Shown: piece by piece, positions 1-64,000 of the stretch | Layout of the letters: each line of letters starts with the position of its first letter | Numbering within the stretch: position 1 is the first letter of the stretch | Assembly (NCBI RefSeq): GCF_020905295.1 | Contig: NZ_JAJJMM010000001.1 | Coordinates: 4,340,001 to 4,404,000 of the forward strand | Reading direction: 5' to 3' | DNA length: 64,000 nucleotides | DNA from: Flavobacterium piscisymbiosum | Lineage (GTDB): Bacteria; Bacteroidota; Bacteroidia; Flavobacteriales; Flavobacteriaceae | Made by a program: the position numbers and the translations under genes | The notes under the pieces: model-generated | Database searches by the model: none | Told to the model about the DNA's origin: nothing | What the model saw: only the letters and a program-made list of their open reading frames with translations

Positions 1-1100
1 TCTTTGTATCGCTTTTAATAGCCAATACATCCCTGGGGACATCTTTTAATGATTTTCTTGCCTATCCGCTGGGATATGAAACACCTGCTGTGCATCTTAA
101 ATATCCCATATTGTTGTGGATCAATGACGGGCTGATGGCTGTTTTCTTTCTGCTGGTGGGCCTGGAAATAAAAAGGGAAGTCATAGAGGGCGAACTCTCG
201 TCTATTCGTCAGGCAGCCCTGCCTGTACTGGCAGCCCTAGGAGGAGTTGCTGTCCCGGCAGTGATTTACTTTCTTTTTAACGGACATAGCCCTGAAACGG
301 CAAAAGGCTGGGGTATTCCTATGGCTACCGATATTGCCTTTGCACTTGGGATTCTCTCGCTGTTAGGCAGTAAAGTCCCGTCGGGCCTTAAAATATTTCT
401 TGCCGCACTGGCTATTGTCGATGATCTGATAGCCATTCTGGTTATTGCGATATTTTATTCTTCCGAACTTCATTTTCTCTATCTGGGTTATGCCGGAGCG
501 ATATTTGTTTTGCTTATGGTCTTTAACCGCATGGGGGTTAAGAATTTACTGTTTTATCTGCTGCCGGGCGCCGTTATGTGGTATTTTATCCATCATTCAG
601 GAATCCACGCCACCATAGCCGGAGTGCTGGTGGCAATGACCCTGCCAACCAATGAAGAGGATGCTGATTCACCCCTGGAAAAACTCGAGCATGCCCTTAC
701 AAGGCCGGTAAATTTTATCATTATGCCTATTTTTGCCCTGGCCAATACCAATATTGCCTTTGAATCCGAAATGCTTAATGGGCTTTCGGGAAATCTCGCC
801 TTGGGGATAATTCTGGGTCTTTTCCTTGGAAAACCGATAGGTATTTTTTTAATGTCGTGGTTCTCGGTAAAGATCAGGGCTGCAGACCTGCCCGCTGAAA
901 CCACATGGACTCATGTGCTTGGCCTGGGGCTTCTGGGAGGAATCGGCTTTACGATGTCTATATTTATAGCTTTATTGTCTTTTTCGGATCAGGCCTATCA
1001 GAATGAGGCCAAATTTGCCATCTTAGTTGCTTCGATACTTGCCGGTGTATCGGGCTTTCTGCTTTTGAGCCTTTATAATAAAAAACAGCGCAAGAAATAA
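1..1100 (+). CDS. nhaA: Na+/H+ antiporter NhaA, 5' end cut by window edge
   Basis: Inner-membrane antiporter that exchanges sodium for protons and supports pH and salt homeostasis. The reading frame is open from base 3, so the GTG near base 90 is internal and the true start lies outside the window. About 366 residues are visible. The family signatures LLWINDGLMAVFFLLVGLE and VDDLIAILVI are present; the adjacent aspartates of the second correspond to the ion-binding pair of E. coli NhaA. Many hydrophobic helices and a basic C-terminus are visible. It converges on a DUF389 gene with only 13 bases between the stops. Base composition is richer in G+C than in the right part of the window. Confidence 0.95.
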   Translation, partial: FVSLLIANTSLGTSFNDFLAYPLGYETPAVHLKYPILLWINDGLMAVFFLLVGLEIKREVIEGELSSIRQAALPVLAALGGVAVPAVIYFLFNGHSPETAKGWGIPMATDIAFALGILSLLGSKVPSGLKIFLAALAIVDDLIAILVIAIFYSSELHFLYLGYAGAIFVLLMVFNRMGVKNLLFYLLPGAVMWYFIHHSGIHATIAGVLVAMTLPTNEEDADSPLEKLEHALTRPVNFIIMPIFALANTNIAFESEMLNGLSGNLALGIILGLFLGKPIGIFLMSWFSVKIRAADLPAETTWTHVLGLGLLGGIGFTMSIFIALLSFSDQAYQNEAKFAILVASILAGVSGFLLLSLYNKKQRKK

Positions 1101-1113
1101 TTTTATATTGTTT

Positions 1114-2424
1114 TTACTGTCTCTTGAAAAGCGCCGCATCTTTTACCAGAAGGCGCTCATTGAGCCATTTTCTGAGCTTTTCGTTCTCCTCTGAGGTGAG
1201 GCTCTTTGGGGCGTCGTAGATAACAGCGGTGATTGTTGCGGTGCTGTCTTTATAATTTATAAGAGTGCTCTTTGCAATGGAAAGCGAACGGACATTGGGA
1301 AATAAAGTCCTTATTTCTTTTAAAATCTGCCTGCTGTCAAATTTGTTTTTTGCCAGCTCTTTCTCCAGCTGCACGATTTTCACGTCTTTCACGTTCATCT
1401 CATTCTCGCTGCTCTTGATCTGATTGAGGATATCGCCTTTTATGTCGTTAAAACGATCAGTGCTGTCCTGCCTGATATGAAGCTTGGTGCCCATTAGGTA
1501 TTTATTGCCGTTGAGCTTGTTTTTAAGGTCTTTTATTTCTTCAGGGGAAAAACGCTTGGACAAAAAAGCAAGCTCGAGTTTTTTATTCTGAGCGTTAAAA
1601 TCGGTTTTTTTGTACACAACGGTATATCCTTTAGTGCTGAACTGATCATCAATAAAAAGATTCACGTTCTTTTTAAACTGCTGTTCCCTGTATAGGGAAT
1701 AGGCGAGGTAGCTGCTGGGGGCCAGCATGGCAGTGATTAAAAAAGCAATAGTATATTTTACCCGTTTCTGGTGCTTTTCATCCACCTGTTTAACAGCAGG
1801 GTAATTCAGGTACTTGATGATTAAAAAAGTGGCAATTCCGATAAAAACACAGTTGATGCAGTACAGGTAAAAGGCCCCAAGGAAAAAGGCCCATTGCGCA
1901 GTGGCAATTCCATACCCGGCCGTACATAAGGGCGGCATTAAGGCCGTTGCGATAGCCACACCGGGAATAGGGTTGCCTTTTTCTGAGCGGGTAACGGCGA
2001 TTACCCCTACAACACCTCCGAAAAATGCAATAAGGATATCATAAATATTGGGCGCGGTTCTGGCCAGCAGTTCAGACTGTACATCCTTGAAAGGGCTCAG
2101 GTAAAAATACAGGGTGGAGACCACCAGACTCACCACAGTGGCATTGAGCAGGTTGCGAAGCGATTTTTTAAGCAGTGAAAAATCATAAATTCCAAGGGCA
2201 AAACCAGCCCCTACAATAGGCCCCATAAGGGGCGATATGAGCATCGCGCCAATAATGACAGCCGTCGAGTTTACATTAAGCCCTACAGAAGCCACAATAA
2301 TGGCGCAGGCCAGTATCCAAAGATTGGCACCTTTGAAAGATATGTTTTTCTTTACGGTTTCCAGTGTCTTTTCCCTGTCGTCTTCTCCTTCTTTAAGATT
2401 TAGAATATCTTTAATGTTTTTCAT
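1114..2424 (-). CDS. DUF389 family membrane protein
   Basis: Multi-spanning membrane protein of unknown function. Residues 30-240 form about six hydrophobic helices and contain the DUF389 hallmark NSTAVIIGAMLISPLMGPIV near residue 55. A hydrophilic C-terminal half (250-436) follows, with a predicted mixed alpha/beta character. The N-terminus is short and charged. It lies tail to tail with nhaA and head to head with the sucrose-phosphate synthase gene across a 244-base gap that could hold both promoters. Substrate and orientation cannot be read from sequence; a transport or mechanosensing role would be guesswork. Confidence 0.9.
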   Translation of the reverse strand: MKNIKDILNLKEGEDDREKTLETVKKNISFKGANLWILACAIIVASVGLNVNSTAVIIGAMLISPLMGPIVGAGFALGIYDFSLLKKSLRNLLNATVVSLVVSTLYFYLSPFKDVQSELLARTAPNIYDILIAFFGGVVGVIAVTRSEKGNPIPGVAIATALMPPLCTAGYGIATAQWAFFLGAFYLYCINCVFIGIATFLIIKYLNYPAVKQVDEKHQKRVKYTIAFLITAMLAPSSYLAYSLYREQQFKKNVNLFIDDQFSTKGYTVVYKKTDFNAQNKKLELAFLSKRFSPEEIKDLKNKLNGNKYLMGTKLHIRQDSTDRFNDIKGDILNQIKSSENEMNVKDVKIVQLEKELAKNKFDSRQILKEIRTLFPNVRSLSIAKSTLINYKDSTATITAVIYDAPKSLTSEENEKLRKWLNERLLVKDAALFKRQ

Positions 2425-2668
2425 GTTTTTTTTAATTAACGTATTAATATTACCAAGGGCCTGTCTTTATTAAAGATAAAATTTATTTTAATACTATGGG
2501 TGGATTTCAATAAAGTTTTAGGTTTTGCGGAACAATTAATTTTTTTTCTCCTTTAGTGTTAAAATGGCCTGCCACTGCAGTATTTGAAGCCCTTTATTGC
2601 TGTTTTTTTGGTTTTTGAGCCGAATTGCTTTATTTTTTTGTATATTAAAAATCTAATCAATAAAATAA

Positions 2669-4849
2669 ATGATGACAAAATTACGAATTTCAATAATCAA
2701 CATTCATGGCCTCTTAAAAGGTTCAGGTCTGGAGATTGGTAGAGATGCCGATAATGGAGGACAGACAAAATATGTATACGAGTTTGCTGAATTCTTATCC
2801 CGGCATCCCGGTGTAGAACACGTTGATTTATTTACAAGGCTCATTGATGATCCGGCTCTTTCCTCTGAATATGCAGTAGGGGTTGAAGCTGTAAATGAAA
2901 AATTAGATATAAGAAGAATTCCTTTTTTAGGAAAAAAATACAAACCCAAAGAACAGTTATGGGAAGGCCTGGACACTTTTGTGACCGGAGTGGTGCACCA
3001 TATTAAATTTCATGATATTTTCCCCAATTGGATTCACTCGCATTACGGTGATGCCGGATATGCGGCCAGTGAATTATCGACCATTTTAAACATTCCATTT
3101 GCCCATACCGGACATTCCCTGGGTTTTTATAAAAGAAAAAAACTCTTTGAAAACGGCATTTCCCAGCAGGAGATGGAAAAGAAATTTAAGTTTGAAGCCC
3201 GGATTGCCGCTGAGGAAAAAACACTCGAATTATCAGAATTTATAATTACCTCCACCGAGCAGGAAATTGAAACCTATAAGCCTTATAAAAATTTTGGACT
3301 GGCCAAATACCATGCCATCTCCCCGGGAATCGACACGCGCAAATTTGTTCCTTACTACCATAAGGAACAGGATTCGGTAAAACACATGGAGGAAGAGCAA
3401 AGGAAATACTGGGTGGCTGAAAGCATTTCCAAGTTTTTAATTAACCCCCATAAGCCTTTTATACTGGCCCTTTCAAGACCTGACCGTCATAAAAACCTTC
3501 ATACTTTGATTGAAGTTTACGGAAAAGACAAGGAACTGCAGAGTATGGCCAATCTGGTCATATTTGCCGGAATCCGAAAAGATATTGCAAGGATGCCCGA
3601 ATCTGAAAAAGACGTACTGACTGATCTGCTTTTAGCGATGGACAAGTACGATTTGTATGGAAAAATGGCCATTCCCAAAAAGCACGATGTGGAGAACGAA
3701 GTTTCGATCATTTATCGTTATGCGGCCGAGAAAAGAGGGGTATTTGCGAATTTGACCCTGCATGAAAATTTTGGGCTGACCGTCATTGAATCGGCCAGTT
3801 CGGGTCTGCCGGTTGTGGTGACCAAAAACGGCGGCCCCTCGGAAATTATCCCGACCTGCCAGAACGGTATCTTGGTGGATCCCCTTGATGTGGGGCAGAT
3901 CAAAAAAGCGCTCCGGACCATATTAACCGATGAGAACCAGTGGAAATATTATTCCAATAACGGGGCGATCAATATCCAGAAACACTACAGCTGGCTGAGC
4001 CATGTCAACCAGTATGTAGCCCTTATTGATGAGAATCTGTCACTTTCCTCCGGCGCGGGTATCAAAAAACAGCATTATCCCAACATTAATATTTCACGAT
4101 TAAAAAGAAAGGTAGAGAACTTACTGGTTTCCGATATTGACGGAACCCTGATAGAGCCTAAGTTAAACAATCCGGGATTCAAAGAATTGAAAGCTCATTT
4201 GATCAATCGAACAGAGAAAATGGCTTTTGCCCTGGCAACAGGAAGAAACTTAAGGCTGGTAAAGAAGGTAATTGAAGAAGAGAAGTTTCCTGCGCCTGAT
4301 TTTATTATCTGTTCTGTGGGAACCGAAATCTATTATACCAACGGAAAAGATTATATTTTAGACAAGGGATGGGCCACATTTTTGTCCGGGAGATGGAAGC
4401 GGGAAGAGGTAGAAAACCGCCTGAAGGCCATATCATGGATAAAACTTCAGGAAGAGGAAGCGCAGAACCCCTTTAAAATCTCTTATTATTATGACAAGGA
4501 AAAATACGATTATGACCAGCTGGTGGCTGCTTTGGGTAAAGGATGGTATAAAATCAACATTATTCCCAGTCACGGACAGTTTCTGGATTTTATTCCCAAG
4601 AGGGCCTCGAAGGGAAATGCCATTAAATTTTTATGCCGCAAATGGGCAATTCCCTTATCCAGGGTAATTGCAGCGGGCGATTCAGGCAACGATATTGATA
4701 TGTTCAGGGGAGCCGTAAAAGGAATTATAGTGGGCAACCGAAGCATTGAACTGAATCACTACCAGACCACCAAAAGTATTTTTGTAGCAAAAAGCCCGGC
4801 TTCCGCAGGTATATTGGAAGGATTAAAACATTATAAAGTAATTAAGTAA
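2669..4849 (+). CDS. Sucrose-phosphate synthase/phosphatase-like fusion
   Basis: Cytoplasmic enzyme predicted to join UDP-glucose (or a related donor) to fructose 6-phosphate and then dephosphorylate the product. Residues 1-475 are a GT-B family 4 glycosyltransferase: the N-terminal GRDADNGGQTKYVYE motif matches the sugar-phosphate-binding glycine loop of sucrose-phosphate synthases, and HENFGLTVIESASSGLPVV with NGGPSEI is the donor-site signature. Residues 485-726 are a HAD-IIB phosphatase with SDIDGTL (about 489-495) and AAGDSGNDIDMF (about 668-679). The length fits synthase/phosphatase fusions. Mannosylglycerate-type or other phosphosugar chemistry cannot be excluded. With nhaA nearby, a compatible-solute role is a reasonable inference. 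Confidence 0.85.
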   Translation: MMTKLRISIINIHGLLKGSGLEIGRDADNGGQTKYVYEFAEFLSRHPGVEHVDLFTRLIDDPALSSEYAVGVEAVNEKLDIRRIPFLGKKYKPKEQLWEGLDTFVTGVVHHIKFHDIFPNWIHSHYGDAGYAASELSTILNIPFAHTGHSLGFYKRKKLFENGISQQEMEKKFKFEARIAAEEKTLELSEFIITSTEQEIETYKPYKNFGLAKYHAISPGIDTRKFVPYYHKEQDSVKHMEEEQRKYWVAESISKFLINPHKPFILALSRPDRHKNLHTLIEVYGKDKELQSMANLVIFAGIRKDIARMPESEKDVLTDLLLAMDKYDLYGKMAIPKKHDVENEVSIIYRYAAEKRGVFANLTLHENFGLTVIESASSGLPVVVTKNGGPSEIIPTCQNGILVDPLDVGQIKKALRTILTDENQWKYYSNNGAINIQKHYSWLSHVNQYVALIDENLSLSSGAGIKKQHYPNINISRLKRKVENLLVSDIDGTLIEPKLNNPGFKELKAHLINRTEKMAFALATGRNLRLVKKVIEEEKFPAPDFIICSVGTEIYYTNGKDYILDKGWATFLSGRWKREEVENRLKAISWIKLQEEEAQNPFKISYYYDKEKYDYDQLVAALGKGWYKINIIPSHGQFLDFIPKRASKGNAIKFLCRKWAIPLSRVIAAGDSGNDIDMFRGAVKGIIVGNRSIELNHYQTTKSIFVAKSPASAGILEGLKHYKVIK

Positions 4850-5042
4850 TATATGTATTCAGGTTCAGGTTTTAGCAGCCGGGAAATTGGTGATGGTGAT
4901 GTTTTTATTGATGAAAACGGTTTAATCATTTGTTTCATTTGATAGTTTCATAAAAAAGGGCGTTAACATTGGGAAAACTGGGATAAATTGGGAAAGTTAA
5001 CGGCGTTGCGGACTTCACGGCAGGGATTTAATTTAAAAATTA

Positions 5043-5190
5043 TATCTTTGCAGGGAATGAAGCATTCTGGCATATTTTCCCTTTAGCCTTAAGGCGCATG
5101 AAGGATCGAATAAAGAAGGGATGTAGCATTTAAAGGTAATTATTAGATTAAAGAATAGTAAAACCCGGGCTCTTAGTTCCGGGTTTTTTT
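5043..5190 (+). ncRNA. Candidate small RNA between promoter-like box and terminator
   Basis: The box TATCTTTG (5043-5050) matches the Bacteroidota -7 consensus TAnnTTTG, although no well-spaced TTG is visible upstream. About 110 bases later lies a strong intrinsic terminator. Between them there is no credible ORF, but there is a perfect GCCTTAAGGC palindrome at 5086-5095. A transcript of about 130 nt is predicted. I did not recognise the SRP core or another named RNA. It could instead be the 3' tail of a longer transcript from the synthase gene. Confidence 0.35.
5160..5190 (+). terminator. Intrinsic terminator
   Basis: A 9-bp perfect stem (5160-5168 with 5179-5187, core AAACCCGG/CCGGGTTT) is followed by a T-run to 5190. 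It ends either the synthase transcript or the candidate small RNA upstream. Confidence 0.8.
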
Positions 5191-5283
5191 ATTGCTTGGA
5201 CCAGGGCTTCGGCAAAAGTGAGCCTGTTTTTTCGGCAGGCAAAACATAAACGCCTTTATACTATCATAACACAGGCAGGAAGT

Positions 5284-5664
5284 TTACAGGACCTCTCCCT
5301 TGATTTTCAGGCCAACCCTTCCACCGGGCTCATTTACGGCATTGCTTTCAACGATAATGGTCTTGCGTATCGGGCCGGTGGGCATATTTTTATACTTAAT
5401 GCTGATCTTGCCTTTTTTGCCCGGCATAATGGCCATGACAGGTTTGGTGACCATGATGTAGCCTGCTGTGGATGCCGCCCCTGTAATTAGTAAGGGCGCG
5501 TCTCCTGTATTTTTAAATTCAAAAGTCCCTTCTGTGATATCTGCTTTTGAAATCTGGCCGTAATCTATCGTATTATCGGGAGCTGAAAACTCAATTTTAG
5601 GCCCCTTTTGGCAATAAGCCGCTGTACTTACTAATATTAGAAAAAAAAGTGTGATGTTTTTCAT
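5284..5664 (-). CDS. Secreted DUF1573 domain protein
   Basis: Exported protein of 126 residues with a DUF1573 (ASPM/SPD-2-like, immunoglobulin-type) domain. The start chosen is the ATG at 5664, because the following MKNITLFFLILVSTAAYC is a clean signal peptide; an ATG eight codons upstream only adds a hydrophilic tail. Domain signatures visible: IDYGQISKADITEGTF, FKNTGDAPLLITGA, a PGKKGKISIKY stretch and KTIIVESNA. The SCGC cysteine motif common in the family is replaced by STAGY, so a cysteine-based function is lost here. Function unknown; such domains often mediate protein contacts at the cell surface. Confidence 0.8.
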   Translation of the reverse strand: MKNITLFFLILVSTAAYCQKGPKIEFSAPDNTIDYGQISKADITEGTFEFKNTGDAPLLITGAASTAGYIMVTKPVMAIMPGKKGKISIKYKNMPTGPIRKTIIVESNAVNEPGGRVGLKIKGEVL

Positions 5665-5859
5665 TTTGAAATATTTAAAGTTTTTCAAATATAGTTTTCT
5701 TTACTTAAAATCAAACTATTATTTGGTAAGTACGTGCCATTTTAGCGAACTTCATTGGTGCATATTGGCAATTTTCCGGCATATTATACGTTTTGTGTTA
5801 TAACCTTTTTTGGTATCGCGCCTAATTTTGAGTATATTACAGGTCCAAAAAAAAGAGCT

Positions 5860-6360
5860 ATGAAAAAATTGCCAGTAATAATACTTCTTGTATGGATGTG
5901 TATTTCATGTCAAAGAAAAAAAGAGTCAGGACTTGAGAATAGCAAAAATGCTGTAGTATTAAAAGATTCGGTATTCAGCAATGCCCAGTCCATCAGGGAG
6001 TGGGAATTATCGGTACAGGGGCTTTGGGACAGCGAAATGCTCTGCCGCAAAGCCAACTGCGGGCTGTATGTAATCGGGGATCGGAGAAATGAGCTCTGGG
6101 AGTTTGTAAAGGACTCCGTCAGGGTGTATGCCAATGGCCTGAACAGCAAAAAGCTGCTCAATGTATTCAGGGCAATACACAATGGGGATAAAATCATCCT
6201 GGAATCCAGTCCTGACAGCCTCTCGGAGAGTCGCCTGAAAATCAAAGTTGTTCTGGATGATATAACGGATAATGTTATTAAAGGCACCCAGACCATTACC
6301 ACAGAGGAAAACTGTACTTCGGTATTTGATCTGGAGCTCACCAGGACAAAAAAAAGGTAA
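5860..6360 (+). CDS. Putative lipoprotein of unknown function
   Basis: Predicted lipoprotein of 166 residues. The ATG at 5860 is chosen because it is followed by MKKLPVIILLVWMCISC, a lipoprotein signal with a lipobox-like cysteine at residue 17; an upstream in-frame alternative would hide it. The mature part is hydrophilic, with several charged beta-like segments and two cysteines near the middle that could form a disulphide. I do not recognise the family. A -7-like box TAATTTTG lies at 5823-5830. Codons are richer in G+C than in the core genes further right. Confidence 0.65.
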   Translation: MKKLPVIILLVWMCISCQRKKESGLENSKNAVVLKDSVFSNAQSIREWELSVQGLWDSEMLCRKANCGLYVIGDRRNELWEFVKDSVRVYANGLNSKKLLNVFRAIHNGDKIILESSPDSLSESRLKIKVVLDDITDNVIKGTQTITTEENCTSVFDLELTRTKKR

Positions 6361-6459
6361 ATTGTTTTAGTATTATGGCGCCCCTGAAAATTCATACTGC
6401 TTATCTCAGCCATACTATCGAGCACACAGGGTGTAACGCCCGATGCGGCTAAGAGAACC

Positions 6460-6520
6460 AGAAGCCCAAACAAGTAAACAAACTGCTTAAAGGGCTTCTA
6501 TCGCTATTGTTTACTTTTTT
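6460..6520 (+). other. Interleaved inverted repeats before a T-run (pseudoknot-like)
   Basis: AGAAGCCC (6460-6467) pairs with GGGCTTCT (6492-6499). GTAAACAA (6474-6481) pairs with TTGTTTAC (6507-6514). The order is A-B-A'-B', so both stems together form an H-type pseudoknot topology rather than a simple hairpin. An eight-base T-run follows directly. It sits between the tail-to-tail genes ending at 6360 and 6525 and may serve as an unusual terminator. No computation of stability was possible. Confidence 0.45.
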
Positions 6521-6524
6521 TTGT

Positions 6525-6983
6525 TTACTTTTTACCGGCTTTATCACGATATTGTTTTAACAATTTTCGGTTAAAATCCTTTTCAGATTTTATGAGCCTT
6601 ACTATTTTTTTCGCTGGGAGTACCTGGCGAAGGCTGCTGAGATAATTTTTTCTCAACAGATAGAGTGCCCTGTTGGTGTTTTCCATTTGTGATAAAAGTG
6701 CTCGGGCCTGTTTCTCTGAAGTAGAATTGATAGTATCATCGCTGAGTTTTTGCAGATAGGTTTCCATTTTTTCATGCCGCAGCTTATACTTTTTCTCTTC
6801 ATATGCATGGTAAAGAGGCCAGAATTTCTCAGCCTCTGCCGAAGCAAGTTCAAGCTCTTCATTTAAAAAAGAAATTTTATAGGCTTTAATTTTTTCGAGT
6901 TTTTGGTTTGTTTTTTCATTTTGCGCATAAAACGGGAAACTGGTCAAAAATAGAAGTATCGGCAGTATGTTTTTGATTTTCAT
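6525..6983 (-). CDS. Periplasmic helical protein, 'sensor of ECF sigma factor' type
   Basis: Exported all-helical protein of 152 residues. A signal peptide (MKIKNILPILLFLTSFPFYA) is followed by long amphipathic helices rich in Lys, Glu and Leu, including EELELASAEAEKFWPLYHAYEEK, the pattern of Bacteroidota Spy/CpxP-like proteins often annotated as sensors of ECF sigma factors. In the usual context it follows a sigma factor gene; no sigma factor gene is visible nearby, so it stands alone. A role in sensing or buffering envelope stress is inferred from the family only. Confidence 0.7.
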   Translation of the reverse strand: MKIKNILPILLFLTSFPFYAQNEKTNQKLEKIKAYKISFLNEELELASAEAEKFWPLYHAYEEKKYKLRHEKMETYLQKLSDDTINSTSEKQARALLSQMENTNRALYLLRKNYLSSLRQVLPAKKIVRLIKSEKDFNRKLLKQYRDKAGKK

Positions 6984-7478
6984 TTTTTATAGTTTTTGTT
7001 TTGAAATTAAATTTCCAATTTTCAATAAGGGCAGCTGCAGTTTAAATCTTTTGCTATAGGATTAGATAGGCTTTAAAGTAAAAGGTTTAATATAAGTGCT
7101 TCACGTATTGCTGTTATAAATACGATCAGGCGTACTGATGGCTTTGCAGTTTCTAAAGCAGGGGAGGTATGAAATGGTATTTAGTTTTTCGGGCTGCAGT
7201 TCTTGGCAGATAATTTTTTAAGACAGTTATTGTTTTTTAGGAGCTTTTCCCCCTATATGTCTCACCTCAGCGTTAGCGAACGGGCGAAGCAATCGGGGCT
7301 AGCGCTGCCGGGATCACTGTCTTTGTCTTGGAGAATTGCATATCCACACAAATTTGTTTTATTAAATTTCCGGTATATTCAATTTTTATTTATGACATTA
7401 CGCAATGAATAGGTAAGTAATCACGGTGATTTTATAAAAAAAAACAGTAAATTTAACAATATTTTAAAAACAGGAACG
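6984..7478. other. Non-coding gap with one dispersed repeat copy
   Basis: Apart from the repeat copy at 7230-7302 I see no supported gene here. Short open frames overlap the repeat and have no family features. The remainder is A+T-rich with no clear promoter match. Confidence 0.5.
7230..7302 (+). repeat. Flavobacterial palindromic repeat, family 1 copy A
   Basis: Starts with TTTTTTAGGAGCTTTTCCCC and ends with GCAATCGGGGCTAG. It shares the block CAGCGTTAGCGAAC plus GGCGAAGCAATC with copy B at 8860. The inner hairpin present in copy C is missing, so this is a shortened member. Confidence 0.75.
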
Positions 7479-7697
7479 ATGATTAAATTTTGGTTAATTA
7501 CAATTTCGATCTTTATTCTCTCAACCTATATACTGGCTAAAGTAACTTTAAAATCAAATAGGGAACAAACCGGTGAGAGGATTTGGCGCTATGGCAATGG
7601 AAGGTCTGTTTATTGGCGTTTACTTACTTTGTGCAGTATTGGAATAACTATGGCACTAATGTTTATTTTTTATTGGATCGGAATACCTATTGTGTAA
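7479..7697 (+). CDS. Small two-helix membrane protein
   Basis: Hypothetical 72-residue protein with a hydrophobic segment at residues 3-21, a charged middle (KSNREQTGERIWRYGNGRS) and a second hydrophobic segment at 48-70. This hairpin-like topology and a plausible A-rich start context support a real gene, but no family is recognised. It is flanked by repeats and by a divergent-composition membrane gene, so it may be an accessory gene. Confidence is limited by length. Confidence 0.45.
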   Translation: MIKFWLITISIFILSTYILAKVTLKSNREQTGERIWRYGNGRSVYWRLLTLCSIGITMALMFIFYWIGIPIV

Positions 7698-7815
7698 AAA
7701 CATTAAAGAGGCTGTTATTTCTGCTCCTGACTAACTAATTTTTCAAACACAAGACCATTTTTAAATTAAGCCGAAGTCGCGGCTTGATGGTAGCGCGCTT
7801 TGGCTGATGGTTGTC

Positions 7816-8538
7816 TTATTTTCTTTCGCTTTTTTGTTTTAATAATTGTCTAATTGACGTTAAATGTCCAAACAATACAATTGGAACTATAAAAGTTGGC
7901 AACCAACTAAATGGAAAATTCAAAATCGCTATGTTGGGTTGTTCAAAAGCAAATTTTTGTATTGGTGATGGTGCTGAAAATAAAGCATTCACAACAATAT
8001 TTATTAAAAGTCCAAGACAAATAAAGTTCCAGGTCAGTATTGCATTTGGGTTAATTTTCATTTTAGTCAAACCAAAGTAAGCAATGACCGGAGCTGTTAT
8101 TCCTGCTATAATGTCAAAGTTCCGGCCTTCAAAAGTCATAAGCTGCGGAATTGCTTTGTTGATAAAAAGCCAAAACAAAACTATTTCAACCGGTACCCTA
8201 ACAATGTTTAAATAGGTCAAGTTTTTGAGAGGCAAACTGTCAATAAATTGTCTTCCTTTTAAAGTTGCAACCAATAGAATGATTGTCAAAATAGTTGGTA
8301 AGATCCCTATCAGCATTATTTTTGGCGGCAAGGAGTTTGTGTCAGTGTTATAAAAACTTTCTAAAGTCAAAACAGCTTGAATAATCAGCCAAATTGTAAG
8401 ACCGATAGAAATTGGTGCTGCTTTTTTTCGGGTCAATTCAGAATTCGAGCTTCTAATAGCCCAAATGAAAAGTAGCAAAGTCCCAACTGATGTAAGCACA
8501 AAAGCCAGTGATATGTATGCAGGTAAATTCTCTATCAT
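7816..8538 (-). CDS. Seven-helix membrane protein of unknown function
   Basis: 240-residue integral membrane protein with about seven hydrophobic helices, e.g. residues 6-26, 42-60, 75-95, 108-130, 140-158, 166-188 and 210-230. Loops are short. No catalytic motif is seen and the family is not recognised. Its composition is A+T-rich compared with neighbours. Its upstream region (8584-8693) is a close copy of the region upstream of the HEPN-like gene at 12297-12962, which suggests both arrived as promoter-carrying cassettes. Confidence 0.7.
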   Translation of the reverse strand: MIENLPAYISLAFVLTSVGTLLLFIWAIRSSNSELTRKKAAPISIGLTIWLIIQAVLTLESFYNTDTNSLPPKIMLIGILPTILTIILLVATLKGRQFIDSLPLKNLTYLNIVRVPVEIVLFWLFINKAIPQLMTFEGRNFDIIAGITAPVIAYFGLTKMKINPNAILTWNFICLGLLINIVVNALFSAPSPIQKFAFEQPNIAILNFPFSWLPTFIVPIVLFGHLTSIRQLLKQKSERK

Positions 8539-8583
8539 TTTTTCTGTTTGTTGAAATGAAGGCTAACTCATTTATACCAGCCA

Positions 8584-8693
8584 TAAAACGGCACAAATAC
8601 TAGTTTTTTTTAGCTGGCTTTGTGCAATTAGTAATTGCTTTTTTTTTAGCGAATATAATAATAATAAACTAAATTTCTTAGCTGCGCACCAAT
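8584..8693 (-). repeat. Upstream repeat shared with the 12.96-kb gene, copy 1
   Basis: About 110 bases that align, with small gaps, to 13004-13108. Shared blocks include TAAAA-GGC-C-AATAC, AGC-GGCTTTGT-CAATTAGTA, TTTTTTAGCGAATATAA and ATACTAAAT-like stretches. Both copies lie 40-50 bases upstream of a minus-strand start codon. Read on the minus strand each contains TATATTCG, a near match to the -7 box TAnnTTTG. Confidence 0.7.
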
Positions 8694-8859
8694 AGGTACC
8701 AAGGAGCTATTTTAATTGCCTTGGCTGCTGTTACTATAGCTGGAAACAGCTGATCTAGTTTGAGGCTGGATTGATCCAGTATCAGGAATTGCCGGGGAAT
8801 CTGATTAGAATTGATCATCTGGTCAATTATATGTAGTATTATTTTTTAGGTTTAATTAG

Positions 8860-8940
8860 TTTTTAGGAGCTTTTCCCGCTATATGTTTCACCCCAGCGTT
8901 AGCGAACTGGCGAAGCAATCTTTTGTGCCGAAGCGCAATT
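8860..8940 (+). repeat. Flavobacterial palindromic repeat, family 1 copy B
   Basis: Begins TTTTTAGGAGCTTTTCCCGC and contains GCAATCTTTTGTGCCGAA, but the right half of the palindrome (complementary arm and CGGGGCTA end) is missing. It is therefore a left-half copy, joined at about 8940 to coding-like minus-strand DNA. Confidence 0.75.
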
Positions 8941-9048
8941 TCCTGCAGGTATTCCTCGACATTTGACAGGTTCTTTGTTTTCTTTTTCAAGCTTCACCAT
9001 AGCGCTGACCAGCTCCTTGATGTTTTCCAATCGGTCGTAAACTAAAAT
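8899..9048 (-). pseudogene. Possible gene remnant with coiled-coil-like frame
   Basis: The minus strand has an open frame without a start codon. It reads like helical protein sequence (YDRLENIKELVSAMVKLEKE and so on) before running into family 1 repeat sequence and a stop at 8899-8901. It looks like the end of a DNA-associated or coiled-coil gene cut by the repeat. The evidence is only composition and open frame. Confidence 0.25.
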
Positions 9049-9160
9049 TCATATGTTTTTTCTTAAACTATTTTTTTAACTTTACGTAATCGTTAACCCT
9101 TGCACGGATATGCTTCGATGGTTTATCAACTTGAAAAAGCTAATTTATTTATATTAGCAT

Positions 9161-9187
9161 TTGCATATTTTTAAATTTTTATCTTTA
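9161..9187 (+). promoter_or_regulatory. Promoter of the response-regulator gene
   Basis: TTG at 9161-9163, 16 bases, then TATCTTTA at 9180-9187, one base off the Bacteroidota consensus TAnnTTTG. Transcription would start near 9194, leaving a leader of about 11 bases before the ATG at 9205. Confidence 0.6.
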
Positions 9188-9204
9188 CTTAAAAATACAC
9201 TACT

Positions 9205-9657
9205 ATGGCCTTGTCCCAACAAAATTTCCAGAGACATATTTATATAGCAGATGATGACCAGGATGACAGAATCTTCTTTACCGAGGCCATGCTGGAAGTT
9301 AATCCTGAGGTTGTTTTAAAAGAAGCACAGTATGGGGCGGAACTCATGGAGATCCTCCATACGCTGTCCGATCCGCTTCCCGATGTTATTTTTCTGGATT
9401 TGAACATGCCCAAAAAAAACGGCTTTGACTGCCTGGAAGAAATAAGAAAATTAAAAGGGGCCATAAGAGAGGTAAAGGTTATTATGTTTTCCACCAGCAG
9501 TGATCCCCTGGACATTGACAGGGCACTCGAGCTTGGGGCCAGTTTTTATGCAGTGAAGCCCAGCGGGTTTGATACCCTGAAAGCATTCCTGGCTGAGGTC
9601 CTACAAATGGACTGGCGCTGCTGCAATAAGGACAGTGGAAAATTTCGGTTAATTTAG
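9205..9657 (+). CDS. Single-domain response regulator
   Basis: Cytoplasmic receiver-domain protein of 150 residues with no output domain. The acidic pocket is D16-D18, the phospho-acceptor is D65 in FLDLNMP, the switch residue is S96/T97 in MFSTSS, and K118 precedes P119, so all catalytic residues are present. It resembles the stand-alone receivers common in Flavobacterium that are phosphorylated by hybrid or orphan kinases. No kinase gene is adjacent. The C-terminal tail (DWRCCNKDSGKFRLI) is unusual and may reflect a changed 3' end. Confidence 0.9.
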   Translation: MALSQQNFQRHIYIADDDQDDRIFFTEAMLEVNPEVVLKEAQYGAELMEILHTLSDPLPDVIFLDLNMPKKNGFDCLEEIRKLKGAIREVKVIMFSTSSDPLDIDRALELGASFYAVKPSGFDTLKAFLAEVLQMDWRCCNKDSGKFRLI

Positions 9658-9689
9658 CTGTTGTAAACCTTCCTTTCAATTTCATCAAA

Positions 9690-9908
9690 TCAGCCGTTTA
9701 TTTTGTCCTTATGGTACTGGGCAAGCCATTTTTCCATTTTCTCAAGCAGCTGGATTTCCTTCGGGTCGCCCGTGGGATCTGAAAGTCCTTTGATAGTGCG
9801 GCTGTAATTGAATTTCCCCTGCTCAAAGCGGCACGTAAATTTTGGCAGTTCATTGTGGGAAACCATCCAGCTGTCGGGGGCTATTTTTTTTATTTCAAAC
9901 TTTTTCAT
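9690..9908 (-). CDS. Small conserved-looking hypothetical protein
   Basis: Hypothetical 72-residue cytoplasmic protein with alternating charged and aromatic residues (APDSWMVSHNELPKFTCRFE), ending in a helical segment. A -7-like box CAAAATTA (TAATTTTG on the coding strand) lies at 9962-9969, about 54 bases upstream of the start. It converges on the response-regulator gene. No family is recognised, but codon use and start context look genuine. Confidence 0.55.
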   Translation of the reverse strand: MKKFEIKKIAPDSWMVSHNELPKFTCRFEQGKFNYSRTIKGLSDPTGDPKEIQLLEKMEKWLAQYHKDKING

Positions 9909-10091
9909 ATCTCATTCCCGTTCAAAGCTGCTATGACAGCTTTAAATCTACTGTCAAAAGGCAAAATTAGCGGTTTTATTTTTATTGCAGGGCGCTTTGA
10001 TGTTAAGTTAGCGGCCGTACCAGAAATTGAATCGGCTGGTAGTGGGGACTGCCCGAGAAGCTACGCCTTAAAAACAATAAAAATTAATCCA

Positions 10092-10130
10092 AAAAAAGCC
10101 TCCTAAATGCAGTCATTTAGAAGGCTTTTC
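10092..10130. terminator. Bidirectional intrinsic terminator
   Basis: Stem of 16 pairs with one mismatch (10094-10109 with 10114-10129, loop CAGT). Seven A residues on the left give a T-run for the minus-strand gene ending at 10162; four T residues follow on the right. Confidence 0.8.
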
Positions 10131-10161
10131 AATTTTGTAATAGGCGGTAAGAGGTATATCT

Positions 10162-10386
10162 TTATTCCTCATCATCCTCATCGGCCTGGGACTCATCAAG
10201 AGTCCTTCTGTCTGCATCGTCATGGTCCAGTTCGGTGGGCTGGTGGTCGGCAGATCTTTCATCATCATAGTGCTGGTTCACTCCCGGATCGGTGTGCTCC
10301 ATGGTTTCTGAATGGATGGATTCTTCCCCCATGTGATACATGCTGTCTTGCTGAGAATACGTATCGTAGTTTTCTTGTGGTATCAT
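10162..10386 (-). CDS. Small acidic disordered protein
   Basis: Hypothetical 74-residue protein, strongly acidic and polar (many Asp, Glu, His, Gln), ending in QADEDDEE. No hydrophobic core or signal peptide, so it is probably intrinsically disordered. A strong terminator lies just downstream at 10092-10130, which supports transcription. It resembles in style the acidic protein encoded by the interrupted gene at 10939-11493. Such hydrophilic proteins are often stress-related, but that is only an inference. Confidence 0.55.
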   Translation of the reverse strand: MIPQENYDTYSQQDSMYHMGEESIHSETMEHTDPGVNQHYDDERSADHQPTELDHDDADRRTLDESQADEDDEE

Positions 10387-10938
10387 AATGTTATAATTTA
10401 AATAGTTTGTAATTTCTTTAAAGCTCTTCTTCCTGTTTCGGACTTATTGCGGCTTAGTGGAAGAAGGTAGGGTAAAATTAAAAATTAGAGGATGGATTAA
10501 ATTACAGCCTGGCTTTGTTTAATTATATTATTTTCAGTTGGTTATGAGATATCAGATTGTTTTTTAGGAGCTATTCCCGCTATTCGTTGCAATCTTTTGT
10601 GCCGAACACCGGCACAAAAGGATTTTCACTGCTATCGGGGCTAAGGATTGAATCCATTTTTATGTTTTGGTTTTAGTTTTTCAATACTAATTAATAAGCT
10701 ACAAAATTATTTTTTTCTACTATATTGGTGCCTAGCTCCTTGATTGTCTGATAGCTATTTTATAAATGCAAATCATTATTCTGTAAAAAAAAATATTACT
10801 ATCCTCTTTACATTTGATAAAGGACAATCAACAAAGGATACACAAGGGAAATGCTAACAAGCGCGGCAATGCCAGCAGACCTGCGAAGACACACTTCTTT
10901 AAAAAAACGATAGTAAAAATTTAATTAAAAAAAATAAA
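10387..10938. other. Non-coding gap with family 1 repeat
   Basis: Contains the most complete family 1 palindrome (10559-10643). The remaining DNA is A+T-rich and shows no supported gene. It separates two divergent genes for acidic proteins, so promoters for both are expected here, but I see no clean consensus pair. Confidence 0.5.
10559..10643 (+). repeat. Flavobacterial palindromic repeat, family 1 copy C (most complete)
   Basis: Outer ends TTTTTTAGGAGC and CTATCGGGGCTAA flank a perfect 10-bp inner hairpin: CTTTTGTGCC (10594-10603) and GGCACAAAAG (10611-10620), loop GAACACC. The outer parts form an imperfect stem. This copy defines the family in this window. Confidence 0.8.
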
Positions 10939-11493
10939 ATGATGAATTCAGACAAACCGGAAAATTACGGTCAGGATGACAAGAATTTTTAAAACGCAGA
11001 CACAGGTAAACAGGGACAACAAAAAACTACCTCCACAGGTCATACCTTTACAGAAAATGCCCAGCCCGATTATGGAAATGACCTGAGTACCGAAGAGATC
11101 AGCAGGGAATCCGGTCACCATGATAAGCAGGATAGCAAGATTCCAAATTCAGACGAGCAAAACAGTGATCCAAACGGTAATCCTTATGATTCAGAGAATC
11201 TTGACAATGAATCGGACAGTGAATCGAAAGATATAACCGAACAGGACATTGAAGAGGATCTTATAAATAATGATCCCTCTGAAGGTTTTGAAACTGAAAT
11301 TGATGCTCCTCAGAGCAATGAGGCTGAAGGTGAGCCCTTTAAAACCATTGAACCAGACCAGGATAATCCCGTTCATAAGGAATTCGAAATAGGGGCACTG
11401 GGCAATGAGGAGCTTCGAGAAGATGAACGCGCCCGAGATGAAACAGACGGTGGTGCGCCCGGCAATATTAAACCTTCCCAGCGAAAATTTTAA
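10939..11493 (+). pseudogene. Acidic hydrophilic protein gene with in-frame stop
   Basis: ATGs at 10939 and 10942 open a frame beginning MNSDKPENYGQDDKNF, then TAA at 10990-10992. The same frame then stays open for 166 codons to a stop at 11491-11493. It encodes a highly acidic, Gln/Asn/Glu-rich sequence (e.g. EQDIEEDLINNDPSEGFE) of the same style as the N-terminal piece. No shift is needed, so a single nonsense change is the simplest explanation. No in-frame ATG lies just after the stop. An efficient terminator follows at 11516-11546. Readthrough or a sequencing error are alternatives. Confidence 0.65.
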
Positions 11494-11515
11494 TGTATCC
11501 AGATTTGATGCCAAT

Positions 11516-11546
11516 AAAAAAACCGTTATTATTAACGGTTTTTTTT
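11516..11546. terminator. Bidirectional intrinsic terminator
   Basis: CCGTTA (11523-11528) and TAACGG (11533-11538) with a TTAT loop, flanked by seven A on the left and eight T on the right. It follows the interrupted acidic-protein gene and faces the minus-strand gene ending at 11634. Confidence 0.8.
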
Positions 11547-11633
11547 ACAGGATCTTGCGATTACTCTGCTTCTTTACACTATGATTTATCCCAGTTGATC
11601 AAATCCGTTGTAGCTGTTGCTGCAGGCAGCATT

Positions 11634-12206
11634 TTATATTTCGTTACTGCGTAGTTTCTCTTTCCACTTATTTAGAGCTTCAGCATTGCTTCCAAAATTA
11701 GACTCTGTATCAAATTCATTTAGAGCTTTGTCCCTGGCATCTAAATGTTTCTCTATAATTCCGTTAACTTTATTGACATTTCCCGCATTTATTTTTCCGC
11801 TGTTAATCTCTTTTTCTGATTTTTTGGCAAAGTAATGTGAAATGTTATATTTCAGCTGTAGGTAATCCAGTAATTGCTGGGATTTATATTCGGGTTTAAC
11901 CCACGATAAATCCCTTCTGATTCCTCCATAGGATTCAACAGTGATAGTTCCTGTCCAGACATTTACTTTTTTGGTAAAAACACCAAATGTCAATTCCGGA
12001 TGGACATGCAGATCTTTGCTTGATTCAGGTGGCATTTTAAAATCAGACCATTCCAAAATAGCTTTTGACCTTGCAGATATAGTATCGCCCTGGTTTGCTT
12101 TGGTCATTTCCGAAACAACCCTGTCCCATTTTTTCTGGTTCTTCCCCTGGCCAAAAGTAAAAAGTGTCAGGCAGAGGCCTAAAATAGTTAATGTTAATTT
12201 ACTCAT
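11634..12206 (-). CDS. Secreted protein of unknown function
   Basis: Exported 190-residue protein. The signal peptide (MSKLTLTILGLCLTLFTFGQG) is followed by a soluble domain with WDRVVSEMTKANQGDTISARSK and a beta-like middle region (LTFGVFTKKVNVWTGTITVES), then a helical, Lys/Asn-rich C-terminus with coiled-coil character. No cysteine is left after signal cleavage. I do not recognise the family. It stands alone between a terminator and the HEPN-like gene on the same strand 90 bases upstream. Confidence 0.65.
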   Translation of the reverse strand: MSKLTLTILGLCLTLFTFGQGKNQKKWDRVVSEMTKANQGDTISARSKAILEWSDFKMPPESSKDLHVHPELTFGVFTKKVNVWTGTITVESYGGIRRDLSWVKPEYKSQQLLDYLQLKYNISHYFAKKSEKEINSGKINAGNVNKVNGIIEKHLDARDKALNEFDTESNFGSNAEALNKWKEKLRSNEI

Positions 12207-12296
12207 TTTTTCAATTTTTTAGTTGAGATTATATCAGCAGTATTTTTTGATAAAGCAGTTTTACACTGTTATAAGTCTTCTGCAGCGGTGTATCTG

Positions 12297-12962
12297 TTAG
12301 TGCAGCTTATTTTTTTCGGTTATTTTCTTCGTTAATAAACTATAGTATGATCTTCTAATCAAAGTTCCTAAGCCTTTTAATTCCTCAATATTTATAGTTT
12401 TTGCACCCTTTTCCTTTTGAGCTGTGTAAAGTTCGTTGAATCCATCTTCAATTTGCTTTATAATTTCCAATGTATCGGTTTTAAATTTTTTAAGCATTTC
12501 ACCTTCTACATCTTTGGATATCTTTTCTTTTATTTTTTCAATGAGATTTACGGTGGTTTTCAATACGTCTCCTGCGAGTTCTATGGTAGCTTTATGCAAT
12601 TTCTCTTCTGTTGGTAATTCAGCATTTTGAGGAAAGATTTTCAGAATAAAAGTTGCTTTTCCTTCTAAATAATTAAAACAGGATTCATAATTTTTTGCAT
12701 TGTAATTATGCATAAATTGATTACGAATTTCCATGAATGTCTGGAATTTCTTCTTTTCATTTTTGTCTAAAGCACCGATGTCAATTAATAGATCTATTTT
12801 TTGATTAAATGATAGATTTCCACTTTGATTTCCAAATGACTTAGTTTCTTCATAGTTCTCTATACCTAAAAGTTTAGAAAGAAATATTGAGGTGAAATTT
12901 TCTATCAAAAGTGAGTATTGAAGAATTTCTTGTCTATTTTCTACACCAATGTCTAATTTCAT
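12297..12962 (-). CDS. HEPN-like helical protein with RNxxxH motif
   Basis: Hypothetical cytoplasmic all-helical protein of 221 residues. The segment FQTFMEIRNQFMHNYNAK holds R80-N81-(x3)-H85, the R-x4-H arrangement of HEPN and MltR-like folds, where it forms an RNase active site or a structural element. The rest (ATFILKIFPQ, GDVLKTTVNLIEKIKEKI) is amphipathic helix. No antitoxin-like partner gene is adjacent. The upstream 110 bases match those of the membrane gene at 7816-8538. It could be an RNase, a regulator or a non-catalytic relative; only the fold is suggested. Confidence 0.6.
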   Translation of the reverse strand: MKLDIGVENRQEILQYSLLIENFTSIFLSKLLGIENYEETKSFGNQSGNLSFNQKIDLLIDIGALDKNEKKKFQTFMEIRNQFMHNYNAKNYESCFNYLEGKATFILKIFPQNAELPTEEKLHKATIELAGDVLKTTVNLIEKIKEKISKDVEGEMLKKFKTDTLEIIKQIEDGFNELYTAQKEKGAKTINIEELKGLGTLIRRSYYSLLTKKITEKNKLH

Positions 12963-13003
12963 GAAGTTTGGGTTTTGTTGCCACTGACTAATTTATATTA
13001 ACG

Positions 13004-13108
13004 GTAAAATGGCGCCAATACAACTTTTTTAGCGGGCTTTGTTCAATTAGTATGATTTTTTAGCGAATATAAGAATAATATACTAAATCTTTGAGATGTG
13101 CAGTAATA
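13004..13108 (-). repeat. Upstream repeat shared with the 8.54-kb gene, copy 2
   Basis: Aligns with 8584-8693 over about 105 bases with short gaps, including TTTTTTAGCGAATATAA and the GGCTTTG block. It lies upstream of the HEPN-like gene and, on the minus strand, carries the same near-consensus -7 box TATATTCG. Confidence 0.7.
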
Positions 13109-13353
13109 GCTGTAAATCACTTATTTTACTTGTTCTGGGGCTGTTTTTAATTTAGTTAAAAATCAGCTGCCTGTTTTTTTTTGCCGAACTAAGACGCCAG
13201 CGGTCTTGAGGCCACGGGAACATCTTTTTCAATTCACCCCAAGCTGACTACTTTTCTTGTTGCTCTTTATCCATAGTATCCCCATTGCTTCCCTTTTTCT
13301 TTTTACCCGAGACCCTGTATGCTTTTGTTTTATTTCAGGAGCAAAGGTAGTCC

Positions 13354-13456
13354 GTGTCCTTGAGCAAAAGCAAGGCCGGGGCCTTTCAGGTCTTGTCAAA
13401 AAATCTCCACCCATCCGGGTTGTTTTTTTTGCCAGAGCCTTGCTTTTGCCGGACAC
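13354..13456. repeat. Long imperfect inverted repeat preceding the ssb module
   Basis: GTGTCC (13354-13359) and GCAAAAGCAAGGC (13364-13376) face GCCTTGCTTTTGC (13437-13449) and GGACAC (13451-13456). Arms are perfect except for an asymmetric bulge of four bases against one. The 60-base interior is G+C-rich followed by a T-run. Its position just before ssb and DUF932 suggests a control or processing site of the mobile element; a regulatory RNA or transfer/replication site are both possible. Confidence 0.6.
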
Positions 13457-13683
13457 TCACCTTTTTATGCTCATGAAACAAAACATAGCATACTGCGGCT
13501 CTTTAGACGAATAAAAAAAAATGTCAGAAATGAGAATTGAAATATTGAAAAAAGCAATGATGAAACAAAACAGCGCCTGCTCTCATTGCCGAATAAATTT
13601 CAAAAAAAAAGAAAAGAAAAAAAAGTCAAAAGTAAAAAAGCGGGGGCGGGAAAAAGAAAGTAATAATTTAAAAACTAGAAATC

Positions 13684-14112
13684 ATGAACATTACAGGAAG
13701 ATTGACAAAAGATGCGAAAGTAAGCACATTGTCAGACAGCAGACAGGTAGTAAATTTTTCGGTAGCCATAAACGAGAGCTACAAAAACAGAAAAGGGGAC
13801 AAGGTGGAGCAGACCACATTTTTTGATTGCGCCTACTGGATAAGCCCAAGGGTTGCCGAGTGGCTGACCAAAGGCACGGTGGTGGAGCTCACTGGCATGG
13901 TAAGCGCAAGGGCGTGGACAGGCAATGACGGGGAGCCTCGCGCGGGGCTGAACTTCAATACCTCGAATATCAAACTGCACGGGGGCGGGAAGAAGTCCGA
14001 AGGTGCGCAGGCGGTTCAAAATGTGCAGGCGGTTCAAAGTGGACAGAATGCGGTGCAGGGCGAAAGCAAAAAGGTCACCGTAAAAGAGCCTGAGGACGAC
14101 ATCCCGTTTTAA
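13684..14112 (+). CDS. ssb: Single-stranded DNA-binding protein
   Basis: 142-residue SSB. An OB-fold (residues 1-102) starts MNITGRLTKDAKVSTL, with VNFSVAINESYKN and TTFFDCAYW, the typical DNA-contact strands. A Gln/Ala-rich linker (about 108-128) leads to the acidic tip EPEDDIPF that recruits partner proteins. The short form and its position before DUF932 and PRTRC genes identify it as the accessory SSB of a plasmid or conjugative element rather than the chromosomal copy. The linker contains a short imperfect tandem repeat (QAVQNVQAVQSGQ). Confidence 0.93.
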   Translation: MNITGRLTKDAKVSTLSDSRQVVNFSVAINESYKNRKGDKVEQTTFFDCAYWISPRVAEWLTKGTVVELTGMVSARAWTGNDGEPRAGLNFNTSNIKLHGGGKKSEGAQAVQNVQAVQSGQNAVQGESKKVTVKEPEDDIPF

Positions 14113-14169
14113 CGGCAGGCATTAAAGCGTTTTAAACAATTTTATTTCAAACTTTTAAAATCAAATATC

Positions 14170-15243
14170 ATGGCACATAATATCAATTACAACAGCGAGA
14201 CAGGAAAGTATTCTTTTTTCAGCGTAAAGGAAAAAGCATGGCACGGGCTCGGGCAGATTGTGGAGCAGTACCCGACAAGCTCAGAAGCCATCAGACATGC
14301 AGGGCTTGATTACGAGGTGGCTAAAAGCCCTTTATACACAAAAGCATCGGGCATTATCCAAACTGCGGGCGGTATTGAAATGGGCAGTACTGAATTGGCA
14401 GTACCTGACTGCTTTGCCACCATCCGCACCGACAGTAATGCGGTTTTGGGCGTTGTTGGGAAAGACTACCAAATCGTGCAGAACCGTGAGGCGTTCAGCT
14501 TTTTTGATGCGATTGTCGGGGGCGGTGACGGTATACTGTACGAAACGGCAGGGGCACTCGGGCAAGGCGAACGCATCTTTATTACCGCCAAACTCCCTGA
14601 TTATATCAGGGTCGGAAATGGGGATGATGTGACTGAAAAGTACATTTTCCTGACCACCTCCCACGACGGAAGCGGAAGCATCACGGCGGCTTTTACGCCC
14701 ATTCGCATCGTATGCCAAAATACCCTTAACGCTTCACTCCGCTCGATGAGCAACGTGGTGCGCATCCGCCATACATCAGGGGCAAAACAGCGCCTTGATG
14801 ATGCCCATAAAGTAATGGGACTGGCGGACAGGCTGAGCAGTCAGTTAGAAGGTATTTTCAATGAATGGGCTAAAGTGAAGGTAACAGATACGCAGGTTAA
14901 GAAATTGATTCAATTGGCATTATGTCCAAATACCGAAACACTCGCTTTAATTAGAAAAGGGGCTGAAGATGAAGTGTCTACCGTGTTTAAAAATACCGTT
15001 GAGGACGCTTTTGCGTACGCCATGGCAAGCGAATCTCAGCAGATGGAGACCACTAAAGGCACGCTTTTCGGGGCTTATAATGGCGTGACGGGCTACTATC
15101 AGAATGTGCGAAAATACAAAGACAGCGAAGCCAAACTGCAGTCCATTGTCATGGGAGGCACAGCCCAGGGAAAAGCCCAAAAGGCGTTTGAACTGTGCAC
15201 GGCTTTTCAGGCGGATGGCGAGCAAATCCTAAACCTGAATTAG
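14170..15243 (+). CDS. DUF932 (TIGR03299-type) phage/plasmid protein
   Basis: 357-residue cytoplasmic protein of the DUF932 family, widespread on phages, plasmids and conjugative elements; molecular role unknown. The N-terminus has the family pattern WHGLGQIVEQYPTSSEAI, followed by PDCFATIRTDSNAVLGVVGKDYQIVQNREAF and VCQNTLNASL with the conserved late IRHTSG. Length is normal and the frame is intact. It follows ssb by 57 bases and precedes the damaged PRTRC E region, consistent with one polycistronic accessory module. Confidence 0.9.
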   Translation: MAHNINYNSETGKYSFFSVKEKAWHGLGQIVEQYPTSSEAIRHAGLDYEVAKSPLYTKASGIIQTAGGIEMGSTELAVPDCFATIRTDSNAVLGVVGKDYQIVQNREAFSFFDAIVGGGDGILYETAGALGQGERIFITAKLPDYIRVGNGDDVTEKYIFLTTSHDGSGSITAAFTPIRIVCQNTLNASLRSMSNVVRIRHTSGAKQRLDDAHKVMGLADRLSSQLEGIFNEWAKVKVTDTQVKKLIQLALCPNTETLALIRKGAEDEVSTVFKNTVEDAFAYAMASESQQMETTKGTLFGAYNGVTGYYQNVRKYKDSEAKLQSIVMGGTAQGKAQKAFELCTAFQADGEQILNLN

Positions 15244-15359
15244 GCAGGCAGATAACCAAAGGCTGTTGCAAACCGTGACAGCCTTTACAATCAGGAGCTA
15301 GTGATGCGATAGCAGGGTTGGACATCTGCACAATTGAATAACATAAAAACGCAGGGATT

Positions 15360-15635
15360 ATGGCAAGGAAGGACAGCAACAATTTTGAGTTTATCCTGTA
15401 TCTCTACAATGAATTTGTCAGCAAACACCGCAGTATAGGTAAGGAAGCCCGTATGTATTGGCATATTTTGGACAAGTATATAGAAGTGGGGCTTTCAAAA
15501 AAAAGCCAGAAAGCCGAAAAAAAGTACGCCCAAAAGCTTACAGCCATCATCAGGGAGGCAGTAGGGGAATGGAACACCCATCTGCTTATCTTAAAAGGGG
15601 GGAACAGCCGAAGAACTCGACAACGGTTTTTTTGA
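15360..15635 (+). CDS. Small mobile-element protein, 3' end fused by deletion
   Basis: 91-residue frame. Residues 1-70 look like a genuine helical protein (NNFEFILYLYNEFVSKHRSIGKEARMYW, and IIREAVGEWN). From about residue 74 the frame runs into sequence that, shifted by one base, encodes PRTRC protein E; the tail NSRRTRQRFF is therefore out-of-frame PRTRC E DNA. The natural 3' end of this gene and the 5' part of PRTRC E appear to have been lost together. Its own function is unknown; it sits where conjugative elements often carry a small ORF after DUF932. Confidence 0.6.
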   Translation: MARKDSNNFEFILYLYNEFVSKHRSIGKEARMYWHILDKYIEVGLSKKSQKAEKKYAQKLTAIIREAVGEWNTHLLILKGGNSRRTRQRFF

Positions 15636-16104
15636 GAATATCACAACGCCCATGCAGTGCGCTTCGGGTCTAATGGTGGACATGGAAGGCTATATGAAAC
15701 AGCTTGAAGATACCAAAAAGCAGTCGGCTATGGAAAAAGAGAAAGCCGATACCAAGAAAAAAGAACAGGAAGCCAAAGACAAAAAGTTCAGCGAAGCTAT
15801 GGCGAAAGCCCATGAACTGGAAAAAGAAGGGAAATTTCGTGAGGCATGGATAAAAGTGCCCGAAATACATGAATTTCCACTAAAGGCGGAGGAAATACGC
15901 AGACGTAAATCCGAGCTGTCGGCAAAGTTTGCGCCCGATCTGTTCGGCAGTACAACAGAAACCGTAAAGACCAAACCGCCTCGAGAGGCACTCTTTCCTG
16001 ACTATAGCAATGGCAATGTGCAAGAGTCCGAAACGGACGAGGAAGAAACAGAGGCAGAGGACATGGAAAACTTGGAAGACGAGAACGAAGAGCAAGGATA
16101 TTAA
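15595..16104 (+). pseudogene. PRTRC system protein E, 5'-truncated
   Basis: From 15601 this frame reads GTAEELDNGFFENITTPMQ, then MVDMEGYMKQLEDTKKQ, a Lys/Glu-rich coiled coil, EGKFREAWIKVPEIHEFP and a C-terminal acidic tail. That matches the C-terminal two thirds of Bacteroidota PRTRC protein E. The N-terminal domain is missing: an in-frame TAA lies at 15592-15594, and the upstream frame differs by one base at a run of six G (15597-15602). Translation could restart at the ATG at 15652 and give a 150-residue fragment. PRTRC genes occur on plasmids and integrative elements; their biochemical role is not established. Confidence 0.7.
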
Positions 16105-16121
16105 TTTAAAATAAAAAAGTC

Positions 16122-16340
16122 ATGTTATTAGCTACACAATTACAGCGGGTTTTTATACTCAAAGACAAGGGACAGGAAATAAGGCTTTCCGACCCCGAGC
16201 CAAGATGGAGCACCGAAGCGGTACTGAATTTTTATGCCCCGACCTATCCGATACTGACCACCGCCAAAATATCAGCCCCTGCCATTAGGGACGATGCGGT
16301 GGAGTACCGATTTGAAACGGTAATGGGAACAAAAGGCTAA
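16122..16340 (+). CDS. PRTRC system protein C
   Basis: 72-residue protein matching PRTRC protein C over its whole length: it begins MLLATQLQRVFILKDKG, continues with RLSDPEPRW and AVLNFYAPTYPILTTAKI, and ends YRFETVMGTKG. Frame and length are intact. It follows the PRTRC E remnant by 17 bases. The PRTRC B, A (ThiF-like) and D (ParB-like) genes that normally complete the cassette are absent, so the protein probably has no partners here. Function unknown. Confidence 0.88.
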   Translation: MLLATQLQRVFILKDKGQEIRLSDPEPRWSTEAVLNFYAPTYPILTTAKISAPAIRDDAVEYRFETVMGTKG

Positions 16341-16355
16341 CCAAAATTTAAAGCC

Positions 16356-17489
16356 ATGAATTATGCAACAGACAATCATATCGGGAACAGCGAGACTGCC
16401 CGAGCGAAAAAGACAAAAACAGCTTCACGTACAGCTCGCAGGGTTTATGGGTTGGATGCAGAGACCCAAAGACGCAGGCGAGGTGCAGAAAGACAAACCA
16501 AGGTCAGTTCCTGCGGGGATGCTACCGATGGTTTTCTAAAGGTTTCATTTCTGCCCATATTACAGAAGAATAAAACGGTACAGGCTTGTCAGGATGTTTC
16601 CAAAATGGAAAATGATTTTTATAGCTCTCTTGACAGTCTAGCTGAGTATTACCATATTGTGCCGATGGCGACCTGTCATTTTGAATATCCCTATAATATG
16701 GCATTGGCTGTATGGGATTTGGATGAGAAACTGAAAAAAAGTGTGGGGAACTTTTCCGAACTGCGGTTATTGCAGGATAGCCACATAACGTATCTGCTAA
16801 GCGAGGAAAAATTCAATACAGGCACAACGTTGTATTATATCCCCATAGAACCGATTTATCAAATGCTCAGAGAACCGAAGCACAAAAAGAATGCTCACCT
16901 GCTTTTATCGGTCTGCTCGTATCTGTATCATAGTGCCGATGTACCGTATTTCAGACAGCAGGGCAGTTATCTCTACTGGCTTTATGAGATGCACAGGGAA
17001 TGGACAGAAGAGGAGCAGGACAGGGAAGAAAACGAGAGGTATATTCGGGAGTTTGACAAGGCGGAATTTATCGGGGACTATATGGGAAAGAAAATTTTCA
17101 GCCCCATGAACCTGAACTTTTTTGAAAAACGGCTTAACAGTTTTAAAAGCCATGATGCCTTTGATAAGCAGTGTTTGGATATAGGCAAAAAAGCTTTTGC
17201 CATATACACCGATTATCCCAACGAGGGTATTTTTCGAAATGCTCCCATGAATGACAGGGAGGAAGACGAAGAAACGGAAAGTGAGAGCATCGGAATGGAA
17301 AAGTACATTTCCTTTATTTCCGATACCAAAGGATGGCTGTATGAAAGCATTGAAGAAGGTATCAACAATGAATTTAACGAGTACGGGGCAATGGACGAAC
17401 CGACCATTATAAAATGCTTTGACGGAAGGGAACTGACAGAGAACAGCCTTGATTTTGAAAGCCGATTGTTTGCCCCAATGTTGCAATAA
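16356..17489 (+). CDS. PRTRC F-like protein, altered 3' end
   Basis: 377-residue protein, likely the large uncharacterised gene that follows PRTRC C in Bacteroidota elements (PRTRC F position). Residues 1-60 are Arg/Lys-rich and low in complexity. The body contains HFEYPYNMALAVWDLD, TLYYIPIEPIYQMLRE, LLLSVCSYLYHSADVPYFRQ and FFEKRLNSFKSHDAFD, and looks folded. Near the end SLDFESRLFA is followed by only PMLQ and a stop; relatives as I recall them continue for about ten more residues. The last bases belong to a junction with the HAD gene on the other strand. Confidence 0.5.
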   Translation: MNYATDNHIGNSETARAKKTKTASRTARRVYGLDAETQRRRRGAERQTKVSSCGDATDGFLKVSFLPILQKNKTVQACQDVSKMENDFYSSLDSLAEYYHIVPMATCHFEYPYNMALAVWDLDEKLKKSVGNFSELRLLQDSHITYLLSEEKFNTGTTLYYIPIEPIYQMLREPKHKKNAHLLLSVCSYLYHSADVPYFRQQGSYLYWLYEMHREWTEEEQDREENERYIREFDKAEFIGDYMGKKIFSPMNLNFFEKRLNSFKSHDAFDKQCLDIGKKAFAIYTDYPNEGIFRNAPMNDREEDEETESESIGMEKYISFISDTKGWLYESIEEGINNEFNEYGAMDEPTIIKCFDGRELTENSLDFESRLFAPMLQ

Positions 17490-18498
17490 TAAAAGTAAAT
17501 GCGGTCAGGGAAAGATTTCTTATTCTCAGTCCAATATCATTGAAGTGCTGTTGCACTTTTACAATATCACTCCAAATAGAAATAACATTTGGAATTAAAT
17601 CTCTATCCGTTTTTTTGTAAAATGATGTAAACGAAAAATGATTCAACAGTTCACTAAAAGAATTTTCCAAAATAACATCAGCTTTAATTTCGTCATTAGC
17701 ATGTCTTTGCTGGAATTCAGCTTCCCTGATAACATCTTCTTGCGACCAATGGGTAACTTCTTTTAGAAGCTGATATTTATCGTTACTTATTTTACTGCCG
17801 TATTTTGCGTAGACGCTTGTGATTTTAGCATCGTTTGCCATTCTAATATCGCGGTCTATTTTATCGCCAATGTAGATAGCATTCTCTTTTGAAACTTGAA
17901 AATCTCGCAATATAATACCAAGAATTTCACTGTCTGGTTTTTTAATTGTCTTTGACAAATATCTGATTTCCGTCTTTACGGGCTCCCAATGTTCATCATT
18001 GTAGATCTTTTCAACACTTTGTGGCACGCCAGTATCTAATGGTGTGTATATACAGTCAAAAATACCGTCAAGCTCTAAGTGTTTGAGCCTATATTTTGTA
18101 AAAAAAGCATTTGATTCTGTGAATCCTATGATAAGGACTCCCTGAGATTTCAACTGTAATAGTGTTTTTAAAACACCATCATACATTTTTAAATTTGACT
18201 TTTTGTTGCTGTTATATTTGTGAAGTATACTTTTTCCAACTAAAGGTTTCTTAGTGATTTTCTCTTTTTGTTCGGCACTCAACATTTCAAGTTCACCAAA
18301 AGCAAAAGAGACTTCTGTAGTATTATATTTTTGGTGTAATTTTTTAAAATCCAGTTTCAACCTGGTTTCATCAATTCCAGAAAAATCTGCAATTTCATTT
18401 AAATAAGGACCGAAAGAACTATGCCACATACTGAGCCAATCCCAAATTGTATCATCTAAATCTGTTACAACACAATTTTTAATAGTATGTCTGCTCAT
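17407..18498 (-). CDS. HAD phosphatase with C-terminal membrane segment, 3' truncated
   Basis: 363-residue frame. Residues 8-235 are a HAD-superfamily hydrolase: VTDLDDTIWDW supplies the nucleophile D13 and D15, GFTES motif II, and YIGDKIDRDI the acidic motif IV. A linker leads to IVKVQQHFNDIGLRIRNLSLTAFTFIIATLG, the start of a membrane domain. After about residue 336 the frame crosses into antisense PRTRC F DNA (17407-17489) and ends in an artificial tail. A second membrane helix was therefore probably lost. The arrangement of enzyme plus short membrane pair recalls some phage-defence effectors, but that is inference. Confidence 0.7.
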   Translation of the reverse strand: MSRHTIKNCVVTDLDDTIWDWLSMWHSSFGPYLNEIADFSGIDETRLKLDFKKLHQKYNTTEVSFAFGELEMLSAEQKEKITKKPLVGKSILHKYNSNKKSNLKMYDGVLKTLLQLKSQGVLIIGFTESNAFFTKYRLKHLELDGIFDCIYTPLDTGVPQSVEKIYNDEHWEPVKTEIRYLSKTIKKPDSEILGIILRDFQVSKENAIYIGDKIDRDIRMANDAKITSVYAKYGSKISNDKYQLLKEVTHWSQEDVIREAEFQQRHANDEIKADVILENSFSELLNHFSFTSFYKKTDRDLIPNVISIWSDIVKVQQHFNDIGLRIRNLSLTAFTFIIATLGQTIGFQNQGCSLSVPFRQSIL

Positions 18499-18727
18499 AG
18501 CTCTTTTATTATAGAACTAAATTAATATTTTTTATTTAGTAAACACTTTAATTAATATGATTTTTGCAGAATCTCATCTACCTACAATTTCCAACCTTAC
18601 CTGCTGTCTATATATTCTCTAATAATATAACCGTGCAAAATATCCAAGCCGGTAAAAGACTTCCTTGGAAGGACAAGTAATGCTGATAAATAAGTTCTAA
18701 TCATTTCTACAATTAAATTACATTTTT

Positions 18728-18919
18728 ATGAATTTTAAAAGTGTAATTATGGAGAAGGATATTGATTACAGTAACTCAAAGTTGACCCCAGAAAAAGCTT
18801 TGCAAATGCTTCGATCTGAGGGGCTAGATGTCACAATTGAACAGGCAGAGGAAATCTTGTATTTCTTGAGAATAATTGCTAATATCGCTGTGTTAAAACA
18901 TTTAAGCAAAAGAAAATGA
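18728..18919 (+). CDS. Small recombinase-associated protein
   Basis: 63-residue (or 56, from the ATG at 18749) helical protein with TPEKALQMLRSEGLDVTIEQAEEIL. Small proteins of this type precede serine recombinases on Bacteroidota elements and are sometimes misannotated as PTS components. The stop overlaps the recombinase start (ATGA at 18916-18919), so translation is probably coupled. A helix-turn-helix or directionality-factor role is possible but not shown by the sequence. Confidence 0.7.
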   Translation: MNFKSVIMEKDIDYSNSKLTPEKALQMLRSEGLDVTIEQAEEILYFLRIIANIAVLKHLSKRK

Positions 18920-20466
18920 GTAAGATAGCAGACTTATATATTAGAGTGAGTACCGACGAGCAGGCAGAAAAAGGCTTCTCCCAACGGAATCAGGAGGAAA
19001 TGCTAAGAAAATATTGCAGTATAAACCAAATACAGATACGTAATGTAGTTTATGAAGATCATTCAGCAAAAACTTTTAACAGGCCTCAATGGAAAAAATT
19101 TCTTGATGATGTAAAAAAAAATAAAAACAAAATTAATTTGGTTCTTTTTATGAAGTGGGACAGGTTCAGCCGTAATGCGGGTGATGCTTACCAAATGATA
19201 AATGTTTTAAGAAAATTGGGTATAGAGCCGCAGGCGATAGAACAGCCACTTGATCTGAGTGTTCCGGAAAACAAAATGATGCTAGCATTTTACCTGGCCG
19301 CACCCGAGGTTGAAAACGACCGAAGGGCATTGAATACTTTTCAGGGGCTTAGAAGGGGAAAGAAGGAGGGAAGGCATATGGGTATGGCCCCTTATGGTTA
19401 TGCTAATAAAGTTACAGAAGATGGAAAAAAATATATTGCCATTGTGCCTGAGAAAGCCATAAAAGTTATATGGGTGTTTGAACAGATTGCGAAAAATATT
19501 TTTAGTACTGAATCTATTTACCAAATGGCCAAAGAGAAAGGCTTTGGGATCTCTAAGAACAACTTGTGGCTTATTATAAGAAACCCTCTTTATTGCGGAA
19601 AGATCGTTGTACCTCAGTACAGAGATGAAGAGGCGAGATTAGTCAATGGCCAGCATGATGCAATTATTAGCGAAGGATTGTTTTACCAAGTACAGGATAT
19701 CCTTGATAGTAAATCACGGACATATCGACCGAAAATTAAAACAATAGAAAATTTTCCCCTTAGAGGTTTTTTTATGTGTCCTAAATGCGGACAGAAGTTA
19801 ACAGGAAGCAAATGCAAAGGAAGAAATAAGTATTACTACTATTACCATTGTGATAAAGTTTGTAAATGGAGAATAAACTCTGAGATAGCAAATAAAACAT
19901 TTAAAGTGCATTTAAATAAATTTAAACCTTTACCCGAAGTGAAGAAACTATATTCAGCAGTTCTGCTTGAAGGCTACAGGGAGCATACTGGATTAATCAT
20001 TAATGAAAAAAAGAAATCTCTTGAACAAATTGCAGTTTATGAAAAGAAACTGACCGTTGCCAGAAATTTATTAGTCACCGAGAAAATCGACGCTGAAGAC
20101 TATCATCTTATGAAAAATGAATACAATGCTGTTATTAGCAAGTTAGAGAAAGAGCTTGGAAATGTAGATGACGATAGAGAGAATATAGAGTATCTAACAA
20201 GCACGGGACTGGAAAACCTTTTAAAGCTAGGCGAGGCCTTTGATGGCGGGACTTTAGCTGATTCCAGGGAGATAATTGGTTTAATTTTCCCTGAAAATTT
20301 TACATTTTCAGAAAACAAAATCCGCACCGCCCGAGTGAACGAAATCATCAACTGTATTTATCTGGTAAACAATAGGTTACGGGCAAAAAAAAACGGGACA
20401 AAAGATGATATTTTTCTTTTGTCCCGAGTAGTGACCTCGACTGGATTCAAACCAGTAACCTCTTGA
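18916..20466 (+). CDS. Large serine recombinase, tRNA-Arg integrated
   Basis: 516-residue site-specific recombinase. The N-terminal resolvase domain (1-150) has YIRVSTDEQ with the catalytic serine at about residue 11 and MKWDRFSRN; a recombinase domain follows (MAPYGYANKV), then a zinc ribbon (CPKC at about 291-294 and the later cysteines) and a coiled-coil region (about 360-430). The last 12 codons are the complement of the 3' half of tRNA-Arg, and the preceding codons contain the tRNA terminator hairpin. The protein tail TSTGFKPVTS is thus dictated by the attachment site. It probably mobilised the DNA to its left. Confidence 0.93.
   Translation: MSKIADLYIRVSTDEQAEKGFSQRNQEEMLRKYCSINQIQIRNVVYEDHSAKTFNRPQWKKFLDDVKKNKNKINLVLFMKWDRFSRNAGDAYQMINVLRKLGIEPQAIEQPLDLSVPENKMMLAFYLAAPEVENDRRALNTFQGLRRGKKEGRHMGMAPYGYANKVTEDGKKYIAIVPEKAIKVIWVFEQIAKNIFSTESIYQMAKEKGFGISKNNLWLIIRNPLYCGKIVVPQYRDEEARLVNGQHDAIISEGLFYQVQDILDSKSRTYRPKIKTIENFPLRGFFMCPKCGQKLTGSKCKGRNKYYYYYHCDKVCKWRINSEIANKTFKVHLNKFKPLPEVKKLYSAVLLEGYREHTGLIINEKKKSLEQIAVYEKKLTVARNLLVTEKIDAEDYHLMKNEYNAVISKLEKELGNVDDDRENIEYLTSTGLENLLKLGEAFDGGTLADSREIIGLIFPENFTFSENKIRTARVNEIINCIYLVNNRLRAKKNGTKDDIFLLSRVVTSTGFKPVTS
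20385..20426 (-). terminator. tRNA-Arg terminator inside the recombinase gene
   Basis: Perfect 11-bp stem CGGGACAAAAG (20394-20404) and CTTTTGTCCCG (20416-20426). On the minus strand it is followed by a run of nine T (A-run at 20385-20393). It lies just past the tRNA 3' end and is entirely within the coding sequence of the opposite-strand recombinase. Confidence 0.85.
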
Positions 20467-20505
20467 GCCGTAATCAAGTGCGCTATTCAGTTGCGCCACG
20501 AGGCC
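20432..20505 (-). tRNA. tRNA-Arg (anticodon ACG)
   Basis: 74-nt cloverleaf on the minus strand. The acceptor GGCCTCG (20505-20499) pairs with CGAGGTC (20439-20433) with one G-U; discriminator A at 20432; no encoded CCA. The D-stem is GCGC/GCGC, the anticodon stem CTTGA/TCAAG encloses loop TTACGGC (anticodon ACG), and the T-stem ACTGG/CCAGT has loop TTTGAAT. The 3' 35 bases overlap the recombinase coding sequence, so this gene is the attachment site of the element on its left. Confidence 0.95.
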
Positions 20506-20563
20506 TTTTTTTGTTATCAATTAGCTAATTTTTCGTAGCTTTGTTGATTGCTTATTGCGGGTG

Positions 20564-20593
20564 CAAAGATAGACATAAATGCGAGATATGCAA
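20564..20593 (-). promoter_or_regulatory. Promoter of tRNA-Arg
   Basis: On the minus strand TTG (20593-20591), 19 bases, then TATCTTTG (20571-20564): an exact Bacteroidota TTG-N19-TAnnTTTG promoter. It points to the tRNA 5' end about 60 bases downstream. Confidence 0.8.
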
Positions 20594-20621
20594 GCATAAA
20601 ATAACATAAAAATTAAAAAAA

Positions 20622-21134
20622 ATGAAGATTGAAAATTATGTACGTGATATTCAGGGATTTCCAAAAGAAGGAATTTTGTTTAAAGATATCACTCCACTAT
20701 TAAATGATCCAATTGCGACAAAAGAATGCCTTAATGTTTTAATAGAATCTTTAAACGGACAAAAAATAGATAAAGTAGTAGGAGCAGAGAGTAGAGGTTT
20801 TTTCTTTGGAATATTATTGGCGCAGGAACTAAATGCAGGTTTTGTTCCCGTTAGAAAGCCTAAAAAGTTACCGTATGAAACCATTTCGGCAACTTATGAA
20901 CTGGAATATGGTACCGATAGCTTAGAGATGCATACAGATGCAATAAAAAAGGGAGACAAGGTTTTGATACATGATGATGTTTTAGCGACAGGAGGGACCG
21001 CAAAAGCAGTTTGTGAGTTGGTCGAGAAGTTAGGAGGGGAAATTGTACAATGTAATTTCCTTATGGAGTTAACTTTTTTAAACGGAAGAGAAAAAATTAA
21101 AGACCATCCTATTTTTGCTGCAATTACGTATTAA
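20622..21134 (+). CDS. apt: Adenine phosphoribosyltransferase
   Basis: Purine salvage enzyme making AMP from adenine and PRPP in the cytoplasm. 170 residues, the usual length. The start region YVRDIQGFPKEGILFKDITP is diagnostic; GAESRGFFFGILLA and the PRPP-binding loop VLIHDDVLATGGTAKAV (about residues 113-129) are intact. It starts 28 bases past the opposite tRNA promoter region and marks the beginning of the A+T-rich core zone. A bidirectional terminator separates it from convergent pheT. Confidence 0.97.
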   Translation: MKIENYVRDIQGFPKEGILFKDITPLLNDPIATKECLNVLIESLNGQKIDKVVGAESRGFFFGILLAQELNAGFVPVRKPKKLPYETISATYELEYGTDSLEMHTDAIKKGDKVLIHDDVLATGGTAKAVCELVEKLGGEIVQCNFLMELTFLNGREKIKDHPIFAAITY

Positions 21135-21154
21135 GGATAAATCCAACAATAAAA

Positions 21155-21193
21155 AAAATCCCAATTCTAAAATTTTTTAGAATTGGGATTTTA
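21155..21193. terminator. Bidirectional terminator between apt and pheT
   Basis: Long A+T-flanked stem centred on ATCCCAATTCTAAAA (21158-21172) and its complement ending at 21189, with A-run on the left and T-run on the right. It serves the two convergent genes. Confidence 0.8.
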
Positions 21194-21211
21194 TATTTTA
21201 CTCGAAGTATT

Positions 21212-23632
21212 TTATCTTAAACTAGCTCCAAGCTCCGTTTCAAAAGTATGTTGTAATTTCGACATAATTTTATCAATTTGAGCGTCTGTAAGCGTTTTTG
21301 TATTATCCTGAATGGTGAAACTCAAAGCATACGATTTTTTGCCTTCAGGAAGCTTACTTCCTTCGTAAACATCAAATAAGTTAACATCTTTCAAAAGTGA
21401 CTTTTCTGTTTGCTTAGCAAGGTTGAAAATGCTTTCGTAAGTGGTGCTCTTATCAATCAATAAAGCTAAATCTCTACGAACTTCAGGATATTTAGGAATT
21501 TCAGAATACTTGATTTTTCCAGTGATGATTTTAAGTACCAAATCCCAGTTAAAATCAGCAAAATAAACATCTTGTTTGATTCCGAAATGCTTTAAAATAG
21601 ATTTTTTAACCACTCCCATTTCTACCAATGTGTCATTGTTATAGCAAATAGCAGTTCCTTCAGAGAAAATATCAGATTGTACCGGAGCGTTAGAAATTTT
21701 ATCAATTCCTAAACGAGCCAAAATTCCTTTTACGTATCCTTTTAATAAAAAGAAATCAGTAGTTTTTTGCGGATTAGTCCAGCTTTCTTTGTTTCTGTTT
21801 CCTGAGATCAGTAAAGTCAAATGTTTGTGCTCTTCGTATCCGTTAAGGTATTTATGATATGATTTTCCGAATTCAAATAATTTTAAATCAGCATTTTTTC
21901 TGTTAATGTTATACGAAATCGCTTCTAAACCAGAGAACAATAAAGATTGACGCATAGTAGACAAATCACTACTTAACGGATTCAGCATTGTAACGTTATG
22001 TTCTTCTTTTAAAGCAGTTGATAATTTAGCATAAGCAGCTGTTGTCAAAGAGTTGGCCATCATTTCATGAAATCCCTGAGAATTCAATTGCGATGCTATT
22101 ACATTTTGCACTTTGTAATCTTCTGTTCTTGGCGAATTAGATACCGTTGCATTGAATTTTTTCGAGAAATTGATATTGTTATATCCGTAAACTCTCAAAA
22201 TCTCTTCGATTACATCTATTTCACGTTGCACGTCTACGCGATATGCAGGAATTGTCAGCCCTAAACCAGAATCAGAAACGCTATTTACTTTTATGTCTAA
22301 AGAAACCAGGATTTTTTTGATGGTATCTTTTGGAATTTCTTGTCCGATAATTTTAGAAACATGACTAAAGTTCAGTAAAACAGAGAAATCTTCTATTTTT
22401 TTAGGATAAACCTCTACAACATCAGATGTTATTTTTCCGCCTGCAACTTCCAGGATTAAAAGCGCTGCACGTTTCAATGCATATTCTGTAATCGTTGGGT
22501 CAATTCCTCTTTCAAATCTAAAAGAAGCATCCGTATTCAATTGATGTCTTTTTGCCGTTTTACGAACACTTACAGCATCAAAATAAGCACTTTCTAAGAA
22601 TATAGTTGTTGTACCATCAGATACTCCTGATTTTTTTCCTCCAAAAACTCCCGCAATACAAAGCGGACCTTTTTCGTCGCAAATCATTAAATCTTCTTTG
22701 TGTAATGTTCTTTCAACATCGTCTAAAGTCACAAATTTGGTTCCTTCAGGAAGAGTTTTAACAATGATCTTTCCATTGATTTTAGCAGCATCAAAAGCAT
22801 GTAAAGGTTGTCCTAATTCATGTAAAACATAATTGGTAACATCTACAATATTGTTTTTTGGAGTTAATCCAATAGCTTTCAAACGATCTTGTAACCATGC
22901 TGGAGATTCCTGAACAGAAATTCCTGAAATAGTGACACCGCAATATCTTGGAGCCAAAAGAGGTTCTTCTACGTTCACATCAATTTTTAAAGTACGCATG
23001 TCTACTCTAAAATTACTCACAGATGGCGTGATCAATTCTACGTTTACACCACGTTGGAGCATTCCTGCTCTTAAATCACGTGCAGTTCCCAGATGGCTCA
23101 TGGCGTCAGCACGATTTGGAGTTAAGCCAATTTCGAATACTTCGTCATTTACAACCTGAAAAACGTCTGCAGCCGGTCTTCCCGGAACTAATTTTTCATC
23201 CAGAACCATGATTCCGTCGTGGCTTGTACCTAAACCTAATTCATCTTCGGCACAAATCATTCCGTGACTTTCCTGTCCGCGAATTTTTCCTTTTTTGATA
23301 GTGAATTCAGCACCGTCTTTATCATATAAAACTGTACCTATAGTTGCTACAGGAACTTTTTGTCCTGCTGCAACATTCGCTGCACCACAAACAATTTGTA
23401 TAGGAGCTTCTAAACCAATATTTACAGTTGTAATATTTAATCTATCGGCATCCGGATGCTTTTCGCAAGTAAGTACGTGTCCTACAACTACTCCTTCTAA
23501 ACCGCCTTTAACTGATTGGTATTTTTCGACAACTTCTACTTCAAGACCTAAATCTGTAAGTAATTCTGAAGTTTGTTCTGATGTCCAGTCTGTTTTAATA
23601 AATTGTTTTAACCAGTTGTAAGATATTTTCAT
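21212..23632 (-). CDS. pheT: Phenylalanine--tRNA ligase beta subunit
   Basis: Beta chain of the heterotetrameric PheRS that charges tRNA-Phe. At 806 residues it is full length. Domains in order: an N-terminal segment, an EMAP/OB-type tRNA-binding domain (about 40-150, VVVGHVLTCEKHPDADRLN), the B3/B4 editing region (about 210-370, FERGIDPT follows), the B5 domain (about 405-480), the catalytic-like core (YNINRKNADLKLFEFGKSYH) and a C-terminal anticodon-binding FDX-ACB domain (YPEVRRDLALLID, 712-806). pheS is not in the window, which is common in Bacteroidota. Confidence 0.97.
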   Translation of the reverse strand: MKISYNWLKQFIKTDWTSEQTSELLTDLGLEVEVVEKYQSVKGGLEGVVVGHVLTCEKHPDADRLNITTVNIGLEAPIQIVCGAANVAAGQKVPVATIGTVLYDKDGAEFTIKKGKIRGQESHGMICAEDELGLGTSHDGIMVLDEKLVPGRPAADVFQVVNDEVFEIGLTPNRADAMSHLGTARDLRAGMLQRGVNVELITPSVSNFRVDMRTLKIDVNVEEPLLAPRYCGVTISGISVQESPAWLQDRLKAIGLTPKNNIVDVTNYVLHELGQPLHAFDAAKINGKIIVKTLPEGTKFVTLDDVERTLHKEDLMICDEKGPLCIAGVFGGKKSGVSDGTTTIFLESAYFDAVSVRKTAKRHQLNTDASFRFERGIDPTITEYALKRAALLILEVAGGKITSDVVEVYPKKIEDFSVLLNFSHVSKIIGQEIPKDTIKKILVSLDIKVNSVSDSGLGLTIPAYRVDVQREIDVIEEILRVYGYNNINFSKKFNATVSNSPRTEDYKVQNVIASQLNSQGFHEMMANSLTTAAYAKLSTALKEEHNVTMLNPLSSDLSTMRQSLLFSGLEAISYNINRKNADLKLFEFGKSYHKYLNGYEEHKHLTLLISGNRNKESWTNPQKTTDFFLLKGYVKGILARLGIDKISNAPVQSDIFSEGTAICYNNDTLVEMGVVKKSILKHFGIKQDVYFADFNWDLVLKIITGKIKYSEIPKYPEVRRDLALLIDKSTTYESIFNLAKQTEKSLLKDVNLFDVYEGSKLPEGKKSYALSFTIQDNTKTLTDAQIDKIMSKLQHTFETELGASLR

Positions 23633-23661
23633 GTTAACTTTTTTATTCTTGTATAAGGTTA

Positions 23662-23669
23662 CAAATATA
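23662..23669 (-). promoter_or_regulatory. -7 box of pheT promoter
   Basis: CAAATATA on the plus strand reads TATATTTG on the coding strand, an exact TAnnTTTG match, 30 bases upstream of the pheT start. A TTG lies 24 bases further upstream, slightly longer spacing than usual. Confidence 0.55.
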
Positions 23670-23906
23670 AGGATTGCGTGTGGTAGTAAGAAACAATTTA
23701 TTTGGTTTTTTCGAGCTGTTTTTATTTTATGTAAAACCCATTGTTATTGAGTAGTTTATAATTTTAAAGCCAATATTTTATTAATTAATTACTAAAAGAT
23801 AGTTATAAAAACGAATGTGTAATTTTTGTGCTATTAGATGAATGAAAAGTGCTATTCTCTTTCATTTTATGAAAGTAAATTTGGAATGAATCAAAAAAAA
23901 CAAATT

Positions 23907-25412
23907 ATGAACACAGCCACACAAAAACCTGAATTTAAGGTAAAATATGATAATTATATCAACGGAAAATTTACAGCTCCGGTAAAAGGAGAATATTTTG
24001 ACGTTCTTTCTCCAATTGATGGAAAAGTATTTACAAAAGCAGCACATTCAGGAAAAGAAGATTTAGAGCTAGCAGTTGATGCAGCTTCTGAAGCGTTTAA
24101 AACATGGGGAAAAACCTCTGTTACGGAAAGAAGTATTCTACTTAATAAAATTGCGCAAAAGATAGAAGACAATCTGGAATATATCGCAACAGTTGAAACC
24201 ATCGATAACGGAAAACCAATTCGTGAAACACTTGCAGCAGATATTCCGTTGGCAATTGACCATTTTAGATATTTTGCAGGCGTAATTCGTGCCGAAGAAA
24301 GCTCGATTGCAGAATTGGATTCACAAACAGTTTCGATTGCTTTAAGCGAACCATTAGGGGTTGTTGCACAGATTATTCCGTGGAATTTTCCAATTCTAAT
24401 GGCAGTATGGAAAATCGCTCCGGCATTAGCTGCAGGAAACACAATTGTTTTGAAACCAGCAGAAAGTACGCCGATTTCTATTTTAGTTTTGATGGAATTA
24501 ATAGGCGATATTTTGCCTCCGGGAGTTTTAAATATTGTAAACGGTTTTGGTGCAGAACTTGGACGCCCATTGGTTACCAATAAAAAAGTAGCTAAAGCAG
24601 CATTTACGGGATCAACCACTACAGGACGTTTAGTGATGCAATATGCTACAGAAAATATTATTCCGGTAACATTAGAGCTTGGAGGAAAATCTCCCAATAT
24701 CTTCTTTCCATCCGTAGCAGATCACGATGATGATTTCTTCGATAAAGCGATCGAAGGTGCTGTATTATTCGCTTTAAACCAAGGCGAGATTTGTACTTGT
24801 CCGTCAAGATTACTGATTCATGAAGATATTTATGACAAGTTTATCGCCAGAGTAATCGAAAGAACTGAGGCTATTATTGCCGGAAATCCGCTCGATAAGT
24901 CGACTATGATTGGTGCTCAGACCTCATTGGTTCAGAAAGAAAAAATCATGTCTTATATAAAATTAGGTAAAGAAGAAGGAGCGGAGCTTTTGACAGGAGG
25001 AGATGAAAACCACTTAGGAGGAGATCTTGAAGGCGGTTATTATATCAAGCCAACTTTGTTTAAAGGACATAACAAAATGAGAATTTTTCAGGAAGAAATT
25101 TTTGGACCTGTTCTTGCCGTTACCACTTTTAAAACTACCGAAGAAGCTATAGAAATCGCGAATGACACGATGTATGGTTTAGGTGCCGGAGTCTGGACGC
25201 GTGATGCGCACGAAATTTATCAGGTGCCAAGAGCAATTCAGTCAGGTCGTGTCTGGATCAATCAATACCATTCTTATCCGGCCGGAGCGCCTTTTGGAGG
25301 TTATAAACAATCCGGAATTGGTCGCGAAAACCATAAAATGATGTTGGGACAATATCGTCAGACTAAAAACATGCTGATTTCTTATGATAAAAAGAAATTA
25401 GGTTTCTTTTAA
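23907..25412 (+). CDS. Aldehyde dehydrogenase, AldB/ExaC type
   Basis: NAD(P)-dependent oxidation of an aldehyde, probably acetaldehyde, to the acid. The ATG at 23907 ([10 protein letters not shown]) is preferred to two earlier in-frame ATGs because family members begin near here, giving 501 residues. Visible: [21 protein letters not shown] (cofactor entry), FTGSTTTGR (nucleotide loop), [12 protein letters not shown] with the catalytic glutamate, and GEICTCPSR with the nucleophilic cysteine, a form specific to the AldB/ExaC group. It stands 59 bases before the alcohol dehydrogenase and is likely co-transcribed; the AraC gene nearby may control both. Confidence 0.93.
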
Positions 25413-25428
25413 ATTGTATAAACCAAAG

Positions 25429-25453
25429 GGCAGTAAGCAAATCACTTACTGCT
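25429..25453. repeat. Intercistronic hairpin
   Basis: GCAGTAAG (25430-25437) and CTTACTGC (25445-25452) form an 8-bp hairpin between the aldehyde and alcohol dehydrogenase genes. No T-run follows, so it is more likely a processing or stability element than a terminator. Confidence 0.5.
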
Positions 25454-25471
25454 CTTGCAAATCAATAAACT

Positions 25472-26506
25472 ATGTTGCCAAAAACAATGAAAGCTGCAGT
25501 TGTAAGAGAATTTGGTTCTCTTTTGAAAATTGAAGAAGTTGAAGTAAAACGCCCGGGTAAAAACGAAATTCTTGTAAAGGTAATTGCGAGTGGAGTTTGT
25601 CATACTGATTTACACGCAGTAGAAGGAGACTGGCCCGTAAAGCCAAAAATGCCGTTAATTCCGGGGCACGAAGCCGTTGGTTATGTTGTAGCCGTTGGTC
25701 AGGATGTAAAAAATGTAAAAGAAGGTGATGCCGTTGGTGTGCCATGGCTTTACAGTGCCTGCGGAGGATGTGACCAGTGCATTACAGGTTGGGAAACTTT
25801 GTGCGACAGCCAGCAAAATGGAGGTTACAGTGTAGACGGTGGGTTTGCAGAATATGTAATTGCCGATGCAAGATATGTTGGGCTTTTACCATCGAATGTA
25901 AATTTTATGGAAATGGCGCCCATACTTTGTGCTGGTGTAACCGTTTACAAAGGCCTTAAAGAAACTGAAGTAAAACCTGGAGAATGGGTAGCGATTTCAG
26001 GAATTGGAGGATTGGGGCACGTTGCAGTACAATATGCTAAAGCTATGGGCATGCATGTTGCCGCAATTGACGTTGCAGATGACAAACTTGATTTGGCCAA
26101 AAAACTTGGAGCAGACTTAGTAGTAAACGCAAAAAATCAAAATCCTGGAGAATTCTTAAAGAAAGAAGTTGGCGGAATGCACGGGGCATTGATAACAGCC
26201 GTTTCGCCTATAGCTTTCAAGCAAGGACTTGAAACATTAAGACGAAAAGGTACAATGGCACTCAACGGACTTCCTCCGGGAAATTTTGATTTATCAATTT
26301 TTGATACTGTTTTAAACAGAATAACAATTCGCGGTTCGATTGTAGGTACACGTAAGGATATGAAAGAGGCAATAGAATTTGCCACAGAAGGAAAAGTAAA
26401 AGCAACAATTACTCCTGCAAAATTAGAAGATGTAAATGACGTTTTTGATAAAATGAAAAAAGGTCAGATAGAAGGAAGGGTAGTTCTTGAGATTGCAAAA
26501 CCTTAA
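25472..26506 (+). CDS. adhP: Zinc-dependent alcohol dehydrogenase AdhP type
   Basis: Medium-chain alcohol dehydrogenase of 344 residues interconverting ethanol-like alcohols and aldehydes with NAD. Catalytic zinc ligands are in [14 protein letters not shown] and PGHEAVG; the structural zinc site has four cysteines in [18 protein letters not shown]; the Rossmann loop is [19 protein letters not shown]. The first in-frame ATG ([11 protein letters not shown]) and the second, five codons later, are both plausible starts. It is paired with the upstream aldehyde dehydrogenase, giving a two-step alcohol to acid route, or removal of toxic aldehydes. Confidence 0.93.
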
Positions 26507-26516
26507 ATTAATCATG

Positions 26517-26551
26517 AAAGCAACAAACACAATACGTTTGTTGCTTTTTTT
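26517..26551 (+). terminator. Intrinsic terminator after adhP
   Basis: Perfect 12-bp stem AAAGCAACAAAC (26517-26528) with GTTTGTTGCTTT (26536-26547) and further T residues. It ends the dehydrogenase transcript before the DUF779 gene. Confidence 0.85.
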
Positions 26552-26565
26552 TAATATAAAAAGCC

Positions 26566-26940
26566 ATGATAAAAAGAATCGATGCTACAGATAAAGCTAT
26601 TGAATTGATAAACATTCTAAAAGAAAAACACGGTGATTTGATGTTTTACCAAGCCGGAGGTTGTTGTGAAGGAACCCAGCCCCAATGTTTTGAAAAGGGT
26701 GGATATTATCAACGAATGGGAGATGTTTGTATAGGAACTATTGAAGATACAGAATTTTGGGTCGATAAGGATTTATTCGAATATTGGAAACATGCGCATT
26801 TTACGCTAAAAGTAATCGACGCTTTTGGAGTTGGCGGTTTTTCGCTAGAGACTCCTTTAAAGAAAACATTCCAAATCGAATATAGAATTTTTACCGAAGA
26901 AGAGGAGAAAAATTTGGAACCGGTACGTTTTGTTGAATAG
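26566..26940 (+). CDS. DUF779 family protein
   Basis: 124-residue cytoplasmic protein of DUF779, a family of unknown function that commonly accompanies AldB-type aldehyde dehydrogenases. The family signature FYQAGGCCEGTQPQCF (about residues 28-43), with a vicinal cysteine pair and a third cysteine, is intact and could bind metal or an aldehyde adduct. It follows adhP after a terminator by 15 bases of leader, so it may have its own promoter or depend on readthrough. A role in aldehyde metabolism is supported by context only. Confidence 0.9.
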   Translation: MIKRIDATDKAIELINILKEKHGDLMFYQAGGCCEGTQPQCFEKGGYYQRMGDVCIGTIEDTEFWVDKDLFEYWKHAHFTLKVIDAFGVGGFSLETPLKKTFQIEYRIFTEEEEKNLEPVRFVE

Positions 26941-27368
26941 GTTCTAAGTTGCTGAGATTCTAAGGTTCTAAGTTTTCAGAGTGACAAAGGAGCAAAGGAA
27001 CAAAGGTTCAAAGGAACAAAAAGACAAAGAAATAAAGAGACAAAGAAATAAAAGAACAAAAAAACAAAGGTTTTGATGCACAAAGATTGACCGGAGAGAC
27101 GCACAGCAGTGTGTCTAACACCTAGTATGTAAAATTGGAAAAATCAGCAGGAAAAATTGAAAAGGAAAATTGGTATGGGAATAGAAGCGTAGGCGCACTG
27201 CTGTGCATCGCTACAATGAATGTTGTGTTTATAAACGTTGATGTATAAAGGTTGAGAGATAAATATTACAGAATAAACATTCTAAAAAAACTTTGTCCCC
27301 TTGTTCCTCTAACCTTTGCAACTTTTAAAAAAAAACTCAGAACCTTAGAATCTCAGCAACTCAGAACC
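26941..27368. repeat. Composite intergenic repeat, family 2 copy 1
   Basis: The left arm (26941-27010: GGTTCTAAG, GCTGAGATTCTAAGG and a run of CAAAGGA-like units) is mirrored by a right arm (27293-27370: TTGTTCC, AACCTTTG, CTCAGAACCTTAGAATC). Inside, GCACAGCAGTG (27101-27111) is repeated inverted as CACTGCTGTGC (27196-27206). Two other copies of the arms occur at 37800-37995 and 53554-54114. No gene is supported in this gap. Confidence 0.7.
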
Positions 27369-28292
27369 TTAATTAACATACAACAACTGATATTGTTTAG
27401 GTGTAATTCCTTCATGCTTTTTAAAAAGTCTTGTAAAATAATTGGCATCTTCAAAACCGGATAAATAACAAACCTCATTAATCTGAATGCCTGGATTTTT
27501 TAATAGTTTCTTGGCATGTTTTATCTTTTCATTCAAAACATACTCAATCGGACTCATGCCTAATTCCCTTTTGAAAAAGCGATAAAAAGAAGCTGTACTC
27601 ATGCAGGCTTTTTCACTTAGGCTTTTCAGGTTTATATTTTCTTTTAAATTAAGCCTTATGAATTCCGTAACTTCAAAAATGGGATTGTTTGAAGAAACAG
27701 AAACTCCCTGATCAATTGATTTTGCTGTTTGTGTTTGTATAATTCTAATTATCAATTCCTGCAAAGTCAAATCGGCCAAAGCATCTTTTGTCATAGAAGT
27801 ACCCATGCATTCTTTAATCAATTTATTGATTGTAAGGGCAAGATCTATGTTATTATAAAAAAAATAGTTTTGATGATTTAATTGCCAATAACAATCGCTG
27901 CCTTCTCTGGGATAATGTTGGTTTAGAAAATTTAAGGTATCGTTTATCTTAGATTGGTCGATTGCCAATGCCAAACATTGTGTTGGGTTTTCTTTTGAAG
28001 CTTCAGGAAAATCAATTTTCATTTCAACATTCGACGGAATTACTACCGTTTCTCCTGGCAGATAATCAAATCCGGGTTCATCAAAAAGATGCATTATCTT
28101 TTTTCCTCTTAACATACTGGTGACCACAAAATCGTTAAATTTTAATGGCACTAACTTAGAAGATTCGTAAGTTTCAAAAATATTTAATTCACAATGATTT
28201 AATGTGTAAACGGTCCTGTTTTCAACAAGTGTTTTTAATGATTTTTCGTTCGATAAATGAGGAGGGTTGATGAAAGCACGTTGATTGTTCAT
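27369..28292 (-). CDS. AraC-family transcriptional regulator
   Basis: 307-residue DNA-binding regulator. The N-terminal half (1-195) is a cupin-like ligand domain with LFDEPGFDYLPGETVVIPSNVEM. The C-terminal 100 residues hold two helix-turn-helix units: LKSLSEKACMSTASFYRFFKRELG and INEVCYLSGFEDANYFTRLFKKHEG with ITPKQYQ. AraC proteins of this form often sit beside aldehyde dehydrogenase genes and activate them; here only the repeat-filled gap and the DUF779 gene separate it from the dehydrogenases, so that target is the first guess. The effector is unknown. Confidence 0.9.
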   Translation of the reverse strand: MNNQRAFINPPHLSNEKSLKTLVENRTVYTLNHCELNIFETYESSKLVPLKFNDFVVTSMLRGKKIMHLFDEPGFDYLPGETVVIPSNVEMKIDFPEASKENPTQCLALAIDQSKINDTLNFLNQHYPREGSDCYWQLNHQNYFFYNNIDLALTINKLIKECMGTSMTKDALADLTLQELIIRIIQTQTAKSIDQGVSVSSNNPIFEVTEFIRLNLKENINLKSLSEKACMSTASFYRFFKRELGMSPIEYVLNEKIKHAKKLLKNPGIQINEVCYLSGFEDANYFTRLFKKHEGITPKQYQLLYVN

Positions 28293-28362
28293 TATGATTA
28301 ATTTTTGTGGCGACTTTAAATTTAATCAAAATAAGTTAATAAACATTAGATTTAACGTTTAA

Positions 28363-29226
28363 TTAAATCAGTTCTTCAACATGTTTTTTAATGTTTTCCG
28401 CGATTTTTTTTGTTGGTAAATCATTTTCGTCATCACCAAAAGGATCTTCAATTTCTTCGGCAATAAGCTCTAAACTCGCCAGTACATAAAATATGAAAAC
28501 AACGACCGGAGCAACAAAATAACCCAGACTAATAGAGTAACCAAAAGGCAGTGTCATAGTATAAAAGAAAATGAATTTTTTTATAAAAGCGCTGTAGGAG
28601 TAAGGAATAGGCGTGTTTTTAATTCTTTCACAAGCTCCACAAATATCTGTAAAGGATTGCAATTCTTCGTTTAAAATAATAAGCTGATCTCCGGTAATTT
28701 TTTTCGAATCATATAAATCATTGATTTTATGAAACATCATTCTTTTTACCTGATTCGGTTTATGTTTATGGTGATCAATTTCTAAATCTACATCATCAAA
28801 AAGCTGCTTACTGGTTTCAGTATCATGAAGATGTTTATGTAAAATTGAAGCATAAGTGGGAATGAATTTTCTGAAGAATTTTCGATCATTTTCATCCTTC
28901 AGCATTGCCGAAAGCTTAATAGCCAGATTACGGCTATTGTTTACGAGACCTCCCCATAGTTTTCGTCCTTCCCACCAACGATCATAGGCAGTATTGGTTC
29001 TAAAAACAAGTAATAACGAAATTACAAAACCTAACATTCCGTGCATAATTGGAATGTTATGGATGTAATCGTTTTTGCCTACTTTAAAATAGGCGATTTC
29101 AAGATATCCAATTATAGAAGAGTAAATTCCGATAGCAATCATTATCGGAAACAGTTTTCTTACTGTATCTGATTTATGAACGTGGAAAATAAAAGTAAAC
29201 CAGTCCTTGGTATTATATGAGATCAT
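28363..29226 (-). CDS. Bestrophin family anion channel
   Basis: 287-residue inner-membrane protein of the bestrophin (UPF0187) family, pentameric channels for chloride or other anions. Signatures: FRTNTAYDRWWEGRKLWGGL (about residues 75-94), a charged cytoplasmic middle, YTMTLPFGYSISLGYFVAPVVVF and the C-terminal IAEEIEDPFGDDENDLP acidic cluster. Four hydrophobic helices are visible. It lies between the AraC gene and the efflux operon on the same strand, 28 bases past the TolC gene, and could be co-transcribed with the efflux genes. Confidence 0.92.
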   Translation of the reverse strand: MISYNTKDWFTFIFHVHKSDTVRKLFPIMIAIGIYSSIIGYLEIAYFKVGKNDYIHNIPIMHGMLGFVISLLLVFRTNTAYDRWWEGRKLWGGLVNNSRNLAIKLSAMLKDENDRKFFRKFIPTYASILHKHLHDTETSKQLFDDVDLEIDHHKHKPNQVKRMMFHKINDLYDSKKITGDQLIILNEELQSFTDICGACERIKNTPIPYSYSAFIKKFIFFYTMTLPFGYSISLGYFVAPVVVFIFYVLASLELIAEEIEDPFGDDENDLPTKKIAENIKKHVEELI

Positions 29227-29253
29227 TTAAATTTGTTTTGAAACAAATTTAAT

Positions 29254-30564
29254 CTAAAAATTAATATTTCCTGCTAATTCTTTCAGGGCAATTTCAGATA
29301 ATTTAGCCTCATATTGTGCGTTGCTGTAGCGTACTTTTGCATTTACATAATTCAGTTGGGCTGTTCTGAAATCAAGAGTTGTTATCGTTCCAATTCTAAA
29401 TTTGTCAAGCGTAATGTCTAAATTTTGTTTGGCAATGGCTTGATTATCTTCTTCAAGATCAATTAATTCTAAGTTGGTTAAATACGTTTGGAAAGCCGTG
29501 CTCAATTGCGTATTCAAAATCATGCTTTGTTGCTCAATAGCAATTTGAGAGTTTTCGATCTGCAATTTTGCTACTTTTTCATTTCTATGCTGATTCAATC
29601 CATCAAAAAGATTTAGCGAAGCATTAAAACCATAATTAAAACCTTTTGAAGAGTTTTCGCTTGTAAATCCAAGACTTGACTGGCTTTCAGAAAAATTATA
29701 ACCAGAAGTTAAATTTATGGTCGGATATCGGCTTGCTTTTACTTGTTTGAGTTGTAATTCTGCAATACGTTTATTGATAATCTGCGATTCTAAAGCCGGA
29801 TTTTGTTTTTTTGCCAGATCCATTAAGTCTATCAAAACCAGTTTGTTATCTACAGTAACCAAATCAGTTACTGCAAAATCGATTTGTGGATCACGTGCCA
29901 AATACTGATTCAGTAAAATCTTGGCATTTTTATACGATTCTTTTTGTCTTAATAAAGCAACCTGATCTGTGTTTAAATCAACCTGAGCGTTTAAAACTTC
30001 TAATTTTGAAGCTTTACCAATGGTGAAACGGTTTTGTGCCAATTGAACTCTTTGTTTAGAAATTACAATTGTAGTATCTAAAGCTGATAACTGATGTTGT
30101 TGCTGTACCAAATCATAATAAGCCGAATTTACCTGACCAATTTTCATTAAAACCGTTCTTTTTAGTTCGGCATCGCCTAATTTTTGGAGCTCTTTTAACT
30201 GATCGTATCTCGCAAACATTCTCATTCCGTCAAAAACAGTCCAGCCTAAACTAACTCCATAAGTTAAACTGTTGTTTTTGGCATTATTTAATGTAGTTGA
30301 TGTTCCGTCCTGACGTACCTGTGTTGAGTTTGTAACGTTGTTATTGTCTACAATATTAGCTGTTGCAGTTGGCAGAAAACCAACATTTCCAACGGTAACG
30401 TTTGTTTCGCTTATTGTTGAATTATTTTTGGCAATCTTAATTTCGAAGTTATTTTCTAAAGCTATTTTCATAGCGTCTTCGATAGTCAGGATTTCCTGTG
30501 CGCTGCTTTTTGCTACACAAAACAAAAATAAAACGAGACTTATTAATGTTATTTTAGTTTTCAT
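29254..30564 (-). CDS. TolC-family outer-membrane efflux protein
   Basis: Outer-membrane channel of a tripartite efflux pump. 436 residues with signal peptide MKTKITLISLVLFLFCVAKSSA. Two internal repeats of long alpha-helices alternate with short beta segments (ALENNFEIKIAKNN, YGVSLGWTVFDGMRMF, and in the second half NYGFNASLNLFDGLNQH), the standard TolC architecture. It is the last gene of the operon with the RND permease (75 bases away) and adaptor. The substrate is not predictable. Confidence 0.93.
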   Translation of the reverse strand: MKTKITLISLVLFLFCVAKSSAQEILTIEDAMKIALENNFEIKIAKNNSTISETNVTVGNVGFLPTATANIVDNNNVTNSTQVRQDGTSTTLNNAKNNSLTYGVSLGWTVFDGMRMFARYDQLKELQKLGDAELKRTVLMKIGQVNSAYYDLVQQQHQLSALDTTIVISKQRVQLAQNRFTIGKASKLEVLNAQVDLNTDQVALLRQKESYKNAKILLNQYLARDPQIDFAVTDLVTVDNKLVLIDLMDLAKKQNPALESQIINKRIAELQLKQVKASRYPTINLTSGYNFSESQSSLGFTSENSSKGFNYGFNASLNLFDGLNQHRNEKVAKLQIENSQIAIEQQSMILNTQLSTAFQTYLTNLELIDLEEDNQAIAKQNLDITLDKFRIGTITTLDFRTAQLNYVNAKVRYSNAQYEAKLSEIALKELAGNINF

Positions 30565-30639
30565 ATGATGAATGGTTAGCTGCGAATGACACTTTAAAAA
30601 CGAAATTCACAGCTTCTATATTATTTCAAATTTTAATAT

Positions 30640-33600
30640 CTATTTATGGCTCTCTCTTTCGTATTCTTCGATATGATCAAATTCCGGATAATGTTTTCTG
30701 GCTTTAGACCACATCAAATAAATAGCAGGAATTACAAAAAGTGTCAATGCTAATGAGAAAATAGTTCCTCCAACAATTACAACTCCCATCCCGATTCTAC
30801 TCGTAGACGCCGCTCCAAGTGACATTGCAATTGGTAATGCTCCTAAGGCAATAGCCAAACTCGTCATTAAAATTGGGCGTAAACGTGCTTCTGATGCTTC
30901 AAGAATGGCTTCCATTTTTGGTTTTCCCTGTTCTCGCAGCTGATTGGCAAACTCTACAATCAAAATACCATTTTTAGTTACCAGACCAATAAGCATTACA
31001 GTACCAATCTGACTGAAAATATTCCAGGTTTGATTGAATAGCCATAAGGAGAATAAGGCTCCTGCAACGGCCATTGGCACGGTCAGAATAATAATCAACG
31101 GATCGATAAAACTCTCGAATTGTGCGGCAAGAATCAAAAAGATTAATAACAATGCCAATCCAAAGGCAAAAGAAGTATTCGAACTACTTTCTACAAAATC
31201 TCGCGATTCTCCACTTAAATCGGTGGTAAAACTCTGATCTAAAACTTTAGCTTTAATTCGATCCATTTCTTCGATACCATCGCTGATACTTTTGCCCGGC
31301 GCCAAACCTGCAGAAACCGTTGCCGACATGTATCTGTTATTATGATACAATTGCGGCGGGTTACTTTGCTCTTCGACTTTTACAACATTATCCATCTGAA
31401 TCAACTGACCGGATTTGTTTCTCACAAACATCGAAGTTAAATCCAAAGGTTTCGAACGGTCTTTTTGATCAAACTGACCAATTACCTGATATTGTTTTCC
31501 GTTTTTAATGAAATATCCAAAACGCTGCCCGCTTAAAGAAAGCTGTAAAGTCTGAGCGATATCCATAATTGATATTCCTAAACTCTCGGCTTTTTCGCGA
31601 TCGATACTTACGTTGATTTCAGGTTTATTAAATTTTAAATTGACATCTGAGGTTGAGAAAACATCACTTTTACCCACTTCACTCATGAAAACGGGAATTT
31701 TTTCTCTTAGTTTTTCAAAATTTGGAGCCTGAATAATGTACTGAATCGGAAGTCCACCACGTCGGTTTACGGCAATGGTAGGCTGCTGAATTACAGATGT
31801 TTTAGCATCCGGATATTTTTTAGTCCATTTAGTTAACTGATCCGCAATTTCTTTTTGAGATTTGGTTCTTTCGTTTGGTTCTTTTAGTGAAAGTCTGATA
31901 AAACCTGAATTTGTTGCAGAACCTCCTGAACCTCCAGCGGTAATAACTAAACTTACTTTTTTCTCCGGGATAGAATCATCAACCAATCTTGACATTTCCT
32001 GCATGAAACGGTTGGTATAATCATAAGACGAACCTTCCGGAGTTGTCATACGCATCGTTACAGAACTACGGTCATCATAAGGTGCAGTTTCTTTTGGAAG
32101 TATGGTGAAAAATAAATAAATCAATCCAAAACAGGCAATAAGAATAGGGAAAGAGATCCATTTTTTTTCCATGAATCTGCCTAATGAAGCTGCATATCCA
32201 CTATTTAATTTTTCGAAAAATGGTTCGGTTTTTATGTAGAATTTCGATTTTTTCTGTTCTCCGCCTTTCATTAAATAAGCATTCAACATTGGCGTTAAAG
32301 TCAATGATACAAATGCTGAAATTAAAACCGCGGCTCCAATCACGACCCCAAATTCCCGAAAGAGTCGGCCTACGAAACCTTCTAAGAAAATTACAGGTAA
32401 AAATACCGCAGCAAGTGTTACTGAAATCGAGATTACGGCATAGAAAATTTCATTAGAACCTTTGATGGCCGCTTCGATTGGCGACATTCCTTCTTCGACT
32501 TTTTTGAAGATATTTTCGGTTACTACAATTCCGTCATCCACCACCAGACCGGTTGCCAATACAATGGCCAATAAAGTTAATACGTTGATTGAGAATCCAA
32601 AAAGCCACATAATAAAAAACGTAGCAATTAAAGATACCGGAATATCAATTAAAGGTCTGAATGCAATCGCCCAATCCCTAAAAAACAAATAGATAATGAT
32701 AATTACCAGAATAATCGAGATTCCTAAAGTTTCGGCTACTTCATGTACCGACTTTTTTACGAAAAGGGTATTGTCAAGCGCGATATTTAGTTTAATATCC
32801 TTTGGAAGATCCTTTTTTAAAGCATCATATTTTTTGTAAAATTCTTTCGAAATATCCAGGTAATTGGCTCCCGGCATTGGTACAATGGCCATACCAATCA
32901 TAGGAAGTCCTGAGGATGTTAAAGATGTTTCGATATTTTCAGGTCCTAGTTCAGCACCGCCAACATCGCTCAAACGAACAATTTTATCTCCGTCTGTTCG
33001 AATGATAATATTATTAAATTCTTCCGGTTTCGAAAGATTTCCAATGGTCTTTACGGTTAATTCTGTATTGTTTCCGGTTAATTTTCCCGAAGGCAATTCG
33101 ACGTTTTGTGCGTTTAAGGCATTTCGAACATCAGAAACCGTACAGTTATAAGCATTTAATTTTATCGGATCAATCCACAAACGCATGGCGTAACGTTTTT
33201 GTCCCCAAATTTGAACACCACTTACTCCGGGAATCGTTTCTAAGCGTTGCGAAATAACATTTTCTGCATAATCACTTAATTCCAAAGAACTTCTGCTGTC
33301 ACTTTGTACAGTCATCGAAATAATAGATTCACTATCGGCATCGGCTTTAGATACTACCGGAGGAGCATCAATATCCTGGGGTAAACTTCGAACAGCTTGC
33401 GAAACCTTGTCACGAACATCATTTGCGGCTTCTTCAAGATTTTTATCCAGATTAAATTCGATAGTAATATTACTGCTTCCCTGATTACTGGATGATGTTA
33501 TGTTTCGAATCCCGTCGATTGCATTTACTGCTTTTTCGAGAGGTTCTGTAATTTGTGATTCTATAATATCAGAATTGGCTCCTGTATAATTGGTTCTAAT

Positions 33601-33738
33601 GGAAACCTGTGCAGGGTCGATCGAAGGAAATTCTCGAACACCTAAAAACGTATAACCAATGAAACCGAATAAAATAATCAAAAGATTCAGTACAATGGTT
33701 AAAACAGGTCTTTTTATACTAGTAGTAGATAAACTCAT
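30640..33738 (-). CDS. RND efflux permease (AcrB/HAE1 type)
   Basis: Proton-driven inner-membrane pump of 1032 residues, the family length. Twelve transmembrane helices in two halves flank two large periplasmic loops. The proton-relay aspartate pair is in ATGLVVDDGIVVTENIFKKV (about residues 400-412). The N-terminal FGFIGYTFLGVREFPSIDPAQV and late FANQLREQGKPKMEAILEASEARLRPI are diagnostic of the hydrophobe/amphiphile exporters. Encoded between adaptor and TolC genes. Drug, bile-acid or metabolite export are possible; no heavy-metal motif is evident. Confidence 0.95.
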   Translation of the reverse strand: MSLSTTSIKRPVLTIVLNLLIILFGFIGYTFLGVREFPSIDPAQVSIRTNYTGANSDIIESQITEPLEKAVNAIDGIRNITSSSNQGSSNITIEFNLDKNLEEAANDVRDKVSQAVRSLPQDIDAPPVVSKADADSESIISMTVQSDSRSSLELSDYAENVISQRLETIPGVSGVQIWGQKRYAMRLWIDPIKLNAYNCTVSDVRNALNAQNVELPSGKLTGNNTELTVKTIGNLSKPEEFNNIIIRTDGDKIVRLSDVGGAELGPENIETSLTSSGLPMIGMAIVPMPGANYLDISKEFYKKYDALKKDLPKDIKLNIALDNTLFVKKSVHEVAETLGISIILVIIIIYLFFRDWAIAFRPLIDIPVSLIATFFIMWLFGFSINVLTLLAIVLATGLVVDDGIVVTENIFKKVEEGMSPIEAAIKGSNEIFYAVISISVTLAAVFLPVIFLEGFVGRLFREFGVVIGAAVLISAFVSLTLTPMLNAYLMKGGEQKKSKFYIKTEPFFEKLNSGYAASLGRFMEKKWISFPILIACFGLIYLFFTILPKETAPYDDRSSVTMRMTTPEGSSYDYTNRFMQEMSRLVDDSIPEKKVSLVITAGGSGGSATNSGFIRLSLKEPNERTKSQKEIADQLTKWTKKYPDAKTSVIQQPTIAVNRRGGLPIQYIIQAPNFEKLREKIPVFMSEVGKSDVFSTSDVNLKFNKPEINVSIDREKAESLGISIMDIAQTLQLSLSGQRFGYFIKNGKQYQVIGQFDQKDRSKPLDLTSMFVRNKSGQLIQMDNVVKVEEQSNPPQLYHNNRYMSATVSAGLAPGKSISDGIEEMDRIKAKVLDQSFTTDLSGESRDFVESSSNTSFAFGLALLLIFLILAAQFESFIDPLIIILTVPMAVAGALFSLWLFNQTWNIFSQIGTVMLIGLVTKNGILIVEFANQLREQGKPKMEAILEASEARLRPILMTSLAIALGALPIAMSLGAASTSRIGMGVVIVGGTIFSLALTLFVIPAIYLMWSKARKHYPEFDHIEEYERESHK

Positions 33739-33867
33739 GTGAGATTTTGGATTTTAGAGTTCAGATTTTAGATTTTAGAAAATAGAATAAAGAAAATAGA
33801 AATAAGACTTGAAGCTTAAAAACTATAACTCAGATCTAACTCATAACCCATAACTCTTAACTTAAAA

Positions 33868-34929
33868 TTATTTTTTTACTTTAACTTTTATAGGAGCCTC
33901 ATTTTTTAATGACATTACGCCACTGGTAATCAAGGTATCTCCGGCTTTTAATCCTGATAAAATCAAAATCGAAGAATCGGTTCTTGTAGTAGCGTCAACC
34001 ATCACTTCTTTGGCTTTCCCCATATTGGCTACATACACTTTTTTACCACTCTGAACAGGTACAATCGCTTCTGAAGGCACCACTATCGCATCTTTAATAA
34101 TGTTTAAAGGTAGTTTTACATCTGCAAAAGTTCCAGGAAAAAGTTTTCCGTCGATATTATCTGCAATAGCGCGAATTTTTAAGGTACGTGTTGCTACTTC
34201 AACTTCCGGTTCAATCGCATAAATCTTTGCATTATAAACTTTTTCAGATCCTGAAACCGAGAAATCGATTGTTGAACCCGACTTTATTTGCGAAGCATAT
34301 TTTTCAGGAACAGAAAATGTAATTTTTAATTTTCCTGTATTTACTAATTTGGCCACCAGAATAGTTGGTGTAATATAAGTTCCCGGAGAAATAGAACGTA
34401 AACCAATTTTCCCTGAAAAGGGAGCTTTTACAGCGGTTTTGGCAATTTGCGCTTTAATCAACTGACTTTGAGCTTGTGTAGAAGCATAGTCGGCATTTGC
34501 AATGTCAAATTCTTCCTGACTAATTGCCTCTTTTTGAAGTAGTAATTTTGCTCTTCTTTGATTTTCGGCAGCCAGACTTTCTTTAGTTTGAGCTTGTCTT
34601 AACTGAGCTTTAAGTTCGATATCATTTACCTTAAAAAGAACCTGACCTTTATTTACGTAACTACCTTCATCAAAGTAAATTCCTTCAACAATTCCTGAAA
34701 CTTCACTATGAAGTTCTATTTGTTCATTTGCCTCAATAGATCCTGAAAGTGATAAATTATTATCGAATGTTGCAGTTTGAACTACTATCCCGGTTACTGA
34801 AGTTGGTTTGTCTTTGTCTCCAAAACTTTTAGATTCGTCGTTCTTCTTTTTATTAGAAACTATTCTATAGGTTATAAAGCCGCCGATGCATATAATCAGT
34901 AAGGCGTAAATAAGGTTTTTTACTTTCAT
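33868..34929 (-). CDS. RND efflux periplasmic adaptor
   Basis: Membrane-fusion protein of 353 residues linking the permease and TolC. An N-terminal membrane anchor (LIYALLIICIGGFITYRIV) is followed by a lipoyl/barrel-sandwich domain (GIYFDEGSYVNKGQVLFKV and AFSGKIGLRSISPGTYI), a helical hairpin (QRRAKLLLQKEAISQEEFDIANA) and a beta-barrel plus membrane-proximal region. First gene of the adaptor-permease-TolC operon. The 129-base spacer to the permease contains A+T-rich family 3 repeat DNA (33745-33860). Confidence 0.93.
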   Translation of the reverse strand: MKVKNLIYALLIICIGGFITYRIVSNKKKNDESKSFGDKDKPTSVTGIVVQTATFDNNLSLSGSIEANEQIELHSEVSGIVEGIYFDEGSYVNKGQVLFKVNDIELKAQLRQAQTKESLAAENQRRAKLLLQKEAISQEEFDIANADYASTQAQSQLIKAQIAKTAVKAPFSGKIGLRSISPGTYITPTILVAKLVNTGKLKITFSVPEKYASQIKSGSTIDFSVSGSEKVYNAKIYAIEPEVEVATRTLKIRAIADNIDGKLFPGTFADVKLPLNIIKDAIVVPSEAIVPVQSGKKVYVANMGKAKEVMVDATTRTDSSILILSGLKAGDTLITSGVMSLKNEAPIKVKVKK

Positions 34930-35493
34930 AAAATTGAGGTAAATGTTTTTTGGGTATGTGTTTTTAGTAAGCCTACAAAATTAACTTTTTGAAACGAAAA
35001 CGAAAGATGTTAGGTTTTATTTAACACTTGGTTAATATTAATTTTATGCGTTTTTTAACAGCTTTTTTTGTGGCTTTTTTGTAATTAGATAGATTCTGTA
35101 CTAAAAGGTTTAATCACATTTGATTTTATTTTTTAATTAGAGACAGTTTTTTCAAATCAATAGTTCCTTCTTAGACAGTAAAAGATGCTTTTTGTGCTAT
35201 TCAACTTAAGTTTTTCTTCTTAAAACTTTTGTTTAAAGTGAGTAAAATCAGGTGTTTTAACATTTATTAGTATTTTGTCTGATTTTTTTTGCAGTTTATC
35301 GATTTTATTCGTAACATTGATATGCTTAAACAAAATGATAATTTTTTTGTGAGAATAGTAATGTTTTTGGTGGTTAAGCGTGAGATTGTGTAGGTTTTTT
35401 ATTTGTTTTTAAGTTAAAATTATTTCATATTAAAATAAAATATTTAACAATCGTTTAAACATTTTCTTCTTGTAACCAAAAAAAAAACTTTTT
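34930..35493. other. Divergent intergenic region, 564 bases
   Basis: Very A+T-rich spacer between the divergent efflux operon and the thioredoxin-like gene. A -7-like box CAAAATTA (TAATTTTG on the minus strand) lies at 34976-34983, 47 bases upstream of the adaptor start, although no TTG is well placed. No supported gene, repeat family or strong hairpin was seen in the rest. Confidence 0.5.
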
Positions 35494-36090
35494 ATGCTAA
35501 AAAAATTACTTGTTGGTTTATGGATGTTATTATTATGTGCTGCTATTTCTGTTTTATTCTGGCAAAACGAATTCAAATACAGTTTGCCTACACCAGTTCC
35601 TAAAAACTACCATGAGATAGCCATGGGAAGTAAAATTGATTTAAAATGCTGTATTACCGACAGCAGACCTATCTTTATTCACTTTTTTAATCCGGATTGT
35701 CCTTGTTCACGCTTTAATATTCCTCACGTAAGCGGACTTATTAAACAATACGGAGACCGGATCAATTTTAAAATTGTAGTGCTTAATAAACAAAAGGACT
35801 TTACGATAGAAGAAATTCAGAAAAAATTTGATGCCAAGATTCCGGTTTATTTTGATGAAGGTATTGCAAAAAGCTGCGGCGTTTTCTCAACACCTCAGGC
35901 CGTACTTTTGGATGGTTCCAGAAATTTATATTACCGCGGAAACTACAACAAAACAAGATATTGTACCAATGCAGATAGTAATTATGCGCAAATGGCAATT
36001 GATTCTTTATTAAAACAAACCAAGACCCCTTCGTTTGATGCTTTGGCTCTAAGAGCCTATGGATGTTCGCTACCAAAATGCACTAAATAA
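35494..36090 (+). CDS. Thioredoxin-fold membrane-anchored protein (DUF6436-like)
   Basis: 198-residue protein with an N-terminal anchor (LLVGLWMLLLCAAISVLFW) and a periplasmic thioredoxin-like domain. The redox site is a CxC variant in FFNPDCPCSRFNIPH, followed by IPVYFDEGIAKSCGVFSTPQAVLLD with the cis-proline position. Several extra cysteines (CCITDS, RYCTNAD, YGCSLPKCTK) are conserved-looking and may form disulphides or bind metal. It precedes two sensory genes at 30 and about 984 bases, and the three are probably one unit. A redox input for the sensor is plausible but untested. Confidence 0.75.
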   Translation: MLKKLLVGLWMLLLCAAISVLFWQNEFKYSLPTPVPKNYHEIAMGSKIDLKCCITDSRPIFIHFFNPDCPCSRFNIPHVSGLIKQYGDRINFKIVVLNKQKDFTIEEIQKKFDAKIPVYFDEGIAKSCGVFSTPQAVLLDGSRNLYYRGNYNKTRYCTNADSNYAQMAIDSLLKQTKTPSFDALALRAYGCSLPKCTK

Positions 36091-36120
36091 ATCTATTTCT
36101 TAACCTAATTTCTTTAATTT

Positions 36121-36981
36121 ATGAAAACAAAAGCCAGTTTGAATGAACGAGATTATCTGCACAATTTTATGTCGACAATGACACAAAAATCAGATACGAT
36201 TATCAATTATGTTCTTGCCGTTTATTTCCTTTTAGGGATAGCTTTAGCCTTTAAGTATGACACATTCGAAATAGGAGTGGGAGTTGGTACTCTGAATCTC
36301 TTATTGTATTATTCGGCCAAATTTTTAATCAAAAATTCTAATTTTTATCAGTACGTTTTATCAATTGTTTTGGCCATATTTATGGCACAATACATTTACC
36401 AGATGCACGGATTGTTCGAGATGCATTTTACGGTTTTTATCGCCAGTACAATTTTAATTATTTATCAAAACTGGAAATTGCAGATTCCGCTTACGCTTTT
36501 AGTAGTCTTGCATCATGGCGCTTTGGCATACATGCAAAACTATATTTATACAGATCCAAAAGGATTACAGTTGTATTTCTCGCAGGTAAATTTTGATCTG
36601 GAAACCTTTATTATTCATGTCGTTTTAGCCGCAGTTGTATTTTTCATGAACGGGTATTGGGCGTATTATTTTAAAGAACACAGTCAAAATCATATTTCGA
36701 AAATTTCTGATGAATATGAATTGGAGAATATCAAATTAGCATCGGCGAAATACAGTTCGATGAGTGCCACTAAAGATTATAATGATTTTATTCACAGAAC
36801 TACTCTTGATCTAAAGTTGCCAGTAAATTCGGTTTTAAAACTTATAGATGTTTCTAAAGGTCATACTGATAATGATAAACTTTTGAGTTATCTGGAGATG
36901 ATGAGAGAAAGTGCTAAAAAAATTGATGATTTGGTGAATGACATCCATGTTAAATCGACCAATAGCAGAGGCCAGAGTTAA
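36121..36981 (+). CDS. Six-helix membrane sensor with degenerate kinase helix
   Basis: 286-residue inner-membrane protein. Residues 28-195 form about six helices with HGLFEMHFTVFIAST and VVLHHGALAYMQ, the histidine-rich pattern of the membrane sensor found at the N-terminus of some methyl-accepting chemotaxis proteins. A cytoplasmic tail (200-286) resembles a histidine-kinase dimerisation helix: IHRTTLDLKLPVNSVLKLID has the D-L-K-x-P box, but L229 stands where the phospho-accepting histidine would be. No ATPase and no methyl-accepting domain follow. It may act as a dimeric sensory adaptor. Paired with the PAS gene 93 bases downstream. Confidence 0.7.
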   Translation: MKTKASLNERDYLHNFMSTMTQKSDTIINYVLAVYFLLGIALAFKYDTFEIGVGVGTLNLLLYYSAKFLIKNSNFYQYVLSIVLAIFMAQYIYQMHGLFEMHFTVFIASTILIIYQNWKLQIPLTLLVVLHHGALAYMQNYIYTDPKGLQLYFSQVNFDLETFIIHVVLAAVVFFMNGYWAYYFKEHSQNHISKISDEYELENIKLASAKYSSMSATKDYNDFIHRTTLDLKLPVNSVLKLIDVSKGHTDNDKLLSYLEMMRESAKKIDDLVNDIHVKSTNSRGQS

Positions 36982-37074
36982 TTTTTTCAATAAAAACTTA
37001 ATTGTAGCAAATACTTTACAGGCCTCAATTTATACGCAAAATGCAATTGTATATTAATTTAAAATACAAAAATT

Positions 37075-37677
37075 ATGGATACCAGATTTAATCGCCCGAC
37101 TCCATCAGACAGAGAAGTTGACTGGAATAAAACTAAAGTATTATTAAGTAAAACAGACACAAAAGGAACTATTTTATATGCTAATGAAAATTTTATTGAT
37201 GTATCAGGATATGACGAACACGAGCTAATTGGTCAGCCTCATAATGTGGTACGTCATCCTGATATGCCAAAAGTAATTTTCAAATTTTTATGGGACAGCA
37301 TCAAATCCAGCGAAAACATTCATGTTATTATAAAAAACATGTCTAAAACCGGAAGGTATTATTGGGTTGTTACCGATTTTAAAATTATCGCAGATGGCGA
37401 TGGAGAAATTGCAGGTTTTTTTGGAACCAGAAAATCTGTCCCCGATAACGTCATCGTTAAATTTATAGAACCTTTATATAAAAAACTCCTTCATATCGAA
37501 GAAGTAAGCGGTCTTGGCGCATCAGAAGATTATTTAATTGGCTTTCTGGAAGAACGAAAAAAGACTTATATGGAATATGTTGACCATCTTATTGCTACCG
37601 GAAAAGATGATAAAAATAAAATAAGCAAAGGACTCTTTAGCGGTTTATTCGAGAAGAAAACGCCTCCTAAAAAGTAG
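37075..37677 (+). CDS. Aer-type PAS domain protein
   Basis: 200-residue cytoplasmic protein. Residues 25-130 are a PAS domain of the Aer energy-taxis type: SKTDTKGTILYANENFIDVSGYDEHELIGQPHNVVRHPDMP is almost the textbook Aer signature (read here as two adjoining motifs, SKTDTKG and GQPHNVVRHPDMP), suggesting FAD as cofactor. A helical tail (130-200) follows with no HAMP, methyl-accepting or kinase domain. As the second half of a likely pair with the membrane sensor upstream, it could report redox state to the gliding or respiratory machinery. Confidence 0.85.
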   Translation: MDTRFNRPTPSDREVDWNKTKVLLSKTDTKGTILYANENFIDVSGYDEHELIGQPHNVVRHPDMPKVIFKFLWDSIKSSENIHVIIKNMSKTGRYYWVVTDFKIIADGDGEIAGFFGTRKSVPDNVIVKFIEPLYKKLLHIEEVSGLGASEDYLIGFLEERKKTYMEYVDHLIATGKDDKNKISKGLFSGLFEKKTPPKK

Positions 37678-37799
37678 AGAATGTAAAAAAGATATGCTTC
37701 ATTGTGTGAACTAAATTTTAATCTTAAAATTTGTCCCCCAACAAATCTAAATCACCTGGAAAAAGTTATTAAATTTTTAGATGTAATGCAGTGAAGTGT

Positions 37800-37995
37800 T
37801 TTTTTAAGGTTCTAAGATTCTAAGTTACTAAGGTGCTAAGATATTTAAGAAACTCCAATTTTTTATCCCGAAGCCTTGGAAGCAAATTCCAGACGTTTGC
37901 TTTTTTTTAACTAAGTACCTTAGTACCTTAGTCCTTTTATTCCTTTGTCCCTCTGCCACTTTGAACCTTTAAAAAAAAAACTCAGAACCTTAGCA
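37800..37995. repeat. Composite intergenic repeat, family 2 copy 2
   Basis: The left arm (37800-37850) has AAGGTTCTAAGATTCTAAG and GTGCTAAG; the right arm (37912-37993) has the complementary CTAAGTACCTTAGTACC, CCTTTGTCCC, TTTGAACC and CTCAGAACCTTAGC. A terminator hairpin lies between the arms at 37880-37908. The gap 37678-38015 holds no supported gene. Confidence 0.7.
37880..37908 (+). terminator. Intrinsic terminator within family 2 repeat
   Basis: AAGCAAA (37880-37886) pairs with TTTGCTT (37896-37902), followed by T to 37908. It would end the transcript of the sensory genes upstream. Confidence 0.65.
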
Positions 37996-38015
37996 CCAGA
38001 ATCTCAGTCCCTTTC

Positions 38016-40124
38016 CTAACTAATATAATTCCAAATATTCTTCTTTTTAGTCAGCTCTATAAAAACGGCTTTCAAAACGGCATGTTCCGGTTTTTGTAAA
38101 GGACCGTCTTCTTTTAGGATTTTCATGGCGTAGTTTCTGGCTAAGCCTAAAATATCTCTGTCACGCACAATATCAGCAATTTGAAGGTTTAAAACACCGC
38201 TTTGCTGCGTTCCCATTAAATCTCCCGGGCCGCGTAGTTTAAGATCTACTTCAGCAATTTCGAAACCATCATTGGTTTGTACCATGGTTTGCATTCGGGT
38301 TTTACTATCGTCACTTAACTTATGGCTTGTCATCAGGATACAATAACTTTGTTCGGCACCACGACCTACGCGGCCACGTAATTGGTGCAATTGCGACAAT
38401 CCAAAACGTTCGGCACTTTCGATAATCATCACACTCGCGTTAGGTACATTTACACCAACTTCAATTACGGTTGTTGCGACCATAATATTGGTTTTGCCTT
38501 CAGAGAAACGTTTCATTTCGGCATCTTTATCAGCCGGTTTCATTTTTCCGTGTAAGATAGAAATCGAAAATTGCGGCAATGGGAAATCACGTGATATACT
38601 TTCGTAACCATCCATTAAATCCTTGTAATCCATTTTTTCGGATTCCTGAATTAGCGGGTAAACAATATAAATTTGTCTTCCCAACGCGATTTCATCTCTT
38701 AGGAATTTCCATACTTTCAGTCGGTTACTATCAAAACGATGTACAGTTTGAATTGGTTTTCTGCCGGGAGGCAATTCATCAATGACCGAAATATCAAGAT
38801 CTCCGTATAAACTCATCGCCAAAGTTCTCGGAATAGGAGTAGCGGTCATCACCAAAACATGTGGCGGAATATCGTTTTTCTTCCACAATTTTGATCTCTG
38901 TTCCACGCCAAAACGATGCTGCTCATCAATAACGGCCAAACCTAAATTTTGGAATTTTACTTTATCTTCAAGCAAAGCATGCGTACCAATTATAATATGT
39001 AAACTTCCGTTTTCCAGTTCTTCATGAATAACTCTTCGTGCGGCTATTTTAGTAGAACCTGTTAGTATTTTGATATTAAGATTTAAGGTTTGAGCCAATT
39101 CAGACAATCCAATAAAATGCTGATTGGCAAGAATTTCTGTTGGCGCCATCAAACAAGCCTGAAAACCGTTGTCGATAGCCAAAAGCATGCTCAAAAAAGC
39201 AACAATGGTTTTTCCTGAACCTACATCGCCTTGCAGTAATCGGTTCATTTGGGCATTACTTCCCATGTCTGAACGAATTTCTTTTACTACTCTTTTTTGG
39301 GCATTGGTAAGCTGAAACGGTAAATGATTTTGGTAAAATTCATTAAAAAGCTCTCCCACTTTTGTAAACGGATGTCCTTTTATTTTGTGTTTCCTAATCA
39401 GGTTTTTGGTGATCAATTGCAATTGAATAAAGAATAGTTCTTCAAATTTCAATCTAAATTGGGCTTTCGCCAAAGCGTCAGTGCTTTTAGGAAAATGTAT
39501 GTTGAATAAAGCCGCTCTTTTCGAAATTAGTTTTAATTCTTCGATTAGATAAGGAGGGAAAGTTTCTGTAAACAAAGCCTGAGTTTCAAGAAACAATTGC
39601 TCCATCATTTTATTGATCGTTCTATTTGAAATCCCTCTGTTCGTAAGTGTTTCAGTCGAAGGATAAACAGCCTGCATGGCAGAGCGAAGGCTTTTTTCGT
39701 GTTCGCTCAACAATTCAATTTCCGGATGCGCCATACTAAACTGACTTCCGTAAAGCGAACATTTACCAAAAATCACACAAACTTCATTCAGTTTTAAACT
39801 CTCACGAATCCATTTGTGTCCTTGAAACCAATTCAGGTCAATTTGCCCTGTATCATCCACGAAAGTGGCAACCAAACGTTTTTTGTTTTTGGCAAATTCA
39901 ACTGTTTTTATATTGATGATTTTACCAATAATCTGAACTTCGGCACCTGTATTCTGTAGTTCGTTAATCTTATAATAACGTGTTCTGTCAATATATCTGT
40001 TGGGAAAAAAATTGACTAAATCCCTGTATTTATGAATACCCAATTCCTTACGAAGCAATTGGCCACGACTTGGGCCAACACATTTTAAGTATTCAATTGG
40101 GGTTTCAAGGAGATTATTAGACAT
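38016..40124 (-). CDS. recG: ATP-dependent DNA helicase RecG
   Basis: Branch-migrating helicase that remodels stalled forks and recombination intermediates. 702 residues, full length. An N-terminal wedge domain with OB-fold (1-250) precedes two RecA-like domains: LLQGDVGSGKT is Walker A, DEQHRFGVEQR the DEXH motif, TATPIPRTLA motif III, and TTVIEVGVNVPNASVMIIESAERFGLSQLHQLRGRVGRG covers motifs V-VI (separated here into their known parts). A -7-like GCGAAGATA (CGAAGATA, one mismatch) lies near 40223-40232 upstream. Isolated between repeats. Confidence 0.97.
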   Translation of the reverse strand: MSNNLLETPIEYLKCVGPSRGQLLRKELGIHKYRDLVNFFPNRYIDRTRYYKINELQNTGAEVQIIGKIINIKTVEFAKNKKRLVATFVDDTGQIDLNWFQGHKWIRESLKLNEVCVIFGKCSLYGSQFSMAHPEIELLSEHEKSLRSAMQAVYPSTETLTNRGISNRTINKMMEQLFLETQALFTETFPPYLIEELKLISKRAALFNIHFPKSTDALAKAQFRLKFEELFFIQLQLITKNLIRKHKIKGHPFTKVGELFNEFYQNHLPFQLTNAQKRVVKEIRSDMGSNAQMNRLLQGDVGSGKTIVAFLSMLLAIDNGFQACLMAPTEILANQHFIGLSELAQTLNLNIKILTGSTKIAARRVIHEELENGSLHIIIGTHALLEDKVKFQNLGLAVIDEQHRFGVEQRSKLWKKNDIPPHVLVMTATPIPRTLAMSLYGDLDISVIDELPPGRKPIQTVHRFDSNRLKVWKFLRDEIALGRQIYIVYPLIQESEKMDYKDLMDGYESISRDFPLPQFSISILHGKMKPADKDAEMKRFSEGKTNIMVATTVIEVGVNVPNASVMIIESAERFGLSQLHQLRGRVGRGAEQSYCILMTSHKLSDDSKTRMQTMVQTNDGFEIAEVDLKLRGPGDLMGTQQSGVLNLQIADIVRDRDILGLARNYAMKILKEDGPLQKPEHAVLKAVFIELTKKKNIWNYIS

Positions 40125-40129
40125 TTTTT

Positions 40130-40221
40130 AGACTGCTTAGATTTTAGATCTTTAGATTTTAGAATATAGAATAAAGAAAATAGAGTAAAGACTTTTGTCT
40201 ATATTCTTTTCTCTTTCTTTC
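40130..40221. repeat. A+T-rich intergenic inverted repeat, family 3 copy
   Basis: The left arm (TTTAGATTTTAGAATATAG and AATAAAGAAAATAGAGT) and right arm (CTATATTCTTTTCTCTTTC) form an imperfect palindrome around 40195. Related units occur at 33745-33860, 48828-48940, 52068-52121, 56467-56650 and 61025-61076, always in gaps and often at operon ends. Confidence 0.65.
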
Positions 40222-40361
40222 AGAAAAGCGAAGATAGTTTTTTGTTGGGAAAATTAAAAATAGATTATTTTCTGTGATTTAAATCAGAAAAAAGCTATAA
40301 GTTTAAAAAAATGAGTATTATTGTTTCATCAAAACTAACTACCAAATAAACCTAAACCAAC

Positions 40362-41309
40362 ATGAAAAATAATGTGTTTTTTGCATTTCAATTTCTTTTT
40401 GTATTCTTAATCAGTTTTAAATTATCCGCTCAAAATCAAGTTATCACGATTACATCAAAAGTAAATGATGACAAAAGTGTCGATTTGAATTATGAGAAAA
40501 AAGTTCCCGGAACTTACACTGTAAATATTGAACTTTCGAATGTAAGTAATTGTGATGTTACAAGTTACGAAGGAATTGTAACGGGATATTCCGGGACCGT
40601 TACAAGACTGCGACCAACTGATAAATCTAGAGGAATTGGCTATGCAATTCGTTATTCTACGATTATGGGAGAAATTAACCCTAAAGTTGATAGTTTGTTT
40701 CATTATACATTTCCATTCAAGAACGGAAAAAAGATAAAGGTTTATGAAGCAGGAAATATTGGCGAAAAATTTTTAGGACAAGAAAAAGTTTCAAATTGGA
40801 AATCGTATGTTGTTCATCCGGAAAAAGCGGATACGATTTGTAGTATGAGAAAAGGAATCGTCGTTTTGGTGAAAAATGAATACGATAATAATCCCAATTT
40901 GAAAGTTCATTATACCAGTATGCGAAATATGATTACTGTAGAACATGCTGATGGAACGTATGCTACTTATAAAGGCTTTAAAAAGAACGGAATATTTGTG
41001 AAATTAGGACAAAATGTAGATCCTCAAACGAATTTAGGTATTGTAGAATTGTATGATAATGAAGGTTACCGATTGGATTTTAACGTTTATTATTTGTCCG
41101 GTAATATTTTTAAAACTGAAAAAGTATCTATAAAAAATCAGAAAAGTAATTTTAAGTTTATCACGCCCGTTTTTGTAACACAGGAAGGTGATGTTCAGAT
41201 AGAAGCAAAAAAAGAATATACAGTATTGTCTAATGAATCTGTTATAACGAAAGAATTTTCAAGATCTGAAAAGAAAAAATACGCAAAAGAACATGTTTTG
41301 TCTAAGTAA
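40362..41309 (+). CDS. Secreted protein with degenerate M23-like domain
   Basis: 315-residue exported protein: signal peptide (FAFQFLFVFLISFKLSAQ), a beta-rich region (25-140) and a domain (150-250) reminiscent of LytM/M23 endopeptidases. KGIVVLVKNEYDNNP, VEHADGTYATYKGFKKNG and VKLGQNVDPQTNLGIVELYDN follow the M23 pattern, but the terminal HxH of the zinc site is replaced by YRLDFNVYY. It is thus probably not a peptidase and may bind cell-wall or another ligand. Families like this occur next to cell-wall hydrolases. No operon partner is evident. Confidence 0.65.
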   Translation: MKNNVFFAFQFLFVFLISFKLSAQNQVITITSKVNDDKSVDLNYEKKVPGTYTVNIELSNVSNCDVTSYEGIVTGYSGTVTRLRPTDKSRGIGYAIRYSTIMGEINPKVDSLFHYTFPFKNGKKIKVYEAGNIGEKFLGQEKVSNWKSYVVHPEKADTICSMRKGIVVLVKNEYDNNPNLKVHYTSMRNMITVEHADGTYATYKGFKKNGIFVKLGQNVDPQTNLGIVELYDNEGYRLDFNVYYLSGNIFKTEKVSIKNQKSNFKFITPVFVTQEGDVQIEAKKEYTVLSNESVITKEFSRSEKKKYAKEHVLSK

Positions 41310-41344
41310 ATTGCTTTTTGGGGTTGTCTTATTTAATTTTAAAA

Positions 41345-41376
41345 TTGTATTTAAAGCTTAGAAAATAATACCTTTG
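41345..41376 (+). promoter_or_regulatory. Promoter of the DUF1697 gene
   Basis: TTG (41345-41347), 21 bases, then TACCTTTG (41369-41376): an exact Bacteroidota consensus promoter, 22 bases before the ATG at 41398. Confidence 0.75.
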
Positions 41377-41397
41377 AAAAAATAATTTCTACAAAAA

Positions 41398-41940
41398 ATG
41401 ACAACACATTTAGCACTTTTACGCGCCATCAACGTTTCTGGTCACAATATGATAAAAATGGAAGCTTTGAAAACCATGCTCGAAAATATTGGCTTTACAA
41501 ATGTGCGCACTTATTTGCAATCCGGAAATGTTTTTGTTGATACAGAGGAAGAAAGTGCTTCTAAAGTTGGTTTTATAATCAAACAGGAAATTTTTAAAGT
41601 TTTTGGTCATGAAGTTTATACCATTGTCATTAAAAAAGAAGACTTGGAATTGTGCTTGAAAAACAGTCCTTTCTTAAAAGAAAAAGATGTAGATACCAAA
41701 AAACTATATGTTGCTTTTACTTCAGTTGAATTAAAAAAGGAAAATATAAACGATTTAAAAATCAGTCAGTTTAAACCGGATGAAGCCAGTATTGATGGAA
41801 ACCGAATTTTTATTAAATATGCTGTTGGCGCCGGAAAAACAAGACTTGAAGGTAAATATATCGAGAAAAAATTGAATGTTATTGTAACAATGCGAAATTG
41901 GAATACTGTTACGAATTTGCTGAATATGTATTCGGAATAG
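41398..41940 (+). CDS. DUF1697 family protein
   Basis: 180-residue cytoplasmic protein of the DUF1697 family, function unknown. The N-terminus has the family pattern HLALLRAINVSGHNMIKME followed by LENIGFTNVRTYLQSGNVFVDT. The C-terminus keeps KTRLEGKYIEKKLNVIVTMRNWNTV, including the conserved RNWNT box. Full length and intact. It has its own consensus promoter; the secreted FG-GAP gene starts 20 bases after its stop and may also be transcribed with it. Confidence 0.92.
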   Translation: MTTHLALLRAINVSGHNMIKMEALKTMLENIGFTNVRTYLQSGNVFVDTEEESASKVGFIIKQEIFKVFGHEVYTIVIKKEDLELCLKNSPFLKEKDVDTKKLYVAFTSVELKKENINDLKISQFKPDEASIDGNRIFIKYAVGAGKTRLEGKYIEKKLNVIVTMRNWNTVTNLLNMYSE

Positions 41941-41960
41941 TAATACTATTATAACTAAAT

Positions 41961-44900
41961 ATGATAAAAAAACTACTTTCATTTTTATTTCTTTTTTCTT
42001 TTTTTTACTCGAATGCTCAGAATTTTACCAAAATTAATACTGACGATTTAAAGGGAGGTTATAACGGATTTTCATCATTTGTAGACTATAATGGTGATGG
42101 TTTATTAGATATTTTTGTTACCGGAGTAGATTTTGGTCCGGGTGGTGATTTTAGGCATGCCATGTTTTATAAAAACAACGGAGATAAAACTTTTACAGAA
42201 AGTCCTATCTCAAATATTCCCAGAACTATTTACGGTGGATATTCCTGGGGCGACTATGATAATAATGGTACTCAAGATTTACTTTATAGTGGTACAACAA
42301 GTGGATATACAGAAGATTATATTACAAAAATCTATAAGAATGTGAATAATGGTTGTGAGTTTGTAGAAATTCCAAATTCACTTCCAAAATTAGGTAATTG
42401 TACTATTAAATGGGTTGATGTTGATAATGATGGTTTACTAGATATTTATTACCATGGTCTGACTTCAGAGAATGCATTTGCCATTGGAATCTATAGAAAT
42501 ACTGGAAACGATACTTTTACTAAGATTGAAAATCCGGGTTTTCATGCGATTAATGGTGTTCGAGGTAATTTTACAACTAATAGTTCTGAATGGATTGATT
42601 TTGATGGAGATGGTTTAAAAGATGTTATAGTAGGTTCATCAACAGGAACTGAGAGAAAGTTTGAAATTTTTAAAAATTTAGGAAATTTTAAATTTCAGGC
42701 CATAAGTTTTCAATTGCCGCAGTTGAGTTATGTAAAACTTGATGTTGGCGATATTAACAATGACGGCAAACCCGATTTTGTCTTTACAGGCAGTACGAGC
42801 CTTTATTTGCAAAGCAGTGATAATTCTGCTAAGGCTTACTTTTATATCAATAAAGGCAATATGAACTTTGAAAGAACCGTAACACTGGATAATCCGGGTG
42901 TTCTTCTGGCCGAGCTTCATCTTAAAGATTTAGATAATGATGGTTATTTAGATTTTATCAATTATGGTTCCGGAGCATCTTTTAGGATTTTGAAAGTGTA
43001 TAAAAATGACAGAAATGGGAACTTCAATGAAATGAGTCACTCTTTACCTATTTGCTATAGTGGAGGAATTGACTTTGGAGATTATGATCAGGACGGTGAC
43101 TTAGATATTCTTTATTTTGGAAGAACAGAAAACCCAAGAGATGATGAAATTACGTATGTTTATGAGAATTCGACCATAGAAAAAATTTACCCTGATAAAA
43201 TTATGACGGGTAATTCATGTGACTGTAATTTTGATGCTTCATTTTCGCTCAACAATTCAGTAGATAATGTTACATGGAATTTTGATGATCCTGCTACGGG
43301 AGCATTCAATACATCAACATCACCAAGACCTACACACACTTTTTCTAAAAAAGGAGTTTATAATGTTTCTGCAACTTATACTAAAGGTTTAATTAGTGAA
43401 ACACTACATAAAACAATTACGATAATTGGCCCACCGGTTGTTACAAAACCGGCTGATATTTCTACTTGTGATAAAAATGCCCAGTTTAATTTACATACAG
43501 CCAAAGATGCCGAAATATTAAACGGATTACCATCATCTGATTATGAAATAAATTATTATTTATCGCAAACAGATGCTCAGAAAAATATCAATAAATTACC
43601 AGACTTATTTGCAATTACTAATATTGAACAGAATATTTATGTAAGGATTCAAAGCAAAGAAAAATCGATTTGTTATGTCATAAAAGATTTTTCAATAAAG
43701 GTCAAACCGTCTCCAGTTGAAAATGTAGTGAATGATATTAGCGTTTGTGATACTGATAATGACGGATTTTCTTTATTTGATTTAAGCAATGTCGAGAATA
43801 TTCTTTTAACCAGTCAAACGAATGTAAAAATTACTTATTACGATAGCAGAAATAATATTATTGGCGGTTCGTTACCTTCTAATTACAGAAATATTACATC
43901 AGGAAATGATTTTATTACAGCAAAAATTTCTAATCTTGGCAATGACTGCTTTATCGAAACCAAAATAAATTTAATAGCGAGCCCTTTGCCAATTGCAAAT
44001 ACTTTAAGTTTATTAATTGGTTGTGATGATAATAATGATGGAATATCAGAGTATTTTGACACTTCGGCAATCGAAAAAAATGTGCTGAATGGACAAACAG
44101 GAATGGAAGTTACCTATTATGATAATCTGGGAATTCAATTATCAAGTCCTTTACCAAATCCGTTTACGAATACAATTCCTTATAATCAAAATATTACAGT
44201 ACGTGTTACAAATAAAAGTACAAGTTGTTGGACCGAAACCAATTTAGAACTTAAAACTTCATCAAAACCAATAATAAATACGCCGGACAATTTGTATGCT
44301 TGTGATGAAGGAAAAGGATTCGCAACTTTTAACACTAGTAATATAGAATCTCAATTGATAGGCAATCAATCAGGTTTAACTATCGAATATAAAGACGATA
44401 GAGGAAATATCCTTCCAAGTCCTTTACCGGAAAATATTAAAAACACAATTGCAAGTATTCAGACTATTTATGTAAGAGTTCAAAATAGTTTAAACGCATT
44501 ATGTTTTTCAGAAACAAGCTTTCATTTAATAGTGAATAAATTACCAACTGTTGATTTGCTGGAAAAATATTCTTTATGTGATTTAGAACCTTATTTATCT
44601 CTTTCAGTTGACTCGGGTTTTGAATCTTATGAATGGAAATTTCAAAACGGAACAATAATCTCCAATACTAATGAAGCTAAAATCAGTGATAGCGGCAATT
44701 ATTTCCTGAAGATTGAAAAAAAGGAAAATGGAGTAGTATGCGAAAATATTTTTTCTTTCAGTTTAACAAGATCAAAGCTTCCTAAAATAGAGAAACTAAT
44801 TTACGATGAGTTTGACAGCAGTAGAATTGAAGTTGTAGCTTCCGGAGACGGATTGTTTGAATATTCAATTGATGGAAATACCTATCAGCAAAGTAATATT

Positions 44901-45245
44901 TTTGATAATATTGCCGGCGGAAATTATACAGTGCATATAAGGGATATAAATGGTTGTGGAGAAGATATTCAGAATGTTACTTTATTGGATTATCCTAAAT
45001 TTATAACTCCAAATAATGATGGTTATAATGATTTTTGGCAAATTAACGGAATTGATAAATATCCAAACGCTAATATTTTAATATACGATAGGTACGGAAA
45101 ACTATTGAAACAATTGAGTCCTAAAGACATTGGATGGAATGGAAAATATAACCAGGAAAACTTACCTTCTGATGATTATTGGTTTACTGTAAATTTAGAC
45201 AATCAAAGTAAAACTTTTAAAGGCCACTTTTCGTTAAAAAGATAA
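41961..45245 (+). CDS. T9SS-secreted FG-GAP/PKD surface protein
   Basis: 1094-residue exported protein. A signal peptide (LLSFLFLFSFFYSNAQ) is followed by seven FG-GAP/VCBS-type calcium loops, e.g. DYNGDGLLDIF, DVDNDGLLDIYY, DFDGDGLKDVI, DINNDGKPDF, DLDNDGYLDF and DYDQDGDLDIL (residues 20-400). A PKD-like domain (about 415-500) and four repeats of about 90 residues (CDKNAQFNL, CDTDNDGFSLFD, CDDNNDGISEYFD, CDEGKGFATFN) follow. The C-terminal 80 residues (FITPNNDGYNDFWQING onwards) are the gliding-associated, type B sorting domain recognised by the type IX secretion system. Likely a cell-surface adhesin or enzyme scaffold. Confidence 0.9.
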   Translation: MIKKLLSFLFLFSFFYSNAQNFTKINTDDLKGGYNGFSSFVDYNGDGLLDIFVTGVDFGPGGDFRHAMFYKNNGDKTFTESPISNIPRTIYGGYSWGDYDNNGTQDLLYSGTTSGYTEDYITKIYKNVNNGCEFVEIPNSLPKLGNCTIKWVDVDNDGLLDIYYHGLTSENAFAIGIYRNTGNDTFTKIENPGFHAINGVRGNFTTNSSEWIDFDGDGLKDVIVGSSTGTERKFEIFKNLGNFKFQAISFQLPQLSYVKLDVGDINNDGKPDFVFTGSTSLYLQSSDNSAKAYFYINKGNMNFERTVTLDNPGVLLAELHLKDLDNDGYLDFINYGSGASFRILKVYKNDRNGNFNEMSHSLPICYSGGIDFGDYDQDGDLDILYFGRTENPRDDEITYVYENSTIEKIYPDKIMTGNSCDCNFDASFSLNNSVDNVTWNFDDPATGAFNTSTSPRPTHTFSKKGVYNVSATYTKGLISETLHKTITIIGPPVVTKPADISTCDKNAQFNLHTAKDAEILNGLPSSDYEINYYLSQTDAQKNINKLPDLFAITNIEQNIYVRIQSKEKSICYVIKDFSIKVKPSPVENVVNDISVCDTDNDGFSLFDLSNVENILLTSQTNVKITYYDSRNNIIGGSLPSNYRNITSGNDFITAKISNLGNDCFIETKINLIASPLPIANTLSLLIGCDDNNDGISEYFDTSAIEKNVLNGQTGMEVTYYDNLGIQLSSPLPNPFTNTIPYNQNITVRVTNKSTSCWTETNLELKTSSKPIINTPDNLYACDEGKGFATFNTSNIESQLIGNQSGLTIEYKDDRGNILPSPLPENIKNTIASIQTIYVRVQNSLNALCFSETSFHLIVNKLPTVDLLEKYSLCDLEPYLSLSVDSGFESYEWKFQNGTIISNTNEAKISDSGNYFLKIEKKENGVVCENIFSFSLTRSKLPKIEKLIYDEFDSSRIEVVASGDGLFEYSIDGNTYQQSNIFDNIAGGNYTVHIRDINGCGEDIQNVTLLDYPKFITPNNDGYNDFWQINGIDKYPNANILIYDRYGKLLKQLSPKDIGWNGKYNQENLPSDDYWFTVNLDNQSKTFKGHFSLKR

Positions 45246-45326
45246 ATTTAAAAAAAACAAAATTTAATTGCCGGGAATTCATCTTTTTCCCAGTTCGTAC
45301 TAAACAAAGATTCATTAATCTCTTAG

Positions 45327-45527
45327 TCATTTTTGCATTACAGGAAAAGCTTTTTTACCTTTTTTAAGTGCACGATCTTTGATTAAGGTAAGTTCAATCC
45401 ATTCTAAAAAAGGCAATCCTATATAATTTTCATTACTAAAATTCAAAATAAACCAATCCGAAGCACCATTATAGCGATTAGGATGAAATACAAAGTCGAA
45501 GGGTAATCTATAAATAATAAAAGTAAA
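45327..45527 (-). pseudogene. C-terminal gene remnant without start
   Basis: Minus-strand frame open for about 66 codons, in the same frame as the stop of the gene upstream, without any ATG. It reads like a real C-terminus (RLPFDFVFHPNRYNGASDW, YIGLPFLEWIELTLIKDRALK) and ends at TGA 45327-45329. It may be what remains of a gene whose 5' part was deleted. Family not recognised. Confidence 0.4.
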
Positions 45528-45929
45528 TTATTTTTCGACAGCTATTATGGGAACTTTTTTTAAGAAGATGGTATCGCAATTATGAACAGCTCCTTTTCTG
45601 ATTCCGCCTCCAAAAGGATTAAATAGCTGTATGGATTTGTTTTCGTAACCCTCTTTAATAATTGCTTCATTGACCATTAATGGCGGCGCTTCATAACCTA
45701 TAAAAGTAAATTCAGAATAACGTAATTCTTTTAATTGAAAATAGCCTTTTGTGTCTGTTAGATTTTCTCCAACTTTGCAGTTTTCAATTGGTTTTCTAGT
45801 GATAGAATCATAAATATAACCCGTAATTTGTGGTCTCTTGCATCGACTTACCAAACAACTCTGGCATATCAATGCAATAGTTATCAATAGCATAAGTTTG
45901 CAAAGTTTTTTAAAATAGAATATTTTCAT
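45528..45929 (-). CDS. Lipoprotein with carboxypeptidase-regulatory-like fold
   Basis: 133-residue predicted lipoprotein. The signal ends in LICQSC at about residues 20-25, a lipobox. The mature part ITGYIYDSITRKPIENCKVGENLTDTKGYFQLKEL has the beta-sandwich pattern of CarboxypepD_reg-like domains, common in Bacteroidota envelope proteins. No enzymatic residues are seen. It follows the Dph6-type gene on the same strand by five bases (45929/45935), so the two are likely co-transcribed despite their unrelated roles. Confidence 0.7.
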   Translation of the reverse strand: MKIFYFKKLCKLMLLITIALICQSCLVSRCKRPQITGYIYDSITRKPIENCKVGENLTDTKGYFQLKELRYSEFTFIGYEAPPLMVNEAIIKEGYENKSIQLFNPFGGGIRKGAVHNCDTIFLKKVPIIAVEK

Positions 45930-45934
45930 CTTTA

Positions 45935-46699
45935 TTAAATTAGATCACAATACCAAAATCCAAAATCAAAAGCATCGCTGGCATTTGTATCACAAGCAGT
46001 ATTTGAGGAATCTTCGGTTTTAGGCTTTTCGTATTTTCGATAAACAATTTCGCCAGTTTCAAATTGTACAGGTTCTGAAAAAATCGGACCATCAAAAGTA
46101 AAAGTATGAAATTCGCCATTTTCACCGCAGACGTCTACATTATCCGGCAAATCGTTTATGAATTCCTGATCGATAATTCGGCCAACAAAACTTTTATCGA
46201 GATAACGTTCGTTTACACAAACCACCATTGTTTTAAACCCTAACGAAATAAATTCCTGAATTAAATCTTGTGTTGGAATTTTCCAAAGCGGAAAAACACC
46301 TTCAAAACCCATTTTTGCCAATTGATCTTCTCGGTATTTGCGTAAATCTTCGAGGAAAATGTCACCAAAAACAGAATGTGTAATTCCTTCATTTTTTAAT
46401 GTTGTTAAAGTTTCAATCATTACATTTTCATACACTTCCATTGTTGGCATTTCAGGAATTTGCATGATTTTAAGAGGTAAACCAATGCTTTTAGCCTGCG
46501 TTTCTAATAATTCGACACGAACGCCGTGCATAGAAATTCGCTGAAATTGCTGGTTTACACTCGTAAGTAAATATTCGATTTTAAAATCAGGATTGTGTAA
46601 TGTTTTATATAATGCCAGAGCAGAATCTTTTCCGCTGCTCCAGTTAAATAAGGCTTTTTTTGGTATTGACACGTTGTTGTAATTTTCTAAGGTAAACAT
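45935..46699 (-). CDS. Dph6-related ATP pyrophosphatase
   Basis: 254-residue cytoplasmic protein of the diphthine-ammonia ligase (Dph6)-related N-type ATP pyrophosphatase family. The ATG at 46699 is preferred: an upstream frame to 46867 would overlap the divergent M1 gene and adds poor sequence. The PP-loop is FNWSSGKDSALALYK; further conserved blocks are ISMHGVRVELLETQA, SVFGDIFLEDLRKYRE and the C-terminal DVCGENGEFHTF. Bacteria lack diphthamide, so the substrate is unknown; a nucleotide- or cofactor-modifying ligase role is likely. The C-terminal 25 residues are unusually acidic and Asn/Ala-rich. Confidence 0.9.
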   Translation of the reverse strand: MFTLENYNNVSIPKKALFNWSSGKDSALALYKTLHNPDFKIEYLLTSVNQQFQRISMHGVRVELLETQAKSIGLPLKIMQIPEMPTMEVYENVMIETLTTLKNEGITHSVFGDIFLEDLRKYREDQLAKMGFEGVFPLWKIPTQDLIQEFISLGFKTMVVCVNERYLDKSFVGRIIDQEFINDLPDNVDVCGENGEFHTFTFDGPIFSEPVQFETGEIVYRKYEKPKTEDSSNTACDTNASDAFDFGFWYCDLI

Positions 46700-46766
46700 A
46701 CAAATTTCATTCGATTTGTTGGTGAAACCTTTGTAACTTTGGGATTTCGCCTTCAAATTTATTTCA

Positions 46767-48827
46767 ATGAAATACATCTTCCTATTTATTACCAGTTTCG
46801 TTTTTGCACAACAAACCCAATTTGTCGATTTTAAATCGGTTAACGGGCAATTGAAATTAAATGCCACAGATAAATCGGTTTACGGAATTGTCGATTATCG
46901 ATTCGAGGTTTTAAAACCTATTGATACGATTAAAATCGATGCCAAAAACATGGAATTTTCTCGAGTTCAGCTTGATAGTAAAGACGTTATTTATATTAAT
47001 ACCGGCAAGGAATTACAGATTGTGAATCATTTTCAGAAAGGAGAAAACCAATTGACTTTCGAATATTCGGTTAAACCAAAACAAGCTTTATACTTTATAA
47101 ATATTGATAATACAGAAACTCAAATCTGGACGCAAGGGCAAGGAAGATATACCAGTAATTGGTTCCCAAGTTTTGATGACGTAAACGAAAAAGTCATTTT
47201 TAGTTTAGGAATTACATACGAGAAAGAGTATCAGGTTGTTTCAAACGGAGTTCTAAAAGAAAAGAAACCCGAAGAAAATTCCATTAATTGGCAATATCAA
47301 ATGGAAAAACCAATGAGTTCTTATTTATTAATGCTTGCTATTGGAAAGTATGATAAAAAAGAGTTTAAAGCAAAATCTAAAATTCCGTTAGAATATTATT
47401 TTGAGAATAAAGATGCCAGCCGCTTTGAGCCTACTTACAGATACTCAAAACGTATTTTTGATTTTTTAGAGAAAGAAATAGGAGTGAAGTATCCTTGGGA
47501 AATTTACAGAGAAATTCCCGTTCGTGATTTCTTGTATGCCGGTATGGAAAATACAACCACTACACTTTTTGCAACGCGTTATGTTGTTGATTCTATAGGT
47601 TTTGCAGATCGTAATTATACAAATGTTGATGCTCACGAATTGGCGCATCATTGGTTTGGCGATTTAATTACAGCCGAAAGCAGTACACATCACTGGCTTC
47701 AGGAAGGTTTTGCAACTTATTATGCAGCATTGGCCGAAAGGGAAATTTACGGAGATGATTTTTTATATTCGAAATTATATGAAACGGCACAACAGATAAA
47801 ATTTGCTTCAAGAACCGATTCTGTTCCGGTTTTGAATGCCAAAGCGAGTTCATTGACTTTTTACGAAAAAGGTGCTTGGGCTTTGTTTGTTTTGCATGAA
47901 TCTATTGGTGATAAAGCCTTCAAAAAAGCAATAAAAAGTTATTTGAAAAAATACGCTTATCAAACGGTAAACACGCAAAACTTCTTTGATGAAATAAAAA
48001 AAGTATCTGATTTTGATTTGGATAAATTTCAAAAAACATGGTTAGAATCGACTGCTTTTGATACACCAACAGCGAATGCTTTATTGAGTAAAAACAAAGC
48101 AATTCAAGTTCGTTTAGAAGTTGACAAGCTAAAGAAAACGCCATTGCCGGAGAAAATAGAGTTTCTAAGAAAAACGTTAGAATCTAATGTTCATGAAACT
48201 GTTAAAGAGGCAATTGTAAACCAAATAGAACCTGAAAAGTACGAAGCAAAAAAAGAACTTTTGCTAATCGCTTTGCAATCTAACAATGTGCAAGTCCGAC
48301 AAGCTGTTGCAGGATCATTGTCGAAAATTCCGGAAGATTTTAGAACACATTATGAAACCTTACTAGACGATACATCCTATCAGACACAGGAAATTGCATT
48401 GTTTTATTTATGGAAAAACTTCCCGGATCATCGAACAGAATATTTAAACAAATCTAAAAACTGGATTGGTTTCAACGATTTTAATCTTCGAACATTATGG
48501 CTTTCATTAGCATTGTCGACTCCGGATTATAGCGATAATCCAGATGTTCAGGCCAATGAGTTAATTTCATTTTCATCTGTAAAATACGAAGCTACAACGC
48601 GACAAAATGCACTTGAAAAACTTATTGCGTTTAAAATAATTAACGATCAGGTTTTGAGTAATTTAGTTAGCGCAACAACGCATCATATGTGGCAATTTTC
48701 AAAATACGGAAGAGATACAATTCGGGTTTTATTAAAAAATTCTGAGATGCGTGCTTCGTTTGAAAGAATTTTGCCTAATTTGAACCCCGAAGAACAATTT
48801 CAATTGAATCGTTTGTTGAAAGAGTAG
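46767..48827 (+). CDS. M1 family zinc aminopeptidase
   Basis: 686-residue exported metallopeptidase. A short signal (YIFLFITSFVFAQ) leads to the M1 N-terminal beta domain; the catalytic site is AHELAHHWFGDLITA (HExxH) with the third ligand glutamate in HWLQEGFATYYA, and the exopeptidase motif is GMENTTTTLF in place of GAMEN. A C-terminal helical repeat region (about 430-686, HEAT/ARM-like) follows. It cleaves N-terminal residues from peptides in the periplasm or at the surface. Divergent from the Dph6-type gene by 67 bases; no obvious operon. Confidence 0.94.
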   Translation: MKYIFLFITSFVFAQQTQFVDFKSVNGQLKLNATDKSVYGIVDYRFEVLKPIDTIKIDAKNMEFSRVQLDSKDVIYINTGKELQIVNHFQKGENQLTFEYSVKPKQALYFINIDNTETQIWTQGQGRYTSNWFPSFDDVNEKVIFSLGITYEKEYQVVSNGVLKEKKPEENSINWQYQMEKPMSSYLLMLAIGKYDKKEFKAKSKIPLEYYFENKDASRFEPTYRYSKRIFDFLEKEIGVKYPWEIYREIPVRDFLYAGMENTTTTLFATRYVVDSIGFADRNYTNVDAHELAHHWFGDLITAESSTHHWLQEGFATYYAALAEREIYGDDFLYSKLYETAQQIKFASRTDSVPVLNAKASSLTFYEKGAWALFVLHESIGDKAFKKAIKSYLKKYAYQTVNTQNFFDEIKKVSDFDLDKFQKTWLESTAFDTPTANALLSKNKAIQVRLEVDKLKKTPLPEKIEFLRKTLESNVHETVKEAIVNQIEPEKYEAKKELLLIALQSNNVQVRQAVAGSLSKIPEDFRTHYETLLDDTSYQTQEIALFYLWKNFPDHRTEYLNKSKNWIGFNDFNLRTLWLSLALSTPDYSDNPDVQANELISFSSVKYEATTRQNALEKLIAFKIINDQVLSNLVSATTHHMWQFSKYGRDTIRVLLKNSEMRASFERILPNLNPEEQFQLNRLLKE

Positions 48828-48940
48828 AATATATAGATTATAGAAGAAAGAGAATAGAGTAAAGAGCAAAGAAAATAGATTTTTCGCGCGTATCTCTTAG
48901 TCTTTTTTCTATATTCTTTACTCTATTTTCTCAAAAAAAT
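48828..48940. repeat. A+T-rich inverted repeat, family 3 copy
   Basis: AGAAAGAGAATAGAGTAAAGAG on the left is mirrored by TATATTCTTTACTCTATTTTC on the right (shown in part), with a CGCGCG centre near 48887-48892. It fills the gap between the M1 and patatin genes and may act as a terminator for the former. Confidence 0.65.
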
Positions 48941-48965
48941 CCAAAAACAAAACCTACTATATTTT

Positions 48966-49868
48966 ATGAGAGCATTGGTTATTTCTGGTGGAGGGAGTAA
49001 AGGCGCGTTTGCCGGTGGTGTAGCGCAATATTTAATAGAAGAAAAAAATCATGAATACGATTTGTTTCTGGGAACTTCTACAGGAAGTTTACTAATTCCG
49101 CATTTGGCCCTGGGGCATATTAAACAAATTCACTCTATTTATACAAATGTTACTATGGCGAATATTTTCAATATTTGTCCCTTTGTGATTAAAACCAAAG
49201 AAGGAGTAGATATTGTTACTATAAATCACTTCAATGTTTTACGTCAGTTTTTTAAAGGAAAAAGAACCTTTGGAGAAAGTAAAGGACTTAAGAAATATAT
49301 CAGGAACAACTTTTCTTTATCAGATTTTAATATGCTAAAGAAACAGAAAAACGATGTTGTTATTACAGTCACCAACTTTACTAAAAACGAATCAGAATAT
49401 AAATCGATAAAAGATTGCACTTACGAAGAGTTTTGCGATTGGTCTTGGATTTCAAGTAATTATGTTCCGTTTATGAGTTTAGTAGAAAAAGATAATTACG
49501 AATATGGCGACGGAGGATTTTCAAGCCTGGTGCCAATTCGTGAAGCGATTAACCGTGGTGCTACCGAAATTGACGTAATTATTCTTGAAACCGAAGTCAA
49601 TATGAATAAAACGGTTATTGGTAAAAACCCGTTTTCGCTTATGATAGATTTGTTTAGGATTGCTCTTGATCAGGTTGAAAAACACGATATTGCTATAGGA
49701 AAACTTATGGCAAACAACAAGAATGTAAAGCTTAACTTATATTACACGCCCACAAAACTAACAGATAATGCACTAATTTTTAATAAAGAAGTGATGAAAG
49801 AATGGTGGGAGCAAGGGTATGAATATGCTCAGAATAAGTCTGAGGTTATGAGTGATAATAGAGTTTAG
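48966..49868 (+). CDS. Patatin-like phospholipase
   Basis: 300-residue lipolytic enzyme. The oxyanion loop is SGGGSKGAFAGG at the very N-terminus, the nucleophile elbow is GTSTGS (serine at about residue 40) and the catalytic aspartate is in YGDGGFSSLVP. So the Ser-Asp dyad is intact and a phospholipase A or acyl hydrolase activity is likely. No signal peptide is visible; cytoplasmic or membrane-associated. First of four same-strand genes with short gaps (21, 19 and 18 bases), so probably an operon acting on lipids or membrane-related substrates. Confidence 0.9.
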   Translation: MRALVISGGGSKGAFAGGVAQYLIEEKNHEYDLFLGTSTGSLLIPHLALGHIKQIHSIYTNVTMANIFNICPFVIKTKEGVDIVTINHFNVLRQFFKGKRTFGESKGLKKYIRNNFSLSDFNMLKKQKNDVVITVTNFTKNESEYKSIKDCTYEEFCDWSWISSNYVPFMSLVEKDNYEYGDGGFSSLVPIREAINRGATEIDVIILETEVNMNKTVIGKNPFSLMIDLFRIALDQVEKHDIAIGKLMANNKNVKLNLYYTPTKLTDNALIFNKEVMKEWWEQGYEYAQNKSEVMSDNRV

Positions 49869-49889
49869 CCTAAACTGAGTAAATTAAAA

Positions 49890-50831
49890 ATGAAACAATA
49901 TTACGGGATTTTATTTGCGGTTATTTACGCAATGTCTTTTAGAATTTTAGTCGAATTTGGTATTCTTGAATTTAATTCAATAGGTTATCTTATTGCTGTT
50001 CCGGTTATAATGGGGTATTTACCATTTCTGCTAGATCCGCGGGTTTTTGCAAATAGTTGTTTAAAAGCGGTATTATTTCCTTTAATAAGCTCTTTTTTAT
50101 TTCTATATCTTGCTTTTAAAGCAAGGCTTGAAGATTTGGGCTGCTTAATTATTTTGCTTCCGCCATATTTATTGGTTTCTATTTTGATAAGTTTAGCCTT
50201 TAGATATTTTATTAGACTTAAAATGGAAAGCGATTATAATAAGGTTACTAAAAACAGTTTATTTATAATTATCATTCCAATTATTATAGGGAATATCGAG
50301 AAGTATGTAGAAAAAAAGGAGTCTGCTTTTCAAGTTTTACAAACAGTAAATATTAACGTTCCGAGCGAGGTTGTATGGAATAATTTATCTTCTGTTCCGG
50401 AACTTACAAACTATATTGACAATTCTGTGTATAGTTATTTAGGTTTTCCCAATCCTGTAAGATCAGAGTATAATGCGAAAACAAATACAAGATTAGGTTA
50501 TTTTGATAACGGAGTTGTATTAAATGAAAAGATTATTGAATTGGACAAGTTCAAAAAAATGTCTTTTGCCATTAATGTAGAAAAATCAAAATTGGATTGC
50601 AGCCAAACGTTTAAACATGTTCTTAAAAATAAAAACTTAGTTTTTAGCTCGATAACCTATAAATTAGAAAAAATAAATGCTTCTAAAACGAAACTAACTC
50701 TTGTTTGTGATTATAAAATCAGAACAAATGTTCCGCTTTATGGAGAATTTTGGTCTAAAAATATTATTTCTGATTTTGAGAGCAAGTTGCTAAATGCATT
50801 GAAGAAAAATATTGAATTTAAAGAAAAATAG
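49890..50831 (+). CDS. Membrane protein with SRPBCC-like domain
   Basis: 313-residue protein. Residues 5-135 contain about four hydrophobic helices. After a short linker, residues 150-313 resemble an SRPBCC/START-type lipid-binding fold: VNINVPSEVVWNNLSSVPELTNYI is the typical first strand and helix, and KTKLTLVCDYKI and a long C-terminal helix (SDFESKLLNALKKNIEF) complete it. The combination suggests a membrane-anchored carrier of a hydrophobic ligand. Located between patatin and HAD genes; a lipid-related function fits both fold and context but is inferred. Confidence 0.7.
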   Translation: MKQYYGILFAVIYAMSFRILVEFGILEFNSIGYLIAVPVIMGYLPFLLDPRVFANSCLKAVLFPLISSFLFLYLAFKARLEDLGCLIILLPPYLLVSILISLAFRYFIRLKMESDYNKVTKNSLFIIIIPIIIGNIEKYVEKKESAFQVLQTVNINVPSEVVWNNLSSVPELTNYIDNSVYSYLGFPNPVRSEYNAKTNTRLGYFDNGVVLNEKIIELDKFKKMSFAINVEKSKLDCSQTFKHVLKNKNLVFSSITYKLEKINASKTKLTLVCDYKIRTNVPLYGEFWSKNIISDFESKLLNALKKNIEFKEK

Positions 50832-50850
50832 ATTTAAATGATATTGAATT

Positions 50851-51303
50851 ATGATAATATCTTTTGACCTTGATGATACTTTAATCTCAAATAAGTTTGA
50901 AGCAGAAAAATCGAATTTGTTTCATCAGTTTTTGAGTGTCGAAAGTTTGCGGAAAGGAACAATAAATTTGTTTAAAGAATTAAAAAAACAAAATCATAAA
51001 ATTTATATTTACACGACTTCGTACAGAAGTGAATCCAGAATAAAATGGATGTTTTATTCTTACGGAATATCTGTTGATTTTATAATAAATCAGCAAAAGC
51101 ATCAAAAAAAACTTCGTAAAACAAATGTTTATTGCTCGAAATTTCCGCCAATATTTAATATTGATATTCATGTAGATGATTCAGTTGGTGTTGAAAGAGA
51201 AGGCGAAAAATATGGATTTAAAACTATTATTATTTCTGAAACAGATGATAATTGGACTCAGATAATTTTGAAAGAAATAAATTTAAAAACACAAATAGCA
51301 TAG
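50851..51303 (+). CDS. Small HAD-superfamily phosphatase
   Basis: 150-residue cytoplasmic protein with HAD motif I FDLDDTLISNK at the N-terminus (nucleophile D5, acid D7), motif II in YIYTTSYRSES, and motif IV DIHVDDSVGVEREGEKYGFKTI. It has no cap domain beyond a short helix, so it may act on a macromolecule or small phosphate ester. It follows the SRPBCC gene by 19 bases. It could remove phosphate from a lipid or lipid-linked intermediate produced by its neighbours. Confidence 0.75.
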   Translation: MIISFDLDDTLISNKFEAEKSNLFHQFLSVESLRKGTINLFKELKKQNHKIYIYTTSYRSESRIKWMFYSYGISVDFIINQQKHQKKLRKTNVYCSKFPPIFNIDIHVDDSVGVEREGEKYGFKTIIISETDDNWTQIILKEINLKTQIA

Positions 51304-51321
51304 AGATAAAATTCTAAAAAT

Positions 51322-52053
51322 ATGAAAAATATAATTGTATTTCTCTTCTTCTTTAATATAAATGCCTTTAGTCAGAGTAATATATGCAGAAGTTCTATTT
51401 GGGATAATTCAGAATTATTTCAGAAAAATGAAATCGATAAATATGACAATTATGATTTTTCAGGTTTATGGAATACAACTGAAAATAACGCCGTTGTTGG
51501 CGTTATAGGCGATAATTACCAAAGAATATTGATAAAGTTGACATCAATTAAAAGAAATGAAAAAAATAAAACAGAATATATAGTTCATGGTAAATCGAGT
51601 GTTAAATCGAATATTTGTGATTTTACGGGTACAATAACCATCGTGAAAATACAAGAACTTAAAAAGCTAAAATTTGGAGTTGATGATGAATATAAAAATG
51701 CAGGGATAAAAAGCCAGGGATTACTGGCGGCTAATTATAAATTTGTTGAAAATAAAAGTCAAAAAAATACGGGAGAATTTCAGGGAAAACTACAAACCAT
51801 ATTTTATATTGATAAACATAATTTAGCCAAATACAATGCTATTGAAAGTTACAGAGATAACTATTTTAATAATGCATTTGTTGGTATATGGAAATCTAAT
51901 AATTCCGGAAAAGATAAAATTTGCAATTGGGGAGATTATAGAGTTCCCAACGTAAATTGCGATTTCGATATTGGAGCAGGAGAACTCAGTATCTCTCAAA
52001 AATACATAAAAAATGGATGGGAAGTTAAGCCAAAACAAAACTGGTGGAAATAA
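51322..52053 (+). CDS. Secreted protein of unknown function
   Basis: 243-residue exported protein. The signal peptide (MKNIIVFLFFFNINAFSQS) is followed by beta-rich sequence with several aromatic residues (YDNYDFSGLWNTTENNAVVG), DNYFNNAFVGIWKSNNSG and a C-terminal WEVKPKQNWWK. Five or six cysteines are scattered through the mature part and may form disulphides. No family is recognised. It ends the patatin cluster; a hydrolysis or binding role linked to the operon is only a guess. A strong inverted repeat follows at 52068-52121. Confidence 0.6.
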   Translation: MKNIIVFLFFFNINAFSQSNICRSSIWDNSELFQKNEIDKYDNYDFSGLWNTTENNAVVGVIGDNYQRILIKLTSIKRNEKNKTEYIVHGKSSVKSNICDFTGTITIVKIQELKKLKFGVDDEYKNAGIKSQGLLAANYKFVENKSQKNTGEFQGKLQTIFYIDKHNLAKYNAIESYRDNYFNNAFVGIWKSNNSGKDKICNWGDYRVPNVNCDFDIGAGELSISQKYIKNGWEVKPKQNWWK

Positions 52054-52067
52054 AAACGATTGCAGAG

Positions 52068-52121
52068 TTCAGATTTTAGATTTTAGATCGCCAAAGCATA
52101 ATCTAAAATCTAAAATCTGAA
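52068..52121. terminator. Perfect 21-bp inverted repeat between convergent genes
   Basis: The arm 52068-52088 (starting TTCAGATTTTAG) is exactly complementary to 52101-52121 with a 12-base loop. Being between the convergent genes ending at 52053 and 52138, it probably terminates both. It belongs to the A+T-rich family 3. Confidence 0.7.
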
Positions 52122-52137
52122 TTCTAAAATTAAAATC

Positions 52138-52668
52138 CTACCAAAGATCTGCAACCTCATTTTTAATGTAGGCTAAAGCAGCATTACTTGGTGATTGTTT
52201 CTCTAACAAATCATTCAAAATTACTTCGCGCAATTTATCTCCGCTGTCAACACGATCACTCATGGCAGCTTTTCGGATGATTTGAATGGTTGAGTTTTTG
52301 GCAGTTGTAATAATTGTCCAACATTCATCAGACATGTAAATTTGTTGTGTTAGATTATGTTCGAATTCCTGCTCGATCTGGTCGATTAGAAAGTTTTCGT
52401 AATCGTGTTTTTCGTTTGATATTGGCGCAACTCTAATCAATAATTTAGTAAGATTGATGCGTTCCAAATATAAAGTCATGCGCTCGTATGCCTGTAAACG
52501 TATAGGCAAAGATTGCTTTTGATATTCTCTGTTTAATAAAAAAGCACGTTTTTTATCATTGTTTTTAATATGCAATTCAAAAAAACGATAAGCCACAAAT
52601 CCGGTAACAATGGCTGGTAAAGTATAACTGGCTAATTCTATAATTCTATTAAAATCCATTTGGTTCAA
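52138..52668 (-). CDS. DUF7935-like membrane-anchored protein
   Basis: 176-residue (173 if started at the later ATG) protein with one N-terminal membrane helix (IIELASYTLPAIVTGFVAYRFF) and a cytoplasmic helical domain: NREYQKQSLPIRLQAYERMTLYLERI and FEHNLTQQIYMSDECW are conserved in the Bacteroidota DUF7935 group as I remember it. Function unknown; the anchored coiled-coil-like body suggests a scaffold. Convergent with the patatin cluster and divergent from the TSUP gene. Confidence 0.75.
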   Translation of the reverse strand: MNQMDFNRIIELASYTLPAIVTGFVAYRFFELHIKNNDKKRAFLLNREYQKQSLPIRLQAYERMTLYLERINLTKLLIRVAPISNEKHDYENFLIDQIEQEFEHNLTQQIYMSDECWTIITTAKNSTIQIIRKAAMSDRVDSGDKLREVILNDLLEKQSPSNAALAYIKNEVADLW

Positions 52669-52785
52669 ATTTTCAACAAAAATATACTTTTTGAGGAGAA
52701 ATCCACTTTAATTTTTTTTGTAATAAATAAAAATGGAAGTTTACTTTTGTAGAGATTTTCTAAAACCGCCTGAAACACAATAATA

Positions 52786-53553
52786 ATGGATTCATACATC
52801 ATATTTTTTCTTTGTTTAGCTGCATTTGCAGCCGGATTTATTGATGCAATTGTTGGCGGAGGAGGATTGATTCAGACACCAATGGGATTGATTTTATTGC
52901 CCAATTTGCCTGTTTCGACAGTTATAGGAACTTTGAAAATTCCTGCCTTTAGCGGAACAGCTTTTGCGGCTTTTCAATACATGAAAAAAGTAGTAATTCA
53001 AAGGAAGTTGCTTTTGATAATGATGTGTCTGGCAGTTCCTTCGGCATTTTTAGGTTCTACTATATTAACATTGGTGAGCAATGATTTTATGAAACCGCTT
53101 TTATTGGTCGTTTTATCATTATTATTTGTTTACACATACGCAAAGAAAAATTTTGGTCAACATGTAGCCAAAGATCATTCAGCTACAACACAAATTATTT
53201 ATGCCGTTGTTATAAGTGTTATTGTTGGTTTTTACGACGGATTTATTGGTCCGGGAACAGGAAGTTTTTTTGTGGTTGCTTTTATTGCTCTCTTAGGCTT
53301 TGATTTTTTGCACGCTTCGGCAAATGCTAAAATGGTAAATCTGGCAACGAATTTTGGTTCGATTTGTTTGTTTATGATCAAAGGAAAAATTATTTGGTCG
53401 ATCGCAATTCCTATGGCAATTAGCAACGGACTTGGCGGATGGCTTGGTGCAAAACTCGCCATTAATAAAGGAAATGGTTTTATTAGGATTTTCTTTTTGA
53501 TTGTGGTTGTGGGGACTTTGATACGATTCGCTTATGATGTATTTTATAAATGA
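52786..53553 (+). CDS. TSUP family (TauE/SafE) transporter
   Basis: 255-residue inner-membrane transporter of the sulfite exporter TauE/SafE family with about eight helices. The N-terminal signature FAAGFIDAIVGGGGLIQTP (about residues 15-33) and the internal repeat VIVGFYDGFIGPGTGSF (about 144-160) are the two halves of the family motif. Substrates in the family include sulfite, sulfoacetate and other organic anions; nothing local identifies which one. A repeat-filled gap follows. Confidence 0.92.
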   Translation: MDSYIIFFLCLAAFAAGFIDAIVGGGGLIQTPMGLILLPNLPVSTVIGTLKIPAFSGTAFAAFQYMKKVVIQRKLLLIMMCLAVPSAFLGSTILTLVSNDFMKPLLLVVLSLLFVYTYAKKNFGQHVAKDHSATTQIIYAVVISVIVGFYDGFIGPGTGSFFVVAFIALLGFDFLHASANAKMVNLATNFGSICLFMIKGKIIWSIAIPMAISNGLGGWLGAKLAINKGNGFIRIFFLIVVVGTLIRFAYDVFYK

Positions 53554-53596
53554 AGGTGCTAAGACAATAAGATTCTTAGGTTCTAAGGTTCTCAGG

Positions 53597-53806
53597 CAAT
53601 GTCATTAAGTTAAGCTTTTAGAAAATAAAATTATTGCAAATCAAATCTGTTCTTATCCGCGTTTTTACGAAGTAAATCTGTCTTATCCGCGTCAAAATTA
53701 GACGCTGATTTTACTGATTCCCTAAAGCGAAAACGCTGATAAAACGGATTTTTCTAATTAAATGCTTAAATGATTTTATAGATTTTTCCTTAACTTAATG
53801 ACATTG
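53597..53806. mobile_element. MITE-like element with perfect TIRs and direct repeats
   Basis: The terminal inverted repeats are exact: CAATGTCATTAAGTTAAG (53597-53614) and its complement CTTAACTTAATGACATTG (53789-53806). Immediately outside, GGTTCTCAGG occurs at both 53587-53596 and 53807-53816, a 10-bp direct repeat as expected for target duplication. The interior has no ORF but has a duplicated CTTATCCGCGT unit (about 53653-53663 and 53688-53698). It is too small to code for a transposase, so it would be mobilised in trans. Confidence 0.75.
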
Positions 53807-53947
53807 GGTTCTCAGGTTTTTACTAATAGTTACGATGAAGACTTTATGAATTATTTGTCTTATCAATTAAATTCCTAAAAAAAAAACTTAGCATCTTAGA
53901 ATCTTTGCAACTTAGCATCTTTCTCAAAAATGCCAATTGTTTCTAAT

Positions 53948-54015
53948 CTAGCCCCGATAGAGGCGTTATCCTCGCAGTGGAACGGAGAGATATAGCCGAA
54001 AGCGGGAACAATGTT
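53948..54015 (-). repeat. Flavobacterial palindromic repeat, family 1 copy D
   Basis: Inverted relative to copies A-C: on the plus strand it begins CTAGCCCCGATAGAGGCG and ends near AGCGGGAACAATG. The CTATCGGGGCTAG end and CCCGCTTTCGGC part match the family; the inner hairpin is replaced by a variable core. Confidence 0.65.
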
Positions 54016-54114
54016 TCATGAAAAGCCTATTGTTTTGCTTCAAAAAAAACTTAGCAACTCAGTACCTTAGTACCTTAGGAACTTTCTTTTTAAATTCTTA
54101 TTTTTGCATCAATT

Positions 54115-56466
54115 ATGGAGAAAAATTTCATGCAAAAATACATTGACCAGCTCAATGAAGCACAGAGACAGCCTGTTTTGAAGAAAGACGGGCCAATGAT
54201 TATTATTGCTGGTGCAGGTTCAGGAAAAACCCGTGTTTTAACGATTAGAATTGCTTATTTGATGGCGCAGGGTGTTGACGCTTTCAACATTTTGTCGCTT
54301 ACTTTTACGAACAAAGCTGCTCGTGAAATGAAGCACAGGATTTCGGATATTGTGGGTGGACCCGAAGCAAAAAATCTTTGGATGGGAACTTTTCACTCGA
54401 TTTTTGCGCGTATTCTTCGTGCAGAATCGGATCATTTGGGATACCCTTCTAATTTTACGATTTATGATTCTCAGGATTCAGCGAGACTGATTTCGTCTAT
54501 TATCAAAGAAATGCAGCTGGATCGCGATGTTTATAAACCAAAACAGATTTTAGGACGTATATCTAATTATAAAAATAGTTTGATTACGGTAAAAGCCTAT
54601 TTTAATGATCCGGAATTGGTAGAAGCCGATGCCATGGCGAAAAGACCAAGGTTGGGAGAAATTTATCAGCAATATGTAGAGCGCTGTTTTAAAGCGGGTG
54701 CGATGGATTTTGATGATTTGTTGTTGAAAACCAACGAATTACTGACTCGTTTTCCTGAGATTTTAGCGAAGTATCAAAACCGTTTTAGATACATTATGGT
54801 TGATGAGTACCAGGATACAAATCACTCTCAATATTTGATTGTAAGGGCTTTGTCTGATAAATTTCAGAATATTTGTGTGGTTGGTGATGATGCGCAGAGT
54901 ATTTATGCTTTCCGTGGGGCGAATATTAATAATATTTTGAATTTCCAGAAAGATTATGAAGGTGTGATCATGTTTCGTTTAGAGCAAAATTACCGTTCGA
55001 CAAGAAACATTGTTGAAGCGGCTAATACGGTAATGGAGCATAATAAAACAAAACTGGACAAAGTAGTCTGGACAGCAAATGATTTTGGGCAAAAGATAAA
55101 AGTGCATCGCAGTTTGACTGATGCCGAAGAAGGTCGTTTTGTAGCCAGTACGATTTTTGAACAAAAAATGATGAACCAGTTGCACAATGGTTCTTTTGCA
55201 ATTTTATATCGTACCAATGCACAATCACGTGCCATGGAGGATGCCTTGAGAAAACGTGATCTTCCGTATCGTATTTATGGTGGATTATCATTTTATCAGC
55301 GTAAGGAAATCAAAGATGTTTTGTGTTATTTGCGTTTGGTAATTAATCCAAAAGATGAAGAAGCCCTTGTTCGTGTGATCAATTATCCTGCGCGTGGAAT
55401 TGGTGATACGACAGTTGAAAAACTAACAATTGCTGCCAACCACTACAAACGTTCGATTTGGGAAGTAATGGTTAATATTGATAAAATCGACTTAAAACTA
55501 AACACTGGAACAAAGAATAAAATCAATGATTTTGTGACGATGATTCAGAGTTTTCAGGTGATTGATCAAAATCAGGATGCTTTTTATATCACAGATTATG
55601 TGGCTAAAAAAACCGGATTGGTTCAGGAATTAAAGAAAGATGCTACTCCGGAAGGAATGGCAAAAATTCAGAATATCGAAGAACTTTTAAACGGTTTAAA
55701 AGATTTTACTGAAGGACAAAAAGAAATTGATGGTGCAAGAGGGGCTTTGTCTGAATTTATGGAAGATGTAGCGCTTGCAACTGATTTAGATAAAGACACA
55801 TCTGATGAAGATCGTGTGGCATTGATGACGATTCACTTAGCAAAAGGACTTGAATTTCCTCATGTTTTTGTAGTGGGTATGGAGGAAGATTTGTTTCCGA
55901 GTGCAATGAGTATGAGTACCAGAAGTGAATTAGAAGAAGAACGTCGATTATTTTACGTAGCTTTAACTCGTGCAGAACATCAGGCTTATTTAACTTATGC
56001 GCAATCCCGTTACCGTTGGGGGAAACTGACAGATAGTGAACCATCGCGTTTTATTGAAGAAATCGACGGACAATATCTGGAATATTTAACTCCTGCTGAA
56101 ACAAATTACCGATACAAATCACCTATTGATGGGGATATTTTTGGAGATGTAGATAAATCGAAATTACGTTTAGCAAAACCTATTGGATCAACGCCGCCGA
56201 AACACGTTACGGATAATCAGCCAAAACCTGATTTGAACATTCGTAAATTGAAACCTGTTGCCGGTAATAATCCTAATAGTGCTGCGCCGAACTTATTCGA
56301 TAATTCATTAACGATTGGAAATGTTGTAATGCACGAACGTTTTGGAAAAGGTGAAGTAGTTAATTTAGAAGGTGTTGGCGCTGATAAAAAAGCCGAAATA
56401 AAATTTGAAGTCGGAGGAATTAAAAAGCTATTGCTTCGATTTGCGAAATTAGACGTTATTGGGTAA
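54115..56466 (+). CDS. UvrD/PcrA-type ATP-dependent DNA helicase
   Basis: 783-residue superfamily 1A 3'-5' helicase for repair and replication-transcription conflict. IIAGAGSGKTRVLTIR is Walker A, MVDEYQDTNHSQY motif II, VVGDDAQSIYAFRGANI motif III, LEQNYRSTRNIV motif IV, LMTIHLAKGLEFPHVFV motif V and VALTRAEHQAYL motif VI. The C-terminal 50 residues (IGNVVMHERFGKGEV) form the Tudor-like RNA-polymerase-interacting domain of PcrA. The ATG at 54115 or the MQKYIDQLNEAQ codon five residues later may be the true start. Followed by A+T-rich family 3 DNA. Confidence 0.95.
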   Translation: MEKNFMQKYIDQLNEAQRQPVLKKDGPMIIIAGAGSGKTRVLTIRIAYLMAQGVDAFNILSLTFTNKAAREMKHRISDIVGGPEAKNLWMGTFHSIFARILRAESDHLGYPSNFTIYDSQDSARLISSIIKEMQLDRDVYKPKQILGRISNYKNSLITVKAYFNDPELVEADAMAKRPRLGEIYQQYVERCFKAGAMDFDDLLLKTNELLTRFPEILAKYQNRFRYIMVDEYQDTNHSQYLIVRALSDKFQNICVVGDDAQSIYAFRGANINNILNFQKDYEGVIMFRLEQNYRSTRNIVEAANTVMEHNKTKLDKVVWTANDFGQKIKVHRSLTDAEEGRFVASTIFEQKMMNQLHNGSFAILYRTNAQSRAMEDALRKRDLPYRIYGGLSFYQRKEIKDVLCYLRLVINPKDEEALVRVINYPARGIGDTTVEKLTIAANHYKRSIWEVMVNIDKIDLKLNTGTKNKINDFVTMIQSFQVIDQNQDAFYITDYVAKKTGLVQELKKDATPEGMAKIQNIEELLNGLKDFTEGQKEIDGARGALSEFMEDVALATDLDKDTSDEDRVALMTIHLAKGLEFPHVFVVGMEEDLFPSAMSMSTRSELEEERRLFYVALTRAEHQAYLTYAQSRYRWGKLTDSEPSRFIEEIDGQYLEYLTPAETNYRYKSPIDGDIFGDVDKSKLRLAKPIGSTPPKHVTDNQPKPDLNIRKLKPVAGNNPNSAAPNLFDNSLTIGNVVMHERFGKGEVVNLEGVGADKKAEIKFEVGGIKKLLLRFAKLDVIG

Positions 56467-56650
56467 AAGAGAAAAAAGAAAATAGATGCAAGAAAAAAGA
56501 TTTGAGAAACTTAATTTTATTAAAATTTATCAGTTTTTTTAATTGTATTTATTTGGTATAATAATATAGTACTGTTTACACTGAAAGTTTTAAAATGGAT
56601 AAAGAATAATCTTTATTCTATAATCTAACATCTTTATTCTAAAAAGAAAA
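56467..56650. repeat. A+T-rich spacer with family 3-like units
   Basis: GAGAAAAAAGAAAATAGATG near 56467 and TCTTTATTCTATAATCTAAC near 56612-56631 resemble the two arms of family 3. The centre is plain A+T-rich DNA. Confidence 0.4.
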
Positions 56651-57271
56651 ATGGCTGAGTTCATAAAAATATATCCGGACAAACCAAGTGAAGCTGCTAT
56701 TGCGAAAGTAGTAAAAGTGCTTCAGAGCGGAGGTTTAGTCATTTATCCAACAGATACCGTTTATGGTTTGGGTTGTGATATTACCAATTCGCGCGCATTA
56801 GAGAAAATTGCAAAAATAAAAGGAGTAAAATTAGAGAAAGCTAATTTCTCATTCATTTGTCATGATTTGAGCAATCTTTCAGATTATGTTCGCCAGATCG
56901 ATACCTCTACTTTTAAGATCCTGAAAAGAGCATTGCCTGGGCCATATACTTTTATTTTACCTGGAAACAATAATTTGCCAAAAGAGTTTAAAAAGAAAAC
57001 AACAGTAGGTATTCGTGTTCCTGATAATAATATTGCATTAGAGATTGTTCGGCAATTAGGAAACCCCATTGTTTCGACTTCTATTCGTGATGAAGATGAT
57101 GTAATAGAATATACTACTGATCCGGAATTGATTTTTGAAAAATGGCAAAATCTTGTAGATCTTGTTATCGATGGAGGTTACGGAGACAATGTAGGTTCGA
57201 CTATTATAGATTTGTCAGAACATGAACCCGTTATAATAAGAGAAGGAAAAGGAGATATTGATATTTTGTAA
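56651..57271 (+). CDS. Sua5/YciO/YrdC protein (threonylcarbamoyl-AMP synthase type)
   Basis: 206-residue cytoplasmic protein of the YrdC-like fold that makes threonylcarbamoyl-AMP for tRNA t6A modification. GGLVIYPTDTVYGLGCDI is the ATP/threonine site, followed by KANFSFICHDLSNLSDY and ALPGPYTFILP, and VGIRVPDNNIALEIVRQLGNPIVSTS. The length and FSFICHDL block resemble the YciO subgroup more than TsaC, whose activity is less certain. If no other YrdC protein exists in the genome this is the essential t6A enzyme. Followed by a hairpin. Confidence 0.9.
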   Translation: MAEFIKIYPDKPSEAAIAKVVKVLQSGGLVIYPTDTVYGLGCDITNSRALEKIAKIKGVKLEKANFSFICHDLSNLSDYVRQIDTSTFKILKRALPGPYTFILPGNNNLPKEFKKKTTVGIRVPDNNIALEIVRQLGNPIVSTSIRDEDDVIEYTTDPELIFEKWQNLVDLVIDGGYGDNVGSTIIDLSEHEPVIIREGKGDIDIL

Positions 57272-57301
57272 GAATAATTTATAAAACATCTAGGATAATA
57301 T

Positions 57302-57350
57302 AAAAAGGTTTGGTTAATTAGCTAAAAATTAATCAAACCTTTTGTTTTTT
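57302..57350 (+). terminator. Hairpin and T-run abutting the next start codon
   Basis: AAAAGGTTTGGTTAAT (57303-57318) pairs with ATTAATCAAACCTTTT (57328-57343), one mismatch, and is followed by GTTTTTT up to the ATG at 57351. It can end the upstream transcript but leaves only seven bases to the next gene. Confidence 0.75.
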
Positions 57351-58388
57351 ATGAAAAAACTCTATCTTTTTATATTTTTGATGTCCTCTATTACTATATT
57401 TTCTCAAAGCATTCTTAAAGGTAAAATTTTAGGTAAAGATAATATCCCTTTAGAAGGAGTTAATATTTATTTTGACGGTACTACATTTGCAACCATTTCA
57501 GATGCAAAAGGAAATTATTCTATAGCTTATGAAGCCAATAGTAATAGTGTTTTAGTAATAAGCTTCATGGGATATGAAAGAGAATATCTTACTAGTTTAG
57601 ACGTTTCTAAGCCATTAAATATTAAAATGACACTTTCTAAAAATCAACTTAAAGAAGTCGTCGTTAGCCAAAAAGAATTGTTTACCAGAGCTCAGAAATT
57701 AAAAATATTTAGAGAATACTTTTTAGGAAAAACAAATAATGCAAAATCCTCTGTAATAAATAATGAAGATGACATTCAGTTTAAGTACGATAAGAAAAAA
57801 TTAATTCTGACTGCTTCATCCAATAAACCTTTGGTTATAGTTAATAGCTCTTTGGGATATAAAATTAATTATGAATTAGTAGGATTTGAAATTGTATTTG
57901 ATAAAATCAGTATGAATTCTAAAGATGTAATAAATAATTTTTATCAGGGAGTAAGTCGTTTCGAGGAAGTTAATAATTCTGCAGAAAATTTAGAACGCCG
58001 AGAAAAAGCTTTTGAAGGTTCGCAAGTTCAATTTTTTAGAAATTTGGCAAATAAGGATTGGGGATCAGATAAATTTTTATTATTTAATGAATCTGATAGT
58101 ATTGATCCAGATGTACGTTTCGGAATTATTAAGGAAGATGATCTTGTCAAAGTAAAAATTCTTCCACAACGAAAAGGAGAAATGAAAAATGAAGAGAATA
58201 TAAAAGATATAGTAGCGTCTTACAATGTTATGTTCAAAAATAAAGAAGCATCCAAAATAGTTTTCCTGACAGATAGTTTTTATGTCTACAAGTATGGTAA
58301 TAATTCAAACATTAACAATATACTATTTTTAGGCGGAATTGCAGAAAAGAAAGTGGGCGATTTATTACCTCTTAATTATGGCATGTAA
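57351..58388 (+). CDS. Exported carboxypeptidase-regulatory-like protein
   Basis: 345-residue exported protein. The ATG at 57351 is preferred over a TTG nine bases earlier because MKKLYLFIFLMSSITIFSQ is a clean signal peptide. Residues 20-100 are a carboxypeptidase-regulatory-like domain (LKGKILGKDNIPLEGVNIYFDG, ISDAKGNYSIAYE, FMGYERE), as in SusC-type proteins, but the remaining 240 residues (FTRAQKLKIFREYFLGKTNN) are a separate Bacteroidota domain of unknown role, rich in Lys and Asn. No barrel or plug domain is seen. Probably periplasmic or outer-membrane associated. Confidence 0.8.
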   Translation: MKKLYLFIFLMSSITIFSQSILKGKILGKDNIPLEGVNIYFDGTTFATISDAKGNYSIAYEANSNSVLVISFMGYEREYLTSLDVSKPLNIKMTLSKNQLKEVVVSQKELFTRAQKLKIFREYFLGKTNNAKSSVINNEDDIQFKYDKKKLILTASSNKPLVIVNSSLGYKINYELVGFEIVFDKISMNSKDVINNFYQGVSRFEEVNNSAENLERREKAFEGSQVQFFRNLANKDWGSDKFLLFNESDSIDPDVRFGIIKEDDLVKVKILPQRKGEMKNEENIKDIVASYNVMFKNKEASKIVFLTDSFYVYKYGNNSNINNILFLGGIAEKKVGDLLPLNYGM

Positions 58389-58486
58389 TGAAATTATTTT
58401 TTCATTATCTTAAGTGCATTTAAATAGGTCTATATATAGTGTATTTGTAAAAAAATACTTAAATCATATAAAAGTTAAAAATAAAT

Positions 58487-58520
58487 AACTAACTTTAGAT
58501 TAGTTAAAATTTAGTTAGTT
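58487..58520. repeat. Short inverted repeat AACTAACT / AGTTAGTT
   Basis: AACTAACT (58487-58494) and AGTTAGTT (58513-58520) face each other across 18 bases in the gap between two convergent genes. Operator or structural element; no stronger evidence. Confidence 0.3.
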
Positions 58521-58580
58521 TAAAGATAATGCTATTCTTAATTTATATTTAATTGGTTATTAAAAAAGTTAGGGATACAT

Positions 58581-58607
58581 AAAAGCAGGTCAATTGACCT
58601 GCTTTTT
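58581..58607. terminator. Perfect bidirectional terminator
   Basis: AAAAGCAGGTCAATTGACCTG continuing CTTTTT is a 26-base perfect palindrome (58581-58606) plus T. It lies between the convergent genes ending at 58388 and 58639. Confidence 0.85.
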
Positions 58608-58638
58608 CTGTTTAATAAAGTATGTGAAAAACTTAAAA

Positions 58639-59472
58639 TTATTTTTGTTGTTTTTTCATTTCTTTTTCAATCATATCATAGAATTGATCGATTTTTGGCA
58701 TAACAACGATACGAGTTCTTCTGTTGCGAGCTTTATCTTCTGCAGTATCATTAGCAACTAATGGTACATAAGAACTTCTACCAGCTGCGATTAATTTTGC
58801 AGGGTTTACACCAAGATCATTTGTTAACACACGTACAATAGATGTAGAACGTTTAACACTTAAATCCCAGTTGTCTAACAAAATTCCGTTGCTTTTGTAA
58901 GGAACGTTATCTGTGTGACCTTCAACCATACATTCGAAATCTGGTTTGTCGTTTACTACTTTTGCAACTTTAGCCAAAACACCTTTAGCTTTGTCAGTTA
59001 CGTCATAGCTACCGCTTTTAAATAATAATTTGTCTGCAATAGAAATAAATACAACTCCTTTTTCTACATTGATTTCGATATCCGGATCATTAATTCCAAC
59101 AGCACCTTTTAAGCTTGTAACTAAAGCTAAAGTTACACTGTCTTTTTTAGTTAATGCATCCTGAAGTCTAGATATTTTTAAATCTTTTTCTTTTAAACTT
59201 TCTAATGATTTTTCAAGATTTTCAGCTCCTTTAGTTGTTAATACAGTTAAATCTTTAGAAGTGCTTATTAAGTCTTGATTGTGTGCTTTATAACTTTCAG
59301 CTGTAGCTGCTAATCCTGCTTTTTCCTCTAAACAAGCATTTAGTTTTACTGTGCAAGAGTTTAATAAATCTTGTGTCTCTTTGTTCTTAGCTTCTAATGC
59401 TGCGTACTGCTTTTTCGATACACACGAAGTTAAGGCCATTAATACTGATAGTGCAATTACTATTTTTCTCAT
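58639..59472 (-). CDS. OmpA-family peptidoglycan-binding lipoprotein
   Basis: 277-residue outer-membrane lipoprotein. The signal ends in LMALTSC (lipobox cysteine at residue 17). A coiled-coil/helical region (25-115, QYAALEAKNKETQDLLNSC) separates it from a C-terminal OmpA/MotB-type domain (130-260) with VEGHTDNVPY and RNRRTRIVV, the residues that bind diaminopimelate of peptidoglycan. It anchors the outer membrane to the wall. A strong terminator lies downstream. Apparently monocistronic. Confidence 0.93.
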   Translation of the reverse strand: MRKIVIALSVLMALTSCVSKKQYAALEAKNKETQDLLNSCTVKLNACLEEKAGLAATAESYKAHNQDLISTSKDLTVLTTKGAENLEKSLESLKEKDLKISRLQDALTKKDSVTLALVTSLKGAVGINDPDIEINVEKGVVFISIADKLLFKSGSYDVTDKAKGVLAKVAKVVNDKPDFECMVEGHTDNVPYKSNGILLDNWDLSVKRSTSIVRVLTNDLGVNPAKLIAAGRSSYVPLVANDTAEDKARNRRTRIVVMPKIDQFYDMIEKEMKKQQK

Positions 59473-59506
59473 AGGTATTATATTTAATTAAACGTTGATT
59501 ACAAAT

Positions 59507-60526
59507 TTAGTTTTTAATATTTTGATTACTGTTAAAGATTTCTTTAAATACGGTTAGTTTCTTTATGTAATACAGGAAAACGATACTTTTTACAGTATAG
59601 TATTGCTGTATCTGAAAATCTTTTCGCTCACGCAGATATTTTAAAGATATGCAATAAAATGAAAAATGCGCTTTCAAAATTGCAAAAGTATGGGCAAATT
59701 TTCCCTGCGTAAGAAAACGGATACCGGCGATACCGTCTAAAAACATTCTAAAGAAAATCACAAAAAACAAACCTTTTTTAGGCAAGTTTTTAACAAGCAT
59801 TAATAATGAATTTCTAAAATTTAAAAATGTTTTTTTAGGATTTCCTTGTTGCAAAGTTGCTCCCCCAACATGATAAACCGTTGATCCCGAATTGTATTTA
59901 ATAATATGCCCTTCGTTTGCAGCACGCCAGCATAAATCAATTTCTTCCTGATGTGCAAAAAAGCTTTCATCAAAACCTCCTAATTCATGATACACTTCAC
60001 TTCTTATAAAAAAACAAGCTCCTGAAGCCCAGAATAATTCACAATTATCATCGTATTGGCCATTGTCTTTTTCGATAGTATCAAAAATACGTCCACGACA
60101 AAAAGGGAAACCGTACTTGTCAATAAATCCACCGGCGCCACCAGCATATTCAAAGTATTCTTTATTTTTAAAATCAAGTATCTTAGGCTGAATTATAGCA
60201 GTTTGTTTTTGTTTATCGAAAGTTTCAATAATCGGTTTCAGCCAATTTTCAGTTACCTCAATGTCTGAATTTACTAAAGCATAAATTTCAGCATTAATAT
60301 GTTGCAAGGCATCATTATAGCCTTTTGCAAAGCCATGATTACCGTTATTTTCTACAATTGTAATAGTGGGAAAATTTTGTTTGATAAAATTTACAGAATC
60401 GTCTGTTGAAGCATTATCAGCCACGTATATGTGTGCTCCTTCAGAAAATCTTACAACAGAAGGTAAAAATTGTTCCAGCAATTTTACTCCATTCCAATTT
60501 AAAATGACAACAGCAATTTTATCCAA
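59507..60526 (-). CDS. Family 2 glycosyltransferase
   Basis: 339-residue membrane-associated glycosyltransferase of the GT2, rhamnosyl/galactofuranosyl-like group. VVILNWNGVKLLEQFLPSV and VADNASTDDSV bind the nucleotide, LVNSDIEVTENWL holds the DxD-like metal site, and FFAHQEEIDLCWRA is the acceptor-side catalytic region with ED/EE. The C-terminal helices (about 245-310) include a hydrophobic segment that may attach to the membrane. It probably builds cell-surface polysaccharide. It lies 30 bases from the HsdR_N-like gene on the same strand. Confidence 0.92.
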   Translation of the reverse strand: MDKIAVVILNWNGVKLLEQFLPSVVRFSEGAHIYVADNASTDDSVNFIKQNFPTITIVENNGNHGFAKGYNDALQHINAEIYALVNSDIEVTENWLKPIIETFDKQKQTAIIQPKILDFKNKEYFEYAGGAGGFIDKYGFPFCRGRIFDTIEKDNGQYDDNCELFWASGACFFIRSEVYHELGGFDESFFAHQEEIDLCWRAANEGHIIKYNSGSTVYHVGGATLQQGNPKKTFLNFRNSLLMLVKNLPKKGLFFVIFFRMFLDGIAGIRFLTQGKFAHTFAILKAHFSFYCISLKYLRERKDFQIQQYYTVKSIVFLYYIKKLTVFKEIFNSNQNIKN

Positions 60527-60556
60527 AAGTAACTTTTTATTTGTTTTTAATACTAT

Positions 60557-61003
60557 TTATTCCTTGTAGTCCGGCAAGTTTCTTAGAAACTCATATTTTT
60601 CATTTTCAAAATCCATTTGACAATAAAAATGATTTAGACCATTTGTGACATTCAAAAACCGTGCCTTCATTGTCATATTATAACGGGCAATCTGATCAAA
60701 AGTTGCCTGAGAAATTTTTACACTTGGCGCTTTACATTCTACTAATATATGTATAGAACCATCCGGATTAAAGACAACAACATCGTATCTTTTTCTTAAC
60801 CCGTTGACTGTTAAAACCTTCTCTACGTTGATTAATGATTTAGGGTATTTTTTTTCATCCATTAAATAATGAACAACATGCTGGCGTACCCATTCCTCTG
60901 GAGTAAGAATGATAAATTTTTTCCTGATTTCATCAAAAATAGACACTTTATTTTCGCTATTTTTGAATCGGAAAGTATAAGAAGGAAAATTTAATTGCTG
61001 CAT
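60557..61003 (-). CDS. HsdR N-terminal-like PD-(D/E)XK protein
   Basis: 148-residue protein; the ATG at 61003 (MQQLNFPSYTFRF) is chosen over one 14 codons upstream because it matches the family and fits the spacing. It is a stand-alone type I restriction HsdR N-terminal domain with the nuclease residues R-YDVVVFNPDGSIHILVECKAP, i.e. D and E-x-K. No methylase or specificity gene is nearby. The pair with divergent holA is common in Bacteroidota, so it is more likely a housekeeping nuclease or DNA-binding factor than a restriction enzyme. A TATTTTTG -7-like box at 61008-61015 would give an almost leaderless mRNA. Confidence 0.85.
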   Translation of the reverse strand: MQQLNFPSYTFRFKNSENKVSIFDEIRKKFIILTPEEWVRQHVVHYLMDEKKYPKSLINVEKVLTVNGLRKRYDVVVFNPDGSIHILVECKAPSVKISQATFDQIARYNMTMKARFLNVTNGLNHFYCQMDFENEKYEFLRNLPDYKE

Positions 61004-61082
61004 AGCGCAAAAATATAAAATAAGTTTAAAGATTAAGGTTTTCAATCTGAAATCTGAAATCTAAAATCTTCAATCAAAATAA

Positions 61083-62087
61083 ATGGACGAAGTTGTAAAA
61101 ATTGTTAATGATATCAAAGCCGGAAATATCAAACCAATTTATTTTTTAATGGGTGAGGAGCCTTATTATATCGATAAATTATCAGAATATATTGAGCAGA
61201 ATGTACTTTCGGAAGAAGAAAAAGGATTCAATCAAACGGTTTTATATGGTCGGGATGTTACTGTAGAAGATATTGTTTCAACAGCCAAGCGCTATCCTAT
61301 GATGTCTGATCGTCAGGTTGTTATTGTAAAAGAGGCTCAGGATTTATCAAGAACAATTGATAAAATAGAGTCGTACGTACATAATCCTATGACAACTACC
61401 GTTTTGGTTTTTTGTTACAAATACAAAACGCTTGATAAACGTAAAAAGGTAACAAAATTATTAGCACAAAACGGAATCGTTTACGAGAGTAAAAAGCTAT
61501 ATGAAAACCAGGTAGGCGACTGGATCAAACGTGTTTTGGCGGGAAAAAAATACACGATCGATCCCAAAGCAAATGCTATGTTAGTAGAGTTTTTGGGTAC
61601 CGATCTGAGTAAAATCAACAATGAATTAGAAAAATTACAGATTATTTTACCCCAGGGAACTGTCATTACACCGCAACATATTGAGGAAAATATAGGTTTT
61701 AGTAAAGATTATAATGTTTTCGAACTTCGAAAAGCAATAGGAGAACGCAATCAATTGAAAGCATATAAAATAGCCGAGAATTTTGCCCATAACCCCAAAG
61801 AATATCCGTTGGTAATGACAACAGGATTGGTTTTTGGATTTTTTATTCAGCTCTTAAAATATCACGGACTTAAGGATAAAAATCCTAAAAATGTAGCAGC
61901 TGCAATTGGCGTCAATCCTTATTTCTTAAAAGAATACGACTTAGCTATAAAAAATTATCCAATGCGAAAAGTAAGTCAAATCGTAGGCGCATTGCGTGAT
62001 GTAGATATCAAAAGTAAAGGTGTAGGAGCGAATGCTTTACCTCAGGCTGATTTATTAAAAGAAATGCTGTACAAAATATTTAATTAA
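61083..62087 (+). CDS. holA: DNA polymerase III delta subunit
   Basis: 334-residue subunit of the clamp loader that opens the sliding clamp on DNA. KPIYFLMGEEPYYIDKLSEYIE is the N-terminal family pattern; a domain of the AAA+ fold (1-140) and the helical collar (about 200-330, AIGERNQLKAYKIAENFAHNPKEYP) follow. The first domain has no functional Walker A, as normal for delta. Full length. Divergent from the HsdR_N-like gene with only 79 bases between starts, which contain A+T-rich family 3 fragments. Confidence 0.9.
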   Translation: MDEVVKIVNDIKAGNIKPIYFLMGEEPYYIDKLSEYIEQNVLSEEEKGFNQTVLYGRDVTVEDIVSTAKRYPMMSDRQVVIVKEAQDLSRTIDKIESYVHNPMTTTVLVFCYKYKTLDKRKKVTKLLAQNGIVYESKKLYENQVGDWIKRVLAGKKYTIDPKANAMLVEFLGTDLSKINNELEKLQIILPQGTVITPQHIEENIGFSKDYNVFELRKAIGERNQLKAYKIAENFAHNPKEYPLVMTTGLVFGFFIQLLKYHGLKDKNPKNVAAAIGVNPYFLKEYDLAIKNYPMRKVSQIVGALRDVDIKSKGVGANALPQADLLKEMLYKIFN

Positions 62088-62155
62088 GCCGTGAAAATTC
62101 ACGATATTTGCGTCTCTAAAAAAATTACTACTTTAAAAATAATAATTGCACAATT

Positions 62156-62338
62156 ATGGGAATGAATAAAAATACCGTTTTAGGATGGGCTACTTTTATA
62201 ATGGTACTTATGGGATTGTTACTTATAGGTCTTGGCGCTTTTAGATACAGAGATGTTTCTGGCTGGGGATTTGTCGCAGTAGGTGTTGGATTTTTTGCTA
62301 ATGCCTGGGTTTTTAATGCGTTGAAAGGTAGAGTTTAA
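62156..62338 (+). CDS. Small two-helix membrane protein (CAL67264 type)
   Basis: 60-residue membrane protein: helix 1 (TVLGWATFIMVLMGLLLIGLG), a short loop RYRDVSGWG and helix 2 (FVAVGVGFFANAWVFNAL). It fits the small Bacteroidota CAL67264 family as I remember it, unknown function. It follows holA by 68 bases and precedes ettA, an arrangement I believe is conserved in flavobacteria. The perfect palindrome GTGAAAATTCAC at 62091-62102 lies just upstream. Confidence 0.7.
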   Translation: MGMNKNTVLGWATFIMVLMGLLLIGLGAFRYRDVSGWGFVAVGVGFFANAWVFNALKGRV

Positions 62339-62339
62339 C

Positions 62340-62430
62340 AAAATTCAATTACAATATCAAAATTCAATTGCAATATCAAAATCAATTACAAGATCAAAAT
62401 CAATTGCAATATAAAATTTGAATTGCAAGA
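62340..62430 (+). repeat. Degenerate tandem repeat upstream of ettA
   Basis: About five units of 17-19 bases based on AAAATTCAATTGCAATATC, alternating CAATTA/CAATTG and a variant with AAAATTTGAATTGC. Located 46-136 bases upstream of the ettA start and downstream of the small membrane gene. Confidence 0.65.
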
Positions 62431-62475
62431 AAAAATTAATAGAAAAATAATTAATTAAAATTAAAAATAAATAGA

Positions 62476-64000
62476 ATGTCAGACGATAAGAAAGTAATTT
62501 TCTCAATGCAAAAATTGAGCAAAACCTATCAGGGAGCAGACAAACCGGTGCTTAAAAACATTTATTTGAGCTTTTTTTACGGAGCTAAAATTGGTATTCT
62601 TGGACTTAATGGTTCTGGAAAATCTTCTCTTTTAAAGATTATTGCAGGTGTAGATAAAAATTATCAGGGAGATGTTGTTTTTCAACCGGGGTATACTGTA
62701 GGTTACTTAGAGCAAGAGCCTATTCTTGATGATTCTAAAACAGTTATTGAAATTGTTCGTGAAGGAGCTGCAGAAACTATGGCAGTTTTAGAAGAATACA
62801 ATCAGATCAATGATTTATTCGGTCTTGAAGAAAACTATTCTGATCCTGATAAAATGGACAAGTTGATGGATCGTCAGGCAGCTTTACAAGACAAAATTGA
62901 TGCGCTTGGTGCCTGGGAAATCGACACAAAACTAGAAATTGCAATGGATGCTTTGCGTACTCCGGAAGGAGACACGCCAATCAAAAACCTTTCAGGAGGT
63001 GAGCGTCGTCGTGTGGCTTTATGTCGTTTGTTATTGCAACAGCCTGATGTATTGCTACTTGATGAGCCTACCAACCACTTAGATGCTGAATCTGTACTTT
63101 GGTTAGAGCAGCATTTAGCTCAATATGCAGGAACAGTAATTGCGGTAACGCACGATAGATACTTCTTGGATAATGTTGCAGGTTGGATTCTTGAGTTGGA
63201 TAGAGGAGAAGGAATTCCTTGGAAAGGAAACTATTCTTCTTGGTTAGACCAAAAATCAAGCCGTATGGCACAAGAAGAAAAAGTTGCTTCAAAACGTAGA
63301 AAAACTTTAGAGCGTGAGCTTGACTGGGTTCGTCAAGGAGCAAAAGGTCGTCAGACAAAGCAAAAAGCACGTTTACAGAATTACGACAAATTATTAAACG
63401 AAGATCAAAAACAACTGGATGAAAATCTGGAAATTTATATCCCGAACGGTCCACGTTTAGGAACCAATGTTATTGAAGCGAAGAATGTTGCCAAAGCTTT
63501 TGGAGATAAATTATTGTACGATAATTTAAATTTCACTTTGCCACAAGCAGGAATTGTTGGGATTATTGGGCCAAACGGTGCTGGTAAATCTACCATTTTC
63601 AAAATGATTATGGGTGAACAGGCTACGGATAGTGGGGAATTCTCAGTTGGTGAAACTGTAAAAATCGCTTACGTAGATCAATCTCACTCTAACATTGACC
63701 CAAATAAATCTATCTGGGAAAACTTTGCCGATGGTCAGGAATTGATTATGATGGGCGGAAAGCAAGTGAACTCAAGAGCTTATTTATCACGTTTCAACTT
63801 TGGCGGTGGAGAACAAAACAAGAAAGTTTCAATGCTTTCAGGTGGTGAGCGTAACCGTTTGCACCTTGCAATGACATTGAAAGAAGAAGGAAACGTACTT
63901 TTACTGGATGAACCTACGAATGATTTAGATGTAAATACACTTCGTGCACTTGAAGAAGGTTTGGAGAATTTTGCAGGTTGTGCCGTTATTATTTCGCACG
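62476..64000 (+). CDS. ettA: Energy-dependent translational throttle EttA, 3' cut by window edge
   Basis: ABC-F ATPase that binds the ribosomal E-site and adjusts translation to the ATP/ADP ratio. The start is ATG 62476 (MSDDKKVIFSMQKLSKTYQG). 508 codons are visible and the frame runs off the edge before any stop. First ABC domain: GLNGSGKSS (Walker A), LSGGERRRVAL and LLDEPTNHLD. A basic linker follows (RRKTLERELDWVRQGAKGR), then the second domain: GPNGAGKST, LSGGERNRLHL and LLDEPTNDLD. The arm insert (about 90-150) and KGRQTKQKARL support EttA over other ABC-F types. Confidence 0.95.
   Translation, partial: MSDDKKVIFSMQKLSKTYQGADKPVLKNIYLSFFYGAKIGILGLNGSGKSSLLKIIAGVDKNYQGDVVFQPGYTVGYLEQEPILDDSKTVIEIVREGAAETMAVLEEYNQINDLFGLEENYSDPDKMDKLMDRQAALQDKIDALGAWEIDTKLEIAMDALRTPEGDTPIKNLSGGERRRVALCRLLLQQPDVLLLDEPTNHLDAESVLWLEQHLAQYAGTVIAVTHDRYFLDNVAGWILELDRGEGIPWKGNYSSWLDQKSSRMAQEEKVASKRRKTLERELDWVRQGAKGRQTKQKARLQNYDKLLNEDQKQLDENLEIYIPNGPRLGTNVIEAKNVAKAFGDKLLYDNLNFTLPQAGIVGIIGPNGAGKSTIFKMIMGEQATDSGEFSVGETVKIAYVDQSHSNIDPNKSIWENFADGQELIMMGGKQVNSRAYLSRFNFGGGEQNKKVSMLSGGERNRLHLAMTLKEEGNVLLLDEPTNDLDVNTLRALEEGLENFAGCAVIISH

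Follow-up and report, generated by a model that had tools for sequence, protein, structure and literature searches.

The window, i.e., the whole stretch of 64,000 nucleotides that was analysed, corresponds to G000:C1:4340001-4404000 of the chromosome of its host, Flavobacterium piscisymbiosum. It carries a serine recombinase gene that ends inside a tRNA-Arg gene on the opposite strand, and the sequence to the left of this junction appears to belong to an integrated element. The features are as follows (window positions, except for the last).

1-20430, plus strand: right part of the putative element, running up to the attachment core.
18728-18919, plus strand: 63-aa open reading frame (ORF) overlapping the recombinase start; at a guess, a candidate accessory or directionality protein.
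18916-20466, plus strand: ORF of the large serine recombinase in its integrated form, 516 aa.
20394-20426, minus strand: terminator hairpin identified by folding, element-borne, as it is kept with the recombinase away from tRNAs.
20431-20436, plus strand: proposed short attachment core GTGACC (codons 506-507), common to recombinase-tRNA joints and left ends.
20431-20466, plus strand: tRNA-encoded recombinase end, VTSTGFKPVTS-stop, from the position of the ORF relative to the tRNA.
20431-20505, minus strand: tRNA-Arg(ACG), the attachment gene (ARAGORN).
G000:C1:4317653, plus strand: proposed left end of the element, the nearest one found, 22.3 kb left of the window.

A preliminary description had assigned the interval 18728-20505 to the recombinase; an ORF for this protein was found there, and the start at 18728 takes in the separate 63-aa ORF. 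The latter had no Pfam match and one NCBIfam match far under the cut-off. Small ORFs resembling it by eye adjoin the recombinases of two related loci (L008 and L009). The 516-aa protein belongs with the large serine recombinases, as it matched the Pfam families Resolvase (81.8 bits, cut-off 23.3) and Recombinase (49.8 bits, cut-off 21.1), while the zinc ribbon scored 19.1 bits, under the cut-off of 25.3. Among solved structures, its sequence profile matched the TP901-1 and A118 integrase chains, and a fold search returned serine integrase complexes (E 3e-18) with a whole-chain TM of only ~0.2. The NCBIfam scores for CcrB and CcrC (SCC recombinases) and XisF were 113, 94, and 116 bits, against cut-offs of 900, 900, and 375. 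The closest named match was a protein of F. hibernum (97% over residues 8-516). Three PF00239 proteins are encoded in the host genome in total; the second such recombinase (56% identical) lies at tRNA-Leu(GAG), and no tRNA gene was found in the locus of the distant third one (37%).

The recombinase stop codon, TGA at 20464-20466, lies inside the tRNA-Arg gene, as originally described; the identity and strand of the tRNA stood, and its boundary at 20432 was moved by ARAGORN to 20431, the position at which codon 506 (GTG) begins. The terminator was also found within the recombinase coding sequence, as claimed, where it is read as N-G-T-K-D-D-I-F-L-L-S-R. The 11-bp perfect repeat in the DNA folds on the tRNA strand into a 12-bp stem followed by nine U (-17.5 kcal/mol, z -5.56), and none of 200 shuffled sequences was as stable. 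This hairpin was not listed by a simple terminator scan because the loop limit of the scan was 8.

The same arrangement recurs among relatives. One scan of named genomes with peptide words excluding the tail yielded 320 confirmed relatives, the best 80 of which were analysed further, and in 62 of these 80 the recombinase reads in frame into the 3' end of an opposite-strand tRNA gene (Arg 40, Met 11, Val 4, Pro 4, Leu 3). The overlap is thus commoner than chance, with the same frame at five tRNA types. The backward reading of the T-arm gives G-[FLV]-[KE]-P at every tRNA type, and the core common to joints and left ends is GTGACC, or GTAGC for the Met class. One site (L082) was assigned to Met by its anticodon CAT, its sequence being unlike the other Met sites. 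In a further locus (L056), a tRNA-Arg overlap is present out of frame. The overlap was absent in 17 of the 80: two recombinases are frameshifted beside tRNA-Arg (L029 and L075), in L066 the next tRNA is 299 bp further on, and 14 have no tRNA within 600 bp, with causes including N runs (L013), a contig end (L067), and frameshifts (L014 and L038; the motif flagged in L014 is a false match inside its truncated frame). One-base losses in the A run or the hairpin were observed in L029 (the same locus as L216), L056, and L217; these shift the frame, so that the recombinases end in the hairpin and not in the tRNA. The hosts of the relatives are mostly Flavobacterium, and also Sinomicrobium, Niabella, and Sphingobacterium. 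Plasmid and phage records (69 and 373, respectively) contained only distant relatives, all below 60% identity.

The sequence of the opposite end of such elements was first seen after GTGACC at loci lacking a tRNA behind the recombinase. A pattern built on it, searched with up to 3 mismatches, had matches in 64 of 299 Flavobacterium genomes, and its reversed form had none in the same set. Translated in the recombinase frame, these left ends yield V-T-x-T-x-Q-[IF]-[ST]-x-x-F-[ML]-x-D-L-K-[RK]-L-[AST]-Y, with a stop mostly at codons 20-27; a typical tail is VTSTGQISINFMEDLKRLAYYM-stop. Of 48 distinct left ends with up to 3 mismatches, 45 are open in this frame through codon 19, and the three with early stops (L145, L153, and L156) were left out of the codon statistics. 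The left ends of the Met class carry a related tail (VALTGQFSNRFVDDLKKINIFLY-stop in L070, with a close variant in L061). In L030 (11509-11614) and L047 (11530-11635), the tails exceed the usual length and have VAA and IAA, respectively, as their last residues before the stop, which we take to be slightly like degradation tags of the ssrA type.

Where elements are inserted in tandem, the recombinase of one is set against the left end of the next. Eight of 11 such joints that were read, out of a longer candidate list, are open in frame from the recombinase into the tail (L014, L030, L031, L047, L208, L210, L214, and a remnant at 4144498 of the host genome). The joint in L207 keeps the frame and its tail contains a stop, and those in L028 and L211 are out of frame. 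Loci L175, L205, and L206 are the same as L014, L030, and L047; of 14 stretches taken, three had no recombinase by tblastn, one held a small remnant, and three were not joints. Several joint recombinases are broken, as may be expected where recombinases are buried. Seven other recombinases away from tRNAs (L033, L037, L060, L061, L066, L074, and L078) are followed by sequence not recognised as a tail.

What the sequences show directly is the overlap, its shared frame among relatives, tails encoded in frame at the left ends, and tandem joints that are open in frame. Since the left ends and the joints both continue the recombinase frame, the most likely position of attP is within the recombinase gene; upon integration, the tail encoded by the element would then be exchanged for one supplied by the tRNA. 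When the element is a free circle, its recombinase gene would run through the hairpin, GTGACC, and the left end, and encode the conserved tail; the recombinase of the window is predicted to end in VTSTGQISINFMEDLKRLAYWR, with 527 aa in all, and we infer that such a circle forms and encodes this version. Upon integration at the 3' end of tRNA-Arg, the tRNA would follow the core, the enzyme would end in VTSTGFKPVTS (516 aa), and the hairpin of the element would become the terminator of the tRNA. Related recombinases would act likewise at Met, Val, Pro, and Leu tRNAs. GTGACC is a putative core, and the crossover dinucleotide would lie within it. A circle joint, sought in viral contigs in one exact form and one scan, was not found there, and no circular form or deposited attP was seen. 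The expectation of the preliminary description, namely a serine recombinase element at a tRNA 3' end whose C-terminus differs between the integrated and free states, is supported by these comparisons. We consider this anatomy, including the exchange of tails and apart from any switching function, to be quite probable.

With attP inside the gene, a left end carrying a tail would also be expected for the tRNA-Leu element of the host, and this was borne out. Its left end at 76815 (minus strand), 19 kb from the recombinase, scored 18.0 bits and was the sole hit above 6 bits in 100 kb; reversed and shuffled controls of the profile gave at most 5.7 bits, and real coding sequence elsewhere up to 10.8 bits. 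This left end is on the recombinase strand, directly after a terminator-like hairpin and GTGACC, and reads VTLTVQNSNLLLEDLKILNDI-stop.

The tail exchange might alter the activity of the enzyme and so act as a switch, though we lean against this. One guess is that the tail would favour integration and its loss would stabilise the inserted state. The exchanged part lies outside the modelled core, and there it could affect synapsis or directionality, or do nothing; in L047, a tail-bearing recombinase, a low-confidence helix is predicted at 499-526. A neutral reading, to which we give somewhat less than an even chance, accepts the overlap and the exchange as real and holds that attP sits at the 3' end of the gene for want of space, that the working enzyme ends near residue 490, and that the left ends are kept as recombinase-binding DNA rather than as protein. 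It agrees with the AlphaFold model, in which the last core helix spans residues 476-490 and residues 492-516 have pLDDT below 50, and with the many segments that keep left ends and have no serine recombinase. On the other hand, the left ends vary synonymously in the recombinase frame, stop at similar places, and show no frame change over ~60 bp. The pN/pS value in this frame was 0.47 (bootstrap 0.43-0.51, n = 45 left ends, part of the tail being preselected by the search pattern), against 1.74 and 1.08 in the other sense frames and 1.16, 1.08, and 0.45 in the antisense frames; the low value in one antisense frame suits the neutral reading. For codons 18-20 only, which lie outside the pattern, the value was 0.31 (other sense frames 2.23 and 0.58; antisense 1.58, 1.85, and 0.29), and the codon of Tyr19, also beyond the pattern, was TAC in 24 and TAT in 16 cases. 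The L030/L047 pair, found without the tail, gave 0.65, 0.67, and 1.02, and the frames were not separated. A further point against neutrality is that the tails of the Met, Leu, and Arg classes are very different in DNA and yet retain D-L-K.

Tail exchange as the preferred reading also has to be set against two other accounts, both very improbable. According to the first, an extended copy of the tRNA 3' part marks the ends of the element, and the final 25 codons, together with the hairpin, are replaced upon excision. Tyrosine-integrase islands at tRNA genes are normally built in this way (PMC4383910, as far as its accessible text goes), but the genome has no displaced tRNA 3' fragment of such size and the hairpin stays with the recombinase at other loci without a tRNA after it (L014, L028, L030, L031, and L047). 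As the hairpin moves together with the recombinase, a change is possible only from codon 506 (GTG, 20431) onward, i.e., in 11 codons in the integrated form and a predicted 22 in the free form, and not the last ~25 as first proposed. In addition, different elements supply different terminators to the same tRNA; the terminator is that of the element and not, as had been assumed, of the tRNA itself. Terminators of the same classes immediately precede tRNA-Arg at loci where the stretch compared shows no close recombinase, and one class was found before both GTGACC-tRNA and GTGACC-left end: GGCGCC terminators lie before the tRNA in L105 and L116 and before the left end at 4317653 in the host (a GGCGTC variant precedes the tRNA in L095). 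The terminator-tRNA, terminator-left end, and recombinase-tRNA joints look like attB, attR, and attL, with the change-over at GTGACC. The second copy of the 35 tRNA 3' bases that had been expected at the other end did not emerge, as the other copy, at 4160070-4160230 (also in L109), is a complete tRNA-Arg, upstream flank included, at a distance of 200 kb from the first, and the common core is ~6 bp. That copy was rejected as an att site, being a tandem tRNA duplicate as in another genome (G159), where two tRNA-Arg copies lie ~220 bp apart; insertions may therefore have split a tandem pair.

According to the second account, hardly more credible, the recombinase is a resident gene of the chromosome that simply lies next to the tRNA and has lost mobility. 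A close relative does occur in nine of the 30 best tRNA-Arg/apt loci, including that of the window, and in many Flavobacterium species; however, 18 of the same 30 loci show no recombinase within the compared stretch of 1.5 kb or less, one has a remnant, and two have a distant one only. Moreover, relatives occupy other tRNAs, and among the 44 loci, of the 80, that were compared, the upstream cargo differs while the recombinase, the tRNA, and apt remain together.

The pattern gave nine left-end matches in the host genome, all on the recombinase strand and left of tRNA-Arg. A profile scan of 304 kb gave 12 left ends, some decayed, in an array at G000:C1:4123330-4317653 left of tRNA-Arg, and two chance hits of 10.3 and 10.8 bits beyond the tRNA, the latter in coding sequence of the window. 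Most left ends are preceded, by eye, by a terminator hairpin (exceptions include 4150858 and 4315772). Only one serine recombinase lies in the array; hence, most left ends there have no recombinase of their own to receive the tail, and the array looks like segments gathered at one tRNA. The left end at 4317653 was assigned to the element of the window by proximity, which would give a length of ~42.8 kb; a more distant candidate, 4201927, was displaced by the closer 4244122 and 4317653. No conjugation families were detected among the 17 element proteins (18 with the recombinase) scanned inside the window. The cargo at 1-17489 includes a Na+/H+ antiporter, DUF389, a sucrose-phosphate synthase-like fusion, and a response regulator, followed by SSB, DUF932, PRTRC_E, and a ubiquitin-like gene of higher GC.

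As a tentative extension, less likely than not, the tail may act as a position sensor: in its conserved form it would suit integration, and its swap for an antisense T-arm peptide at any of several tRNAs would hold the element in place. The left ends, carried also by segments without a recombinase, would build an integron-like array at tRNA-Arg; with every insertion, the tRNA would acquire another terminator and the recombinase that is buried would regain a tail. The likeness to integrons and to tandem accretion at one site lies in successive segments gathering beside one anchor site. Here, in contrast, the recombinase is of the serine type, the anchor is a tRNA, terminators lie between the segments, and the mobilisation of recombinase-less segments is putative.

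Partial precedents were found in the accessible portions of the literature. In the rumA ICEs of streptococci, the att site lies inside the serine integrase gene, and the excised integrase has another length and C-terminus (PMC4701971); the core is likewise inside the integrase ORF here (codons 506-507, with left ends extending the frame). These ICEs target a protein gene and not a tRNA, and the accessible text describes no conserved exchangeable tail, tRNA terminator, or array. The attP of Myxococcus phage Mx8 also lies inside its integrase gene, and integration creates a new 3' end and an altered enzyme; that integrase, unlike the present serine recombinase, is a phage enzyme of the tyrosine type (PMC6070905, PMC4701971). 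In the integration-dependent immunity of mycobacteriophages, a phage protein receives another C-terminus, and so another state, when the phage integrates at a tRNA (tRNA-Arg in the case of BPs), but this protein is a repressor, the integrases are tyrosine enzymes, and a degradation tag is removed (PMC9262239). Serine recombinases at tRNA genes were called unknown in 2014 (PMC4383910) and are termed rare, in line with the preliminary description, in PMC3218068, where mycobacterial AICEs at tRNA-Leu and phage phiRSM1 at tRNA-Ser use one tRNA each and the accessible text does not mention a recombinase-tRNA overlap. The integrase of a Riemerella island at tRNA-Arg is of the tyrosine type (PMC6764341), a term search of the main text of a survey of large serine recombinases (PMC10083194) did not return the word tRNA, and the accessible parts of PMC12884075, PMC5357655, and PMC5704250 held nothing closer. 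The Islander signature of a classic tRNA island, with a displaced tRNA fragment at the far end, was not seen at this element, and the arrangement was not found described for Flavobacterium in the open-access literature searched. Relative to Mx8 and the rumA ICEs, what looks new is a C-terminal change of the integrase combined with a serine recombinase at tRNAs, the spread of one family over five tRNA types, the conserved tail that can be exchanged, the terminator within the gene, and the arrays that left ends form at a single tRNA.

The choice between insertion and excision by serine integrases is usually ascribed to a separate directionality factor. In these elements, the C-terminus of the recombinase itself should vary with the inserted or free state of the element, which would amount to a built-in control, and proteins differing in their tails alone make such control directly testable. 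For annotation, the G-F-[KE]-P end of such proteins is an antisense tRNA arm and not a protein motif proper. For one family of serine recombinases, several different tRNA genes appear to provide short cores at their 3' ends, and tRNA-Arg may be a natural collecting site for DNA segments in Flavobacterium.
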